Source: Phymorhynchus buccinoides
Lineage: Eukaryota; Mollusca; Gastropoda; Neogastropoda; Raphitomidae
Assembly (NCBI GenBank): GCA_017654935.2
Contig: CM065691.1
Location: 33,311,644-33,375,643 of the forward strand
Direction of reading: 5' to 3'
Length of the DNA: 64,000 nt
Under the pieces are notes generated by a model. That model ran no database searches. It saw only the letters and a list, made by a program, of their open reading frames with translations, and had not been told where the DNA came from. A program made the position numbers and the translations under genes. Shown in pieces: positions 1-64,000 of this stretch; positions within the stretch are counted from its first letter, which is position 1; the number at the start of each line of letters is the position of its first letter.

Positions 1-84
1 AAACAGATCTACAGACAGAGAGTACAAGTCCCTAACCTTCACATAGACAAACAGATCTACAAACAGACAAAACCACCGCCATAC

Positions 85-305
85 CTTTAGCGGGCAGAAT
101 GACGGAGCTTTTCTTGCTGGTCTGCTGCTTGTGGCTGCGGAAGATCGGGGAGGTCTCCATGAGCTCCTTGAGCTTGAGGTCCTCCTCGAAGAGCACGCGC
201 CGCACATCGTCGCGCGACGCTGACTCCGTGGACAGCTTGGTGATGCGCGGCCCCTCCTGATGGTTGGTGCACAGCCAGTATGTCTTGCCGCTCGGCAGGT
301 GGCAT
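85..305 (-). CDS. Exon of unrecognised minus-strand gene (most 3' exon seen)
   Basis: Read on the minus strand, this exon follows a CCGCCAG acceptor and ends at a good AAAG/GTATGG donor. It encodes a segment starting RCHLPSGKTYWLCTNHQEG, followed by a charged stretch (FEEDLKLKELMETS). Its start phase (one base completing an Arg codon) fits the end of the exon at 1167-1267, so both belong to one transcript. GC content is far higher than in the surrounding introns. The TYWLC..H pattern with paired Cys/His looks like a structured domain, but I do not recognise the family. The gene continues beyond the left window edge, since the exon ends at a donor and not at a stop. Confidence 0.6.
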
Positions 306-380
306 CTGGCGGCAAGGAAATAAGGATTGTTCTTGTACTTGCAGGGAAGGCATATAACTACAATAAGAATTTGACATGTA

Positions 381-776
381 CTGTATTTTTCGGACTATAA
401 GGCGCACCCCCCTGAAAATCAGAGTATGGCCGCCCATGTGGTGGGGCCCTTTAAAAGCAGCCATACACATAATCTTCCCACCCAAGGCCATGCGAAATGT
501 TCACATGGCACTGGGTGTGCCCCCAGAGTGTTTAAGCTGGGGAACGAAAACAACAAAACAACATAAGACGCACCCAACAAATTGCACACAAAATTCAGAT
601 TTTCTTTTCTTGCTATTTTATTAGTCATATCCATGTTGTGTTACTGGGGAGCAGGCACACACAAGACATGTGCCTTTTTTGTTGTTATATTTTCTTACTA
701 TTTTATTAGTCATATTATAAGCCGCAGAGGTTTCAGTCTGGGTAAAAAGTATCGTCTTATGGTCAGAAAAATACAG
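381..776. mobile_element. TA-flanked MITE (CTGTATTTTTCGGACTATAAGG family)
   Basis: The terminal inverted repeats begin CTGTATTTTTC and end GAAAAATACAG, and a TA lies directly outside each end, as expected for Tc1/mariner-type insertions. The subterminal motif ACTATAAGGCGCAC is shared with the elements at 34244-34422, 40437-40611 and 62252-62429. The 396-bp interior carries a repeated CTATTTTATTAGTCATAT motif and no coding sequence. It lies in the intron between the exons at 85-305 and 1167-1267. Confidence 0.7.
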
Positions 777-1166
777 TACTTCCATAATACTGAGGCCTTG
801 CACTTTTTGGTCTCCCTCAGTTTTATGCATCTCTCAACTTTTTCCTTGCTGCACATAACCGTTTTCTTTATGTTTGTTTATTTGTCTCATTCCAGGTCTA
901 AATTGCTGAAGATCATAATTCATTAACTGACCAAAAAAATCTCTAAAACATCAAGCAGTTGTAATTATACATTCTTAGAAACTGCAAAGCCAGAGACAGG
1001 ACAGGCAAGACACACAGCATCACAATTCAGTCATACAATGTGCAAAGGATAGAAAGGAAGAAACACAGCAGAAAAAAAGAGTTCAAGGGGAGAAAAACAG
1101 GTGATGATAGTAAGGTTAGAAAAAGACATGAAGAATGAACCCTTGACCAGTACAAAGGGAACAAAC

Positions 1167-1267
1167 CTGCACAGCTGCTCTAAGAATTTGTCAGCGTCCT
1201 GGTTCTCTGAGAGCTGCATACGAAGTGTGCTGAACGACTCAATGAAATTGGGGTTCTCCACAGCATT
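1167..1267 (-). CDS. Exon of unrecognised minus-strand gene
   Basis: This 101-bp exon sits between acceptor GTCCGCCAG and donor CTGTGCAG/GTTTGT. It encodes NAVENPNFIESFSTLRMQ and then LSENQDADKFLEQLC, and ends in phase 2 with AG. Phase and direction agree with the neighbouring exons at 1653-1772 and 85-305. No known motif is evident. The intron around 1270-1650 shows nothing I can assign. Confidence 0.6.
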
Positions 1268-1652
1268 CTGGCGGACAACAGCACAAATATTGCAAGTCAC
1301 AAACAAATATAGGTCAATAACAACCCCCAAGAATATGTCAGCACTATTCAACAACATCAACATGTCAATCTTATCTCAAGCCATTTCCTGTCCCCGTATT
1401 ACTATCATATCAATCCTGTTTTAACAATTTGAACTGCAATGATATACAGTAGAGAACTGATCACTCAAAAACACCGGATAACTCAAAATAATGTTTGGTC
1501 CCAGTATAATAATCTCTATGTTTAAAAAGTCTTTTTAACTCAGAATATTGGCTATCTCAAAATACAATTTCAGTCCCTTCAACTTTGACTTAAGCGATTT
1601 TTACGGTAAGTCCAAACCATTGAGTCTACTTATCCCAGGAAAAAGCTTTCAC

Positions 1653-1772
1653 ATTTTCAGATTGGTGAACAAAAATCATGACTTCTCTAAACCCTTCAAG
1701 CATACCAACTACTGATGATGGATCATAGATATTTGTGAATATGAACCCATGAACGATTTCAATACTGGATGC
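1653..1772 (-). CDS. Exon of unrecognised minus-strand gene
   Basis: The exon has a strong acceptor (TTTCTTTCTCAG) and encodes ASSIEIVHGFIFTNIYDPSS, then VVGMLEGFREVMIFVHQSEN. I chose the GTGAAAGC donor because it leaves phase 0, which joins in frame to the exon at 1167-1267. The open frame continues a further 27 bases to a TAG, so the donor choice is an inference. The composition is that of a globular protein. Confidence 0.55.
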
Positions 1773-1866
1773 CTGAGAAAGAAAGAAAAATACTAAGGAA
1801 ATGCGCACCTCCCACAAAACAATCAACAATTCATGAAAAAACAAAAAGTAAATGTGGTAAGCTGAC

Positions 1867-2043
1867 CTCCTCAATCCACTCTCGATACTTTTTTCCTCTC
1901 TTTCCCACAAAGCAGTTGAGATAGACTGAAGACTGCTGCAAAATGGCATACAGTCGAGCCAGGTAGGCCGAGCAACGCTTGACTAGAGGCTTGAAATCAT
2001 CATCCATCTTGAAGGGAAACACTTGTGGGCATAAGTGCCAGCC
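1867..2043 (-). CDS. Exon of unrecognised minus-strand gene
   Basis: This 177-bp phase-0 exon follows acceptor TTTATTCAG and ends at GAGGAG/GTCAGC. It encodes GWHLCPQVFPFKMDDDFKPL, then a helical, basic segment (VKRCSAYLARLYAILQQSS) ending in GKRGKKYREWIEE. It joins the exon at 2405-2482 in phase 0. The pattern LLCENEE/GWHLC across that junction would be the best query for a family search. Confidence 0.65.
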
Positions 2044-2404
2044 CTGAATAAACACAAACACAACGCAATGGGCGTTACAAATATGTATCTCATTTCATCT
2101 CCTGCATTGTGATTTAATCCTTGTAATAAATAACTGCATGTGATCAGAAAAAAATGTACCCAAAGAAGATACATTGCATGCAGCATTTTCTCTCTTTTTT
2201 GCTGCTTGACCCATAGTGTTTTAAAATGCAAACATATTAACATATTCACATAGTATACACATTTAGTACACTACATTCTCCTACCATGAAGACACACACA
2301 ACACACACACACACATTCATGCAAGTAGGCAAACAAACACTCTCCTACTTTTCCCTACACACACACACACAACTGTATGTAAGCAAACACGTTGTATAGA
2401 TTAC

Positions 2405-2482
2405 CTCTTCATTTTCACACAGAAGTTTCAGGCAGAAGTTTTCAGCTTCCCAGTTCTCTTCATCGTCCAGTATATTAACAGG
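2405..2482 (-). CDS. Exon of unrecognised minus-strand gene
   Basis: This 78-bp phase-0 exon has acceptor TGTGTTACAG and donor GAAGAG/GTAATC. It encodes PVNILDDEENWEAENFCLK followed by LLCENEE. It is flanked by low-complexity CA tracts (about 2290-2370 and 2490-2500), which makes the sharp, in-phase coding island more convincing. Confidence 0.6.
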
Positions 2483-3618
2483 CTGTAACACACACACACA
2501 AACATTAAGCTTTACTGTCAGTATTTGTTTTCATACACAGAGATCCTTTCAATTATCACACTCACTTGAAGAATATTTTTTCCTACAGTTTAAAAGTAAA
2601 ATATGCCCCTTGAAAACATTGAGAAGGTTGTTAATGCCAAATAACAAAATGTATCCCTCCACTCTCTAAAAAAAACACAGAAAAAAAGCACGTTCAAAAT
2701 GAAAGAACCCCCCCCCCCCGACAATTCATTTTTCTTCACTACATAACTCTTCTCACGCCATCGGTGGTAGCCACCAATGCGGCAGGCTTGCCACGTGGTT
2801 GCCCATGTGCTTTCCTATTTTTAGAGACTTACATCATTGCATTTCCGCTGTTGTCGCACATGCGCTGTCAAAATAAAATGGCTATTTACGCCTTGTCCAA
2901 TAACGGCTCCAATGGTTCCCAGTTGAGTGGGGAAAAAACACAGAATTTTGTAGGATTTGGTGGGATTGGCGGTGGTGACTCATCACGAGTGGAGTTGATA
3001 GGCAATGATGAAAGGATCGATGTACTTTTTCAAGGAATTGCACTTAGAATGTAGTTGAATCGAAGCTGAAACAAGATCAACTGACTGGCAGAAGAGGGGG
3101 TGTGGGGTGGTGTAGCAGGAGACTAAGAAAGATTGATCCAATTTCAAATGAAAAAATCATGCACACTCTACAATACCAACAACAAATATACGTTTAATTT
3201 AAGTGATAACCTACTGTAATCACCTCCACTCTTTGTCCAAATATACAGATAAAAAACAACATACCCACAACACAACTGTATGCCAGTTTGTTGTTGCTGA
3301 CTATGACTGCCAGATAGAAGAGGGCGCAGATGCTATTCTGGATGACATGGCTGACATTTGTTTAATAGAGCAATTGCTTTGCCCAGAGTACATCTGCACA
3401 CTTTGAGGACAGCTGGCGTAGAGTGAAGTTCCCCAAATGCCAATCAACCCTTTTAGCTGCAGCACTTAGAGCCAATATGAATACTCCCTCCAGTTTGACA
3501 GTAACAGTCTTCCACAAAAGACTAAGAAAACCATTTACACACAACTGCCTACAGCATAAAAATGCCCAGCAATCCTTAGGCTTAGTTTTTTTGTTCTGCG
3601 ATAACTTAATGTAATCAC

Positions 3619-3746
3619 CTCCATTCTGTCTCGTGTGCGTGTGGCAGTCTTAGGTCGAAGTCCTGGACGACTTGTGGGTGGTCTGGGAGAGTCCCTTGAC
3701 CCTTCTTCCACCACCGGCATTTGGCGCGATTGCCGACTGGTCAAAG
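3619..3746 (-). CDS. Probable exon, basic Pro/Arg-rich, same gene
   Basis: The acceptor GCTTGCAG and donor AATGGAG/GTGATT bound a frame that ends in phase 0 and joins the exon at 2405-2482. The product is low-complexity and basic (SRDSPRPPTSRPGLRPKTAT), ending TRTRDRME. The other two frames contain stops. The first 42 bases of the exon and its acceptor are duplicated 115 bp away (3705-3932). I see no other exon between 2483 and 3618; that stretch has a C-run and short unassigned open frames only. Confidence 0.45.
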
Positions 3747-3932
3747 CTGCAAGCATTCAAAGATAAAACAAGGATTATCAGCTACTTTTTGACTATTGTT
3801 GTCTCTTTTAACAAGCCATCTTCCACCACAGGCATTTGGCGCAATTGCCGACTGGTCAAGGCTGCAAGCATTCAGAGATAAAACAAGGATTATCAGTTAC
3901 GTTTTGGTTATTGCTGTCTATTTTAACAAGCG
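3705..3932. repeat. 115-bp tandem duplication carrying a splice acceptor
   Basis: Two adjacent 115-bp copies (3705-3819 and 3820-3932) share the blocks TTCCACCAC, CATTTGGCGC, TTGCCGACTGGTCAA and ATAAAACAAGGATTATCAG. On the minus strand each copy contains the CTTGCAG acceptor and the start of the exon at 3619-3746. Only the copy next to the exon continues into the full coding sequence. Confidence 0.8.
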
Positions 3933-4466
3933 AATAATTACATATAAACACACACACACACACATGTGCAGACTCGAGAGCACTCACACAGATTCCTGAG
4001 CTTTGAATTTGAAATGTTCCCACTCAAATATTTTTCTCACAAAGTATGAAAATGCCAGGTTTCAAACCACTCTAGGACAGGTAGCATAGCAAAACTCAGC
4101 GTAGGAAAGGAAAAACATTTGAATGAGAAGTTTCTCTGGTTGAATTTTTCTGATTAGTAATGCTACATGTAAATTTGTTTTTCTTGGCATACTCAAAACT
4201 CAAACACAACTTTATTATCTCTGATAAGAGAATTGCAAGTGGCAACGACTGCGATTTTTACATTAAGACAAACGAAAAGACAACATTATAAAGCATATAA
4301 AAATGGTACTGTGCTAAAATAAATGGTACTGTGATTAAAAAAGAACAAATCAAACCGTGTGGAACAAGGCTGTTTACACGAACATCTATCAAGCTGTGCA
4401 CAATAACAGTGATTGTAAATCAGTTGGTTTCTGTAAGCAAGTTTGTAAAAACAATGTTCGTCCAAC
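3933..4466. other. Intergenic or intronic sequence, no gene seen
   Basis: AT-rich DNA with a short CA microsatellite near 3948-3964. No frame, RNA motif or repeat end is supported. It ends at the first N gap. Confidence 0.6.
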
Positions 4467-4966
4467 NNNNNNNNNNNNNNNNNNNNNNNNNNNNNNNNNN
4501 NNNNNNNNNNNNNNNNNNNNNNNNNNNNNNNNNNNNNNNNNNNNNNNNNNNNNNNNNNNNNNNNNNNNNNNNNNNNNNNNNNNNNNNNNNNNNNNNNNNN
4601 NNNNNNNNNNNNNNNNNNNNNNNNNNNNNNNNNNNNNNNNNNNNNNNNNNNNNNNNNNNNNNNNNNNNNNNNNNNNNNNNNNNNNNNNNNNNNNNNNNNN
4701 NNNNNNNNNNNNNNNNNNNNNNNNNNNNNNNNNNNNNNNNNNNNNNNNNNNNNNNNNNNNNNNNNNNNNNNNNNNNNNNNNNNNNNNNNNNNNNNNNNNN
4801 NNNNNNNNNNNNNNNNNNNNNNNNNNNNNNNNNNNNNNNNNNNNNNNNNNNNNNNNNNNNNNNNNNNNNNNNNNNNNNNNNNNNNNNNNNNNNNNNNNNN
4901 NNNNNNNNNNNNNNNNNNNNNNNNNNNNNNNNNNNNNNNNNNNNNNNNNNNNNNNNNNNNNNNNNN
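4467..4966. other. Assembly gap, 500 N
   Basis: Exactly 500 N, the same size as the gap at 46001-46500, so these look like placeholder scaffold gaps of unknown true length. Confidence 0.98.
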
Positions 4967-5472
4967 ACCACAATGGTTATGTTAAAGACATCCAATCCAG
5001 ACCTGTTATCCAAAGACCCTATTTTCTTAACCCTTTCACCCACAATGCCAATGTCGCATTCATGCACCACAATGGTTGTGTTAAAGACATCCAATCCAGA
5101 CCTGTTATCCAAAGACCCTATTTTCTTAACCCTTTCAGTTTCACCGCCATTGTCGCATTCATGCACCACAATGGTAGTGTTAAAGACATCCAATCCAGAC
5201 CTGTTATCCAAAGACCCTATTTTCTTAACCCTTTCACCGCCAATGTCGCATTTTATGCACCACAATGGTTTAACACCCATGTCACTAAAAGGCATCAAAT
5301 CAGGGCCTGTTATCCAAAGACCCTATTTTCTTAATTTTGGGAGGTAAGGATAGGCCTAATGTTATGCATGTCACCGAGGAATTCGCAATATTGCAGATAT
5401 TTTTTTTCTCTACCCAGTTAAGTTTAATGGTGTTTTTTTGGCTGAAAAATGGCTGGCGACGCAAAGGGTTAA
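4967..5472. repeat. 93-99 bp tandem array derived from a TTAA MITE end
   Basis: Units each begin TTAACCCTTTCAC and contain GCACCACAATGGT and CCAGACCTGTTATCCAAAGA. The array ends with the opposite MITE terminus, GGCGACGCAAAGGGTTAA (5469-5472 is TTAA). It is therefore a piggyBac-like MITE whose left end has been amplified in tandem. The N gap cuts the array on its left. Confidence 0.75.
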
Positions 5473-5965
5473 AAAACCAACATCACCACCAAACAAACAA
5501 AAAACATGGGGTCAACCAACTAAATAGAAAAGAATTGATTGCATGTTGAGGCATTTGATCAGAATCACAAAGTTATCAAGCTTAACGGATAACTGCCTAC
5601 CTGACTGTAGTTTTTCTCAAAACTACCGTTGCCTCACACAAGTAAGGTGTGAGTAATTTCACAAAATTATGTCAACAATACTGGATCAACACGTGTGCCC
5701 AACCTTTTTTTTTTATTAGCTCGTTTATTATTAAGCGCATAGATCAAAATTGGAGAGAAAAAAGATTGCCTTATAGACAGTAGAGTACATAAAACTGGAT
5801 AACATGAAATATTGGCTAATACACACAAATCTGTTTGAACTGATGATAGCCCTCTTTATTATCACTTAATGCTTAACACAAAATAATGGTTAACGCACAC
5901 AAAAATCTTAGTCCCCTGAATTTCGTGTACTCCACTGCAACCCGAAAATTACGGTAGTCAAAATT
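5473..5965. other. Unique flank up to the DIRS insertion point
   Basis: AT-rich DNA with no gene seen. The same sequence occurs at 47093-47655, where an internal segment of about 80 bp is duplicated. The last bases, GTAGTCAAAATT, are directly followed by element A; in copy 2 they run straight into ACTTGATTACTG. Confidence 0.8.
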
Positions 5966-6007
5966 GGTGGATTTTGATTAATCCTACTATCTATTTAATT
6001 TAATACT

Positions 6008-6180
6008 TACCAACACTCAAAACAACTGCATTAGCCTAAAACAACCTGGAACCTTACCCTAGCACATAGCTAAAACGAAAGTGGCCCCATGGGACTGCAC
6101 CCATACCGCAAGGAGTAGCGGGAGTGACTCCCCTTACTTCCGGGTATGACGCGCACCCTTGGGGCACCGGATATGTCATT
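6008..6180. repeat. Element A inverted terminal repeat, low-coordinate side
   Basis: A 173-bp repeat that is the reverse complement of 12088-12260 with only about two mismatches visible. Outside it lies a side-specific extension (5966-6007) with no inverted partner at the other end, which is usual for DIRS termini. Confidence 0.9.
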
Positions 6181-6234
6181 CATGTAATTTTACAGCCCCG
6201 CATCAGGAGGGAGGATGGGAGGGAACATTTTTTG

Positions 6235-6333
6235 TTTTGAGTGTTGGTAAGTATTAAATTAAATAGATAGTAGGATTAATCAAAATCCACCAATCTAATT
6301 TAATCATACTATACCAACACTCAAAACAACTGC
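6235..6333. repeat. Element A internal complementary region
   Basis: 6235-6291 is the exact reverse complement of the element's low-coordinate end (5966-6022). 6292-6333 is the exact reverse complement of its other end (12239-12280). The two therefore meet in inverted form at 6291/6292. This is the diagnostic DIRS internal complementary region, thought to template end joining during circular-DNA formation. As in DIRS-1, it lies next to the 3' side of the coding region. Confidence 0.92.
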
Positions 6334-6549
6334 AGATTACCACCGTGGTGGAGGGTGATGCGTGCCAACTGACACACCAACAACCCCAAAAGCATATCAG
6401 TAAAAGAGGGAAACACTCCTAAGAGAATCCCCCGAAAGATGTACAACATCCCTGAAAATATGCAAATAAATACCCCCAAACAGTCATGTCAATGATATAC
6501 CAAAGAACACAGAGAAAAAACAGAGGCACAAAAAACACCGGAACTCACA

Positions 6550-7690
6550 CTACAAGGAGACCGGGACCTGCGCAACGACCACCTTCTTGATGGAAAAGGA
6601 GTCGTCTTCGCCCTGAGCAGAGATATCCCTCAGGTAAAACTGAAGAAAGGTGTTCTGCGACTTCCAGAACGCTGAGGCCATAACCTTCACAAGAGGGACA
6701 CCCTTGACTACCGCCAGGGAAGAGCTGATGGCCCGCAACTCGTGGGCGCGAATGGGGTTATCAGGTAACCTAACCAGCGAGCGGGCATAGGCCAACTTAA
6801 TGAGGTCGAGGATCCAACGGGACACAGTACCCTTAGCCACATCGCTGCAGTACTTGGGATTAATGGAGACGAACAGGCGACGTTTAGCCCCTCTGAAGGA
6901 CTTGGTACGAGCCAGATAAGAACGAAGAGCCCTAACGGGGCAGAGGAAGATATCACGATCATCAGGACCCAGAACGGAGCGAAGACTCGAAATAGAGGCC
7001 AAGGGAGAGGAAACATCACCAGACTGGTTCTTTGCACGGAACTCCGGGAGAAAAGAAAGGGAGACAGACGAGAAGTCCTCCTCGAACTGGACATCCTTGG
7101 TGAGACCACTCAGAGCATGCAAACCACTGATGCGACGGGCAGTGGCGAAAGAAATGAGAAAAAACTGTCTTGAGAGTCAGAAGCTTAAGAGACAACGACT
7201 CCAGGGGTTCACATTTGTCCCTGAGAAAAGCCAGAACCAAAAAGATGTCCCACTGAGGACACTGGACCGTTCTGGACGGGGCTTGGAGGCGCACAGCGTC
7301 CAGGAAGTGAGAAACTGGCAAAGCCGAGAGATTCCCCGTAAACTTGGAACCTAAAGACAACGAGATCGTGCTAATCAAGGCCGCCCTATAACCTGACAAG
7401 GTTTGAGAGGACAAGTTCCTAGTTCTAAGCAAGTGAGAGAGGAACTCCACGAACTGAACCGTTGAGGGACGAAGCGGGTCAAACTTTCTCTCCTGACAAA
7501 ACGCAAACCAGGTGGCCCAGCGAAGATCATACAGATCGTTTGTAGACTTACGCCGAGAGGCGACCAACAGATCCACGGTGCGCGTGGAAAACCCCTGAGA
7601 GCGAAGGCCTAGTCGGACAGCCGCCATGCGACCAGGTTTAGCCTTGAAGGGCAAGGGTGTCCGACCCCGCTTCTTGGCTGAAGAAGAGTG
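6550..7690 (-). pseudogene. Element A tyrosine recombinase, one frameshift
   Basis: This is the recombinase that integrates circular DIRS DNA. The N-terminal half (7690 to about 7160) has a SAM-like core-binding domain (TNDLYDLRWATWFAFC, then SGYRAALIS). The C-terminal half (about 7158 to 6550) carries the first catalytic Arg region (ATARRISGLHAL), the HxxR box (RAHELRAISSSLA) and the downstream W...Y segment (AFWKSQNTFLQFYLRD). The halves lie in different frames and the switch falls at a run of six A (7159-7164). Element B keeps the uninterrupted frame at the same place, so one extra base in A is the simplest reading. This could be a real mutation or a homopolymer sequencing error. Confidence 0.85.
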
Positions 7691-9369
7691 GCGGGAGTGA
7701 GATTGAGCGGAAGAGGACCGTCTTGCGCCATGTCGAGGAGCTCTGGGAACCAATGGCTTGTGGGCCACATCGGAGTGACAAGAATCAAGTCCGGGTGCTC
7801 TCGGAGACACTTCTCCAACACCCGAGGAATGAGAGCCGTTGGGGGGAAGGCATACATCAGCATGCCCTTCCAAGGGAACGAGAAGGCGTTCCTGGCAAAG
7901 GCCTGAGGGTCCCTGACTGGAGAAACATACAGGGTCAGTCTGGCAGTGAACCTGGTGGCAAAGAGGTCGAGGAGGGGTTTCCCCCACAGTCTCCAAACAG
8001 GAGACAAGGCCTGGTGAGCAATGGTCCATTCGGTGGCCAGAATTTGGTCCGAGCGACTCAACTGGTCCGCCACCACATTGAGTTTGCCCGGAACAAACTC
8101 GACCGTGAGGGAGATGTCGAGAGAAAAAGCCCACCGCAGAATCGCCTCCGCCGTCAGGGAGAGTGAAGCGGACCTTGTGCCTCCCTGACGACGCAGGTAG
8201 GACAGGCTGGTGGATTTGTCGCCACAAATCACCACACACCTGCCGTGAAGCCTTGGAGCGAAATGAAGGAGGGCCAGGCGAATGGCCTCCAGCTCCAGCC
8301 AGTTGATGTGACGCTCTGACTCCGCTTCGGTCCATTTCCCAGAGACCTCTTCGGAGTCGAGATGCGCGCCCCAACCGGTGAGAGAGGCGTCGGTGCAGAT
8401 GAACAGCTGGGCCCCCAAACGACTGATTGGGACCATACTGTTCATCCACACCGAGTCCGTCCACTGAGAAACCGAATCCCGGAACCAGGTGCCCAACTGG
8501 ACCACCTGATCGAAATCCGACTGATCTCGCACTCGAGCAAGGACCTCGCGTTGCAGAGGCCTTTTGTGAAGGCGACCTAAAGGAAGGAGGCCCGAGACGG
8601 ACTCCATCTGACCGAGGAGGCACAGAAGCCGTCTGAAGGAGGTGGACTGGGCTGTGAGAAGTTCTGACACCAAGTTGGAGAGAGACAGAATTCTTTCCGG
8701 GGTGGCAGAAACCTGAAACGACTCGGTGTCGAAGATCATGCCCAGGTATTTGAACCGCTGAGAGGGGACCAAATCCGACTTCTCCTGGTTGATGTTGAAG
8801 CCCAGGACCGTGGAGAGACTGAGAAGGAGCTCCGTTTGTTGGGAGGACAACTGGCGACTCGACGCAAGCAACAGCCAGTCGTCGAGATAGACCTTTAACC
8901 TCAAGCCCCGAGCCCTGGCTAGGGCTGCCATTTCCCTGGTAACCTTGGTGAAGATCCAAGGCGCCAGGGAAAGGCCGAAAGGGAGGGAATGGAACTGGTA
9001 GACAAGGCATTGCCAAACGAAACGAAGGAACTTGCAACGGCTGGGGTGAATCGACACATGGAAGTACGCATCGCGTAAGTCGATGGAGGTGGCCCAGTCT
9101 CCCTGGCGCACAAAGGCCCTGACGGTGGCCGCCGTTTCCATCTTGAAATGGATCTTCCTTGAAAACTTGTTGAGAGGAGACAAGTCCAGAACCGGTCTGA
9201 AGCCGCCTGTCTTCTTGGGAACCGTGAAAAGTCGGGAATAGAAACCCGGACTGGGATCGTTCACGATCGTAACCGCGCCCTTCAAGAGAAGGTCCTCCAC
9301 TTCCTTCTGGAGGATCTCCAAACGGACAGGATCGCTGTTTCTTGGACAGGCTCGGCCTCCTGTTGCCAC
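7609..9369 (-). CDS. Element A reverse transcriptase / RNase H / methyltransferase-like
   Basis: This 586-codon frame encodes the DIRS polymerase. RT motifs appear in order: VPKKTGGFRPVLDLSPLN (about 50-67), SIDLRDAYFH (95-104), FGLSLAP (131-137) and the catalytic YLDD (161-164). RNase H follows, with TDASLTGWGAH, a NWLELEAI block and a late ADQLSR. A tail with DLFATRF, DPQAF and YAFPPTALI corresponds to the segment that DIRS elements carry between RNase H and recombinase, usually described as DAM-like methyltransferase. An oddity is DKST where DNST is more usual in RNase H. The frame overlaps the end of gag, so the true start is uncertain; the first in-frame ATG is used. Confidence 0.9.
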   Translation of the reverse strand: MATGGRACPRNSDPVRLEILQKEVEDLLLKGAVTIVNDPSPGFYSRLFTVPKKTGGFRPVLDLSPLNKFSRKIHFKMETAATVRAFVRQGDWATSIDLRDAYFHVSIHPSRCKFLRFVWQCLVYQFHSLPFGLSLAPWIFTKVTREMAALARARGLRLKVYLDDWLLLASSRQLSSQQTELLLSLSTVLGFNINQEKSDLVPSQRFKYLGMIFDTESFQVSATPERILSLSNLVSELLTAQSTSFRRLLCLLGQMESVSGLLPLGRLHKRPLQREVLARVRDQSDFDQVVQLGTWFRDSVSQWTDSVWMNSMVPISRLGAQLFICTDASLTGWGAHLDSEEVSGKWTEAESERHINWLELEAIRLALLHFAPRLHGRCVVICGDKSTSLSYLRRQGGTRSASLSLTAEAILRWAFSLDISLTVEFVPGKLNVVADQLSRSDQILATEWTIAHQALSPVWRLWGKPLLDLFATRFTARLTLYVSPVRDPQAFARNAFSFPWKGMLMYAFPPTALIPRVLEKCLREHPDLILVTPMWPTSHWFPELLDMAQDGPLPLNLTPATLLQPRSGVGHPCPSRLNLVAWRLSD

Positions 9370-10630
9370 GAGAAGACTGGGAAGGGGGGCCTCAAGGCCT
9401 TGAACTGGGGAGGAGGCCTAGAGGAGTATCTCACACTCTTAGAGCGGGACGCGACGTACCCAGCTCTAAAGGGCTTCTTGAAGCCAAAACGAGGGCGAGA
9501 GGCCTGTTGCGGACGAAATGGTTGGGCACGGGGCTGGTTCAACAGGGCCCGATAGATAGCCTTCTGGCTATCAGCTGACTTCCTCTTTGAAGAGGACTCG
9601 AGAACTGGGGCAACCGATTCTTCCCCGAACAAGCCCGACTCCGGAAGGGGAAGAGAGCGCAAAACGCTCCTTTTCCCTGGACGAAAGAGACCTGTTCTGC
9701 GCCAGAAAAGAATCCCGGGCCAAGGCACAGGTTTGAACCTTCAAACCAGCCGTGACATCAGAGAGGCTCTGTAGCACATTGCCCAAAAGGGCTAGAGAGA
9801 CTCCAACGGAAGCTTCATCCACCTGATCAAAGAACTGAAAAACCGCCGGTGAATCAGAGGCTGATTTGCCTAGAGACTCCGCCAAGGTTTGCACGAGAGA
9901 GGTGGCCATGCCACAAGCCCTGAGAGAACCAGACAGAGATTCCTCGAGAGACTTGAAGGCCGAAGGCTTGAACGTGACGGGAGGAACAGCAGCAGGACCC
10001 CAAGGACTCCACCTCCTCAGCAGAAGGTTTGGAGACGGAGGGGAAGGGCAGGTATTCCGTCGGTAGGGGGACGAAAGGTCTGAATCTAGGTACCAAAAAG
10101 GAACCGAACTGAGACGAGGCCGGCTGAGAACGCCCCAGATTAGCCTCAGCAATCTGTTTCAACGAAAGGACCTTGCCGGTCCTCAACGTGAACTCCGCTT
10201 TAACCACCAAATCCTCCGGGAAGGAGGGGGCTTGGAGAGTCAAAGAGCTCTTGGCCTGCAGAAGAGAGCCAACCGCGTGATCAGTGGCGGACTCCTGATG
10301 GGAGGAACGCACAGGTACCACGTAAGGGCACGATCGAGACAAAATCTTGAGAAGATTCTGAACCGAGGACTCAGTGTGAGAGTGAGGGACCTCCGACTGA
10401 GGGTCCAGTTCCATGTCTGACTCATAGTCGGACTGAAACTCAGAGAATTCCCTGGAGGGGTCTGGCCGTTGAAGCTTCTGATAAGGGCGGCCCAAAGAGT
10501 CAAACACCACCGGAGGGCCATGCCTGGAAGAGGGCTCTGCCGGTAGGGAGTGAGAGGATCTCTGAACACCGGCCGGAACCGGGAGAACGTGGCGTCCTCC
10601 GTGCGAGCGGGACATTCCCGGTTGACCCAA
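9282..10630 (-). pseudogene. Element A gag-like region, frameshifted
   Basis: Three overlapping open segments in different frames (10630-9854, 10152-9571 and 9728-9282) read together as one gag-like protein. The core is SLVQTLAESLGKSASDSP then AVFQFFDQVDEAS, followed by a basic, Pro/Gln/Arg-rich tail (LNQPRAQPFRPQQASRPRF). The switches fall near 10005 and 9650. Element B contains two decayed copies of the same core, which confirms it as a real family-specific protein. DIRS gag proteins are poorly conserved and have no universal motif, so the assignment rests on position and on this internal homology. Confidence 0.7.
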
Positions 10631-12087
10631 ACCGGAGGAACGAACCGGAAATTCATCATCGGAATTTTCCGGTTCTAGGCGAACCCTTTCCCGGTATGTC
10701 CGCGTTGGCCAAGCAACCGGGAGACAACCGGATGATTACCGGGTAAACACCGGGAGAACCGGAGGAAACGGTCTCGCAACCGGGAGAAGCAAATAACCGG
10801 TTGCGGTGGGAATGCCAAGAGGCTCCAACCGTGCCATCCCCCGGTATGTCCGCGTTGGCCAAGCAACCGGGAGACAACCGGGAGAAACCGGATGAATACC
10901 GGGTGAAACCGGGTAAGCACCGGGAGAACCGGAGGAAACCGTCTCACAACCGTGAGAAGCGAATTTCCGGTTGCGGTGGGACTGCCAAGAGGCCCCAACC
11001 GCGCCAGTGCCAGGATCACTGGAGAGCCATCCCCCGGGAGGGGGGTATGGACTCTTATCGGTATCGAAGGTGCCCCGCACCGACCGATTTGACTGTCCTG
11101 GTAACCTCTCCCTCGAACTGAGTGGAGGATTTGAGCCCGGACTCAGGAAAGGGAACAGGCCGTTCCCGATCCTGGAGGTACCTCCCAGGTACCACCGGAT
11201 GATTGCCTGACAGACTGGCCAGTCTGGTGACAGAGGAGTCACCTCTGTCACTAGGCAAGCTCCCCGGAGGGGAGCCTCTCTGTTCCGTAAACATCAAGCC
11301 CACAGGACGGAAACCAGAGGTGGAAAGGGATTTCCTATCCCTGTTGAGGTCGACGCTGGCCTTAGCGGACAAGGGCCTCCTGGAGGCAAGCCTGTGAACA
11401 GAAGAAGGAGAGAGGGTTGCGCCAGTGACAGTCTCACGAGAAGAGACAACTGGCGGCACCCTCTCTGGCCTAAACATAGAACCGAAATAGGAGGAAGATT
11501 CTGTCGATGCGAAAGGGAGAACCCTGAAACCCGAAGAGTCCAAGTGACGAAAGAAAGACAGCGTAGTACAAAGCCTGCGAGTCCAACGGAAAAGGAGAAG
11601 GAGCAGAAACCTCCGAAGGGAGAGAAACTGGAATGGGCTCCGAAACCGGTTAGGCCGGTGTAACCGAAACGGACTGTGACTGGACGAGACGTAGGATTTG
11701 TGAGAGGATTAGACGAAAACTTCTTGAGAAGATTAAGAGAACCTGCCCAAAGGGTCCCTAGTGAGAGAAGAAGAGTCAACTGACTTGGAAAACAGAAAAA
11801 CAACCGAAGCAGAAACTGCTTTCCCCGAAGTGGAAACCGAGGGGTGCAAGAAGCCATAATGGCTGACGCCACCCCGAAAACGAACAACAGAGTGAACGAA
11901 ATAATTTTTCAACTAAAACGAACACCAAGAAATGACAATGAAATAATATCGATAGGATGACTAACAGCCTTCCCAAGAAACTGAATAGAACAAAGCTATG
12001 CACGGAACGAACCCACCAGATAGACAAGAGTCAGAAAAGGCGGAGCAGGGTAGGCCCAGGTGTGGTTGAAAGGCTGGAAAATTTAAG
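10631..12087 (-). pseudogene. Element A 5' gag/leader region with CCGG-rich repeats
   Basis: A Ser/Pro/Arg-coding, GC-rich stretch upstream of the gag core, open only in short frames with stops, probably the decayed N-terminal part of gag. It includes a tandem duplication of about 150 bp (about 10692-10842 and 10843-10990) sharing CGGTATGTCCGCGTTGGCC and GAGAACCGGAGGAAAC, studded with CCGG and ACCGGG. A SLTRDPLGRFS segment near 11760 resembles PRDEAGRFSS near the start of element B's N-terminal frame. No function can be given. Confidence 0.45.
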
Positions 12088-12260
12088 AATGACATATCCG
12101 GTGCCCCAAGGGTGCGCGTCATACCCGGAAGTAAGGGGAGTCACTCCCGCTACTCCCTGCGGTATGGGTGCAGTCCCTTGGGGCCACTTTCGTTTTAGCT
12201 ATGTGCTAGGGTAAGGTTCCAGGTTGTTTTAGGCTAATGCAGTTGTTTTGAGTGTTGGTA
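12088..12260. repeat. Element A inverted terminal repeat, high-coordinate side
   Basis: Reverse complement of 6008-6180. This is the 5' side of the minus-strand element, and transcription would be expected to begin in or near it. The outermost 42 bases (12239-12280) are mirrored in the internal complementary region. Confidence 0.9.
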
Positions 12261-12323
12261 TAGTATGATTAAATTAGATTGGTGGATTTTTATTAATCCC
12301 TACTATCTATTTAACTAAATACT

Positions 12324-12496
12324 TACCAACACCTGAAACAACTGCATTAGCGTTAAGCGACCTGGAGCTATACCATAGCAAAGAGAAAAACGAAAGTAGG
12401 CCTGGCCTTGACCCCTAGCCGGATGGGGGCGGGAGTGATCCCCCCTTACCGGTCTAGCTGTGGCTAGGCCAATGAGCGCCTACTTCCGCCATTACA
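12324..12496. repeat. Element B inverted terminal repeat, low side
   Basis: Reverse complement of 18204-18378, with shared blocks such as CGACCTGGAGCTATACCATAG and CCGGTCTAGCTGTGGCTAGG in inverted form. Confidence 0.88.
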
Positions 12497-12553
12497 AAAT
12501 TTTACAGGAAGCATCTTATAGTGAGGGAGGATACAAGGGAGGGTACCTCGTTT

Positions 12554-12654
12554 GTTTCAGGTGTTGGTAAGTATTTAGTTAAATAGATAGTAGGGATTAA
12601 TAAAAATCCACCAATCTACTTTAACCATACTGTACCAACACCTGAAACAACTGC
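12554..12654. repeat. Element B internal complementary region
   Basis: 12554-12612 is the exact reverse complement of the low end (12281-12339). 12613-12654 is the exact reverse complement of the high end (18357-18398). This is the same design as in element A, and complementarity is intact despite decay of the genes. Confidence 0.9.
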
Positions 12655-12946
12655 AGATTACCAAAGCGGAGGAGGGTAGATGCTTCAGTAACCCAACCCA
12701 CCGCGTGAGAGCGAGACCTGGGCGCTTTTTTCCCTTGGGGGGTTAAAAAAGTGGTAATTCCCACTAGTCCCCTTCAAAAAAGCCCTGAGCCCTGAGTCCC
12801 CCTTTTAACTCCTTTAGCCTAAATGCGGCTTAGAAAGGGGAGGTAAAAGGCCTGCTCCAAATATTGCCCCAAAACATCATTGCAATGATATACCCACTAA
12901 AGTACGATAGGGGGAGTCGTTGGGAGCTTGCCTCCGTACTTACAGT

Positions 12947-13900
12947 TTAGACGGAGACGGCGGTCTGGGCGACAACTATCTTCCTGATAGTGAAGGAGTC
13001 GTCGTCATGTTTCGTGGCCACGTACCTCAGGTAGAAGTTGGGGAACGTGTTGACCGACTTCCAGAAGGCGGCTGACACGATATTCACCAAGGGAACCCCC
13101 TTAACGAGAGCGAGCGAGGCGCTGATTGCGCGCAGCTCGTGAACCCTGATAAAGCCGGATGGCAGGCTAACGAGAGACTGAGAGTAGGCTAGCTTCACAC
13201 AGTCTAACAACCATGTTGCTACCGTGTTCTTAGAAAACGTCTTTAGCGTACTTAGGGTAATAGAAAGAAACAATCTTCTTCTAGAGCCCCTAAAACCTTT
13301 GGTTCTAGACAGGTAGGATCTGAGCGCGCGGACCGGACAGAGAAAAACGGTCCGCGTCGTCCGGGCAGAGAATTGTCCGCAAACTGGAGATAGAGAGCAG
13401 AGGAGACTCGACATCGCCGGGCTGATTCTTGGCCCTGAACTCGGGCAAAAAGTAAAGCGAAACGGACGAGAAATCCTCAGCGAACTCGACGTCCCTGGAG
13501 AGCCCGCTAAGGGAGTGGAGGCAACTGACCCGTCTGGCCGATGCGAGAGCAATCAAGAACACCGTCTTGAAAGTGAGGAAAGCGAGAGGTTCACAGCGAT
13601 CCCTTAGATAATTCTAAACAAGAAACACGTCCCATTGCGGGACCCGGACAGTCCTCGCCGGGGCCCGCAAACGCACTGCGTCCAAAATGTGGGACACCCG
13701 CGGAGCGGAGAGCTCAGAGGTTCGATCAAAACCTAAGGCTAACGAACTGGTGTTAATCAGAGCAGCCTTGTAGTCAGAAAGGGTCTGAACAGAGAGGCCC
13801 TAAGTCCTGTGCAAGTGGGACAGGAACTCCACCAACTGGACTGTGGTAGGGTGCAGCGCGTGAAATTCCGACGTGGACGGAACATGGCTGACTAAAAAAG
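12947..13900 (-). pseudogene. Element B tyrosine recombinase remnant
   Basis: Homologous to A's recombinase. It shows ASARRVSCLHSL (first catalytic Arg region), IRVHELRAISASLA (HxxR) and AFWKSVNTFPNFYLRY (W...Y). There is a frameshift near 13350 and an in-frame stop near 13612 in the N-terminal half. The region above about 13900 shows no recognisable recombinase sequence. It can serve as the reference frame for spotting the single-base shift in element A. Confidence 0.8.
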
Positions 13901-14299
13901 CAGCCAGGAGATGACAAACCCCGCATGGAGTCACCTAGAGCAGCCAAGGCAGAAACAAAACGGATGAGTGGCCGGACCGGGCCACCACACGCTGCTACGC
14001 CCTTTCGAACCGGAAAAATATCGATCGAAGTGGCGAGACTGAGTCAAAAACAAAATGGCCCACATCTGGACAAGACTTGTTCAGAATGTCGGGCGAGCAA
14101 AGGACAGATGACGGGATAGAGACAGCTAGTACTAAATGATTAAGATGAGAATCCGCAAAACAGCAGATTCAACCTCTAAACTAGCAAACTGAGAAGCCAC
14201 GGAACGAATGTGCAACTGCACTTCGAAACCAACTCTACATGCTAAGTAAGACCGTAGGGAGACAAAATAAAAACTACCTCTGACATAGGGACAGACCGA

Positions 14300-15250
14300 A
14301 ACAGCAACATAGTTGCTATTGCATGACGTCAAATCAAACCAGATGACGCGGAAATGTCCCCACTGAAAAGGAAAAATGTAGACAAAAGCGGAACAGTGTG
14401 CAAACGTGACGTAAACACACCTCGACTTAACCCATTTCAACGGCACTGACTCAAAATGGGGGTGGGGGGCCAGTCGAACACCCAGTCGAACAACTTAAGT
14501 TGAAAATTGACGTTTAGTGATCGGACAGCTGTGCATGGAAGATCATGTTAGACGGACAGATGAGTCCGATCGGGACGGAACCAGACCGACAAGGAAGGCT
14601 GGAACGAGTGAACGAGTCCACTGGAAGAACAACTCATGGTTGTAATCAGAGGAAACGAGTGTCTGAAACAGAGCAAGTAAAAACCATGCCTGCCAGAACA
14701 GACATCATTCGAAAGAACGGCGAAGCCGGGGCCGTTCAGGAAGGCAACAAGGGTACGGTTGAACAACCCTCGGTTGCAACCGTGAAGGAAGGAGCGCACG
14801 CTCCGACTTCTCTCTGCAAGGGCCTTAGTATACCTTGGCAGGAAGGAGCTCCGAAACTGACTCCATCAGACTAAGAAGTCTGAGGAGACGGAAAAGTGTG
14901 ACCGACTTCGTACTGAGAGGACGGACACCAACAGAGAAAACGAGGACAGTGTCCTCCGAGGCTGAGACTGTGAATCCGACCGTGTCGAACCCCATCTCCA
15001 GGCAGTCTTTAAGTGCCCCAAAAAGAGTCTCTGGCCAGAAGAATCACCAAGAGAAGCTAGAGCCACTCCAAAGGTTGGTTCAATCACGGACTCAAAGAGC
15101 CTGAAAACCGCAAGAGAGGTCGTTGGAGAGGTTTTGCTCAAAGTACAGCAATGAACCGAATCAACAACGTCACAAAAGCACAGCCCTTGAGGGCTTTGGA
15201 CAAAGATGCTTGCAACTCTTGTCATAATGGAGTTTCTCCACTACAGCCTT
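14300..15250 (-). pseudogene. Element B gag-like remnant, proximal copy
   Basis: The segment SLAVFRLFESVIEPTFGVAL matches A's gag core (SPAVFQFFDQVDEASVGVSL). Frames are broken throughout. At DNA level it is a diverged tandem copy of about 15260-16210, sharing GACTCAAAGAGCCTGAAAACC and GCCTTAGAAGGCT. Boundaries are approximate. Confidence 0.6.
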
Positions 15251-15259
15251 AGAAGGCTT

Positions 15260-16210
15260 GGAGAAAGAGGGAAACGGGAGGTAGTCCATGGACACCTAGC
15301 ACCGACTTGAACGGCCGAACAACAAAAAAGCCCACGGGAACTGAATCTTCCTTGGGCCAGGTAGACCTGCCCAAAGAGAAACGGTTAGTTACTGCGAGAA
15401 GCGTAACAGAGTATCCAAGTGACGTCAGGATAACCGTGGAAAAAACCAATTGAACGGTACTAACTTAGAAAGAACGGTAGAGGATTGAGGGACAAAAAAT
15501 AACCGTTTCAACGGCCATGACTTGTAAAGAGTAACCCAAGTCCAAAAAACAAGGCCTGACAGGATGGGCCGAAAAGGAGGACCGGTTGAATGAGAAATCA
15601 GGTTGAACAACTGTTGTTGTAACCAGAAAGGCATGAAACTGAAGAGAGCAAGAAAAACCATGCTCGTCAGAATCGAAGAAACGGACCATCAGGAGCCGTT
15701 GCAACAGCCATGAATGAAACAAAGAAAAACGATGGATCATTCCCAAAAGCCACCGTGCCAAACGGAAGGTCAGAATCACCATGAGGTTCTTGAAGAACCG
15801 GAACGGAACCCGACGGTCCGTTGCCCAACCCGGTAAAATGGATCGGAGAAAGCGATCGATCAGAAGCACAAGAGCTCGAGATCAGCAGATCGAAGTAGAT
15901 CTAACCAGATGATTAGAGGGTACAAGAGAACTCTTCTTGTGAGAAAACCCCTGAAGAGCCCAACGATGAACCAAAAACCGAAGAAAACGGCCGGTTCATT
16001 CACGGACTCAAAGAGCCTGAAAACCACAGGAGAATTCGTAGGAGAAAAAAGTTTCCCCAAATTCTCTGCGATGGGCCGAACCAACGAAGCCGCAGCCAGC
16101 CCTTGAGGGCTTAGACAAAGATTCCTCCAACTGCTTGAAGTTGGAAGACTTAATCTTGGTCGGGGCAAGATTCCTGTCGCAAAGGAGCTTCTCTGCTTCG
16201 GCCTTAGAAG
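15260..16210 (-). pseudogene. Element B gag-like remnant, distal copy
   Basis: Second diverged copy of the gag core: SLVRPIAENLGK, then NSPVVFRLFESVNEPA, close to A's SLVQTLAESLGK. It lies about 0.93 kb from the proximal copy, so the element has duplicated its gag segment internally. It is not open over its length. Confidence 0.6.
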
Positions 16211-16379
16211 GCTAAAGCGAAACGGTTAGCTTCTGCCATCTTCCCGGCACAAAGGAAAGCCTTGCTTTCCGATTGGAGTGGTCCAGAAGCTTAGGAGCTT
16301 GCAAGAACCAGAGCTCCTTTTCCTGGTGAGTGGCCGGACCGGGCCAAAACACGCTGCTACGCCCTTGCCTGGATGGAGA

Positions 16380-17340
16380 CGGACTTAGCTAAGTCCACGT
16401 CGGAAGGCCCGGGTCCAAAGGAGGACGCTGGGAGGGAGGCCCGAGTGCGCGGCAGAGGCAGAGGCCTCCTGCCGAGAGAGGCCCAACCTGCCCGAGGCCT
16501 GGAGTACCGGGGAGCCCGCGGCCTCCGAACATGGCCCCGAGGCCTCCCATCGAGGGAGGCCCGGTGAGGGAGGACCAAGGTAGCCGGAGAGGCCTAGGCC
16601 CGGGGAGGCCGCGGCCTCCCAGGCCGAGGTCTCCGAGCACGGCCCCCGAGGCCTCCCACCGAGGGAGGCCTGGGTCCGAAGGAGGCCTGAGGAAGCCGGA
16701 GAGGGCCCAGGCCCGGGGAGGCCGCGGCCTCCGAGCACGGCCCCCGAGGCCTCCCACCAAGGGAGGCCCGGGTCCGAAGGAGGCCCGGCGAGGGGGCCGG
16801 AGAGGCCTAGGACCGGGGAGGCCGCGGCCCCCAAGGCCTCCCACCGAGGGAGGCCCGGGTCCGCCGGGGGCCCGGTGAGGGAGTCCTGACGGAGCCGGAG
16901 AGGCCTAGGCCGGGAGGCCTCGTCGGTGGGGAGGCCTCATCCGTCCGTAGACGTGTCGACCGGCCTCCTGGCCGGGAAAACACTCAACCGATGTTACCCC
17001 CACTGGGGCGAACACCGGGAGACTCTCTTGGCCCAAGGCCCCAGGCCTGGGTGAAGGGCCAAGAGAGGTACCAACAACACCATCGGAGACTTTCCGACGG
17101 CGAAGTGGTGTTAGCCGGTAGGCCTCAGTGTCCCCGGGCCGTGGTGCCGGGCCTCCCGGCCGGAAATCCACTCAACCGGAGTCCCCACCGCTGGGGGGAG
17201 CACCAGGAGATCCTCTCGGACCGAGGCCCGCGGCCAGGGCAAAGCGGCCGAGAGGAGCACCAACCCCGCCTTCGGAGACTTTCCGACTGCGGGGCGGCGA
17301 TAGCCGGTAGGCCTCGGGCTCCCCGGCCGGGGAGGGGTCG
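16380..17340. repeat. Element B GC-rich repeat block
   Basis: 16380-16920 is an irregular tandem array of CCGAGGCCTCCCACCGAGG-type units with GAGGCCGCGGCCTCC palindromes. About 16965-17335 is a separate two-copy repeat of about 185 bp sharing GAGACTTTCCGAC and AGCCGGTAGGCCTC. GC content here far exceeds the rest of the window. All three minus-strand frames are partly open because of composition, so none is called. Confidence 0.75.
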
Positions 17341-18026
17341 AGAGGCCTACGGCCTTCCGGGCTCGAGTTTCCTTCGAGGTACCGGGATGTCTGATTGAGG
17401 CCCCAGTCGTGAGACCTCGACACATGGTCGGAAGGGGGCCTCCGTCGCCCTCTCTCCAACATAGGGTCGGCGAGGTGGAAACTAGGCGAGTCCCCGAGTG
17501 CAAACGTGCCACTCGGGGCTACAGACATGCGCGGCTGCGACTTATCCAACGAAGTTGAAGCTGAAGGCGTGGAAGACCGGGTCGAAGTGGTGGCCGTGGT
17601 AGAAAGAGGCCTCCTGTCTAAACACAAAGGCACGGAAGAACCAACGGACGAAATTGGCCGAGAGGCCTTATGTTGATGAGAAGGGGAAGCCCGACGAGTC
17701 AAAACGATGAACGAAAGAGTCGAAGACAGAAGTCGAGACGGACGAAAAACCAACCGTGGAGGCCTTAGGAGGCCTAGACGGAGAAGAGTGAGAGCGCTTA
17801 GACTTAGACTAGAGTGCTTAGACTTCGATTTGTCAGAAACTGAACGGATAGATCTATCCGAGGATTCCTTAGAAGAAAAACGGCCTGCTTCATCCCTAGG
17901 AAGAGGAGAACGGACCAAGGGGTCAACTTGAACTTTGGGAGAAACATTCGAGTTTGAGCCTGAAGTGGCCATATCATGTGCGTGCGCGCGTGCACTGGAG
18001 CACAACGAGTGAGAGACTCGACACAA
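17172..18026 (-). CDS. Element B N-terminal gag-like frame
   Basis: An open frame of up to 284 codons just inside the element's 5' terminal repeat; a second ATG at codon 19 (MATSGSNSNVSPKVQV) may be the better start. The product is Ser/Thr/Arg/Pro-rich and disordered, with PRDEAGRFSSKESSDRS near its start, echoing element A's 5' region. The C-terminal part runs into the GC-rich repeat and is probably composition-driven. The position matches a DIRS gag N-terminus. Function is inferred from position only. Confidence 0.45.
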   Translation of the reverse strand: MCRVSHSLCSSARAHAHDMATSGSNSNVSPKVQVDPLVRSPLPRDEAGRFSSKESSDRSIRSVSDKSKSKHSSLSLSALTLLRLGLLRPPRLVFRPSRLLSSTLSFIVLTRRASPSHQHKASRPISSVGSSVPLCLDRRPLSTTATTSTRSSTPSASTSLDKSQPRMSVAPSGTFALGDSPSFHLADPMLERGRRRPPSDHVSRSHDWGLNQTSRYLEGNSSPEGRRPLDPSPAGEPEAYRLSPPRSRKVSEGGVGAPLGRFALAAGLGPRGSPGAPPSGGDSG

Positions 18027-18203
18027 AATTAATTATATCAAGTTCTAGAGAAGAGAGAACTATCAAAACTGAGCCAATCGAGACTCAGATACACCCTATG
18101 TTCGATGATAGGAGGAAAAGGAACAAACCCACCTAGTTTGAGTGTTAGATAATAAAAATGTCAAGAGTGCTGGTAGCCCAGGTCTGCCATAAACGCTGGA
18201 AAA

Positions 18204-18378
18204 TTGTAATGGCGGAAGTAGGCGCTCATTGGCCTAGCCACAGCTAGACCGGTAAGGGGGGATCACTCCCGCCCCACATCCGGCTAGGGGTCAAGGCCAG
18301 GCCTACTTTCGTTTTTCTCTTTGCTATGGTATAGCTCCAGGTCGCTTAACGCTAATGCAGTTGTTTCAGGTGTTGGTA
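18204..18378. repeat. Element B inverted terminal repeat, high side
   Basis: Partner of 12324-12496. The element's terminal 42 bases (18357-18398) end AGTAGATT and touch host sequence ACTTGATTACTG. Confidence 0.88.
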
Positions 18379-18472
18379 CAGTATGGTTAAAGTAGATTAC
18401 TTGATTACTGTATTTTTTTTAAAAGCCTCCAATGACTGGTAAAATTCCTTCACTATTTTTTTTTATATTGAA

Positions 18473-19995
18473 CATGAACACCACATTATTTTTCATGAGA
18501 ATTTAAAATTTCAAAATGTTTATACAAATAGAATGCACACATGCAAACACACACTTTCTTCACTGTTTTTCAAAGAACATGAACACAAACATACCACATT
18601 GTTTTCCATGAAAATTTAAAAGTGTTCATATTTTTCACACAAGCAGCATGCACACATGCAAACACACACTTTCTTCACTGTTTTTCAAAGAACATGAACA
18701 CAAACATACCACATTGTTTTCCATGAGAATTTAAAAGTGTTCATATTTTTCACACAAGCAGCATGCACACATGCAAACACACTTTCTTCACTGTTTTTCA
18801 AAGAACATGAACACAAACATACCAGACTGTTTTCCATGAGAATTTAAAAGTTCATATTTTTCACACAAGCAGCATGCACACATGCAAACACACTTTCTTC
18901 ACAGTTTTTCAAAGAACATGAACACAAACATACCACACTGTTTTCCATGAGAATTTAAAAGAGTTCATATTTTTCACACAAGCAGCATGCACACATGCAA
19001 ACACACTTTCTTCACTGTTTTTCAAAGAACATGAACACAAACATACCACTGTTTTCCATGAGAATTTAAAAGTGTTCATATTTTTCACACAAGCAGCATG
19101 CACACATGCAAACACACTTTCTTCACTGTTTTTCAAAGAACATGAACACAAACATACCACACTGTTTTCCATGAGAATTTAAAAGAGTTCATATTTTTCA
19201 CACAAGCAGCATGCACACATGCAAACACACTTTCTTCACTGTTTTTCAAAGAACATGAACACAAACATACCACTGTTTTCCATGAGAATTTAAAAGTGTT
19301 CATATTTTTCACACAAGCAGCATGCACACATGCAAACACACTTTCTTCACTGTTTTTCAAAGAACATGAACACAAACATACCAGTTTTCCATGAGAATTT
19401 AAAAGTGTTCATATTTTTCACACAAGCAGCATGCACACATGCAAACACACTTTCTTCACAGTTTTTCAAAGAACATGAACACAAACATACCACACTGTTT
19501 TCCATGAGAATTTAAAAGTGTTCATATTTTTCACACAAGCAGCATGCACACATGCAAACACACTTTCTTCACTGTTTTTCAAAGAACATGAACACAAACA
19601 TACCACATTGTTTTCCATGAGAATTTAAAAGTGTTCATATTTTTCACACAAGCAGCATGCACACATGCAAACACACTTTCTTCACAGTTTTTCAAAGAAC
19701 ATGAACACAAACATACCACACTGTTTTCCATGAGAATTTAAAAGTGTTCATATTTTTCACACAAGCAGCATGCACACATGCAAACACACTTTCTTCACTG
19801 TTTTTCAAAGAACATGAACACAAACATACCACACTGAGAATTTAAAAGTGTTCATATTTTTCACACAAGCAGCATGCACACATGCAAACACACTTTCTTC
19901 ACTGTTTTTCAAAGAACATGAACACAAACATACCACACTGAGAATTTAAAAGTGTTCATATTTTTCACACAAGCAGCATGCACAAATATAAACAC
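18473..19995. repeat. 113-bp minisatellite, copy 1
   Basis: About 13 units containing TTTTCCATGAGAATTTAAAA, CACAAGCAGCATGCACACAT and TTTTTCAAAGAACATGAACA. Units vary by small indels, including loss of the TGTTTTCCA block. Matches 47725-49300. Confidence 0.92.
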
Positions 19996-20043
19996 TTTCT
20001 TCACTGGTTTTTTTGGGGGGTGTAGAACATATACACAAACATA

Positions 20044-20513
20044 CAGGCATGAAAACTACTGTTCCCCCAAAAAGAGGAGAATTTTTCAGCCGAGAAATCC
20101 TTCCACCCGGATTTTCAGCTGACGTCAGAAGTTTTGTTGTTACAAAAAAAATATTTTGGCACAAATAACTAACGTCAGAACTTTTGTTTAGTGGAAGGGG
20201 GGGGGACTAATCTGTTCCCAAAAATTGGAAATGGCGGAACTGTTTTCATGCCTGATATTTCTTCTTCTTTTTCACCCATTCTTTGTGCACAGCTTGCTCT
20301 TCAGACGCCATTTTGGAAGTGATGACGTCGGGAAGAGGAGAAGGCGCGAAATGATGATCGTGCCATTTAAAGACCCAGCATGCTGAGTTTTTATTCGATT
20401 TTCGATTTTTTTTTGATTTTTTAGGCAGAGATTTTTTTTTAAGGCGGAGATTGGTCGATTTCGGAAAAAATTAGGCGGAAAAGGCGGAGAAAATGGAGAT
20501 GTTTTCATGCCTG
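20044..20513. mobile_element. Non-autonomous element with CAGGCATGAAAAC termini
   Basis: Terminal inverted repeats CAGGCATGAAAAC...GTTTTCATGCCTG are flanked by a 6-bp direct repeat AACATA. An additional internal copy of TTTTCATGCCTG lies at about 20244. It has no coding content and has inserted into the 113-bp minisatellite edge. The superfamily is not certain. The same insertion is at 49351-49823. Confidence 0.65.
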
Positions 20514-21935
20514 AACATAGCACCACATTATTTTCCCTGATAATTTAAAAGTTTTCATATTTTTCACACAAACAGCCTGCACACATGCAAATTATACATA
20601 CTCTTCACTGTTTTTATAAAATATTAAAACCATATAAAGATTTTGGTACAGTGTTCTACGGGGTTCGCATGATACGATCTTAAAAAAAAGTGAGTCTTCC
20701 TTGGTGGAGATTTGCACAAGTGTTTTTATACGGGACCATCTGTGTACCATGACAAACCACCACACAAAATTTGAAGCGATTCTGTGCACGGCTTTATGAG
20801 TTACAGGGCGAACGAACAAACAAACACACAGAAACACAATGAATTTTGTTATATAGGTATAGATTATACACAAACATTATACCACATTATTTTCCTGAGA
20901 ATTTAAAAGTTTTCATCCTTTTTTACACAAACACATGCATGGTTTGAAAAAGAGAAAAAGAGAGTATTTACCCTTTGTTCAATTTCGTTATCTCCTCTCT
21001 TGGCCTCACTATTTCATTCTTTGATTAACCAAACTTTCTTTCGAGGCTTACAAGTTTGTTCTGTGTTGTGTGTTGTGTGTTGTTTATGTGTAACATATTC
21101 AAGGTTAGAAGGCTATGCCACTCTTGGATAGATGTTGATTTGTTTGTATGTTGTCCTCTCCACCATTGTTGATGTGTACTGTGTGGGTGAGGGTCATAAA
21201 GGCGAGCTTGGCACATTCTTTTTTAAGAATGATGCTTTGCTTGTCTCACTTTGGTTCTAACCCACGCACTGCTAGGTGGATGGTATCGTAAACAACTTTG
21301 GTGGAGGGGACTTAATTAGAAAAAGAGAGTAATTACCCTTTGTTCAATTTTGGACATACACAGTTCATATAAAATCTTTTTTTCTTGTTGCATCAAAATC
21401 AATGTAAATGTCACCTCAACACGTAAAAACAAGATAGCACCAAGATATGTCAGTGCTACCTGTAGCAATAATACTGTACTGATAACAAAACACCATTCAA
21501 GCAACCCAGTTCTGATCTATGTTTAAAAATATAGCTTTTGCATTTGTTATGCTTTCACTGTAAATAATCCTTTTTTGTAAATAATCCTTTTTTGAGGCCA
21601 TCGCTTCAGATTAGATGGCGGTACCATAGCCGATGAGGTTTAACCGAGGCGTGGTTACCGCTACACCTATCTGTATTGTTAAAAAATCGGGACTTTACTG
21701 GAGTTGCACTGCCTCCGGGCATTGCCTCCAGTATCGTTCCCACCATCTTTGTATTTACAAATGTCCCATATGTGTCTGTTCCAGACCGAGAGGACGTAAA
21801 ACACAATTTTTCATTCATTCATTCTGTAAATAACGACTATATTACAACGGTGCAGCACACTGTAAATGGGGAGTCCATGGGGAAAGCAATCCACCAGGCT
21901 TGTAGCAAAACAGCCATTCTCACTTACTGATGTTT
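20514..21935. other. Intergenic, no gene supported
   Basis: It contains a diverged remnant of the 113-bp repeat (20516-20630). A segment at about 20640-20870 ending in GAACGAACAAACAAACACAC and TATATAGGTATAGATT resembles the 3' tail of a non-LTR retroelement. The rest is AT-rich sequence. Short open frames show no recognisable domain. Confidence 0.5.
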
Positions 21936-22039
21936 TAACCCTTTCATTGCCACCGTCGCCTCTTGGCACCACAATGATTGGACACCCATGTCACTAAAAG
22001 GCATCAAATGAGGATCTGTTATCCAATGGTCGACCTATG

Positions 22040-22232
22040 GCGATATTTTTCACGCCAGAGGGCAGTCAATGCACTAGGGGCTTATCACGAGATTTTCTTA
22101 CTTGGGCGTAGTGAGAGAGAGAGTGATGGTAGGACCACTCACTGTCTCTCTCTCTCTCTTTATCCCCAACTAATAATATAGAGAGGATTAGCCCCACACG
22201 AGCGTCATGCCCTCTGGCGTGAGAAAAATCGC
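22040..22232. mobile_element. Foldback MITE with CACGCCAGAGGGCA arms
   Basis: Inverted arms GCGATATTTTTCACGCCAG.../...TGGCGTGAGAAAAATCGC enclose an imperfect GA/TC-rich palindrome. The insertion interrupts a relic of the TTAACCC MITE (left end near 21935). Same insertion at 51341-51533. Confidence 0.65.
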
Positions 22233-22262
22233 ACTAAGTCTCTCATTACCCTAAGTTCTTAA

Positions 22263-23015
22263 TTAAGACCTCATTTTGGATGATTTTTTTTTAGGTCTTA
22301 TAAGGGAGGTTCCACTGTATATAGATAAGGAGCTCTCAGCAGATAACACACAGGGGTCAAAAAACAGTTTAAATTTTTTTTTTTTAAAGCGTCTTATTGG
22401 CCGAACTTTACGGTACATCAGCAAAGATTCTGGAGCATAACTTGTGCTCCAATGCTTGACACGACACGCCACACTGTATGTAGGTGAAGACCAATTCTGG
22501 GGTTTCTCCCAACTCTTATTGCAAAAAAAGCACGTGATTTACATAATTATGCTGTAAGTGTCAGGAAATACAATTTAGAATACAGGGAGAAACAAACATT
22601 TTACGAAATGGAAGACTCTGTGGGGGGAAAAAAGAAAGCGTTTATCTGCTTTGTGCAAGATCAAAACCAAAACATGCTAATTGGTTAATAAACGAATAAA
22701 AAAGCAAGCAAAAAAAAAAAAAAAAAAAAAAAAAAACACTGCCGACTGGAACATGAAAAACACACCAAAAGACATAAGTTAAAAACAAAAGCATGCTCAG
22801 AAAAGCTTACAAAATCCCAAACCATAAAAAACCCATACAAAAGCAGGCCTATTAATGCAAAAAAAAATTCTAAGCCAGATAAAATACACATACATTACAA
22901 AGCACACACAAAAGTGAGAGAAAGAAAAAGTTTCGATGGGATATGGAAACCTAGCAATCTTCAAAATAAGTCTTTATTTGGGGGTATTTGGTATTTTATA
23001 GTCACACAGGCATCT
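22263..23015. other. Intergenic with partial MITE end and homopolymer A tract
   Basis: 22263-22320 carries one end of the TTATAAGGGAGGTTCCACTG MITE family seen complete at 25696-25845. An A-run of roughly 28 bases near 22711-22736 is replaced by a mixed A/C sequence in the second copy. No gene seen. Confidence 0.5.
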
Positions 23016-23019
23016 CAGT

Positions 23020-23346
23020 GAAATTCGGGTTGCTCCCACCTGGAAAGGGTGTGTCGCAAACAGAGGTGCGCCACCTTTTCTCAAAAATTCTATTTGCATG
23101 TGAATTTTGTGACTGATGAGGAAGGAAAGGTTGACTAAGTGACAACTTCTTCGTTGCCACTGGGCTTAATGTGTGCTAAGTGCATGGGCACATGGGACCT
23201 CTATTTATCGTCTCATCCGAAAGACTCCACGTTCAGACCGTAAGGCCTAGTGCAAAGTGAGAGGAAAAAAATCCCCTGTACCCAGGTTCGAACTCGGGTT
23301 TATTGTATACAAGGTGAATGTGTTACCTCTGTGCCACTCTACACAC
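23020..23346 (-). mobile_element. tRNA-headed SINE, copy 1
   Basis: On the minus strand the head has an A-box-like TGGCACAGAGG and a B-box-like GAGTTCGAACC with tRNA spacing. It is followed by GTCTTTCGGATGAGACGATA and a distal domain ending around GGTGGCGCACC. Structure and tail fit invertebrate tRNA-derived SINEs. It is not a functional tRNA gene. A related distal domain without head is at about 25985-26060. Second copy at 52310-52610. Confidence 0.65.
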
Positions 23347-23574
23347 ATTTTAGGGCTAGTAAGGAACTCAGGACAGCCAGGAATATACAGGAATATATTA
23401 ACAAGATGGAGTAATCGTCTTGATGAGCTGAAAAGGGAGTCTGAGAATCGGGGGGGTACAAGTGGAAGAAGGTCCCAAAACCTGAAACTACAATTCCTGA
23501 AAAAAACCCCAAAAAACTGCAACGAAAAACCAAGAACCTGAGACCAAACTTCATAAAAACCTCATAACCAGGAT

Positions 23575-23580
23575 TTTATT
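23575..23580 (-). terminator. Poly(A) signal AATAAA, LARP1-like copy 1
   Basis: AATAAA on the minus strand just after the stop of the LARP1-like terminal frame (23588), supporting a true 3' end here. The same signal is at 52856-52861. Confidence 0.6.
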
Positions 23581-23587
23581 GTTCGGC

Positions 23588-24842
23588 CTAACTATCATTG
23601 AGCAAAAGAAAGAAAGGGGGGGAACTCTGAGAAAGCTGAAGAGAAAGGACGGGGACCAGAAACACAACTCTGGGACTCCAAGCCTGGCATGAAGTAGCGG
23701 CGCCGGGGACAAAGTCCAGCGCAGCAGCCCTAAGGTTGGAGCTCTGCAGAATGTCCATTTTCTGGGAAGAAACTAGAGGGGAGGGAACAGGGGTCACAGC
23801 AGCAACATCACTTACTGGGGGAGACTCTAGGGTGCCAGGAGCAACATCACTCACTGGGGGAGACTCTATGGTGCCAGGAGCAACATCACTTTCTGGGGGA
23901 GACTCTAGGGTGCCAGGAGCAACATCACTTACTGGGGGAGACTCTAGGGTGCCAGGAGCAACATCACTTTCTGGGGGAGACTCTAGGGTGCCAGGAGCAA
24001 CATCACTTTCTGGGGGAGACTCTAGGGTGCCAGGAGCAACATCACTTTCTGGGGGAGACTCTAGGGTGGCAGGAGCAACATCACTTTCTGGGGGAGACTC
24101 TAGGGTGCCAGGAGCAACATCACTTTCTGGGGGAGACTCTAGGGTGCCAGGAGCAACATCACTTACTGGGGGAGACAACATCACTTAGGGTGCCAGGAGC
24201 AACATCACTTACTGGGGGAGACTCTAGGGTGCCAGGAGCAACATCACTTACTGGGGGAGACTCTAGGGTGCCAGGAGCAACATCACTTACTGGGGGAGAT
24301 TCTAGGGTGCCAGGAGCAACATCACTTACTGGGGGAGACTCTAGGGTACCAGTAGCAACATCACTTACTGGGGGAGACTCTAGAACAGGAGCACAGAAAG
24401 CTGAAGAGCAAGGAGGGGGACCAGAAACACAACTCTGGGACTCCAAGCCTGGCATGAAGTAGCGCTACCCGGGGGCAAAGTCCAGCGCAGCAGCCCTAAG
24501 GTTGGAGCTCTGCAGAATGCCCAGTGTCAGGGGAGAAACTAGAGGGGAGGCAACAGGGGTCACAGGAGCAAGGGGTGCTGAAGGAGTGGTGAGCACATTG
24601 CACACAACAACAACAGGGGTAGCACTACTTGGGGCACAAGCAAGTAGCGCCACAGAGTTAGGAGCAGACTCCAAACCTGGTATGAAGTAGCGTTGCCCTG
24701 GGACAAAGTCTGGCACGTCAGCCCTCAGGTTAGAGATCTGGATGATGTCCGTTTTTTTCAGGGGCCACTTGGTGGGGTTGTGTATGGTCCGCACCATCTC
24801 ACCATCCGCCGAGATCTCCAGTTCTGTGCTCTGCCTGACGGC
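23588..24842 (-). pseudogene. LARP1-like terminal exon, copy 1, interrupted
   Basis: Begins after acceptor CTCTTCACAG with AVRQSTELEISADGEM, then the LARP1-type TKWPLKK. It continues with PAM2-like SNLRADVPDFVPGQ and a second PAM2-like SNLRAAALDFAPG. There a CAG Gln codon present in copy 2 reads TAG (24465-24467), ending the protein. Downstream, 15 units of the ESPPVSDVAPGTL repeat continue, broken by an aberrant unit at about 24172-24194 that is seven bases longer than normal and shifts the frame. A third PAM2-like motif closes the exon. As assembled, this allele or copy would make a protein with two PAM2-like motifs and no repeat tail. Confidence 0.75.
23820..24385. repeat. 39-bp coding minisatellite, copy 1 (about 15 units)
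   Basis: 39-bp unit with CAACATCACTTACTGGGGGA and GACTCTAGGGTGCCAGGAG. In the gene frame it encodes a 13-residue repeat. Units differ mainly at V/E (TTA/TTC change) and G/A codons. Nineteen units are present in copy 2. Confidence 0.9.
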
Positions 24843-24896
24843 CTGTGAAGAGAGAAAAGAACGGAAATTACAACACACACTGCATTCAGACCTGCC

Positions 24897-25681
24897 AACC
24901 CGGAGTTTTCAGTTGGAGCACTTTTTTTAAAACGGAAATTGGTGTATTTTTGGGGGAAAAGGAGTACTCTGAGGACAACTCTAATATGCAAGTATGTAGG
25001 GATTAACTTGCCTGGAACTACCTTTTTGTCGCTGTCAATAAATATCACGAACTGTGTCTTTTTCCCGGGCAGACAAAGTCTTCTTCGACATAAATGCTTC
25101 TATGCACACTGAGCCTGCTGCAGCTTCCTTCATTTTTTTGGCAGTCTTGGTGCTTTTTCCTGCCACAGTGCCGCTCAATGTCGAACTTTCCAGAACTGGC
25201 AATGGAGAAGTCCACTTTACACTGTTTACAGTAGCTGCAGTATGCGTGAGTGATTCCCAGCGTCGACTGTCTAATTCCAGGGATTGTTGTATATCACTGA
25301 AGACATTTTTGTGATCTTGCTGGCGCTACTGGCGACTTCTTTGCTTCGCCTTCGTCAGGTGGGTTGTCGATCTTTCGTTTCGACATCTTGAGGCCTCACT
25401 TCGGTGCATGTAAAACGGATTTGATGAAACAACATGGCGCGCACACTTCTCGCGCCGCGAGATTTGACCAATCGAGATTTGTTTGCAAGTTGTGGCTCCA
25501 CTCCAGCACTTCGCCGTTACGCTAAATCGCGCCGATTTCAATCGTTTAGCTGAATTTTAAAATAAAAAAATGTTCACTAGGATTTTTTAATGTCGTATTT
25601 TTTATTCACCCGACGTACTGGTCGTATTTTGAGTAAATTGGCATACAAAATACGCCAAAATCGTATGGGTTGGCAGGTCTG
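24897..25681. mobile_element. TIR element carrying a BED-like zinc-finger fragment, copy 1
   Basis: Termini CAGACCTGCCAACCC...GGGTTGGCAGGTCTG are flanked by a 6-bp direct repeat TGCATT. Inside, on the minus strand (25386 to about 25050), lies MSKRKIDNPPDEGEAKKSP, a stop near 25300, then ITHAYCSYCKQCKVDFSIAS and GKFDIERHCGRKKH. This Cys-x2-Cys...H...KH layout is typical of BED-like fingers at the start of hAT-type transposase proteins. The catalytic part is absent, so the element is non-autonomous. It sits 54 bp upstream of the LARP1-like terminal exon, within the intron. Confidence 0.65.
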
Positions 25682-25695
25682 TGCATTGCATTGTA

Positions 25696-25845
25696 CAGTA
25701 GAACCTCCTTATAAGACCTTAAAAAAATCATCCAAAATGAGGTCTTATATGGGAGGTAATTTTCAATACTTACAAAGGGCAATGTAGGTCTTATATGGGA
25801 GGGAGTCTAATAATGGGATGTCTTATAAGGAAGGGACGTTCCACT
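25696..25845. mobile_element. TA-flanked MITE (CAGTAGAACCTCCTTATAAG), copy 1
   Basis: 150-bp near-palindrome with ends CAGTAGAACC...GTTCCACTG, TA on both sides and internal TCTTATATGGGAGG repeats. Tc1/mariner-type footprint. Equivalent insertion at 55123-55273. Confidence 0.7.
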
Positions 25846-25849
25846 GTAT

Positions 25850-25965
25850 AGCATTGTATGGTATTGTATCGCAATGTATTGTATACAGTATTGTATTGCA
25901 TGTATTTTGCATCGCATTGTATCGTATACAGTATTGTATTGCATTGTTTGAATTGTGCTGCATTA
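25850..25965. repeat. Degenerate GTATTGTAT microsatellite
   Basis: Repeats of TATTGTAT/GCATTGTAT next to the MITE. Same in copy 2. Confidence 0.7.
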
Positions 25966-26109
25966 CATATCTGGTCACAGACTCGTCGAAATCTGAGCTG
26001 CTCCCATCTGGAGAGGAGGAGGTCGCCACAACTGCTGCGCCACCTTTTTTTTACCAGCCGCGAACGAAGAGAGTGAAGCTGGTAAATGTTTTCAGTGGAT
26101 TCTGTTCCT

Positions 26110-26640
26110 GACTGACTATCTATCTATCTATGTTAACACGATAACGTTTGAACGAAGGGACCTAGGATGCTCAAATTTTGCATGTGAATAGGTACTAAGA
26201 ACACCTAGGCCAAGCTCGAAATTGAAGGTCATAGGTCAAAGTCATTGGAGCCAGAAATGCTGTTGAACACCTGGTACGATAATGGAGGGACCTAGGACGC
26301 TCAAATGTTGCATGCGGATAGGTACTAAAGATATCTAGGCCAAGTTTAAAAAAATGAAGGTCATAGAACAAAGGTCAAGATCACTGGCGCCGAAAATGCT
26401 GCTGAGCACCTGGCACAATAAGGATTGAACGGAGGGACCTAGGATGCTCAAATTTTGCATGCGGATAGGTAAGAATATGTGGGCCAAATTAAAAAATGAC
26501 GGTCATAGGTCAATTGTCAAAATCACTGGAGCCGAAAATGCTGCCAAACACCTGGCACGAAAATGGAGGGACCTAAGATGCGCAAATTTTGCATGCAGAT
26601 AGGTACTAGTCTTTGACCAAACAAACACATTTTTGCATAG
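26110..26640. repeat. Tandem repeat of about 130 bp, four diverged units
   Basis: Units share GGAGGGACCTAGGATGCTCA, AATTTTGCATGCGGATAGGT and GGTCATAGGTCAA. A CTAT microsatellite precedes the array. The remaining intron (26640-27153) shows nothing assignable. Confidence 0.75.
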
Positions 26641-27153
26641 GGATAGGTACTAGTCTTTGACCAAACAAGCACATCACAAATAAGACACAATGCTGAACCT
26701 TCTATCCCCACCCCATACGCCCTGGTGACTGCACACCTATGAAATATAAAAGGATGCTGTCCACCATTATAAATATTTATATGTTGTTGTTGTTGTTCTC
26801 TGGCTTAAAGACTCCAGGGATCATCCCAACAGCCGAAGCACTTGAACACTATGGTACAAATGCACAGACTAGGGATGAGAACATTACGTGTGTGACCGGT
26901 TTTTTTATTACCCCGCCACATGGGCAGCCACACTCCGACTTTGGAAGAATTATTTATATAAAAGTACCAGTATCTTTGATCATAAGTCGGTTGTGGTAAG
27001 CAACGTCACAGGCACCGCTTCTGATGATAATCGAGACGGAGTAAGTATTTTAGGAAAGAGAATGAAAGAAGGGAAAGACAAGAAGAGACATAGAGAGAAG
27101 GGACAGACAGGCAGAAACAGAGACGGAGAGAACAAACAAAGTCAACTGCTCAC

Positions 27154-27298
27154 ATCTTTGATAGCTTGCAGATCCAGGGTTAGGTTCTTCATTCTGTTGA
27201 AAGTGGCTACAAAGCTTATAGCGACAAATCCATCGGCTTCCATCTTCCTCCGCAAGAAAAAGTCCTTTTGCAGGTTCCCCTCACTGAAGTAATACTCC
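27154..27298 (-). CDS. LARP1: LARP1-like La-motif exon, copy 1
   Basis: This 145-bp exon (acceptor GTGCTTTCAG, donor AAAGAT/GTGAGC) encodes EYYFSEGNLQKDFFLRRKM, then EADGFVAISFVATFNRMKN and LTLDLQAIKD. This is the La motif, the winged-helix RNA-binding fold shared by La and La-related proteins. The YYFS..NL..D.FLRRKM signature and the phrase LRRKM point to LARP1 rather than LARP4, 6 or 7. It joins the upstream exon in phase 2 (completing Leu) and the downstream exon in phase 0. LARP1 binds TOP mRNAs and poly(A)-binding protein in the cytoplasm; that role is inferred from the family. Confidence 0.9.
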
Positions 27299-27779
27299 CT
27301 GAAAGCACACACGCATTATTGATTTCATAATTCAAAACTTGAAATAAGTTGCGACGTGTAGGCCTGGACAATGAACAGAGGCAATCTGAGACTGAGTCGT
27401 CACTAAGAATTCTTCGTATTGTTACAGGCATTTTGCTTAGTTATCTATACAATACAAAAGGAAAATCCTTACATGGTACTTTCATTATATCAACATTTGG
27501 TTTACATTCTTCCGTTGACTTATTCTGATTTACCAGTAATCGATATCTTTAGAGTATTCAGTTATATTTTCTTAAAGTCAGGAATATGTAAATTTAAATT
27601 GGTTTAGGTAAATCGGATATGCGCCAAGGAGGAATCACCGATTTGACGGTTTGATTTCAAGGAAACCAGAGCAAAGTGAGTGTTGCAATCTCCGTAAAGG
27701 GTGTTTTCCTGGTGATCTCAACGTGTTTCTTACGAAAACTCATCCATCAGGGCGCCCCTTTAAGAGAGGAAGCACTCAC

Positions 27780-27954
27780 AGCTGCGTGACGAGGAACTGG
27801 CGCAGGCTGTCCTCGTCGGGCACCGGGTTGTAGTAGACGGTGCCCAGGGCGGGCGGGAAAATGGGCGGGGTCTTGAAGAAGGCGGACCCTGCTGTCGACG
27901 CTGCTGCCCCATCAAAACCTGCCGCCACGCCCCCCGCAAAGCCTCTATCACCAC
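27780..27954 (-). CDS. LARP1: LARP1-like exon preceding the La motif, copy 1
   Basis: 175-bp exon with acceptor GTCTCCTCAG and donor GCAGCT/GTGAGT. The protein runs from Gly/Ala-rich (GDRGFAGGVAAGFDG) through FFKTPPIFPPALGTVYYNPV to PDEDSLRQFLVTQL, which leads straight into the La motif. LARP1 proteins have the same YY...L..YI..QIEYYFS arrangement. The entry phase (GT completing Gly) matches the exon at 36234-36392 exactly, so the 8.3-kb satellite-filled interval between them is an intron. Copy 2 (57197-57371) differs by one residue (A to T). Confidence 0.85.
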
Positions 27955-28240
27955 CTGAGGAGACAGACAGATGTTCGCAAATAATTACAGGGAGGTCCCC
28001 TGAAGTTCTTTTTTTCAATAAATGTGACTATATTAACCACTGTGCACACATACAATTCTTGGTCACCCCCCACCCCCCCACATACATACACACAACACAT
28101 CATGCACACATACAACCATTTACCTACCCATCCATCTAACTTATACATGCATACACATAACATGTTGCTAAGTAATTCAAAGAGATACAAAAAAACATCC
28201 CAAAAAAGAACATCAAACAAAAACAAAAACAACTCCAGCA

Positions 28241-31200
28241 AAACCTCTCTAAGCACCTATCATATCAACATAACGTATTGCTAAGCAATTCCGAGACTTA
28301 CAAACAAAACGCCTCTCTAAGCACCTATCATATCAACATAACATATTGCTAAGCAATTCCGAGACTTGCAAACAAAACGCCTCTCTAAGCACCTATCATA
28401 TCAACATAACATATTGCTAAGCAATTCCGAGACTTGCAAACAAAACGCCTCTCTAAGCACCTATCATATCAACATAACATATTGCTAAGCAATTCCGAGA
28501 CTTGCAAACAAAACGCCTCTCTAAGCACCTATCATATCAACATAACATATTGCTAAGCAATTCCGAGACTTGCAAACAAAACGCCTCTCTAAGCACCTAT
28601 CAGATCAACATAACATATTGCTAAGCAATTCCGAGACTTGCAAACAAAACGCCTCTCTAAGCACCTATCATATCAACATAACATATTGCTAAGCAATTCC
28701 GAGACTTGCAAACAAAACGCCTCTCTAAGCACCTATCATATCAACATAACATATTGCTAAGCAATTCCGAGACTTGCAAACAAAACGCCTCTCTAAGCAC
28801 CTATCATATCAACATAACATATTGCTAAGCAATTCCAAGACTTGCAAACAAAACGCCTCTCTAAGCACCTATCAACATAACATATTGCTATCAACATAAC
28901 ACCTATTGCTAAGCAATTCCGAGACTTGCAAACAAAACGCCTCTCTAAGCACCTATCATATCAACATAACATATTGCTAAGCAATTCCGAGACTTGCAAA
29001 CAAAACGCCTCTCTAAGCACCTATCATATCAACATAACATATTGCTAAGCAATTCCGAGACTTGCAAACAAAACGCCTCTCTAAGCACCTATCATATCAA
29101 CATAACATATTGCTAAGCAATTCCGAGACTTGCAAACAAAACGCCTCTCTAAGCACCTATCATATCAACATAACATATTGCTAAGCAATTCCGAGACTTG
29201 CAAACAAAACGCCTCTCTAAGCACCTATCATATCAACATAACATATTGCTAAGCAATTCCGAGACTTGCAAACAAAACGCCTCTCTAAGCACCTATCATA
29301 TCAACATAACATATTGCTAAGCAATTCCGAGACTTGCAAACAAAACGCCTCTCTAAGCACCTATCATATCAACATAACATATTGCTAAGCAATTCCGAGA
29401 CTTGCAAACAAAACGCCTCTCTAAGCACCTATCATATCAACATAACATATTGCTAAGCAATTCCGAGACTTGCAAACAAAACGCCTCTCTAAGCACCTAT
29501 CATATCAACATAACATATTGCTAAGCAATTCCGAGACTTGCAAACAAAACGCCTCTCTAAGCACCTATCATATCAACATAACATATTGCTAAGCAATTCC
29601 GAAGACTTGCAAACAAAACGCCTCTCTAAGCACCTATCATATCAACATAACATATTGCTAAGCAATTCCGAGACTTGCAAACAAAACGCCTCTCTAAGCA
29701 CCTATCATATCAACATAACATATTGCTAAGCAATTCCGAGACTTGCAAACAAAACGCCTCTCTAAGCACCTATCATATCAACATAACATATTGCTAAGCA
29801 ATTCCGAGACTTGCAAACAAAACGCCTCTCTAAGCACCTATCATATCAACATAACATATTGCTAAGCAATTCCGAGACTTGCAAACAAAACGCCTCTCTA
29901 AGCACCTATCATATCAACATAACATATTGCTAAGCAATTCCGAGACTTGCAAACAAAACGCCTCTCTAAGCACCTATCATATCAACATAACATATTGCTA
30001 AGCAATTCCGAGACTTGCAAACAAAACGCCTCTCTAAGCACCTATCATATCAACATAACATATTGCTAAGCAATTCCGAGACTTGCAAACAAAACGCCTC
30101 TCTAAGCACCTATCATATCAACATAACATATTGCTAAGCAATTCCGAGACTTGCAAACAAAACGCCTCTCTAAGCACCTATCATATCAACATAACATATT
30201 GCTAAGCAATTCCGAGACTTGCAAACAAAACGCCTCTCTAAGCACCTATCATATCAACATAACATATTGCTAAGCAATTCCGAGACTTGCAAACAAAACG
30301 CCTCTCTAAGCACCTATCATATCAACATAACATATTGCTAAGCAATTCCGAGACTTGCAAACAAAACGCCTCTCTAAGCACCTATCATATCAACATAACA
30401 TATTGCTAAGCAATTCCGAGACTTGCAAACAAAACGCCTCTCTAAGCACCTATCATATCAACATAACATATTGCTAAGCAATTCCGAGACTTGCAAACAA
30501 AACGCCTCTCTAAGCACCTATCATATCAACATAACATATTGCTAAGCAATTCCGAGACTTGCAAACAAAACGCCTCTCTAAGCACCTATCATATCAACAT
30601 AACATATTGCTAAGCAATTCCAATTCCAGACTTGCAAACAAAACGCCTCTCTAAGCACCTATCATATCAACATAACATATTGCTAAGCAATTCCGAGACT
30701 TGCAAACAAAACGCCTCTCTAAGCACCTATCATATCAACATAACATATTGCTAAGCAATTCCGAGACTTGCAAACAAAACGCCTCTCTAAGCACCTATCA
30801 TATCAACATAACATATTGCTAAGCAATTCCGAGACTTGCAAACAAAACGCCTCTCTAAGCACCTATCATATCAACATAACATATTGCTAAGCAATTCCGA
30901 GACTTGCAAACAAAACGCCTCTCTAAGCACCTATCATATCAACATAACATATTGCTAAGCAATTCCGAGACTTGCAAACAAAACGCCTCTCTAAGCACCT
31001 ATCATATCAACATAACATATTGCTAAGCAATTCCGAGACTTGCAAACAAAACGCCTCTCTAAGCACCTATCATATCAACATAACATATTGCTAAGCAATT
31101 CCGAGACTTGCAAACAAAACGCCTCTCTAAGCACCTATCAGATCAACATAACATATTGCTAAGCAATTCCGAGACTTGCAAACAAAACGCCTCTCTAAGC

Positions 31201-33890
31201 ACCTATCATATCAACATAACATATTGCTAAGCAATTCCGAGACTTGCAAACAAAACGCCTCTCTAAGCACCTATCATATCAACATAACATATTGCTAAGC
31301 AATTCCGAGACTTGCAAACAAAACGCCTCTCTAAGCACCTATCATATCAACATAACATATGGCTAAGCAATTCCGAGACTTGCAAAACAAAACGCATCAA
31401 CATAACATATTGCTAAGCAATTCCGAGACTTGCAAACAAAACGCCTCTCTAAGCACCTATCATATCAACATAGCATATTGCTAAGCAATTCCGAGACTTG
31501 CAAACAAAACGCCTCTCTAAGCACCTATCATATCAACATAACAGCTAAGCAATTCCGAGACTTGCAAACAAAACGCCTCTCTAAGCACCTATCATATCAA
31601 CATAACATATTGCTAAGCAATTCCGAGACTTGCAAACAAAACGCCTCTCTAAGCACCTATCATATCAACATAACATATTGCTAAGCAATTCCGAGACTTG
31701 CAAACAAAACGCCTCTCTAAGCACCTATCATATCAACATAACATATTGCTAAGCAATTCCGAGACTTGCAAACAAAACGCCTCTCTAAGCACCTATCATA
31801 TCAACATAACATATTGCTAAGCAATTCCGAGACTTGCAAACAAAACGCCTCTCTAAGCACCTATCATATCAACATAACATATTGCTAAGCAATTCCAAGA
31901 CTTGCAAACAAAACGCCTCTCTAAGCACCTATCATATCAACATAACATATTGCTAAGCAATTCCGAGACTTGCAAACAAAACGCCTCTCTAAGCACCTAT
32001 CATATCAACATAACATATTGCTAAGCAATTCCGAGACTTGCAAACAAAACGCCTCTCTAAGCACCTATCATATCAACATAACATATTGCTAAGCAATTCC
32101 GAGACTTGCAAACAAAACGCCTCTCTAAGCACCTATCATATCAACATAACATATTGCTAAGCAATTCCGAGACTTGCAAACAAAACGCCTCTCTAAGCAC
32201 CTATCATATCAACATAACATATTGCTAAGCAATTCCGAGACTTGCAAACAAAACGCCTCTCTAAGCACCTATCATATCAACATAACATATTGCTAAGCAA
32301 TTCCGAGACTTGCAAACAAAACGCCTCTCTAAGCACCAATTCCGAGACTTGCATCATATCAACATAACATATTGCTAAGCAATTCCGAGACTTGCAAACA
32401 AAACGCCTCTCTAAGCACCTATCAAACAAAATCAACATAGCATATTGCTAAGCAATTCCGAGACTTGCAAACAAAACGCCTCTCTAAGCACCTATCATAT
32501 CAACATAACATATTGCTAAGCAATTCCGAGACTTGCAAACAAAACGCCTCTCTAAGCACCTATCATATCAACATAACATATTGCTAAGCAATTCCGAGAC
32601 TTGCAAACAAAACGCCTCTCTAAGCACCTATCATATCAACATAACATATTGCTAAGCAATTCCGAGACTTGCAAACAAAACGCCTCTCTAAGCACCTATC
32701 ATATCAACATAACATATTGCTAAGCAATTCCGAGACTTGCAAACAAAACGCCTCTCTAAGCACCTATCATATCAACATAACATATTGCTAAGCAATTCCG
32801 AAGACTTGCAAACAAAACGCCTCTCTAAGCACCTATCATATCAACATAACATATTGCTAAGCAATTCCGAGACTTGCAAACAAAACGCCTCTCTAAGCAC
32901 CTATCATATCAACATAACATATTGCTAAGCAATTCCGAGACTTGCACCTATCATATCAACATAACATATTGCAAAACGCAAACAAAACGCCTCTCTAAGC
33001 ACCTATCATATCAACATAACATATTGCTAAGCAATTCCGAGACTTGCAAACAAAGCGCCTCTCTAAGCACCTATCATATCAACATAACATATTGCTAAGC
33101 AATTCCGAGACTTGCAAACAAAACGCCTCGCTGTTCCGTTGCAAACAAAGCGCCTCTCTAAGCACCTTCATATCAACATAACATATTGCTAAGCAATTCC
33201 AAGACTTGCAAACAAAACGCCTCTCTAAGCACCTTCATATCAACATAACATATTGCTAAGCAATTCCCTTGCAAACAAAACGCCTCTCTAAGCACCAATC
33301 ATATCAACATAACATATTGCTAAGCAATTCCAAGACTTGCAAACAAAACGCCTCTCTAAGCAATATTGCAGGCACCAATCTTATCAACATAACATATTTC
33401 TTCCAAGACTAGCCAAGTATCATATCAACATAACATATTGCTAAGCAATTAATGCCTCTCTAAGCACCTATCATTCAACATTTGGCTCAAACAAAACGCC
33501 TCTCTATGCTACTGGCAGTGAAAGGGTTAAAAAAACGCCTCTCTACACCTATCATATCAAAAAACTAAGCAATCCAGACTTGCAAAAAAACCTCTCTAAG
33601 CACCTATCAGCTAAGCAATTAAAAGACAGACAAAACTAAATATCATCAGGGCTAAGCCTTTGTCATATCCCATATTGCTAAGCAATTCCGAGACTTGCAA
33701 ACAAAACGCCTACCGCTAAGCAATTATAAACGCCTCTCTAAGCACCTATCACAACATAGCATATTGCTAAGCAATTCCGAGACTTGCAAACAAAACGCCT
33801 CTCTAAGCACCTATCATATCAACATAGCATATTGCTAAGCAATTCCGAGACTTGCAAACAAAACGCCTTCTAAGCACCTATCTGCCAACA
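28241..33890. repeat. 68-bp satellite, copy 1 (about 83 units)
   Basis: Highly uniform units containing TTGCAAACAAAACGCCTCTC, TAAGCACCTATCATATCAAC and TATTGCTAAGCAATTCCGAG. Each unit has a small hairpin, TTGC-TAA-GCAA. The left edge starts cleanly, while the right kilobase (about 32.9-33.9 kb) is scrambled, with truncated units and an embedded MITE end (near 33510-33530). The array lies inside a LARP1-like intron. Open frames in it are an effect of a repeat without stops. Confidence 0.95.
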
Positions 33891-33904
33891 TAATCAAATA
33901 TTAA

Positions 33905-34140
33905 CCCTTTCACCGCCAACTGTCGCATTTTTGCACCACAATGTAACACACCATAATTGTCAAAACCCTTAAAACCAGGGTCTATTATTCAATAGTGTTC
34001 CTAAATTTGAAAGTAAGGATTGACCCTATTCTAAATGTGTCGCAAAGAAATCCCACAATATTGCAGATGAAATCTTTTCTGCAGCCAAGTAAGTTTAATG
34101 GATCCGGTTTTTAGCTCAAAGATGACTGGCGGTGAAAGGG
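33905..34140. mobile_element. piggyBac-like MITE with TTAA target duplication
   Basis: 236 bp flanked by TTAA (33901-33904 and 34141-34144), with inverted ends CCCTTTCACCGCCA...TGGCGGTGAAAGGG. CCC/GGG ends plus TTAA are the piggyBac footprint. The same termini seed the tandem arrays at 4967-5472 and 46501-47092. A decayed copy is at about 61880-62148. Confidence 0.8.
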
Positions 34141-34243
34141 TTAAAAAACTTTACAAACAAAAAACCTCCAGCAAAACCTGCATAGGCAATTAAAAGACAG
34201 ATCAAAACTAAAAGGGCTAAGCCTTTGTCCCCCATTGAAAGTA

Positions 34244-34422
34244 CCGTATTATACGGACTATACGGCGCTACTTTCCCCCCAGATTGAGAGCCTTGCGCCT
34301 TATATGCTATGTACTAGTAAATAATAGTAAGAAACTAAATAACCTAAAATTGAAGTTTTTGAGTCAAAAAAATTTGGGGAGCGCCTTATAATCAGGTGCG
34401 CCTTGTAGTCCGAAAAATACAG
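34244..34422. mobile_element. TA-flanked MITE (CCGTATTATACGGACTATACGGCGC)
   Basis: 179 bp with ends CCGTATTATACGGACTA...TAGTCCGAAAAATACAG and TA on each side. Same family as 381-776 and 40437-40611. Confidence 0.7.
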
Positions 34423-34677
34423 TACTGTTGTTGTTTTCTATGCCCAAATTGTTGGTCACTGTTTTCTCTCTACCCGCTCCTTGCAAATCTATGCAAACAT
34501 ACACTTGTTCACAGCTGCAACAGTTTCTTTAACCTACATAAAGGAGCAGAATAATATCACTTTTTTCCTACCCCCACCCCCTTCTTTTAAATCTATGCAA
34601 ACAATTGACTGTGCACAGCTGTAACAGTTTCCTCATCCTATAATATATGGATAGGATATATCCATTGAATTTACTAA

Positions 34678-34838
34678 AGGTCTGTGTAGTGTACACGTTA
34701 ACATTATTCACAAAATATCTATGTCCCCAGAGCAACACAGTGATAGGCCACTAATGTAATAATGGCGACTTACAACTCACTGTGTTGCCATGGGGAAATA
34801 GAAATATTTTGTGAATATGTTAACGTGCACACTGACCT
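34678..34838. mobile_element. Foldback element with 60-bp arms, copy 1
   Basis: The arms AGGTCTGTGTAGTGTACACG / CGTGCACACTGACCT continue inward through TTATTCACAAAATATCTATG to a short loop; nearly the whole 161 bp pairs with itself. No clear target duplication. Equivalent at 62685-62844. Confidence 0.65.
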
Positions 34839-35189
34839 AAACCTATTTTACCAACTATCAAGTATATCATACCATATCATTTTACGACAATTTCATTTTG
34901 TCATATTAGTTATTCGCATATCATTGGTCATATTAAGGCTGTATCACACTATTCAACTTTATAGAAAAAACACAGTGATTGCAGGTTAAGAAAAAAATTA
35001 AAATAAATAAAAATCACAGCCACTTTCAACTTCTTCTTCGTTCCCAAGACATATGGCCATAATGGGTAAGGTACGTATGTGTCCGTTTTTCATTTTTCAC
35101 TGGTCTCCCGTTGCGCACAGCCGACTGATTTCAGAGGAGCTCAAAGGAGAAAAAATATTTAGATTTCTTTTCTTTTTTTTAAAGGCAGT

Positions 35190-35970
35190 TAGAGAATGGG
35201 CCAATAAGATTAGAAAGATAGAAGATGATAGAAAGCAAAGGGAAAAGGCTGGAGAATGGGCCGATAAGTCACGAAAGATAGAAGATGATAGAAAGCAAAA
35301 GGGAAAAGGCAGGAGAATGGGCCAATAAGTTAGAAAGATAGAAGATGATAGAAAGCAAAGGGAAAAGGCAGGAGAATGGGCCAATAAGTTAGAAAGATAG
35401 AAGATGATAGAAAGCAAAGGGAAAAGGCAGGAGAATGGGCCAATAAGTTAGAAAGATAGAAGATGATAGAAAGCAAAGGGAAAAAGGCAGGAGAATGGGC
35501 CAATAAGTAGAAAGATAGAAGATGATAGAAAGCAAAGGGAAAAGGCAGGAGAATGGGCAACAATAAGTTAGAAAGATAGAAGATGATAGAAAGCAAAGGG
35601 AAAAGGCAGGAGAATGGGCCATAAGTTAGAAAGATAGAAGATGATAGAAAGCAAAGGGAAAAAAGGCAGGAGAATGGGCCAATAAGTTAGAAAGATAGAA
35701 GATGATAGAAAGCAAAGGGAAAAGGCAGGAGAACTGGGCCAATAAGTTAGAAAGATTGAAGATGATAGAAAGCAAAGGGAAAAAGGCAGGAGAATGGGCC
35801 GATAAGTTAGAAAGATAGAAGATGATAGAAAGCAAAGGGAAAAAGGCAGGAGAATGGGCCAATAAGTTAGAAAGATAGAAGATGATAGAAAGCAAAGGGA
35901 AAAGGCTGGAAAATGGGCCAATAAGTTAGAAAGATAGAAGATGATGAGAAAAGCAAAGGGAAAAGGCAGT
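35190..35970. repeat. 59-bp purine-rich minisatellite, copy 1
   Basis: About 13 units containing AGAAAGATAGAAGATGATAG and GGAAAAGGCAGGAGAATGGG. Strong purine/pyrimidine strand bias. Long minus-strand frames here are repeat artefacts. Confidence 0.92.
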
Positions 35971-36233
35971 CAAAGAGAGTGACAGATTAGAGGAAGTTAC
36001 AAGCACAGAAATTCCAGAAGGTGGGGGAACTATTTTTTTTGCGAAAGACCCCCCCGGTATCCCCACGGGGAGAGACTCATGGAAAGGGGCCGGGGTCGTC
36101 CAGCGTACGGAGGCACCCACTGCCCCGCCACTTTCAACAAAACTGAATAGTCAGATGACGCCTTTATAAGGCAAAGGGGTGTCGGTGAGGAAAAGAAGAA
36201 AGAAGAATAAAAAAACTGGCGTTCCCACATTAC

Positions 36234-36392
36234 CTCTTCCGTCAAAGGGCTTTCCTCCTCTTCCTCCTCGTGCCCCTCCTCCCCTGCCTCCTCTGCCCCT
36301 GCCCCGGCGCACCCCGTGGGGTCCGAAGCCTCCCGATCGCGGGGGCTGGCCGTCGCTGTGAGGGCTGGTGGGGCCGGGCAAACCACCGCCTT
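36234..36392 (-). CDS. LARP1: LARP1-like Gly/Arg-rich exon
   Basis: 159-bp exon, acceptor GTCGTGGGGCAG, donor GGAAGAG/GTAATG (phase 1). The frame that joins the next exon in phase encodes GGGLPGPTSPHSDGQPPRSG, then GVRRGRGRGGRGGGARGGRG and GKPFDGRG. RGG tracts of this kind are RNA-binding and lie upstream of the La motif in LARP1 proteins. Its second-copy equivalent would fall beyond the right window edge. Earlier exons are not visible between 36.4 and 46 kb. Confidence 0.7.
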
Positions 36393-37600
36393 CTGCCCCA
36401 CGACAAAAACAGACACAATGCCGTAAAGTAAGTGGAATTTGTGAAGAGAGAAAAAGAATCATGCAAGCAAGGATGTGCATTATGGGTACGCACGCGTGAC
36501 ACACACGGGTGCAACTTGCCAAAATGAAAACAAATTGAAAGTTAGGGTTCCAGGAGCTGCACTAGGGTCCTGCAGCGGGGGTTACATGTGGGCAGAGCCC
36601 CATTCAGAAGTAGGGGGGGGGGGTTCATAACTAGACAGTTTTGGTGCAAACGTCTCATGATGGACTGAGAGTCGAGTCTCGATAACACTTGGAATAATAT
36701 GTGATGGGCAGCAACAGGAAAAACAAGGCTAAAGTCTGGGTTGCCAGCCACAATTTAGGAGAGAAAGAGACGAAAGATTTGATTGGGATTGAAAAATTGT
36801 TAAAAATAAACTATTAGAGATAGATGAATTCGTTTTTTTGCCTGTTAATCTGTTGTCTCTGGCCTTTCTGAAAATATGAATGAAGTCAAAAGTGATCATT
36901 TATCGACATAAGCCTGGTTTTCCTGTGCTGGGTGCTGATCACACATTAATGATTACATCCCGCCTTTAGAAACAATATGGCATCACCATGCTGTTTTCAG
37001 AGATTCCCCGAGAGAGACTTCCAGGATAGAACCACCACCAAGTTCAAAATGTCCGCTTGAGGTAAAAAAAAAAAAGATAACTTAAATAAAAAAAAAAATG
37101 AAATCAGCGTGAAACTGAAAGAGTTGCATCCATGCACACAGGATGAAAAAAGTTCTGTTAGTTTATTCCCTTATCGTCAATAAAGTACCATTTTGACGTG
37201 ACTTGATTTCACACACACACACACACACACCAGAGGATTTGAAAAAATTCTGTTAGCTATTCCTTTATTATCAATAAAGACCATTTTGACGTGACTTGAT
37301 TTCACACACACACACACACACACACACATGCACGCACACACAGAGGATTGAAAAAATCTCTGTTAGCTTATTCCTTTATTATCAATAAAGATCATTTTGA
37401 CTTCACACACACACAGGGGAAATAGATTATACCAAGGGGTAGAATTTAAACAAAAAGTGGATAATATCAACAGTGGAACAAAGTGAGAGAAGAAAACAAA
37501 AAAAAGGTAAAGAATCTACTTTATTTTTAAAACAATTTTTAAAAAAAACTTCTTTAGAATCAATTGATGTTTCAAAGTAAAGCAAATCTGATCTCAAACA
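36393..37600. other. Intron, no gene seen
   Basis: Contains three diverged repeats of about 100 bp (about 37145-37410) sharing TTATCAATAAAG and TTGACGTGACTTGATTTCAC, each followed by a CA microsatellite. No coding or RNA signature. Confidence 0.5.
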
Positions 37601-37601
37601 C

Positions 37602-37685
37602 ACAATCCCATCAGACTCATTAAATCAGTCTTATATTTTGCTTTCAAAGAATTCAAGCAAAAAAGGTAACATCATCTGGGATTGT
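37602..37685 (-). ncRNA. SNORD57: Box C/D snoRNA, U57-like, copy 1
   Basis: On the minus strand: 9-bp terminal stem ACAATCCCA/TGGGATTGT, C box AUGAUGU, D box CUGA, with guide GACTGATTTAATGAGT directly before the D box. The guide pairs with 18S rRNA CTCATTAAATCAGT. The fifth base upstream of the D box faces the A that is Am99 in human 18S, the SNORD57 target. An internal TTTTGCTT/AAGCAAAA hairpin is conserved in all copies. Same strand as the LARP1-like gene. Confidence 0.85.
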
Positions 37686-37959
37686 TCAATGTGAAAAATA
37701 TGCTCTTAAAGAAATACCTGTATGGGTTTTTTTAAAAAGCTTCCAAAATTGAAAGCAAACACACTAAAAATGGAAAAAATACGGGTCATAGAGGCATACT
37801 AGTAATTATGTTTTACAGTTTATCTTTCTAACCACCAGCCTTTGAGGAGATTTCAATGTCTCTGAGACAAGCTAGCAAGATAATTCAAAATGATGAAGAT
37901 AGCAGAAGAAACAAAATTAAACAATGAAAGTGTTTGCAGTTACCAATGTGTCCAACAAA

Positions 37960-38060
37960 TAGATGACTATAAAATAATAATAATAATAATGGTTATTTAC
38001 AGAGCACTTAATTCCCTTTGCAGGGAGCTCAAAGAACTGAACAAAGGCCTAAACACTAAC
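37960..38060. mobile_element. SINE/L2-type tail with TAA microsatellite
   Basis: (TAA)n followed by TTATTTACAGAGCACTTAAT and CTTTGCAGGGAGCTCAAAG. It resembles, in the opposite orientation, the AAAGCGCTATATAAAT tail at 41365-41455, a tail common in invertebrate and fish SINE/LINE2 repeats. Confidence 0.5.
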
Positions 38061-38716
38061 AATATCATATAAAAAATTATACATCATTAAATAAAATCCT
38101 AAGAATAACTCAACATGAATACAAGTAATTAATTGAAGTAAAAAATTAAAAAAAAGTGATGTAATAACACAAACAAATAAAAAAAAACACCAACCCCCTT
38201 CTTCTCCGTGCCCCCCCCCCAAAATCCCTCCCTCACCTTGTCTCCCTCCTCTTGCAGAAAAAAAAATTCTCCTCCTCTAATTGCTGTCCCTGTTGGGCGT
38301 CTTGCCCTACACTGTATAACACTCATCTGCCGGTCAAATCTGTTTGTCGTTGGATGCTAAAGAAAAAAGGTGGGTGAAAGTATGTGGTGTGTCAAAAAGA
38401 TGAGTCAGGCAGAGAAGTGTTGAAAACGAAATAACAGGAACAGAGTGGAAAACACTGTGTGGCAAAGCTATGTAAAGACGGGATTGGGGATGCCGAGTAA
38501 AAGAAAGAAGATTCCCTCGAGGATTGGGGAGTTTTTTAATACGGGGAAGTGGAGCAAGCCAGGTAGGGGAGTCGGAGGAAGATCTTTATATCTTTATAAT
38601 TTTAATTTATGAAATAGGGCATTTTAACAGCAATCACCCAAGTTTTCACAAAATCAACTACAGTTTTTTGTAAATCATTAGAACCCTGCTAATAACAAGC
38701 ACCTACATCTTATCTC

Positions 38717-38797
38717 ATCCCATCAGACTCATTAAATCAGGTTTTATATTTTGCTTTCATGGAATTCAAGCAAAAAAAAGTGGACATCATCTGGGAT
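38717..38797 (-). ncRNA. SNORD57: Box C/D snoRNA, U57-like, copy 2
   Basis: Stem ATCCCA/TGGGAT, C box AUGAUGU, D box CUGA. The guide CCTGATTTAATGAGT gives 13 contiguous pairs with 18S (CTCATTAAATCAG). Internal hairpin TTTTGCTT...AAGCAAAA kept. Flanks unrelated to the other copies. Confidence 0.82.
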
Positions 38798-39204
38798 TGT
38801 AAAATACTTTTTTGCTTCTGTCATCGAGTCAAGGAAAATCTTTTTGAAAATTGGTAAGGATAAAATGCTGTAAAAAATATCTTTAAACACTTAAGTCGAA
38901 AATTGATAGCAATTAAATAACCATGAAGCAGCTTTTGAGCTTTTTGCTTACAAAGCAATTGGCGGTTTGGCACACCATGATAATAATGTCAATAAATAAT
39001 TTCTTTAAAGCCCTGACAAAAAAAAGCAGCATTAACTACAATATTATTCCAAATCTACTTAATATCAGATGTGGCTGTCATGGTCTTTTTTGGAGTTACT
39101 GAATTCACAAATTATTTCCGGGGATTAAAAATGTTCAACAGCTGGAACTAATCTAATAATCTTAGTTATAAAGGGAAAGAACACAAATTCAAATTTCCAC
39201 GACT

Positions 39205-39285
39205 GATCCCATCAGACTCATTAAATCAGTTTTAATATTTTGCTTTCACAGAATTCAAGCAAACTATGGCACATCATCTAGGATC
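39205..39285 (-). ncRNA. SNORD57: Box C/D snoRNA, U57-like, copy 3
   Basis: Stem GATCCTA/TGGGATC, closed through one U-G wobble pair. C box AUGAUGU, D box CUGA, guide AACTGATTTAATGAGT with 15 pairs to 18S (CTCATTAAATCAGTT). Confidence 0.82.
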
Positions 39286-39989
39286 ATACTGTACTTCACA
39301 GAACCCTCAAAAATAAGCTATCAAATAGAATTATCGTCCATTCTTCAAATGTTTTTGGTCACGCCGTCTAATTAGACTATAAGTGACTTGGAGGCTGCGC
39401 AAATGCGCATAATGACTTTAAAAATAATAAAAAAAATAAAAATAAAAAACCTGTCCTAAAATCTTAGATTGTTGTGTAGTGTGTGTGTGTGTTTATGGAA
39501 CCTTTGTTTTAATTTGTTGTGAATTTTACAGAATTATCCTAGTATTCAAAGTTCCGTGAAAGATCACACATGGAAACAAAGATTTAGATAATCCAAAGTA
39601 CATTACATGCTCGTGACTCAGTTTATTATTATTCATGCTAAATTCAAAATGTCACGAACAAGTGAAACAATCTTAGTTTTTGGTACTTGTATGCAAGGGT
39701 TAAACCTGACCATTTTTTTTTCAAAAAAATAGAGAAAAAGGGAACAACGCCCCCCACGAAGCTGAGCACTTTTAATTCAATTTAAAGCAATTTGGATGCA
39801 TAATCAGGGGCTCTTATACAATGGCAATCAGGTTTTCACTTACAGCAAAGCTGGGGTTTTTTCCAGTCTTTATTATTTTTGTTGTTGAAAATATTCAAAA
39901 AACGGAATTCCTTCTGTACCGATTTTTCAAAAAAAGGATTTCCTTCCTGAGAAGGAAGCAGCTTAAGCCATGTGTATGTGAATTTTTCA

Positions 39990-40400
39990 GTTACTTTTTC
40001 TAATAGAAATGATTGATGATCTTGGGCAATACTTCTTCTTCGATCGCTCAACAGTTTCCCGTCAATTATGAGCACAGATGAGTCATGCTGCCCATTTGAT
40101 CTTGGGCCATACTTCTTCTTCTTCGATACTGAACAGTTTTCCGTCAATCATGAGACAGATTCCCGTCAATTATGAGCCCCCTGTCACATGCTGCCATTAT
40201 GCCGCCTATCTACCAGAATTTCATTCATGCTGCCCATTTGATCTTATAGGACATGCGTCAGAGCCTCCTATTTTGTTCTTCAATACGGGTACACTTCTGC
40301 GATCGCTCAACACAGTTTCCTGGTCAATTATGAGTGCAGATGCATCATTGCTTCCATTATGGTGGTTGGCCCTAACTAGGAAATAGGCCACACAAGTCAG
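39990..40400. repeat. Degenerate tandem repeat of about 90-130 bp
   Basis: Four diverged units sharing CGATCGCTCAACA, TTTCCCGTCAATTATGAG and CATGCTGCC. No coding sense. Confidence 0.55.
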
Positions 40401-40436
40401 CTTTCTTCGGCTAGGGGCCACTACGGGTATGCAATA

Positions 40437-40611
40437 CCGTATTTTACGGACTACAAGGCGCACCTGATTCCATAAGGTCGCACCCCCCAAATTTTACACA
40501 AAATTCATATTTTGTTATTTATAGTTTCTCACTATATTATCAGTCACATTATAAGGCGCCGGGGTCTCAGTCTATGAAAAAAGTATCGCCTTAATAGGCC
40601 GTAAAATACGG
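40437..40611. mobile_element. TA-flanked MITE (CCGTATTTTACGGAC)
   Basis: 175 bp, ends CCGTATTTTACGGAC...GGCCGTAAAATACGG, TA on both sides, and the family motif ACAAGGCGCACC. Confidence 0.75.
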
Positions 40612-40664
40612 TAACTTTTTTTAATCATGTATCAGACACTAGTCTTACATGCTACAAGTTCTAA

Positions 40665-40742
40665 GATTGATCAGACTCATTAAATCAGACTTTGGTTTTG
40701 CTTTCATCAAATTCAAGCAAAAACGTCACATCATCTGAGATC
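40665..40742 (-). ncRNA. SNORD57: Box C/D snoRNA, U57-like, copy 4 (weak stem)
   Basis: C box AUGAUGU, D box CUGA, guide CTGATTTAATGAGT (13 pairs to 18S) and internal TTTTGCTT...AAGCAAAA hairpin are all present. The terminal stem is poor (only GAT/ATC pairs), so this copy may be decaying. Confidence 0.6.
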
Positions 40743-40979
40743 AGAAACTGAAAACAAAAGAAAACACTAAAAGAATTTATCAAACATATTGTAAATCATT
40801 TGTTGCAATTCTGCTAAACACTCATAACAGTCAGCAAATTCTAATGCTGCCAGATTTCCTCAACCACATATTTTTTTCTTTAATATTTTCCTCGTAATTG
40901 TTTCAGGACGTCTTGAAAACATAAATATTTTGGAAAATGCCAAGTCCTTTCCATTGCTTTTTGTCAGATGTTGCGTGAA

Positions 40980-41275
40980 TATGTATGTGTGTGTACATGC
41001 ATGCGTGTGTGCTTTGGGTTTTTTGTGTTGTGTGTGCACGCATGTGTATGTGTGTGTGTCTGCATGCATGTGTGTGTGTGTCTGTCTGCATGCGTACATT
41101 GTGTGTGAGTGTATTTATATGTGTATCCTCTAACGTTTGTGTATGTGTGTTGGTGTATGTGGTCAGTTCCGTGCAACTCAGTTTGCTATGGCTTACTGAA
41201 TGAAAGATGAATAATGAGTCGGTGTCGATAAATGTGTATGTGTGTGTGTGTGTGAAATGAGAAGAGAGAGAGAGA

Positions 41276-41314
<39 letters not shown>

Positions 41315-41320
41315 GCGTTG
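40980..41320. repeat. TG and GA microsatellites
   Basis: TGTGTG/TGCATG-rich tract (40980-41260) followed by a pure GA run (about 41263-41312). Open frames here are low-complexity artefacts. Confidence 0.9.
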
Positions 41321-41364
41321 TTTGCTGGTTTTGTGTCATTCATAAACTATATTTTTTATGTCTA

Positions 41365-41455
41365 TTTGTTGATGAATATTTGATTGCAAAGCGCTTTGGG
41401 CTCATTTGAGGTAAAGCGCTATATAAATGTACTATTATTATTATTACTTACTTCT
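41365..41455 (+). mobile_element. SINE/L2-type 3' tail
   Basis: GCAAAGCGCTTTGGGC, then GGTAAAGCGCTATATAAATG followed by (TTA)n. This tail is known from many SINE/LINE2 families. Confidence 0.6.
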
Positions 41456-41904
41456 AAAACCCTGGTCAAATACATGCTTTAATAACTGTTCAATTAACCA
41501 CACTAAGTCAGTCAGTCATCCTCAAAGAGCCAGTCAATCAAAACAGTAAAAGACAGATGTGTACTTTAAAGTGCTTATTTTACAAATTTCATATAGTTCT
41601 ACAGACAGATTAATAGCTTGTTTAACAACATCCTACCAAACTAAAAGATTAGCTTTGCGAAGATTTTTGTGTTTTTTTAGTGATCTTAAATTGGAGGATA
41701 CAAAAGCTCTAAAATAAATTTTAAATGAACCTTCCAATGTCATCATAGCCAAGTATTTAAATTATTAAATGTTTACTCCATTTGGTAAAGGACAAAAAAA
41801 CAAAACTATGGGGGGAAAACTAAACAATATTTTGATACCCATAGCAACCTGGTGCATCATCATACAGAAAAAAGTCTTGTTAATAATATACAAAAATCAT
41901 AACT

Positions 41905-41986
41905 GATCCCATCAGACTCATTAAATCAGTTATGTATTTTGCTCTCATGGATTTCAAGCAAAATTGTGTTCACATCATGTGGGATC
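41905..41986 (-). ncRNA. SNORD57: Box C/D snoRNA, U57-like, copy 5 (best guide)
   Basis: Perfect 7-bp stem GATCCCA/TGGGATC, C box AUGAUGU, D box CUGA. The guide CATAACTGATTTAATGAG is complementary to 18 contiguous bases of 18S (CTCATTAAATCAGTTATG), the longest match in the window. First member of the tandem series that runs to 45922. Confidence 0.88.
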
Positions 41987-42773
41987 CTTCTTTCAGTTAC
42001 CATTTACTATCATGGCGAAATATTAAGAGCTTACATTCCTGAAGACACTCCAGATTTTTTTTTCCGTTGTTGTTGTTGATGATGATGATGATGATGATAT
42101 TTTGATGTTGGTGTTTTGATGTTGTTGGTGATGATGAGATTTTGCATAGTTTATAAACACAAAACATCAGCATTACCATAGAACAATATCACCAGCTTCA
42201 ATAACATTAAACAGCATACATTAATTGTAGTGATAGCCTGCTAGCTGACACATCACAGATAACATCTGGATCCCCCCTCCATCCCCAACATCAGCATACC
42301 ATAGAATATCACCAGCTTCAATAACATTAAACAGCATACATTAATTGTAGTGATAGCCTGCTAGCTGACACATCACAGATAACATCTGGATCCCCCCTCC
42401 ATCCCCAACATCAGCATACCATAGAACAATATCATATCACCAGCTTCAATAACATTAAACAGCATACATTAATTGTAGTGATAGCCTGCTAGCTGACACA
42501 TCACAGATAACACCTGGATCCCCCCTCCATCCCCAATCAATAGAGGATTATCCCGTTAGTTAATCCATAAAGAAGAGAACCACCCCAGTAAATCTGGCTT
42601 GTTTGGGGATAATTTATCACATGTGCCAACAGCAAAACTCATCAACTGGTGAATGTGTGAAAGGTAAACGACAGAAAAACAAACACACGGGAAAATGTAA
42701 ACAATATCTGATATCTATGGCAGCCTGGCACAGCAGCATACAGAAAAAAAAGTGTTTAAAACAAATTATAACT

Positions 42774-42855
42774 GATCCCATCAGACTCATTAAATCAGTT
42801 TTGTATTTTGCTCTCATGGATTTCAAGCAAAATTGTGTTCACATCATGTGGGGTC
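42774..42855 (-). ncRNA. SNORD57: Box C/D snoRNA, U57-like, copy 6
   Basis: Stem GACCCCA/TGGGATC with one mismatch, C box AUGAUGU, D box CUGA, guide with 15 pairs to 18S. Confidence 0.8.
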
Positions 42856-43341
42856 GTTCTTTGAGTTACCATTTACTATCATGGCGAAAGATAAGAGTTT
42901 AGATTCCTGTCTGCTGAAGACACTTCAGATTCTTTTTTTTATGTTATGTTTTTGTTGATGCAGTTTATAAACACAAAACATCAGCATACCATAGAACAAT
43001 ATCACCAGCTTCAATAACATTATAAAAAAAATTAAAGTTGTAGTGATAGCCTGCTAGCTGACACATCACAGATAACACCTGGATCCCCCCTCCATCCCCA
43101 ATCAATAAAGGATTATCCCGTTAGCTAATCCAAAAAGAAGAGAACCACCCCAGTAAATCAATCTGGCTTGTTTGGGGATAATTCATCATATGTGTCAACA
43201 GCAAAACTCATCAACTGGTGAATGTGTGAAAGGTAAATGACAGAAAAACACAAACACGGGGGAAATGTAAACAATATCTGATATCTATGGCAGCCTGGCA
43301 CAGCAGCATACAGAAAAAAGTGTTTAAAACAAATCATGACT

Positions 43342-43424
43342 GATCCCATCAGACTCATTAAATCAGTTTTGTATTTTGCTCTCATGGATTTCAAGCAAAA
43401 TTTTGTTCACATCATGTGGGGGTC
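43342..43424 (-). ncRNA. SNORD57: Box C/D snoRNA, U57-like, copy 7
   Basis: As copy 6, with one extra C in the 5' stem strand and TTTTG for TGTG in the spacer after the C box. Boxes and guide unchanged. Confidence 0.78.
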
Positions 43425-44022
43425 GTTCTTTGAGTTACCATTTACTATCATGGCGAAAGATAAGAGTTTAGATTCCCGTCTGCTGAAGACACTCCAGATT
43501 TTGTTTTTATGTTTTTGTTGATGTATAGTTGATAAACACAAAACATCAGCATACCATAGAACAATATCACCAGCTTCAATAACATTAAACAAAACTTGTA
43601 GTGATAGCCTGCTAGCTGACACATCACAGATAACATCTGGACCCCCCCTCCATCCCCAACATCAGCATACCATAGAACAATATCACCAGCTTCAATAACA
43701 TTAAACATTAAAAAAAAAAAAGTTGTAGTGATAGCCTGCTAGCTGACACATCACAAATAACATCTGGATCCCCCCTCCATCCCCAATCAATACAGGATTA
43801 TCCCGTTAGTTAATCCAAAAAGAAGAGAACCGCACTAGTAAATCTGGCTTGTTTGGGGATAATTTATCACATGTGTCAACAGCAAAACTCATAAGCTGGT
43901 GAATGTGTGAAAGGTAAACGACAGAAAAACAAACACACGGGAAAATGTAAACAATATCTGATATCTATGGCAGCCTGGCACATCATCAAACAGAAAAAAA
44001 GTGTTTAAAACAAATTATAACT

Positions 44023-44104
44023 GATCCCATCAGACTCATTAAATCAGTTTTGTATTTTGCTCTCATGGATTTCAAGCAAAATTGTGTTCACATCATGTGG
44101 GGTC
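44023..44104 (-). ncRNA. SNORD57: Box C/D snoRNA, U57-like, copy 8
   Basis: Identical in boxes and guide to copy 6; one higher-order period away. Confidence 0.8.
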
Positions 44105-44592
44105 GTTCTTTGAGTTACCATTTACTATCATGGCGAAAGATAAGAGTTTAGATTCCTGTCTGCTGAAGACACTTCAGATTCTTTTTTTTATGTTATGTTT
44201 TTGTTGATGCAGTTTATAAACACAAAACATCAGCATACCATAGAACACAATATCACCAGCTTCAATAACATTTTAAAAAAATTTAAAGTTGTAGTGATAG
44301 CCTGCTAGCTGACACATCACAGATAACATCTGGATCCCCCCTCCATCCCCAATCAATAAAGGATTATCCCGTTAGCTAATCCAAAAAGAAGAGAACCACC
44401 CCAGTAAATCAATCTGGCTTGTTTGGGGATAATTCATCATATGTGTCAACAGCAAAACTCATCAACTGGTGAATGTGTGAAAGGTAAATGACAGAAAAAC
44501 ACAAACACGGGGGAAATGTAAACAATATCTGATATCTATGGCAGCCTGGCACAGCAGCATACAGAAAAAAGTGTTTAAAACAAATCATGACT

Positions 44593-44675
44593 GATCCCAT
44601 CAGACTCATTAAATCAGTTTTGTATTTTGCTCTCATGGATTTCAAGCAAAATTGTGTTCACATCATGTGGGGGTC
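44593..44675 (-). ncRNA. SNORD57: Box C/D snoRNA, U57-like, copy 9
   Basis: Matches copy 7, including the extra C in the stem. C box, D box, internal hairpin and guide intact. Confidence 0.78.
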
Positions 44676-45273
44676 GTTCTTTGAGTTACCATTTACTATC
44701 ATGGCGAAAGATAAGAGTTTAGATTCCCGTCTGCTGAAGACACTCCAGATTTTGTTTTTATGTTTTTGTTGATGTATAGTTTATAAACACAAAACATCAG
44801 CATACCATAGAACAATATCACCAGCTTCAATAACATTAAACAAAACTTGTAGTGATAGCCTGCTAGCTGACACATCACAGATAACATCTGGATCCCCCCT
44901 CCATCCCCAACATCAGCATACCATAGAACAATATCACCAGCTTCAATAACATTAAACATTAAAAAAAAAAAAGTTGTAGTGATAGCCTGCTAGCTGACAC
45001 ATCACAAATAACATCTGGATCCCCCCTCCATCCCCAATCAATACAGGATTATCCCGTTAGTTAATCCAAAAAGAAGAGAACCGCACTAGTAAATCTGGCT
45101 TGTTTGGGGATAATTTATCACATGTGTCAACAGCAAAACTCATAAGCTGGTGAATGTGTGAAAGGTAAACGACAGAAAAACAAACACACGGGAAAATGTA
45201 AACAATATCTGATATATATGGCAGCCTGGCACATCATCAAACAGAAAAAAAGTGTTTAAAACAAATTATAACT

Positions 45274-45357
45274 GATCCCATCAGACTCATTAAATCAGTT
45301 TTGTATTTTGCTCTCATGGATTTCAAGCAAAATTTTGTTCACATCATGTGGGGGGTC
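45274..45357 (-). ncRNA. SNORD57: Box C/D snoRNA, U57-like, copy 10
   Basis: Boxes and guide intact. The C-run in the 5' stem is longest here (six C), which could shift pairing by a base or two. Confidence 0.75.
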
Positions 45358-45840
45358 GTTCTTTGAGTTACCATTTACTATCATGGCGAAAGATAAGAGT
45401 TTAGATTCCTGTCTGCTGAAGACACTTCAGATTCTTTTTTTTATGTTATGTTTTTGTTGATGCAGTTTATAAACACAAAACATCAGCATACCATAGAACA
45501 ATATCACCAGCTTCAATAACATTATAAAAAAAATTAGTTGTAGTGATAGCCTGCTAGCTGACACATCACAGATAACACCTGGATCCCCCCTCCATCCCCA
45601 ATCAATAGAGGATTTTCCCGTTAGCTAATCCAAAAAGAAGAGAACCACCCCAGTAAATCTGGCTTGTTTGGGGATAATTCATCACATGTGTCAACAGCAA
45701 AACTCATCAACTGGTGAATGTGTGAAAGGTAAATGACAGAAAAACACAAACACACGGGAAAATGTAAACAATATCTGATATCTATGGCAGCCTGGCACAG
45801 CAGCATACAGAAAAAAAAGTGTTTAAAACAAATCATAACT

Positions 45841-45922
45841 GATCCCATCAGACTCATTAAATCAGTTTTGTATTTTGCTCTCATGGACTTCAAGCAAAAT
45901 TGTGTTCACATCATGTGGGGTC
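45841..45922 (-). ncRNA. SNORD57: Box C/D snoRNA, U57-like, copy 11
   Basis: Boxes, hairpin and guide intact; carries GACTTCAAGC where the others have GATTTCAAGC (plus strand). Last member before the gap. Confidence 0.8.
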
Positions 45923-46000
45923 GTTCTTTGAATCACCATTTACTATCATGGCCAAAGATAAGAGTTTAGATTCCCGTCTGCTGAAGACACTCCAGATTTT

Positions 46001-46500
46001 NNNNNNNNNNNNNNNNNNNNNNNNNNNNNNNNNNNNNNNNNNNNNNNNNNNNNNNNNNNNNNNNNNNNNNNNNNNNNNNNNNNNNNNNNNNNNNNNNNNN
46101 NNNNNNNNNNNNNNNNNNNNNNNNNNNNNNNNNNNNNNNNNNNNNNNNNNNNNNNNNNNNNNNNNNNNNNNNNNNNNNNNNNNNNNNNNNNNNNNNNNNN
46201 NNNNNNNNNNNNNNNNNNNNNNNNNNNNNNNNNNNNNNNNNNNNNNNNNNNNNNNNNNNNNNNNNNNNNNNNNNNNNNNNNNNNNNNNNNNNNNNNNNNN
46301 NNNNNNNNNNNNNNNNNNNNNNNNNNNNNNNNNNNNNNNNNNNNNNNNNNNNNNNNNNNNNNNNNNNNNNNNNNNNNNNNNNNNNNNNNNNNNNNNNNNN
46401 NNNNNNNNNNNNNNNNNNNNNNNNNNNNNNNNNNNNNNNNNNNNNNNNNNNNNNNNNNNNNNNNNNNNNNNNNNNNNNNNNNNNNNNNNNNNNNNNNNNN
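46001..46500. other. Assembly gap, 500 N
   Basis: Exactly 500 N. It separates the snoRNA array from the start of the second copy of the duplicated block. Confidence 0.98.
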
Positions 46501-47092
46501 GCACCACAATGGTTGTGTTAAAGACATCCAATCCAGACCTGTTATCCAAAGACCCTATTTTCTTAACCCTTTCACCGCCAATGTCGCATTCATGCACCAC
46601 AATGGTTGTGTTAAAGACATCCAATCCAGACCTGTTATTCAAAGACCCTATTTTCTTAACCCTTTCAGTTTCACCGCCATTGTCGCATTCATGCACCACA
46701 ATGGTTGTGTTAAAGACATCCAATCCAGACCTGTTATCCAAAGACCCTATTTTCTTAACCCTTTCACCGCCATTGTCGCATTCATGCACCACAATGGTTA
46801 TGTTAAAGACATCCAATCCAGACCTGTTATCCAAAGACCCTATTTTCTTAACCCTTTCACCGCCAATGTCGCATTCATGCACCACAATGGTTTAATACGC
46901 ATGTCACTAAAAGGCATCAAATCAGGGCCTGTTATCCAAAGACCCTATTTTCTTAATTTTGGGAGGTAAGGATAGGCCTAATGTTATGCATGTCACCGAG
47001 GAATTCGCAATATTGCAGAGATATTTTTCTCTACCCAGAGTTAGTTTAATGGTGTTTTTTGGCTGAAAAATGGCTGGCGGCGCAAGGGTTAA
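46501..47092. repeat. MITE-derived tandem array, copy 2
   Basis: Four to five 93-99 bp units starting TTAACCCTTTCAC, closing with GGCGGCGCAAGGGTTAA. Equivalent to 4967-5472. Confidence 0.75.
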
Positions 47093-47724
47093 AAAACCAA
47101 CATCACCAAACAAACAAAAAACATGGGGTCAACCAACTAAATAGAAAAGAATTGATTGCATGTTGAGGCATTTGATCAGAATCACAAAGTTATCAAGCTT
47201 AACGGATAACTGCCTACCTGACTGTAGTTTTTCTCAAAACTACCGTTGCCTCACACAAGTAAGGTGTGAGCAATTTCACAAAATTATGTCAACAATACTG
47301 GATCAACACGTGTGCCCAACCTTTTTTTTTTATTAGCTCGTTTATTATTAAGCGCATAGATCAAAATTGGAGAGAAAAAAGATTGCCTTATAGACAGTAG
47401 AGTACATAAAATTGGATAACATGAAATATTGGCTAATACACAAAAATCTGTCTGAACTGATGATACCCCTCTTTATTATTACTTAATGCTTAACACAAAA
47501 TAATGTTAACGCACACAAATCTGTTTGAACTGATGATACCCCTCTTTATTATTACTTAATGCTTAACACAAAATAATGGTTAACGCACACAAAAATCTTA
47601 GTCCCCTGAATTTCGTGTACTCCACTGCAACCCGAAAATTACGGTAGTCAAAATTACTTGATTACTGTATTTTTTTTAAAAGCCTCCAATGACTGGTAAA
47701 ATTCCTTCACTATTTTTTTTTTAT
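47093..47724. other. Flank with the empty DIRS target site
   Basis: Same sequence as 5473-5965 joined directly to 18399 onward. An internal segment of about 80 bp (AACTGATGATACCCCTCTTT...) is duplicated here but single in copy 1. No gene seen. Confidence 0.8.
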
Positions 47725-49300
47725 AGAACATGAACACCACATTATTTTTCATGAGAATTTAAAATTTCAAAATGTTTATACAAATAGAATGCACACATGC
47801 AAACACACACTTTCTTCACTGTTTTTCAAAGAACATGAACACAAACATACCACATTGTTTTCCATGAGAATTTAAAAGTGTTCATATTTTTCACACAAGC
47901 AGCATGCACACATGCAAACACACACTTTCTTCACTGTTTTTCAAAGAACATGAACACAAACATACCAGACTGTTTTCCATGAGAATTTAAAAGTGTTCAT
48001 ATTTTTCACACAAGCAGCATGCACACATGCAAACACACTTTCTTCACAGTTTTTCAAAGAACATGAACACAAACATACCACATTGTTTTCCATGAGAATT
48101 TAAAAGTGTTCATATTTTTCACACAAGCAGCATGCACACATGCAAACACACTTTCTTCACTGTTTTTCAAAGAACATGAACACAAACATACCACACTGTT
48201 TTCCATGAGAATTTTAAAGTGTTCATATTTTTCACACAAGCAGCATGCACACATGCAAACACACTTTCTTCACTGTTTTTCAAAGAACATGAACACAAAC
48301 ATACCAGACTGTTTTCCATGAGAATTTAAAAGTGTTCATATTTTTCACACAAGCAGCATGCACACATGCAAACACACACTTTCTTCACTGTTTTTCAAAG
48401 AACATGAACACAAACATACCAGACTGTTTTCCATGAGAATTTAAAAAGTTCATATTTTTCACACAAGCAGCATGCACACATGCAAACACACTTTCTTCAC
48501 TGTTTTTCAAAGAACATGAACACAAACATACCACACTGTTTTCCATGAGAATTTAAAAGAGTTCATATTTTTCACACAAGCAGCATGCACATGAACACAA
48601 ACATACCACACTGTTTTCCATGAGAATTTAAAAGAGTTCATATTTTTCACACAAGCAGCATGCACACATGCAAACACACACTTTCTTCACTGTTTTTCAA
48701 AGAACATGAACACAAACATACCACACTGAGAATTTAAAAGAGTTCATATTTTTCACACAAGCAGCATGCACATGAACACAAACATACCACACTATTTTCC
48801 ATGAGAATTTAAAAAGTTCATATTTTTCACACAAGCAGCATGCACACATGCAAACACACACTTTCTTCACTGTTTTTCAAAGAACATGAACACAAACATA
48901 CCACACTGTTTTCCATGAGAATTTAAAAGTGTTCATATTTTTCACACAAGCAGCATGCACACATGCAAACACACTTTCTTCACAGTTTTTCAAAGAACAT
49001 GAACACAAACATACCACACTATTTTCCATGAGAATTTAAAAGAGTTCATATTTTTCACACAAGCAGCATGCACACATGCAAACACACTTTCTTCACTGTT
49101 TTTCAAAGAACATGAACACAAACATACTACACTGTTTTCCATGAGAATTTTAAAGTGTTCATATTTTTCACACAAGCAGCATGCACACATGCAAATACAC
49201 TTTCTTCACTGTTTTTCAAAGAACATGAACACAAACATACCACACTGAGAATTTAAAAGTGTTCATATTTTTCACACAAGCAGCATGCACAAATATAAAC
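47725..49300. repeat. 113-bp minisatellite, copy 2
   Basis: Same unit as 18473-19995 but with a different order of variant units and internal deletions (for example GCATGCACATGAACAC junctions near 48585 and 48770). Confidence 0.92.
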
Positions 49301-49350
49301 ACACTTTCTTCACTGTGTTTTTTGGGGGGTGTAGAGCATATACAAACATA

Positions 49351-49823
49351 CAGGCATGAAAACTACTGTTCCCCCAAAAAGAGGAGATTTTTTCAGCCGA
49401 GAAATCCTTCCACCCGGATTTTCAGCTGACGTCAGAAGTTTTGTTGAGCGGGGGGGACTGTTACCCCAAAAATATTTTGGCACAAAAAAATAACGTCAGA
49501 ACTTTTGTTCAGTGGAAGGGGGGGGACTAATCTGTTCCCAAAAATTGGAAACGGCGGAGCTGTTTTCATGCCTGATATTTCTTCTTCTAATTCACCCATT
49601 CTTTGTGCACAGCTTGCTCTTCAGACGCCATTTTGGAAGTGATGACGTTGGGAGGAGGAGAAGGCGCGAAATGATGATCGTGCCATTTAAAGACCCAGCA
49701 TGCCGAGTTTTTATTCGATTTTCGATTTTTTTTTATTTTTTAGGCAGAGATTTTTTTTTAAGGCGGAGATTGGTCGATTTCGGAAAAAATTAGGCGGAGA
49801 AAATGGAGATGTTTTCATGCCTG
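49351..49823. mobile_element. CAGGCATGAAAAC element, copy 2
   Basis: Same insertion as 20044-20513 with the same AACATA flanks. A GAGCGGGGGGGACTG stretch near 49446 is absent from copy 1. Confidence 0.65.
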
Positions 49824-51340
49824 AACATAGCACCACATTATTTTCCCTGATAATTTAAAAGTTTTCATATTTTTCACACAAACAGCCTGCACACATGCAA
49901 GTTATACATACTCTTCACTGTTTTTATAAAATATTAAAACCATATAAGGATTTTGGTACAGTGTTCTACGGGGTTCGCATGATACGATCTTAAAAAAAAG
50001 TGAGTCTTCCTTGGTGGAGATTTGCACAAGTGTTTTTATACGGGACCATCTGTGTACCATGACAAACCACCACACAAAATTTGAAGCGATTCTGTGCACG
50101 GCTTTATGAGTTACAGGGCGAACAAACAAACACACAGAAACACAATGAATTTTGTTATATAGGTATAGATTATACACAAACATTATACCACATTATTTTC
50201 CTGAGAATTTAAAAGTTTTCATCCTTTTTTACACAAACACATGCATGGTTTGAAAAAGAGAAAAAGAGAGTATTTACCCTTTGTTCAATTTCGTTATCTC
50301 CTCTCTTGGCCTCACTATTTCATTCTTTGATTAACCAAACTTTCTTTCGAGGCTTACAAGTTTGTTCTGTGTTGTGTGTTGTTTATGTGTAACATATTCA
50401 AGGTTAGAAGGCTATGCCACTCTTGGATAGATGTTGATTTGTTTGTATGTCGTCCTCTCCACCATTGTTGATGTGTACTATGTGGGTGGAGGGTCATAAA
50501 GGCGAACTTGGCACATTCTTTTTTAAGAATGATGCTTTGCTTGTCTCACTTTGGTTCTGACCCACACACTGCTAGGTGGATGGTATCGTAATCAACTTTG
50601 GTGGAGGGGACTTAATTAGAAAAAGAGAGTAATTACCCTTTGTTCAATTTTGGACATACACACAGTTCATATAAAATCTTTTTTTCTTGTTGCATCAAAA
50701 TCAATGTAAATGTCACCTCAACACGTAAAAACAAGATAGCACCAAGATATGTCAGTGCTACCTGTAGCAATAATACTGTACTGATAACAAAACACCATTC
50801 AAGCAACCCAGTTCTGATCTATGTTTAAAAATATAGCTTTTGCATTTGTTATGCTTTCACTGTAAATAATCCTTTTTTGTAAATAATCCTTTTTTGAGGC
50901 CATCGCTTCATATTAGATGGCGGTACCATAGCCGATGAGGTTTAACCGAGGCGTGGTTACCGCTACACCTATCTGTATTGTTAAAAAAATCGGGACTTTA
51001 CTGGAGTTGCACTGCCTCCGGGCATTGCCTCCAGTATCGTTCCCACCATCTTTGTATTTACAAATGTCCCATATGTGTCTGTTCCAGACCGAGAGGACGT
51101 AAAACACAATTTTTCATTCATTCATTCTGTAAATAACGACTATATTACAACGGCGCAGCACACTGTAAATGTGGAGTCCAGGGGAAACAATCCACCAGGC
51201 TTGTAGCAAAACAGCCATTCTCACTTACTGATGTTTTAACCCTTTCATCGCCACCGTCGCCTCTTGGCACCACAATGATTGGACACCCATGTCACTAAAA
51301 GGCATCAAATGAGGATCTGTTATCCAATGGTCGACCTATG

Positions 51341-51533
51341 GCGATATTTTTCACGCCAGAGGGCAGTCAATGCACTAGGGGCTTATCACGAGATTTTCTT
51401 ACTTGGGCGTAGTGAGAGAGAGAGTGATGGTAGGACCACTCACTGTCTCTCTCTCTCTCTTTATCCCCAACTAATAATATAGAGAGGATTAGCCCCACAC
51501 GAGCGTCATGCCCTCTGGCGTGAGAAAAATCGC
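51341..51533. mobile_element. Foldback MITE CACGCCAGAGGGCA, copy 2
   Basis: Equivalent of 22040-22232. The surrounding 49824-52300 matches 20514-23010 and shows no gene. Confidence 0.65.
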
Positions 51534-52309
51534 ACTAAGTCTCTCATTACCCTAAGTTCTTAATTAAGACCTCATTTTGGATGATTTTTTTTTTAGGTCT
51601 TATAAGGGAGGTTCCACTGTATATAGATAAGGAGCTCTCAGCAGATAACACACAGGGGTCAAAAAACAGTTAAATTTTTTTTTTTTTAAAGCGTCTTATT
51701 GGCCGAACTTCACGGTACATCAGCAAAGATTCTGGAGCATAACTTGTGCTCCAATGCTTGACACGACACGCCACACTGTATGTAGGTGAAGACCAATTCT
51801 GGGGTTTCTCCCAACTCTTATTGCAAAAAAAGCACGTGATTTACATAATTATGCTGTAAGTGTCAGGAAATACAATTTAGAATACAGGGAGAAACAAACA
51901 TTTTACGAAATGGAAGACTCTGTGGGGGGAAAAAGAAAGCGTTTATCTGCTTTGTGCAAGATCAAAACCAAAACATGCTAATTGGTTAATAAACGAATAA
52001 AAAAGCAAGCAAAAAAACCAAAACAAAAAACACTGCCGACTGGAACATGAAAAAAACCCCAAAAGAAGTTAAAAACAAAAGCATGCTCAGAAAAGCTTAC
52101 AAAATCCCAAACCATAAAAAAACATACAAAAGCAGGCCTATTAATGCAAAAAAAAATTCTAAGCCAGATAAAATACACATACATTACAAAGCACACACAA
52201 AAGTGAGAGAAAGAAAAGGTTTGGATGGGATACGGAAACCTAGCAATCTTCAAAATAAGTCTTTATTTGGGGGTATTTGGTATTTTATAGTCACAGAGGC
52301 ATCTCAGTG

Positions 52310-52610
52310 AAATTCGGGTTGCTCCCACCTGGAAAGGGTGTCGCAAACAGAGGTGCACCACCTTTCCTTAAAAATTCTATTTGCATGTGAATTTTGTGAC
52401 TGATGAGGAAGGAAAGGTTGACTAAGTGACATGTGCTAAGTGCATGGGCACACGGGACCTCAATATATCGTCTCATCCGAAAGACTCCACGTTCAGACCG
52501 TTAAGGCCTAGTGCAAAGTGAGGAAAAAAAACCTGTACCCAGGTTCAAACTTGGGTTTATTGCATACGAGGTGAACATGTTACCTCTGTGCCACTCTACA
52601 CACATTTTAG
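52310..52610 (-). mobile_element. tRNA-headed SINE, copy 2
   Basis: Equivalent of 23020-23346, with a 37-bp-scale internal deletion near 52430 and the B-box region changed to AAGTTTGAACC. Confidence 0.6.
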
Positions 52611-52855
52611 GGCTAGTAAGGAACTCAGGACAGCCAGGAATATACAGGAATATATTAACAAGAAGGGAGTAATCGTCTTGATGAGCTAAGAAGGGAGTCT
52701 GAGAATCGGGGGGGGGGGGGGGGGGGGGGGGGGGGTGTACATGTGGAAGGAGGTCCCAACACCTGAAACTACAATTCCTGAAAAAAACCCCAAAAAACTG
52801 CAACGAAAAACCAAGAACCTGAGACCAAACTTCATAAAAACCTCATAACCAGGAT

Positions 52856-52861
52856 TTTATT
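52856..52861 (-). terminator. Poly(A) signal AATAAA, LARP1-like copy 2
   Basis: AATAAA 8 bases beyond the stop codon of the terminal exon. A signal this close to a stop implies a very short 3' UTR, or that a more distal signal is used. Confidence 0.55.
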
Positions 52862-52868
52862 GTTCGGC

Positions 52869-54269
52869 CTAACTATCATTGAGCAAAAGAAAGAAAGGGG
52901 GGGAACTCTGAGAAAGCTGAAGAGAAAGGACGGGGACCAGAAACACAACTCTGGGACTCCAAGCCTGGCATGAAGTAGCGGCGCCGGGGACAAAGTCCAG
53001 CGCAGCAGCCCTAAGGTTGGAGCTCTGCAGAATGTCCATTTTCTGGGAAGAAACTAGAGGGGAGGGAACAGGGGTCACAGCAGCAACATCACTTACTGGG
53101 GGAGACTCTAGGGTGCCAGGAGCAACATCACTCACTGGGGGAGACTCTATGGTACCAGGAGCAACATCACTTTCTGGGGGAGACTCTAGGGTGGCAGGAG
53201 CAACATCACTTACTGGGGGAGACTCTAGGGTGCCAGGAGCAACATCACTCACTGGGGGAGACTCTATGGTGCCAGGAGCAACATCACTTTCTGGGGGAGA
53301 CTCTAGGGTGCCAGGAGCAACATCACTTTCTGGGGGAGACTCTAGGGTGGCAGGAGCAACATCACTCACTGGGGGAGACTCTAGGGTGCCAGGAGCAACA
53401 TCACTTTCTGGGGGAGACTCTAGGGTGCCAGGAGCAACATCACTTTCTGGGGGAGACTCTAGGGTGGCAGGAGCAACATCACTTTCTGGGGGAGACTCTA
53501 GGGTGCCAGGAGCAACATCACTTTCTGGGGGAGACTCTAGGGTGGCAGGAGCAACATCACTTACTGGGGGAGACAGGGTGCCAGGAGCAACATCACTTAC
53601 TGGGGGAGACTCTAGGGTGCCAGGAGCAACATCACTTACTGGGGGAGATTCTAGGGTGCCAGGAGCAACATCACTTACTGGGGGAGACTCTAGGGTGCCA
53701 GGAGCAACATCACTTACTGGGGGAGATTCTAGGGTGCCAGGAGCAACATCACTTACTGGGGGAGACTCTAGGGTACCAGTAGCAACATCACTTACTGGGG
53801 GAGACTCTAGAACAGGAGCACAGAAAGCTGAAGAGCAAGGAGGGGGACCAGAAACACAACTCTGGGACTCCAAGCCAGGCATGAAGTAGCGCTGCCCGGG
53901 GGCAAAGTCCAGCGCAGCAGCCCTAAGGTTGGAGCTCTGCAGAATGCCCAGTGTCAGGGGAGAAACTAGAGGGGAGGCAACAGGGGTCACAGGAGCAAGG
54001 GGTGCTGAAGGAGTGGTGAGCACATTGCACACAACAACAACAGGGGTAGCACTACTTGGGGCACAAGCAAGTAGCGCCACAGAGTTAGGAGCAGACTCCA
54101 AACCTGGTATGAAGTAGCGTTGCCCTGGGACAAAGTCTGGCACGTCAGCCCTCAGGTTAGAGATCTGGATGATGTCCGTTTTTTTCAGGGGCCACTTGGT
54201 GGGGTTGTGTATGGTCCGCACCATCTCACCATCCGCCGAGATCTCCAGTTCTGTGCTCTGCCTGACGGC
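52869..54269 (-). CDS. LARP1: LARP1-like terminal exon, copy 2, intact
   Basis: Open from acceptor CTCTTCACAG to a TAG, about 466 codons. It starts AVRQSTELEISADGEM and TKWPLKK, the LARP1-type C-terminal part of the La-motif region. PAM2-like SNLRADVPDFVPGQ and SNLRAAALDFAPGQ follow, expected to bind the MLLE domain of poly(A)-binding protein. Then come 19 units of ESPPVSDVAPGTL (V/E and G/A variants) and a third PAM2-like SNLRAAALDFVPG, after which the frame differs from that following unit 2. The LARP1 DM15 (cap and TOP-binding) region is not encoded here. A poly(A) signal lies just beyond, so the short form appears genuine. A splice donor within the exon cannot be excluded. Confidence 0.8.
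   Translation of the reverse strand, partial: AVRQSTELEISADGEMVRTIHNPTKWPLKKTDIIQISNLRADVPDFVPGQRYFIPGLESAPNSVALLACAPSSATPVVVVCNVLTTPSAPLAPVTPVASPLVSPLTLGILQSSNLRAAALDFAPGQRYFMPGLESQSCVSGPPPCSSAFCAPVLESPPVSDVATGTLESPPVSDVAPGTLESPPVSDVAPGTLESPPVSDVAPGTLESPPVSDVAPGTLESPPVSDVAPGTLSPPVSDVAPATLESPPESDVAPGTLESPPESDVAPATLESPPESDVAPGTLESPPESDVAPGTLESPPVSDVAPATLESPPESDVAPGTLESPPESDVAPGTIESPPVSDVAPGTLESPPVSDVAPATLESPPESDVAPGTIESPPVSDVAPGTLESPPVSDVAAVTPVPSPLVSSQKMDILQSSNLRAAALDFVPGAATSCQAWSPRVVFLVPVLSLQLSQSSPPFFLLLNDS
53085..53815. repeat. 39-bp coding minisatellite, copy 2 (19 units)
   Basis: Same unit as 23820-24385. One unit lacks three bases (near 53572) but stays in frame. Variant order differs from copy 1, consistent with unequal exchange. 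Confidence 0.9.
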
Positions 54270-54313
54270 CTGTGAAGAGAGAAAAGAACGGAAATTACAA
54301 CACACACTGCATT

Positions 54314-55108
54314 CAGACCTGCCAACCCGGAGTTTTCAGTTGGAGCACTTTTTTTAAAACGGAAATTGGTGTATTTTTGGGGGAAAAGGAGTACTCTGAG
54401 GACAACTCTAATATGCAAGTATGTAGGGATTAACTTGCCTGGAACTACCTTTTTGTCGCTGTCAATAAATATCACGAACTGTGTCTTTTTCCCGGGCAGA
54501 CAAAGTCTTCTTCGACATAAATGCTTCTATGCACACTGAGCCTGCTGCAGCTTCCTTCATTTTTTTGGCAGTCTTGGTGCTTTTTCCTGCCACAGTGCCG
54601 CTCAATGTCGAACTTTCCAGAACTGGCAATGGAGAAGTCCACTTTACACTGTTTACAGTAGCTGCAGTATGCGTGAGTGATTCCCAGCGTCGACTGTCTA
54701 ATTCCAGGGATTGTTGTATATCACTGAAGACATTTTTGTGATCTTGCTGGCGCTACTGGCGACTTCTTTGCTTCGCCTTCGTCAGGTGGGTTGTCGATCT
54801 TTCGTTTCGACATCTTGAGGCCTCACTTCGGTGCATGTAAAACGGATTTGATGAAACAACATGGCGCGCACACTTCTCGCGCCGCGAGATTTGACCAATC
54901 GAGATTTGTTTGCAAGTTGTGGCTCCACTCCAGCACTTCGCCGTTACGCTAAATCGCGCCGATTTCAATCGTTTAGCTGAATTTTAAAATAAAAAAATGT
55001 TCACTAGGATTTTTTAATGTCGTATTTTTTATTCACCCGACGTACTGGTCGTATTTTGAGTAAATTGGCATACAAAATACGCCAAAATCGTATGGGTTGG
55101 CAGGTCTG
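54314..55108. mobile_element. TIR element with BED-like zinc-finger fragment, copy 2
   Basis: Equivalent of 24897-25681, same TIRs, TGCATT flanks and finger remnant. Confidence 0.65.
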
Positions 55109-55122
55109 TGCATTGCATTGTA

Positions 55123-55273
55123 CAGTAGAACCTCCTTATAAGACCTTAAAAAAATCATCCAAAATGAGGTCTTATATGGGAGGTAATTTTCAATACTTAC
55201 AAAGGGCAATGTAGGTCTTATATGGGAGGGAGTCTAATAATGGGATGTCTTATAAGGAAGGGACGTTCCACTG
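55123..55273. mobile_element. TA-flanked MITE (CAGTAGAACC), copy 2
   Basis: Equivalent of 25696-25845. Confidence 0.7.
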
Positions 55274-55529
55274 TATAGCATTGTATGGTATTGTATCGCA
55301 ATGTATTGTATACAGTATTGTATTGCATGTATTTTGCATCGCATTGTATCGTATACAGTATTGTATTGCATTGTTTGAATTGTGCTGCATTACATATCTG
55401 GTCACAGACTCGTCGAAATCTGAGCTGCTCCCATCTGGAGAGGAGGAGGTCGCCACAACTGCTGCGCCACCTTTTTTTTACCAGCCGCGAACGAAGAGAG
55501 TGAAGCTGGTAATGTTTTCAGTGGATTCT

Positions 55530-56060
55530 GTTCCTGACTGACTATCTATCTATCTATGTTAACACGATAACGTTTGAACGAAGGGACCTAGGATGCTCAA
55601 ATTTTGCATGTGAATAGGTACTAAGAACACCTAGGCCAAGCTCGAAATTGAAGGTCATAGGTCAAAGTCATTGGAGCCAGAAATGCTGTTGAACACCTGG
55701 TACGATAATGGAGGGACCTAGGACGCTCAAATGTTGCATGCGGATAGGTACTAAAGATATCTAGGCCAAGTTTAAAAAAATGAAGGTCATAGGTCAAAGG
55801 TCAAGGTCACTGGCGCCGAAAATGCTGCTGAGCACCTGGCACAATAAGGATTGAACGGAGGGACCTAGGATGCTCAAATTTTGCATGCGGATAGGTAAGA
55901 ATATGTGGGCCAAATTAAAAAATGACGGTCATAGGTCAATTGTCAAAATCACTGGAGCCGAAAATGCTGCCAAACACCTGGCACGAAAATGGAGATGCGC
56001 AAATTTTGCATGCAGATAGGTACTAGTCTTTGACCAAACAAACACATTTTTGCATAGGGA
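55530..56060. repeat. Tandem repeat of about 130 bp, copy 2
   Basis: Equivalent of 26110-26640, with a short deletion of GGACCTAA near 55993. Confidence 0.7.
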
Positions 56061-56570
56061 TAGGTACTAGTCTTTGACCAAACAAGCACATCACAAATAA
56101 GACACAATGCTGAACCTTCTATCCCCACCCCATACGCCCTGGTGACTGCACACCTATGAAATATAAAAGGATGCTGTCCACCATTATAAATATTTATATG
56201 TTGTTGTTGTTGTTCTCTGGCTTAAAGACCCCGGGGATCATCCCAACAGCCGAAGCACTTGAACACTATGGTACAAATGCACAGACTAGGGATGAGAACA
56301 TTACGTGTGTGACCGGTTTTTTTATTACCCCGCCACATGGGCAGCCACACTCCGACTTTGGAAGAATTATTTATATAAAAGTACCAGTATCTTTGATCAT
56401 AAGTCGGTTGTGGTAAGCAACGTCACAGGCACCGCTTCTGATGATAATCGAGACGGAGTAAGTATTTTAGGAAAGAGAATGAAAGAAGGGAAAGACAAGA
56501 AGAGACATAGAGAGAAGGGACAGACAGGCAGAAACAGAGACGGAGAGAACAAACAAAGTCAACTGCTCAC

Positions 56571-56715
56571 ATCTTTGATAGCTTGCAGATCCAGGGTTAG
56601 GTTCTTCATTCTGTTGAAAGTGGCTACAAAGCTTATAGCGACAAATCCATCGGCTTCCATCTTCCTCCGCAAGAAAAAGTCCTTTTGCAGGTTCCCCTCA
56701 CTGAAGTAATACTCC
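56571..56715 (-). CDS. LARP1: LARP1-like La-motif exon, copy 2
   Basis: Same 145-bp exon as 27154-27298, with identical La motif (EYYFSEGNLQKDFFLRRKM) and the same splice sites and phases. With the intact terminal exon at 52869-54269, copy 2 has an unbroken 3' coding region. Confidence 0.9.
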
Positions 56716-57196
56716 CTGAAAGCACACATGCATTATTGATTTCATAATTCAAAACTTGAAATAAGTTGCGACGTGTAGGCCTGGACAATGAACAGAGGCA
56801 ATCTGAGACTGAGTCGTCACTAAGAACTCTTCGTATTGTTACAGGCATTTTGCTTAGTTATCTATACAATACAAAAGGAAAATCCTTACATGGTACTTTC
56901 ATTATATCAACATTTGGTTTACATTCTTCCGTGGACTTATTCTGATTTACCAGTAATCGATATCTTAAGACTATTCAGTTATATTTTCTTAAAGTCAGGA
57001 ATATGTCAATTTAAATTGGTTTAGGTAAATCGGATATGCGCCAAGGAGGAATCACCGATTTGACGGTTTGATTTCAAGGAAACCAGAGCAAAGTGAGTGT
57101 TGCAATCTCCGTAAAGGGTGTTTTCCTGGTGATCTCAACGTGTTTCTTACAAAAACTCTCACATCAGGGCGCCCCTTTAAGAGAGCAAGCACTCAC

Positions 57197-57371
57197 AGCT
57201 GCGTGACGAGGAACTGGCGCAGGCTGTCCTCGTCGGGCACCGGGTTGTAGTAGACGGTGCCCAGGGCGGGCGGGAAAATGGGCGGGGTCTTGAAGAAGGC
57301 GGACCCTGCTGTCGACGCTGTTGCCCCATCAAAGCCTGCCGCCACGCCCCCCGCAAAGCCTCTATCACCAC
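57197..57371 (-). CDS. LARP1: LARP1-like exon preceding the La motif, copy 2
   Basis: Equivalent of 27780-27954, with GFDGATAST in place of GFDGAAAST. Splice sites conserved. Its upstream partner exon would lie beyond the window. Confidence 0.85.
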
Positions 57372-57655
57372 CTGAGGAGACAGACAGATGTTCGCAAATT
57401 ATTACGGGGAGGTCCCCTGAAGTTCTTTTTTTCAATAAATGTGACTATATTAACCACTGTGCACACATACAATTCTTGGTCACCCCCCACCCCCCCACAT
57501 ACATACACACAACACATCATGCACACATACAACCATTTACCTACCCATCCATCTAACTTATACATGCATACACATAACATGTTGCTAAGTAATTCAAAGA
57601 GATACAAAAAAACATCCCAAAAAGAACATCAAACAAAAACAAAAACAACTCCAGC

Positions 57656-60600
57656 AAAACCTCTCTAAGCACCTATCATATCAACATAACGTATTGCTAA
57701 GCAATTCCGAGACTTACAAACAAAACGCCTCTCTAAGCACCTATCATATCAACTTAACATATTGCTAAGCAATTCCGAGACTTGCAAACAAAACGCCTCT
57801 CTAAGCACCTATCATATCAACATAACGTATTGCTAAGCAATTCCGAGACTTGCAAACAAAACGCCTCTCTAAGCACCTATCATATCAACATAACATATTG
57901 CTAAGCAATTCCGAGACTTGCAAACAAAACGCCTCTCTAAGCACCTATCAGATCAACATAACATATTGCTAAGCAATTCCGAGACTTGCAAACAAAGCGC
58001 CTCTCTAAGCACCTATCATATCAACATAACATATTGCTAAGCAATTCCAAGACTTGCAAACAAAACGCCTCTCTAAGCACCTATCATATCAACATAACAT
58101 ATTGCTAAGCAATTCCGAGACTTGCAAACAAAACGCCTCTCTAAGCACCTATCATATCAACATAACATATTGCTAAGCAATTCCGAGACTTGCAAACAAA
58201 ACGCCTCTCTAAGCACCTATCATATCAACATAACATATTGCTAAGCAATTCCGAGACTTGCAAACAAAGCGCCTCTCTAAGCACCTATCATATCAACATA
58301 ACAAATTGCTAAGCAATTCCGAGACTTGCAAACAAAACGCCTCTCTAAGCACCTATCATATCAACATAACATATTGCTAAGCAATTCCGAGACTTGCAAA
58401 CAAAACGCCTCTCTAAGCACCTATCATATCAACATAACATATTGCTAAGCAATTCCGAGACTTGCAAACAAAACGCCTCTCTAAGCACCTATCATATCAA
58501 CATAACATATTGCTAAGCAATTCCGAGACTTGCAAACAAAACGCCTCTCTAAGCACCTATCATATCAACATAACATATTGCTAAGCAATTCCGAGACTTG
58601 CAAACAAAACGCCTCTCTAAGCACCTATCATATCAACATAACATATTGCTAAGCAATTCCGAGACTTGCAAACAAAACGCCTCTCTAAGCACCTATCATC
58701 AACATAACATATTGCTAAGCAATTCCGAGACTTGCAAACATAACGCCTATTGCTAAGCAATTCCGAGACTTGCAAACAAAACGCCTCTCTAAGCACCTAT
58801 CATATCAACATAACATATTGCTAAGCAATTCCGAGACTTGCAAACAAAACGCCTCTCTAAGCACCTATCATATCAACATAACATATTGCTAAGCAATTCC
58901 GAGACTTGCAAACAAAACGCCTCTCTAAGCACCTATCATATCAACATAACATATTGCTAAGCAATTCCGAGACTTGCAAACAAAACGCCTCTCTAAGCAC
59001 CTATCATATCAACATAACATATTGCTAAGCAATTCCGAGACTTGCAAACAAAACGCCTCTCTAAGCACCTATCATATCAACATAACATATTGCTAAGCAA
59101 TTCCGAGACTTGCAAACAAAACGCCTCTCTAAGCACCTATCATATCAACATAACATATTGCTAAGCAATTCCGAGACTTGCAAACAAAACGCCTCTCTAA
59201 GCACCTATCATATCAACATAACATATTGCTAAGCAATTCCGAGACTTGCAAACAAAACGCCTCTCTAAGCACCTATCATATCAACATAACATATTGCTAA
59301 GCAATTCCGAGACTTGCAAACAAAACGCCTCTCTAAGCACCTATCATATCAACATAACATATTGCTAAGCAATTCCGAGACTTGCAAACAAAACGCCTCT
59401 CTAAGCACCTATCATATCAACATAACATATTGCTAAGCAATTCCGAGACTTGCAAACAAAACGCCTCTCTAAGCACCTATCATATCAACATAACATATTG
59501 CTAAGCAATTCCGAGACTTGCAAACAAAACGCCTCTCTAAGCACCTATCATATCAACATAACATATTGCTAAGCAATTCCGAGACTTGCAAACAAAACGC
59601 CTCTCTAAGCACCTATCATATCAACATAACATATTGCTAAGCAATTCCGAGACTTGCAAACAAAACGCCTCTCTAAGCACCTATCATATCAACATAACAT
59701 ATTGCTAAGCAATTCCGAGACTTGCAAACAAAACGCCTCTCTAAGCACCTATCATATCAACATAACATATTGCTAAGCAATTCCGAGACTTGCAAACAAA
59801 ACGCCTCTCTAAGCACCTATCATATCAACATAACATATTGCTAAGCAATTCCGAGACTTGCAAACAAAACGCCTCTCTAAGCACCTATCATATCAACATA
59901 ACATATTGCTAAGCAATTCCGAGACTTGCAAACAAAACGCCTCTCTAAGCACCTATCATATCAACATAACATATTGCTAAGCAATTCCGAGACTTGCAAA
60001 CAAAACGCCTCTCTAAGCACCTATCATATCAACATAACATATTGCTAAGCAATTCCGAGACTTGCAAACAAAACGCCTCTCTAAGCACCTATCATATCAA
60101 CATAACATATTGCTAAGCAATTCCGAGACTTGCAAACAAAACGCCTCTCTAAGCACCTATCATATCAACATAACATATTGCTAAGCAATTCCGAGACTTG
60201 CAAACAAAACGCCTCTCTAAGCACCTATCATATCAACATAACATATTGCTAAGCAATTCCGAGACTTGCAAACAAAACGCCTCTCTAAGCACCTATCATA
60301 TCAACATAACATATTGCTAAGCAATTCCGAGACTTGCAAACAAAACGCCTCTCTAAGCACCTATCATATCAACATAACATATTGCTAAGCAATTCCGAGA
60401 CTTGCAAACAAAACGCCTCTCTAAGCACCTATCATATCAACATAACATATTGCTAAGCAATTCCGAGACTTGCAAACAAAACGCCTCTCTAAGCACCTAT
60501 CATATCAACATAACATATTGCTAAGCAATTCCGAGACTTGCAAACAAAACGCCTCTCTAAGCACCTATCATATCAACATAACATATTGCTAAGCAATTCC

Positions 60601-61865
60601 GAGACTTGCAAACAAAACGCCTCTCTAAGCACCTATCATATCAACATAGCATATTGCTAAGCAATTCCGAGACTTGCAAACAAAACGCCTCTCTAAGCAC
60701 CTATCATATCAACATAGCATATTGCTAAGCAATTCCGCACCTAGACTTGCAAACAAAACGCCTCTCTAAGCACCTATCATATCAACATAACATATTGCTA
60801 AGCAATTCCGAGACTTGCAAACAAAACGCCTCTCTAAGCACCTATCATATCAACATAACATATTGCTAAGCAATTCCGAGACTTGCAAACAAAACGCCTC
60901 TCTAAGCACCTATCATATCAACATAACATATTGCTAAGCAATTCCGAGACTTGCAAACAAAACGCCTCTCTAAGCACCTATCATATCAACATAACATATT
61001 GCTAAGCAATTCCGAGACTTGCAAACAAAACGCCTCTCTAAGCACCTATCATATCAACATAACATATTGCTAAGCAATTCCGAGACTTGCAAACAAAACG
61101 CCTCTCTAAGCACCTATCATATCAACATAACATATTGCTAAGCAATTCCGAGACTTGCAAACAAAACGCCTCTCTAAGCACCTATCAACAATTCCGAGAC
61201 TTGCAAACAAAACGCCTAAGCACCTATTATCAACATAACATATTGCTAAGCAATTCCGAGACTTGCAAACAAAACGCCTCTCTAAGCACCTATCATATCA
61301 ACATAACATATTGCTAAGCAATTCCGAGACTTGCAAACAAAACGCCTCTCTAAGCACCTATCATATCAACATAACATATTGCTAAGCAATTCCGAGACTT
61401 GCAAACAAAACGCCTCTCTAAGCACCTATCATATCAACATAACATATTGCTAAGCAATTCCGAGACTTGCAAACAAAACGCCTCTCTAAGCACCTATCAT
61501 ATCAACATAACATATTGCTAAGCAATTCCGAGACTTGCAAACAAAACGCCTCTCTAAGCACCTATCATATCAACATAACATATTGCTAAGCAATTCCGAG
61601 ACTTGCAAACAAAACGCCTCTCTAAGCACCTATCATATCAACATAACATATTGCTAAGCAATTCCGAGACTTGCAAACAAAACGCCTCTCTAAGCACCTA
61701 TCATATCAACATAACATATTGCTAAGCAATTCCGAGACTTGCAAACAAAACGCTCTAAGCACCTATCTCTCTAAGCACCTATCATATCAACATAACATAT
61801 TGCTAAGCAATTCCGAGACTTGCAAACAAAACGCCTCTCTAAGCACCTATCTGATCAACATAACA
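57656..61865. repeat. 68-bp satellite, copy 2 (about 62 units)
   Basis: Same unit as 28241-33890, but shorter and without the long scrambled right edge. Irregular units near 58690-58750, 60735, 61190 and 61750. Confidence 0.95.
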
Positions 61866-61879
61866 AATTAGACTAAACA

Positions 61880-62148
61880 AATTAAAGCCCTTTCAACCGC
61901 CAATTCCGAGACTCAAATTTTCTAAGCACCACAATGATTTAAGCAATACCCAAAACGTCATTAAAACCCTTAAAACCAGGCTCTATTATTCAATAATATT
62001 GTGTTCCTAAATTTGAGCAGTAAGGATTGACCCTATTCTAAATGTGTCGCAAAGAAATCCCACAATATTGCAGATGAAATCTTTTCTGCAGCCAAGTAAG
62101 GTTAATGGACATTTTTAGCTCAAAGATGACTGGCGGTGAAAGGGTTAA
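61880..62148. mobile_element. Decayed piggyBac-like MITE, copy 2
   Basis: Right end GGCGGTGAAAGGGTTAA intact. The left end (AAAGCCCTTTCAACCGCCA) is altered by insertions and mixed with satellite sequence. Equivalent of 33905-34140. Confidence 0.6.
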
Positions 62149-62251
62149 AAAACTTACAAACAAAAAACCTCCAGCAAAACCTCTGCATAGGCAATTAAAA
62201 GACAGACAAAACTAAATATTCAGGGCTAAGCCTTTGTCCCCCATGAAAGTA

Positions 62252-62429
62252 CCGTATTATACGGACTATACGGCGCTACTTTCCCCCCAGATTGAGAGCC
62301 TTGCGCCTTATAATGCTACATGTACTAGTAAAATAGTAAGAAACTATAATAACAAAATTGAATTTTGAGTCAAAAAAATTTTGGGGAGCGCCTTATAATC
62401 AGGTGCGCCTTGTAGTCCGAAAAATACAG
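62252..62429. mobile_element. TA-flanked MITE, copy 2 of 34244-34422
   Basis: Same ends and TA flanks, with small internal indels. Confidence 0.7.
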
Positions 62430-62684
62430 TACTGTTGTTGTTTTCTATGCCCAAATTGTTGGTCACTGTTTTCTCTCTACCCGCTCCTTGCAAATCTATG
62501 CAAACATACACTTGTTCACAGCTGCAACAGTTTCTTTAACCTACATAAAGGAGCAGAATAATATCACTTTTTTCCTACCCCCACCCCCTTCTTTTAAATC
62601 TATGCAAACAATTGACTGTGCACAGCTGTAACAGTTTCCTCATCCTATAATATATGGATAGGATATATCCATTGAATTTACTAA

Positions 62685-62844
62685 AGGTCTGTGTAGTGTA
62701 CACGTTAACATTATTCACAAAATATCTATGTCCCCAGAGCAACACAGTGATAGGCCACTAATGTAATAATGCGACTTACAACTCACTGTGTTGCCATGGG
62801 GAAATAGAAATATTTTGTGAATATGTTAACGTGCACACTGACCT
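62685..62844. mobile_element. Foldback element, copy 2
   Basis: Equivalent of 34678-34838. Confidence 0.65.
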
Positions 62845-63194
62845 AAACCTATTTTACCAACTATCAAGTATATCATACCATATCATTTTACGACAATTTC
62901 ATTTTGTCATATTAGTTATTCGCATATCATTGGTCATATTAAGGCTGTATCACACTATTCAACTTTATAGAAAAAACACAGTGATTGCAGGTTAAGAAAA
63001 AAATTAAAATAAATAAAAATCACAGCCACTTTCAACTTCTTCTTCGTTCCCAAGACATATGGCCATAATGGGTAAGGTACGTATGTGTCCGTTTTTCATT
63101 TTTCACTGGTCTCCCCGTTGCGCACAGCCGACTTCCGATTTCAGAGGAGCTCAAAGGAGAAAAAATATTTAGATTTCTTTCTTTTTTTTTTTAA

Positions 63195-63960
63195 GAATGG
63201 CCGATAAGTTAGAAAGATAGAAGATGATAGAAGTCAAAAAGATAGAATGGGCCGATAAGTCAAAAAGATAAAGATGAAAAAGCAAAGGGAAAAGGCAGGA
63301 GAATGGGCCAATAAGTCAGAAAGATAGAAGATGATAGAAAGCAAAGGGAAAAGGCAGGAGAATGGGCCAATAAGTTAGAAAGATAGAAGATGATAGAAAG
63401 CAAAGGGAAAAGGCAGGAGAATGGGCCGATAAGTTAGAAAGATAGAAGATGATAGAAAGCAAAGGGAAAAGGCAGGAGAATGGGCCAATAAGTTAGAAAG
63501 ATAGAAGATGATAGAAAGCAAAGGGAAAAGGCAGGAGAATGGGCCAATAAGTTAGAAAGATAGAAGATGATAGAAAGCAAAGGGAAAAGGCAGGAGAATG
63601 GGCCAATAAGTTAGAAAGATAGAAGATGATAGAAAGCAAAGGGAAAAGGCAGGAGAATGGGCCAATAAGTTAGAAAGATAGAAGATGATAGAAAGCAAAG
63701 GGAAAAGGCAGGAGAATGGGCCAATAAGTTAGAAAGATAGAAGATGATAGAAAGCAAAGGGAAAAGGCAGGAGAATGGGCCGATAAGTTAGAAAGATAGA
63801 AGATGATAGAAAGCAAAGGGAAAAGGCAGGAGAATGGGCCAATAAGTTAGAAAGATAGAAGATGATAGAAAGCAAAGGGAAAAGGCTGGAAAATGGGCCA
63901 ATAAGTTAGAAAGATAGAAGATGATAGAAAGCAAAGGGAAAAGGCAGAGTCAGAGTGGTA
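63195..63960. repeat. 59-bp purine-rich minisatellite, copy 2
   Basis: Same unit as 35190-35970, about 12 units, with a more irregular left edge (AGTCAAAAAGATA variants). Confidence 0.92.
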
Positions 63961-64000
63961 GATTAGAGGAAGTTACAAGCACAGAAATTCCAGAAGGTGT

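Follow-up and report, generated by a model that had tools for sequence, protein, structure and literature searches.

The 64,000-nucleotide stretch of DNA from Phymorhynchus buccinoides that we analyzed (hereafter the window) contains eleven copies of a U57-like snoRNA (c1 to c11). They occupy 37.6-45.9 kb of the minus strand, in one orientation throughout, and span 8.3 kb. A first-pass annotation of this DNA had described a minus-strand motif with eleven copies here; all eleven were recovered, and their E-values with the Rfam SNORD57 model are beyond chance. The features are listed below, with bit scores from that model and z scores for folding relative to shuffled sequences.

37607..37680, minus strand: c1, U57-like snoRNA; box C start 37675, box D end 37611; 9-bp terminal stem; 44.1 bits; fold z -3.98
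38719..38795, minus strand: c2; box C start 38790, box D end 38723; 42.0 bits
39208..39282, minus strand: c3; box C start 39277, box D end 39212; one G.U in terminal stem; 41.7 bits
40668..40739, minus strand: c4; box C start 40734, box D end 40671; terminal stem lost; 40.0 bits
41908..41983, minus strand: c5; box C start 41978, box D end 41912; longest guide pairing (19); 41.4 bits
42163..42536, minus strand: 120-bp minisatellite, 3.0 copies, inside the longest unit (869 bp), between c6 and c5
42777..42852, minus strand: c6; box C start 42847, box D end 42781; young set; 43.2 bits
43345..43420, minus strand: c7; box C start 43415, box D end 43349; young set; 43.2 bits
44026..44101, minus strand: c8; box C start 44096, box D end 44030; young set; 43.2 bits
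44596..44671, minus strand: c9; box C start 44666, box D end 44600; young set; 43.2 bits
45277..45352, minus strand: c10; box C start 45347, box D end 45281; young set; 43.2 bits
45844..45919, minus strand: c11; box C start 45914, box D end 45848; young set, nearest the gap; 43.0 bits
46001..46500, no strand: assembly gap, 500 N, beyond box C of c11

If up to 2 mismatches are tolerated, CTCATTAAATCAG occurs eleven times in the window, and every occurrence is exact and within the array. (Under the same tolerance, shuffled sequences gave a mean of 2.46 occurrences, with 11 occurrences in one shuffle out of 100.) CTGATTTAATGAGTCTGA also occurs eleven times in the window, on the minus strand. A profile model that was built from the eleven copies, run on the window with default filters, found no twelfth copy at E ≤ 5. 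Only 86 nt separate box C of c11 from the run of 500 N, so eleven is the assembled count; the true number may differ, and further copies may be missing. The array holds at least eleven copies, and such a pile-up is unusual for a housekeeping rRNA guide.

The first-pass annotation was silent about the gap that abuts the array and about the mixture of old, diverged copies (c1-c5) with near-identical young ones (c6-c11). A second gap (4467-4966) adjoins a related repeat, and minisatellites and duplications are abundant in the region.

Boxes, stems, and the match to SNORD57

All eleven copies have the same box C (ATGATGT, or AUGAUGU in the RNA) and the same box D (CTGA, or CUGA), and the two boxes together span 64-68 nt from end to end, as expected of box C/D RNAs. 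The canonical box C is RUGAUGA, and the array's box C ends in T where the canonical motif has A. An inner stem of the TTTTGCTT/AAGCAAAA type has 95.6% of its cells paired (9 pairs, 10 distinct rows), with the outermost pairs broken in some copies and a G.U as the closing pair in c5-c11. The terminal stem (CCCA/TGGG) is exact in 9 of the 11 copies, has one G.U pair in c3, and is lost in c4; across the array alignment, 77.1% of cells in the terminal helix are paired. The boxes and the internal hairpin had been described for every copy, and the terminal stem for most copies, and these descriptions hold.

Covariation within the array, including the terminal helix, was not significant: 62 of 500 shuffles reached the observed score, 118 of 500 reached the number of paired cells, and 37 of 500 reached the number of two-sided pair changes. 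Among the seven copies that were folded, c1 alone was clearly superior to its shuffled versions (z = -3.98), with z from -0.53 to -1.36 for the others. The best folds of c6 and c10 do not include the terminal stem.

The Rfam model for SNORD57 (RF00274) matched all eleven copies from end to end, with scores of 40.0-44.1 bits and E-values of 5.5e-7 to 7.3e-6 (in a stretch of 8.6 kb) or 4.1e-6 to 5.5e-5 (in the whole window). There was no other SNORD57 match in the window at E ≤ 3. The curated cut-off for this family is 47 bits and the copies are 3-7 bits under it, so we call them "U57-like" and would say that they work like U57. No Rfam family reached its gathering cut-off anywhere in the window, and the matches to other families at E ≤ 3 were all below those families' cut-offs. 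The comparison to an Rfam U57 covariance model, which had been suggested as a check, gave full-length matches for every copy, but none above the curated cut-off.

The antisense element forms 14-19 contiguous pairs, among them a G.U adjacent to box D, with what we take to be the human 18S segment that holds A99, and relative to this human segment, the D+5 position is A99. This agrees with the earlier proposal of a guide that is complementary to conserved 18S rRNA and whose D+5 position is equivalent to human Am99. A table of chicken snoRNAs assigns both U57 and yeast snR51 to 18S A99 and gives U57 as the functional homolog of snR51. The full-length match to SNORD57, the guide, and the D+5 position are our reasons for the U57-like assignment, and together these sequence features support a putative U57-like box C/D RNA whose target would be the 18S position equivalent to A99.

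The array resembles SNORD57/U57 in its C and D boxes, its 3' guide of at least 13 nt, its predicted 18S A99 target, the D+5 position, its length, and the full-length match to the model. It differs in scoring 3-7 bits under the Rfam cut-off and in being a tandem set of eleven or more copies and not a single gene. Vertebrate SNORD57 had been described as normally single-copy and intronic, which is correct for chicken, where U57 has one isoform (in intron 9 of NOL5A). The Rfam consensus allows a short stem (GCCU/AGGC) where the array has its inner hairpin, although the computed best fold of the consensus is different.

Old copies and young copies

The spacings between successive copies from c6 to c11 are 567, 681, 570, 681, and 568 bp, and their units are 95.1-99.4% identical (across aligned columns). 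Judging from these units, c6-c11 arose recently, when a dimer of around 1,250 bp was amplified in tandem. Single extra copies of the 120-bp minisatellite would explain the 681-bp units. With eleven copies on one strand, and c6-c11 dimeric, the array has the tandem same-strand layout of a SNORD115/116-type cluster.

The older copies are different. Within 80 nt on either side, the flanks of c1-c4 are 42-57% alike (the random mean is 48.5%), but inside the RNA these copies are 82-88% alike. When c5 is compared to c6-c11, the body is 97-99% identical and the flanks are 67-77% identical. None of the 25 columns in box C (0/7), the guide (0/14), or box D (0/4) are variable, as compared to 14 of 15 columns in the two spacers (7/7 and 7/8). 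Because the boxes and the guide are invariant while the spacers vary, the old copies look as if they are under selection. Neither the guide search (with up to 2 mismatches) nor the profile search found a degenerate copy in the window, so our choice of copies does not account for the constancy of the guide. The copies c6-c11 are too young for their similarity to be proof of selection.

It is possible, although we doubt it, that function is confined to one copy or a few, and that the others (mainly c6-c11) were carried along as passengers in a satellite-like tandem amplification and contribute little if anything. The copies c6-c11 are alike both inside and outside the RNA, so their similarity does not require selection; the region is rich in minisatellites and duplications; the terminal stem of c4 is broken; and a paper on C/D prediction states that a large share of annotated snoRNA genes are not expressed. 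But in c1-c5 the C box, the guide, and the D box are unchanged while flanks and spacers diverged, which is not expected of a pure passenger.

We think it improbable that the count of eleven is partly an artefact of the assembly, with near-identical dimers expanded or collapsed beside the gap. The gap is exactly 500 N and begins 86 nt from c11, the bodies of c7 and c9 are identical (with 80-nt flanks compared on both sides, they are 99% identical beyond box C), and the other gap (4467-4966) borders a related repeat. However, the units differ in their spacing and by scattered substitutions (95.1-99.4% identity), and c1-c5 are clearly distinct, so there are at least six kinds of copy, whatever the true count.

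Spread by retroposition (as snoRNA retrogenes) instead of by local tandem duplication is very unlikely. It would fit with c1-c4 having only the RNA in common, with unrelated flanks, but we found no target-site duplications of over 7 nt in c1-c5 (five tested) and no A-runs of over 7 within 60 nt, and all eleven copies are on one strand within 8.3 kb, with flanks that are common to c5-c11. We give hardly any credence to an accidental likeness to U57, or to the RNA guiding something else: the 17 specified bases of the guide and D box do occur by chance in three contigs of a viral collection, but the array's model gives those contigs 14.7-16.7 bits, and no Rfam family matches them at E ≤ 0.1, while the array's copies score 75.0-112.7 bits (with the model that was trained on them) and agree with RF00274 in both boxes, the spacing, and the guide.

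Putative host transcript and proposed role

In 7 of the 11 copies (c5-c11), an acceptor-like CCAG|G lies 54-63 nt past box D; it is absent from c1-c4. In a splice-site scan, none of the eleven copies had an acceptor within 160 nt, and the CCAG|G sites scored below the threshold. A distance to the branch point of roughly 50 nt has been described as the optimum in mammals, and the array's acceptor-like sites lie closer to box D than this optimum.

Pfam scans of parts of the window recognised nothing like NOP56 (NOL5A), and coding-looking stretches in 32-394 and 1031-1375 had no convincing match. We considered a minus-strand open stretch that is rich in RGG (around 36392-36234) and reminiscent of SERBP1/HABP4 as the host gene, and dropped it. 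It had no match in Pfam, no relative of solved structure at E ≤ 10, and no match among 594 candidates from a protein collection at E ≤ 10, which is a weak negative as the query is short and of low complexity. Of the SERBP1 motifs that we searched for, the minus strand has only RGRGG (at the RGG-rich stretch) and two instances of RSGTD in a flanking duplication (21788 and 51091).

We propose that the array consists of paralogous U57 (SNORD57-type) box C/D genes, with old copies maintained by selection and young copies from unequal crossing-over, whose probably intronic RNAs guide the modification of A99, and we consider this to be likely. The standard C/D proteins are 15.5K, NOP56, NOP58, and fibrillarin, and each RNA would bind all four. 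Pairing between 18S rRNA and the element upstream of box D would then direct a 2'-O-methyl group to the A that is five nucleotides from box D and corresponds to human Am99. Because the inner stem lies where a second (D') guide would be, each RNA probably has a single target. On this proposal, the copies came in two waves: c1-c5, retained by selection, and c6-c11 (or more), which unequal crossing-over generated from a block of two units. We infer that the array is transcribed and processed, most likely by release from the introns of a minus-strand host transcript, perhaps with one copy per repeated intron for c5-c11. Dosage may be the reason for the many copies.

In our reading, this is a known guide RNA whose arrangement is unusual: the array resembles the tandem clusters of SNORD115/116 yet is aimed at a conserved rRNA site. 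SNORD115 and SNORD116 are not known to have an rRNA target. SNORD116 is termed an orphan in the title of one paper, whereas the array's guide fits a conserved 18S site, so we compare the array with the SNORD115/116 family and do not file it there. The mammalian clusters are also made of tandem C/D genes of the same family, with birth-and-death turnover and constrained functional elements, and SNORD116 genes lie in the introns of repeated host units; but SNORD115/116 are imprinted and mammal-specific. Modification-guide snoRNA genes in Euglena gracilis also have many linked copies, but in this protist numerous other genes likewise occur in multiple copies.

A bolder proposal, which we consider unlikely, is that a housekeeping guide for rRNA methylation has turned into a SNORD116-like tandem transcription unit in an invertebrate (one exon and one intronic U57 per repeat), and that its large and still changing dose sets the level of A99 methylation or lets some copies act on a second target or in a special tissue.

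This type of gene is well known, and what is unusual is the tandem pile-up of this rRNA guide. In a survey of 60 mammals, no C/D (SNORD) family had a significant shift in copy number above the family level, and SNORD116 varied. A snail genome paper from 2026 lists only 10 snoRNAs. The array illustrates how such genes go unseen, as all eleven copies are just below the public cut-off. In a study of flies, positions 99-436 of human 18S are named as a region with methylations that are unique to human in its comparison, so the retention of an A99-type site in other invertebrates is a testable question. If the old copies are constrained and the young copies are freshly amplified, then the array would amount to a natural experiment in dosage for a single rRNA methylation.

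Copies, boxes and the predicted 18S target

The first-pass annotation had claimed an eleven-copy array on the minus strand, and we counted eleven cores there, at 37.6-45.9 kb, each 64-68 nt from box C to box D. (We number the copies c1 to c11 by rising coordinate.) A profile search with E up to 5 found no twelfth copy in the window. Box C is ATGATGT and box D is CTGA in all 11 copies, as had been described, and every core carries CTGATTTAATGAG, then T, then box D. The internal hairpin also held up: the copies share an inner stem, TTTTGCTT/AAGCAAAA, with slight variants (95.6% of cells are paired). The terminal CCCA/TGGG stem had been claimed for most copies, and it is exact in 9 of 11; c3 has one G.U pair, and c4 lacks the stem.

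With an E-value threshold, the Rfam model for SNORD57 (RF00274) matches all 11 copies across model positions 1-72 of 72 (40.0-44.1 bits, E = 5.5e-7 to 7.3e-6), and there are no SNORD57 matches elsewhere in the window (E up to 3). So the proposed check against the Rfam U57 covariance model gave full-length matches, but all of them are under the cut-off of 47. At Rfam's own cut-offs, nothing was reported anywhere in the window. We call the copies "U57-like" because, among the defining features examined, this score cut-off is the one that they miss.

We compared the guide (the antisense element upstream of box D) to a stretch of human 18S rRNA, which may differ from this organism's own 18S. All 14 guide positions pair with it (13 Watson-Crick pairs and one G.U beside box D), the contiguous pairing runs for 14-19 pairs depending on the copy, and the fifth nucleotide from box D falls on A99 of this human sequence. 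This agrees with the claim that the guide is complementary to 18S and directs methylation of Am99 by the D+5 rule. In a study of chicken snoRNAs, a table gives 18S A99 with a 13-nt 3' guide, yeast snR51, and mammalian U57; chicken U57 has one isoform, in NOL5A intron 9 (PMC2653536), so for chicken, the statement that vertebrate SNORD57 is single-copy and intronic is borne out.

From their sequence, their guide, and the position it targets, we predict that the array copies work like U57. On that model, each RNA would join the C/D proteins and then methylate the A99 equivalent. A second target is unlikely, because the inner stem sits where a D' guide would be. The Rfam consensus allows a short GCCU/AGGC stem, the counterpart of the inner stem, to be drawn, but the computed best fold of the consensus differs. 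Covariation inside the array was not significant, and when seven copies were folded, only c1 stood out from shuffled sequences.

Probable selection on the copies, their amplification and a possible expression route

Copies c1-c4 have flanks (80 nt on either side) that are 42-57% alike, which is the level of random stretches (mean 48.5%, sd 7.0), and yet their bodies are 82-88% identical. Between c5 and c6-c11, the bodies are 97-99% identical and the flanks 67-77%. If gaps are scored as variation, no columns vary in box C (0/7), the guide (0/14), or box D (0/4), while the two spacers vary at 7/7 and 7/8 columns, the loop at 4/11, and each arm of the inner stem at 2/9. The terminal stem is the most variable paired part (5/7 and 6/7 for its two sides), with pairing kept in c1 and c3 and not in c4. 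The invariant guide is not an artefact of picking exact copies, because mismatch-tolerant searches, like the profile search, found no degenerate copies in the window. Working parts that stay constant while the rest varies are the pattern that selection on several separate copies would leave. This pattern says nothing about selection on c6-c11, whose units are 95.1-99.4% alike (in aligned columns).

A 26-nt run shortly upstream of box C, TTTCGCCATGATAGTAAATGGTAACT (41995-42020, minus strand), is the same in c5 and c6, and its surroundings differ. It may serve in processing or as a promoter element.

From c11 to c5, the distances from D box to D box are 567, 681, 570, 681, 568, and 869 bp. These are repeats of a two-unit block of ~1,250 bp, followed by a longer unit that holds three copies of a 120-bp minisatellite. 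Unequal crossing-over would be the simplest cause of the repeated block. The near-identical dimers could also be mis-assembled. A gap of 500 N lies 86 nt from box C of c11, so the assembly may lack some copies.

Copies c5-c11 have an acceptor-like CCAG/G 54-63 nt past box D, and c1-c4 do not. Intronic C/D RNAs lie at a fixed distance ahead of the acceptor (~50 nt to the branch point in mammals), and SNORD116 genes deviate from this rule (PMC8162545). We infer that c5-c11 may lie in repeated host introns, but the sites are weak, are all under the threshold of the splice-site scan, and are missing from c1-c4. We also considered SERBP1 as the host, from its likeness to an RGG-rich stretch at 36234-36392, but no search gave support.

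Surrounding duplications and repeats

Features around the array:
36234-36392, minus strand: RGG-rich open stretch that ends at a donor-like GAG/gtaatg
7609-9417, minus strand: reverse-transcriptase and RNase H open frame, 602 aa (Pfam RVT_1, E = 1.9e-19)
21608-21664 and 50910-50966, plus strand: two matches to U4 spliceosomal RNA, which score 27.7 and 29.0 bits, under the cut-off of 46
23797-24383 and 53078-53810: 39-bp minisatellite with frames open on both strands, which reads as a 13-residue repeat
28244-33362 and 57660-61869: a 68-bp tandem repeat that forms long arrays in both duplicated blocks, up to 99% alike within stretches

The array is flanked by directly duplicated blocks (18400-36020 vs. 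47800-64000, offset ~28-29.4 kb) that are 92-97% identical in the three longest matches. The large duplication seems to start at 4967-5900 and 46596-47519 (95.7% identical), with its left end next to both 500-N gaps, and the first block seems to be split by ~12 kb of different sequence that includes a retroelement. Within 36.0-46.0 kb, one dispersed repeat of ~190 bp (40432-40618) is the sole likeness of at least 80 bp to other parts of the window, so the array is outside the duplicated blocks seen here.

The reverse-transcriptase frame is presumably DIRS-like. Its best relatives are 55-58% identical, and the organisms named among the 120 relatives listed (from 1617 matches among 7994 candidates scored) are all sea snails: Nucella lapillus (2) and Littorina saxatilis (1). 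These three names hint weakly at a mollusc. The U4 matches fall one in each duplicated block and are perhaps fragments or chance. The 39-bp minisatellite may be coding, or its frames may be open by chance.

Comparison with known clusters

The arrangement of the array resembles that of the SNORD115/116 clusters. Those clusters are imprinted and, to our knowledge, have no rRNA target (SNORD116 is termed an orphan), whereas the guide of the array copies fits 18S. The SNORD115/116 clusters undergo birth-and-death turnover with constrained elements (PMC4063771); Euglena is known to have linked, multi-copy guide genes (PMC2784804); and mammalian SNORD families show no significant copy-number shifts above the family level, although SNORD116 varies (PMC13197249). 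Full-text searches of an open-licence library, which covers part of the literature, turned up no earlier report of a U57 array. The copies are real and well supported as U57-like genes; their number is unusual, and the kind of system is already known.
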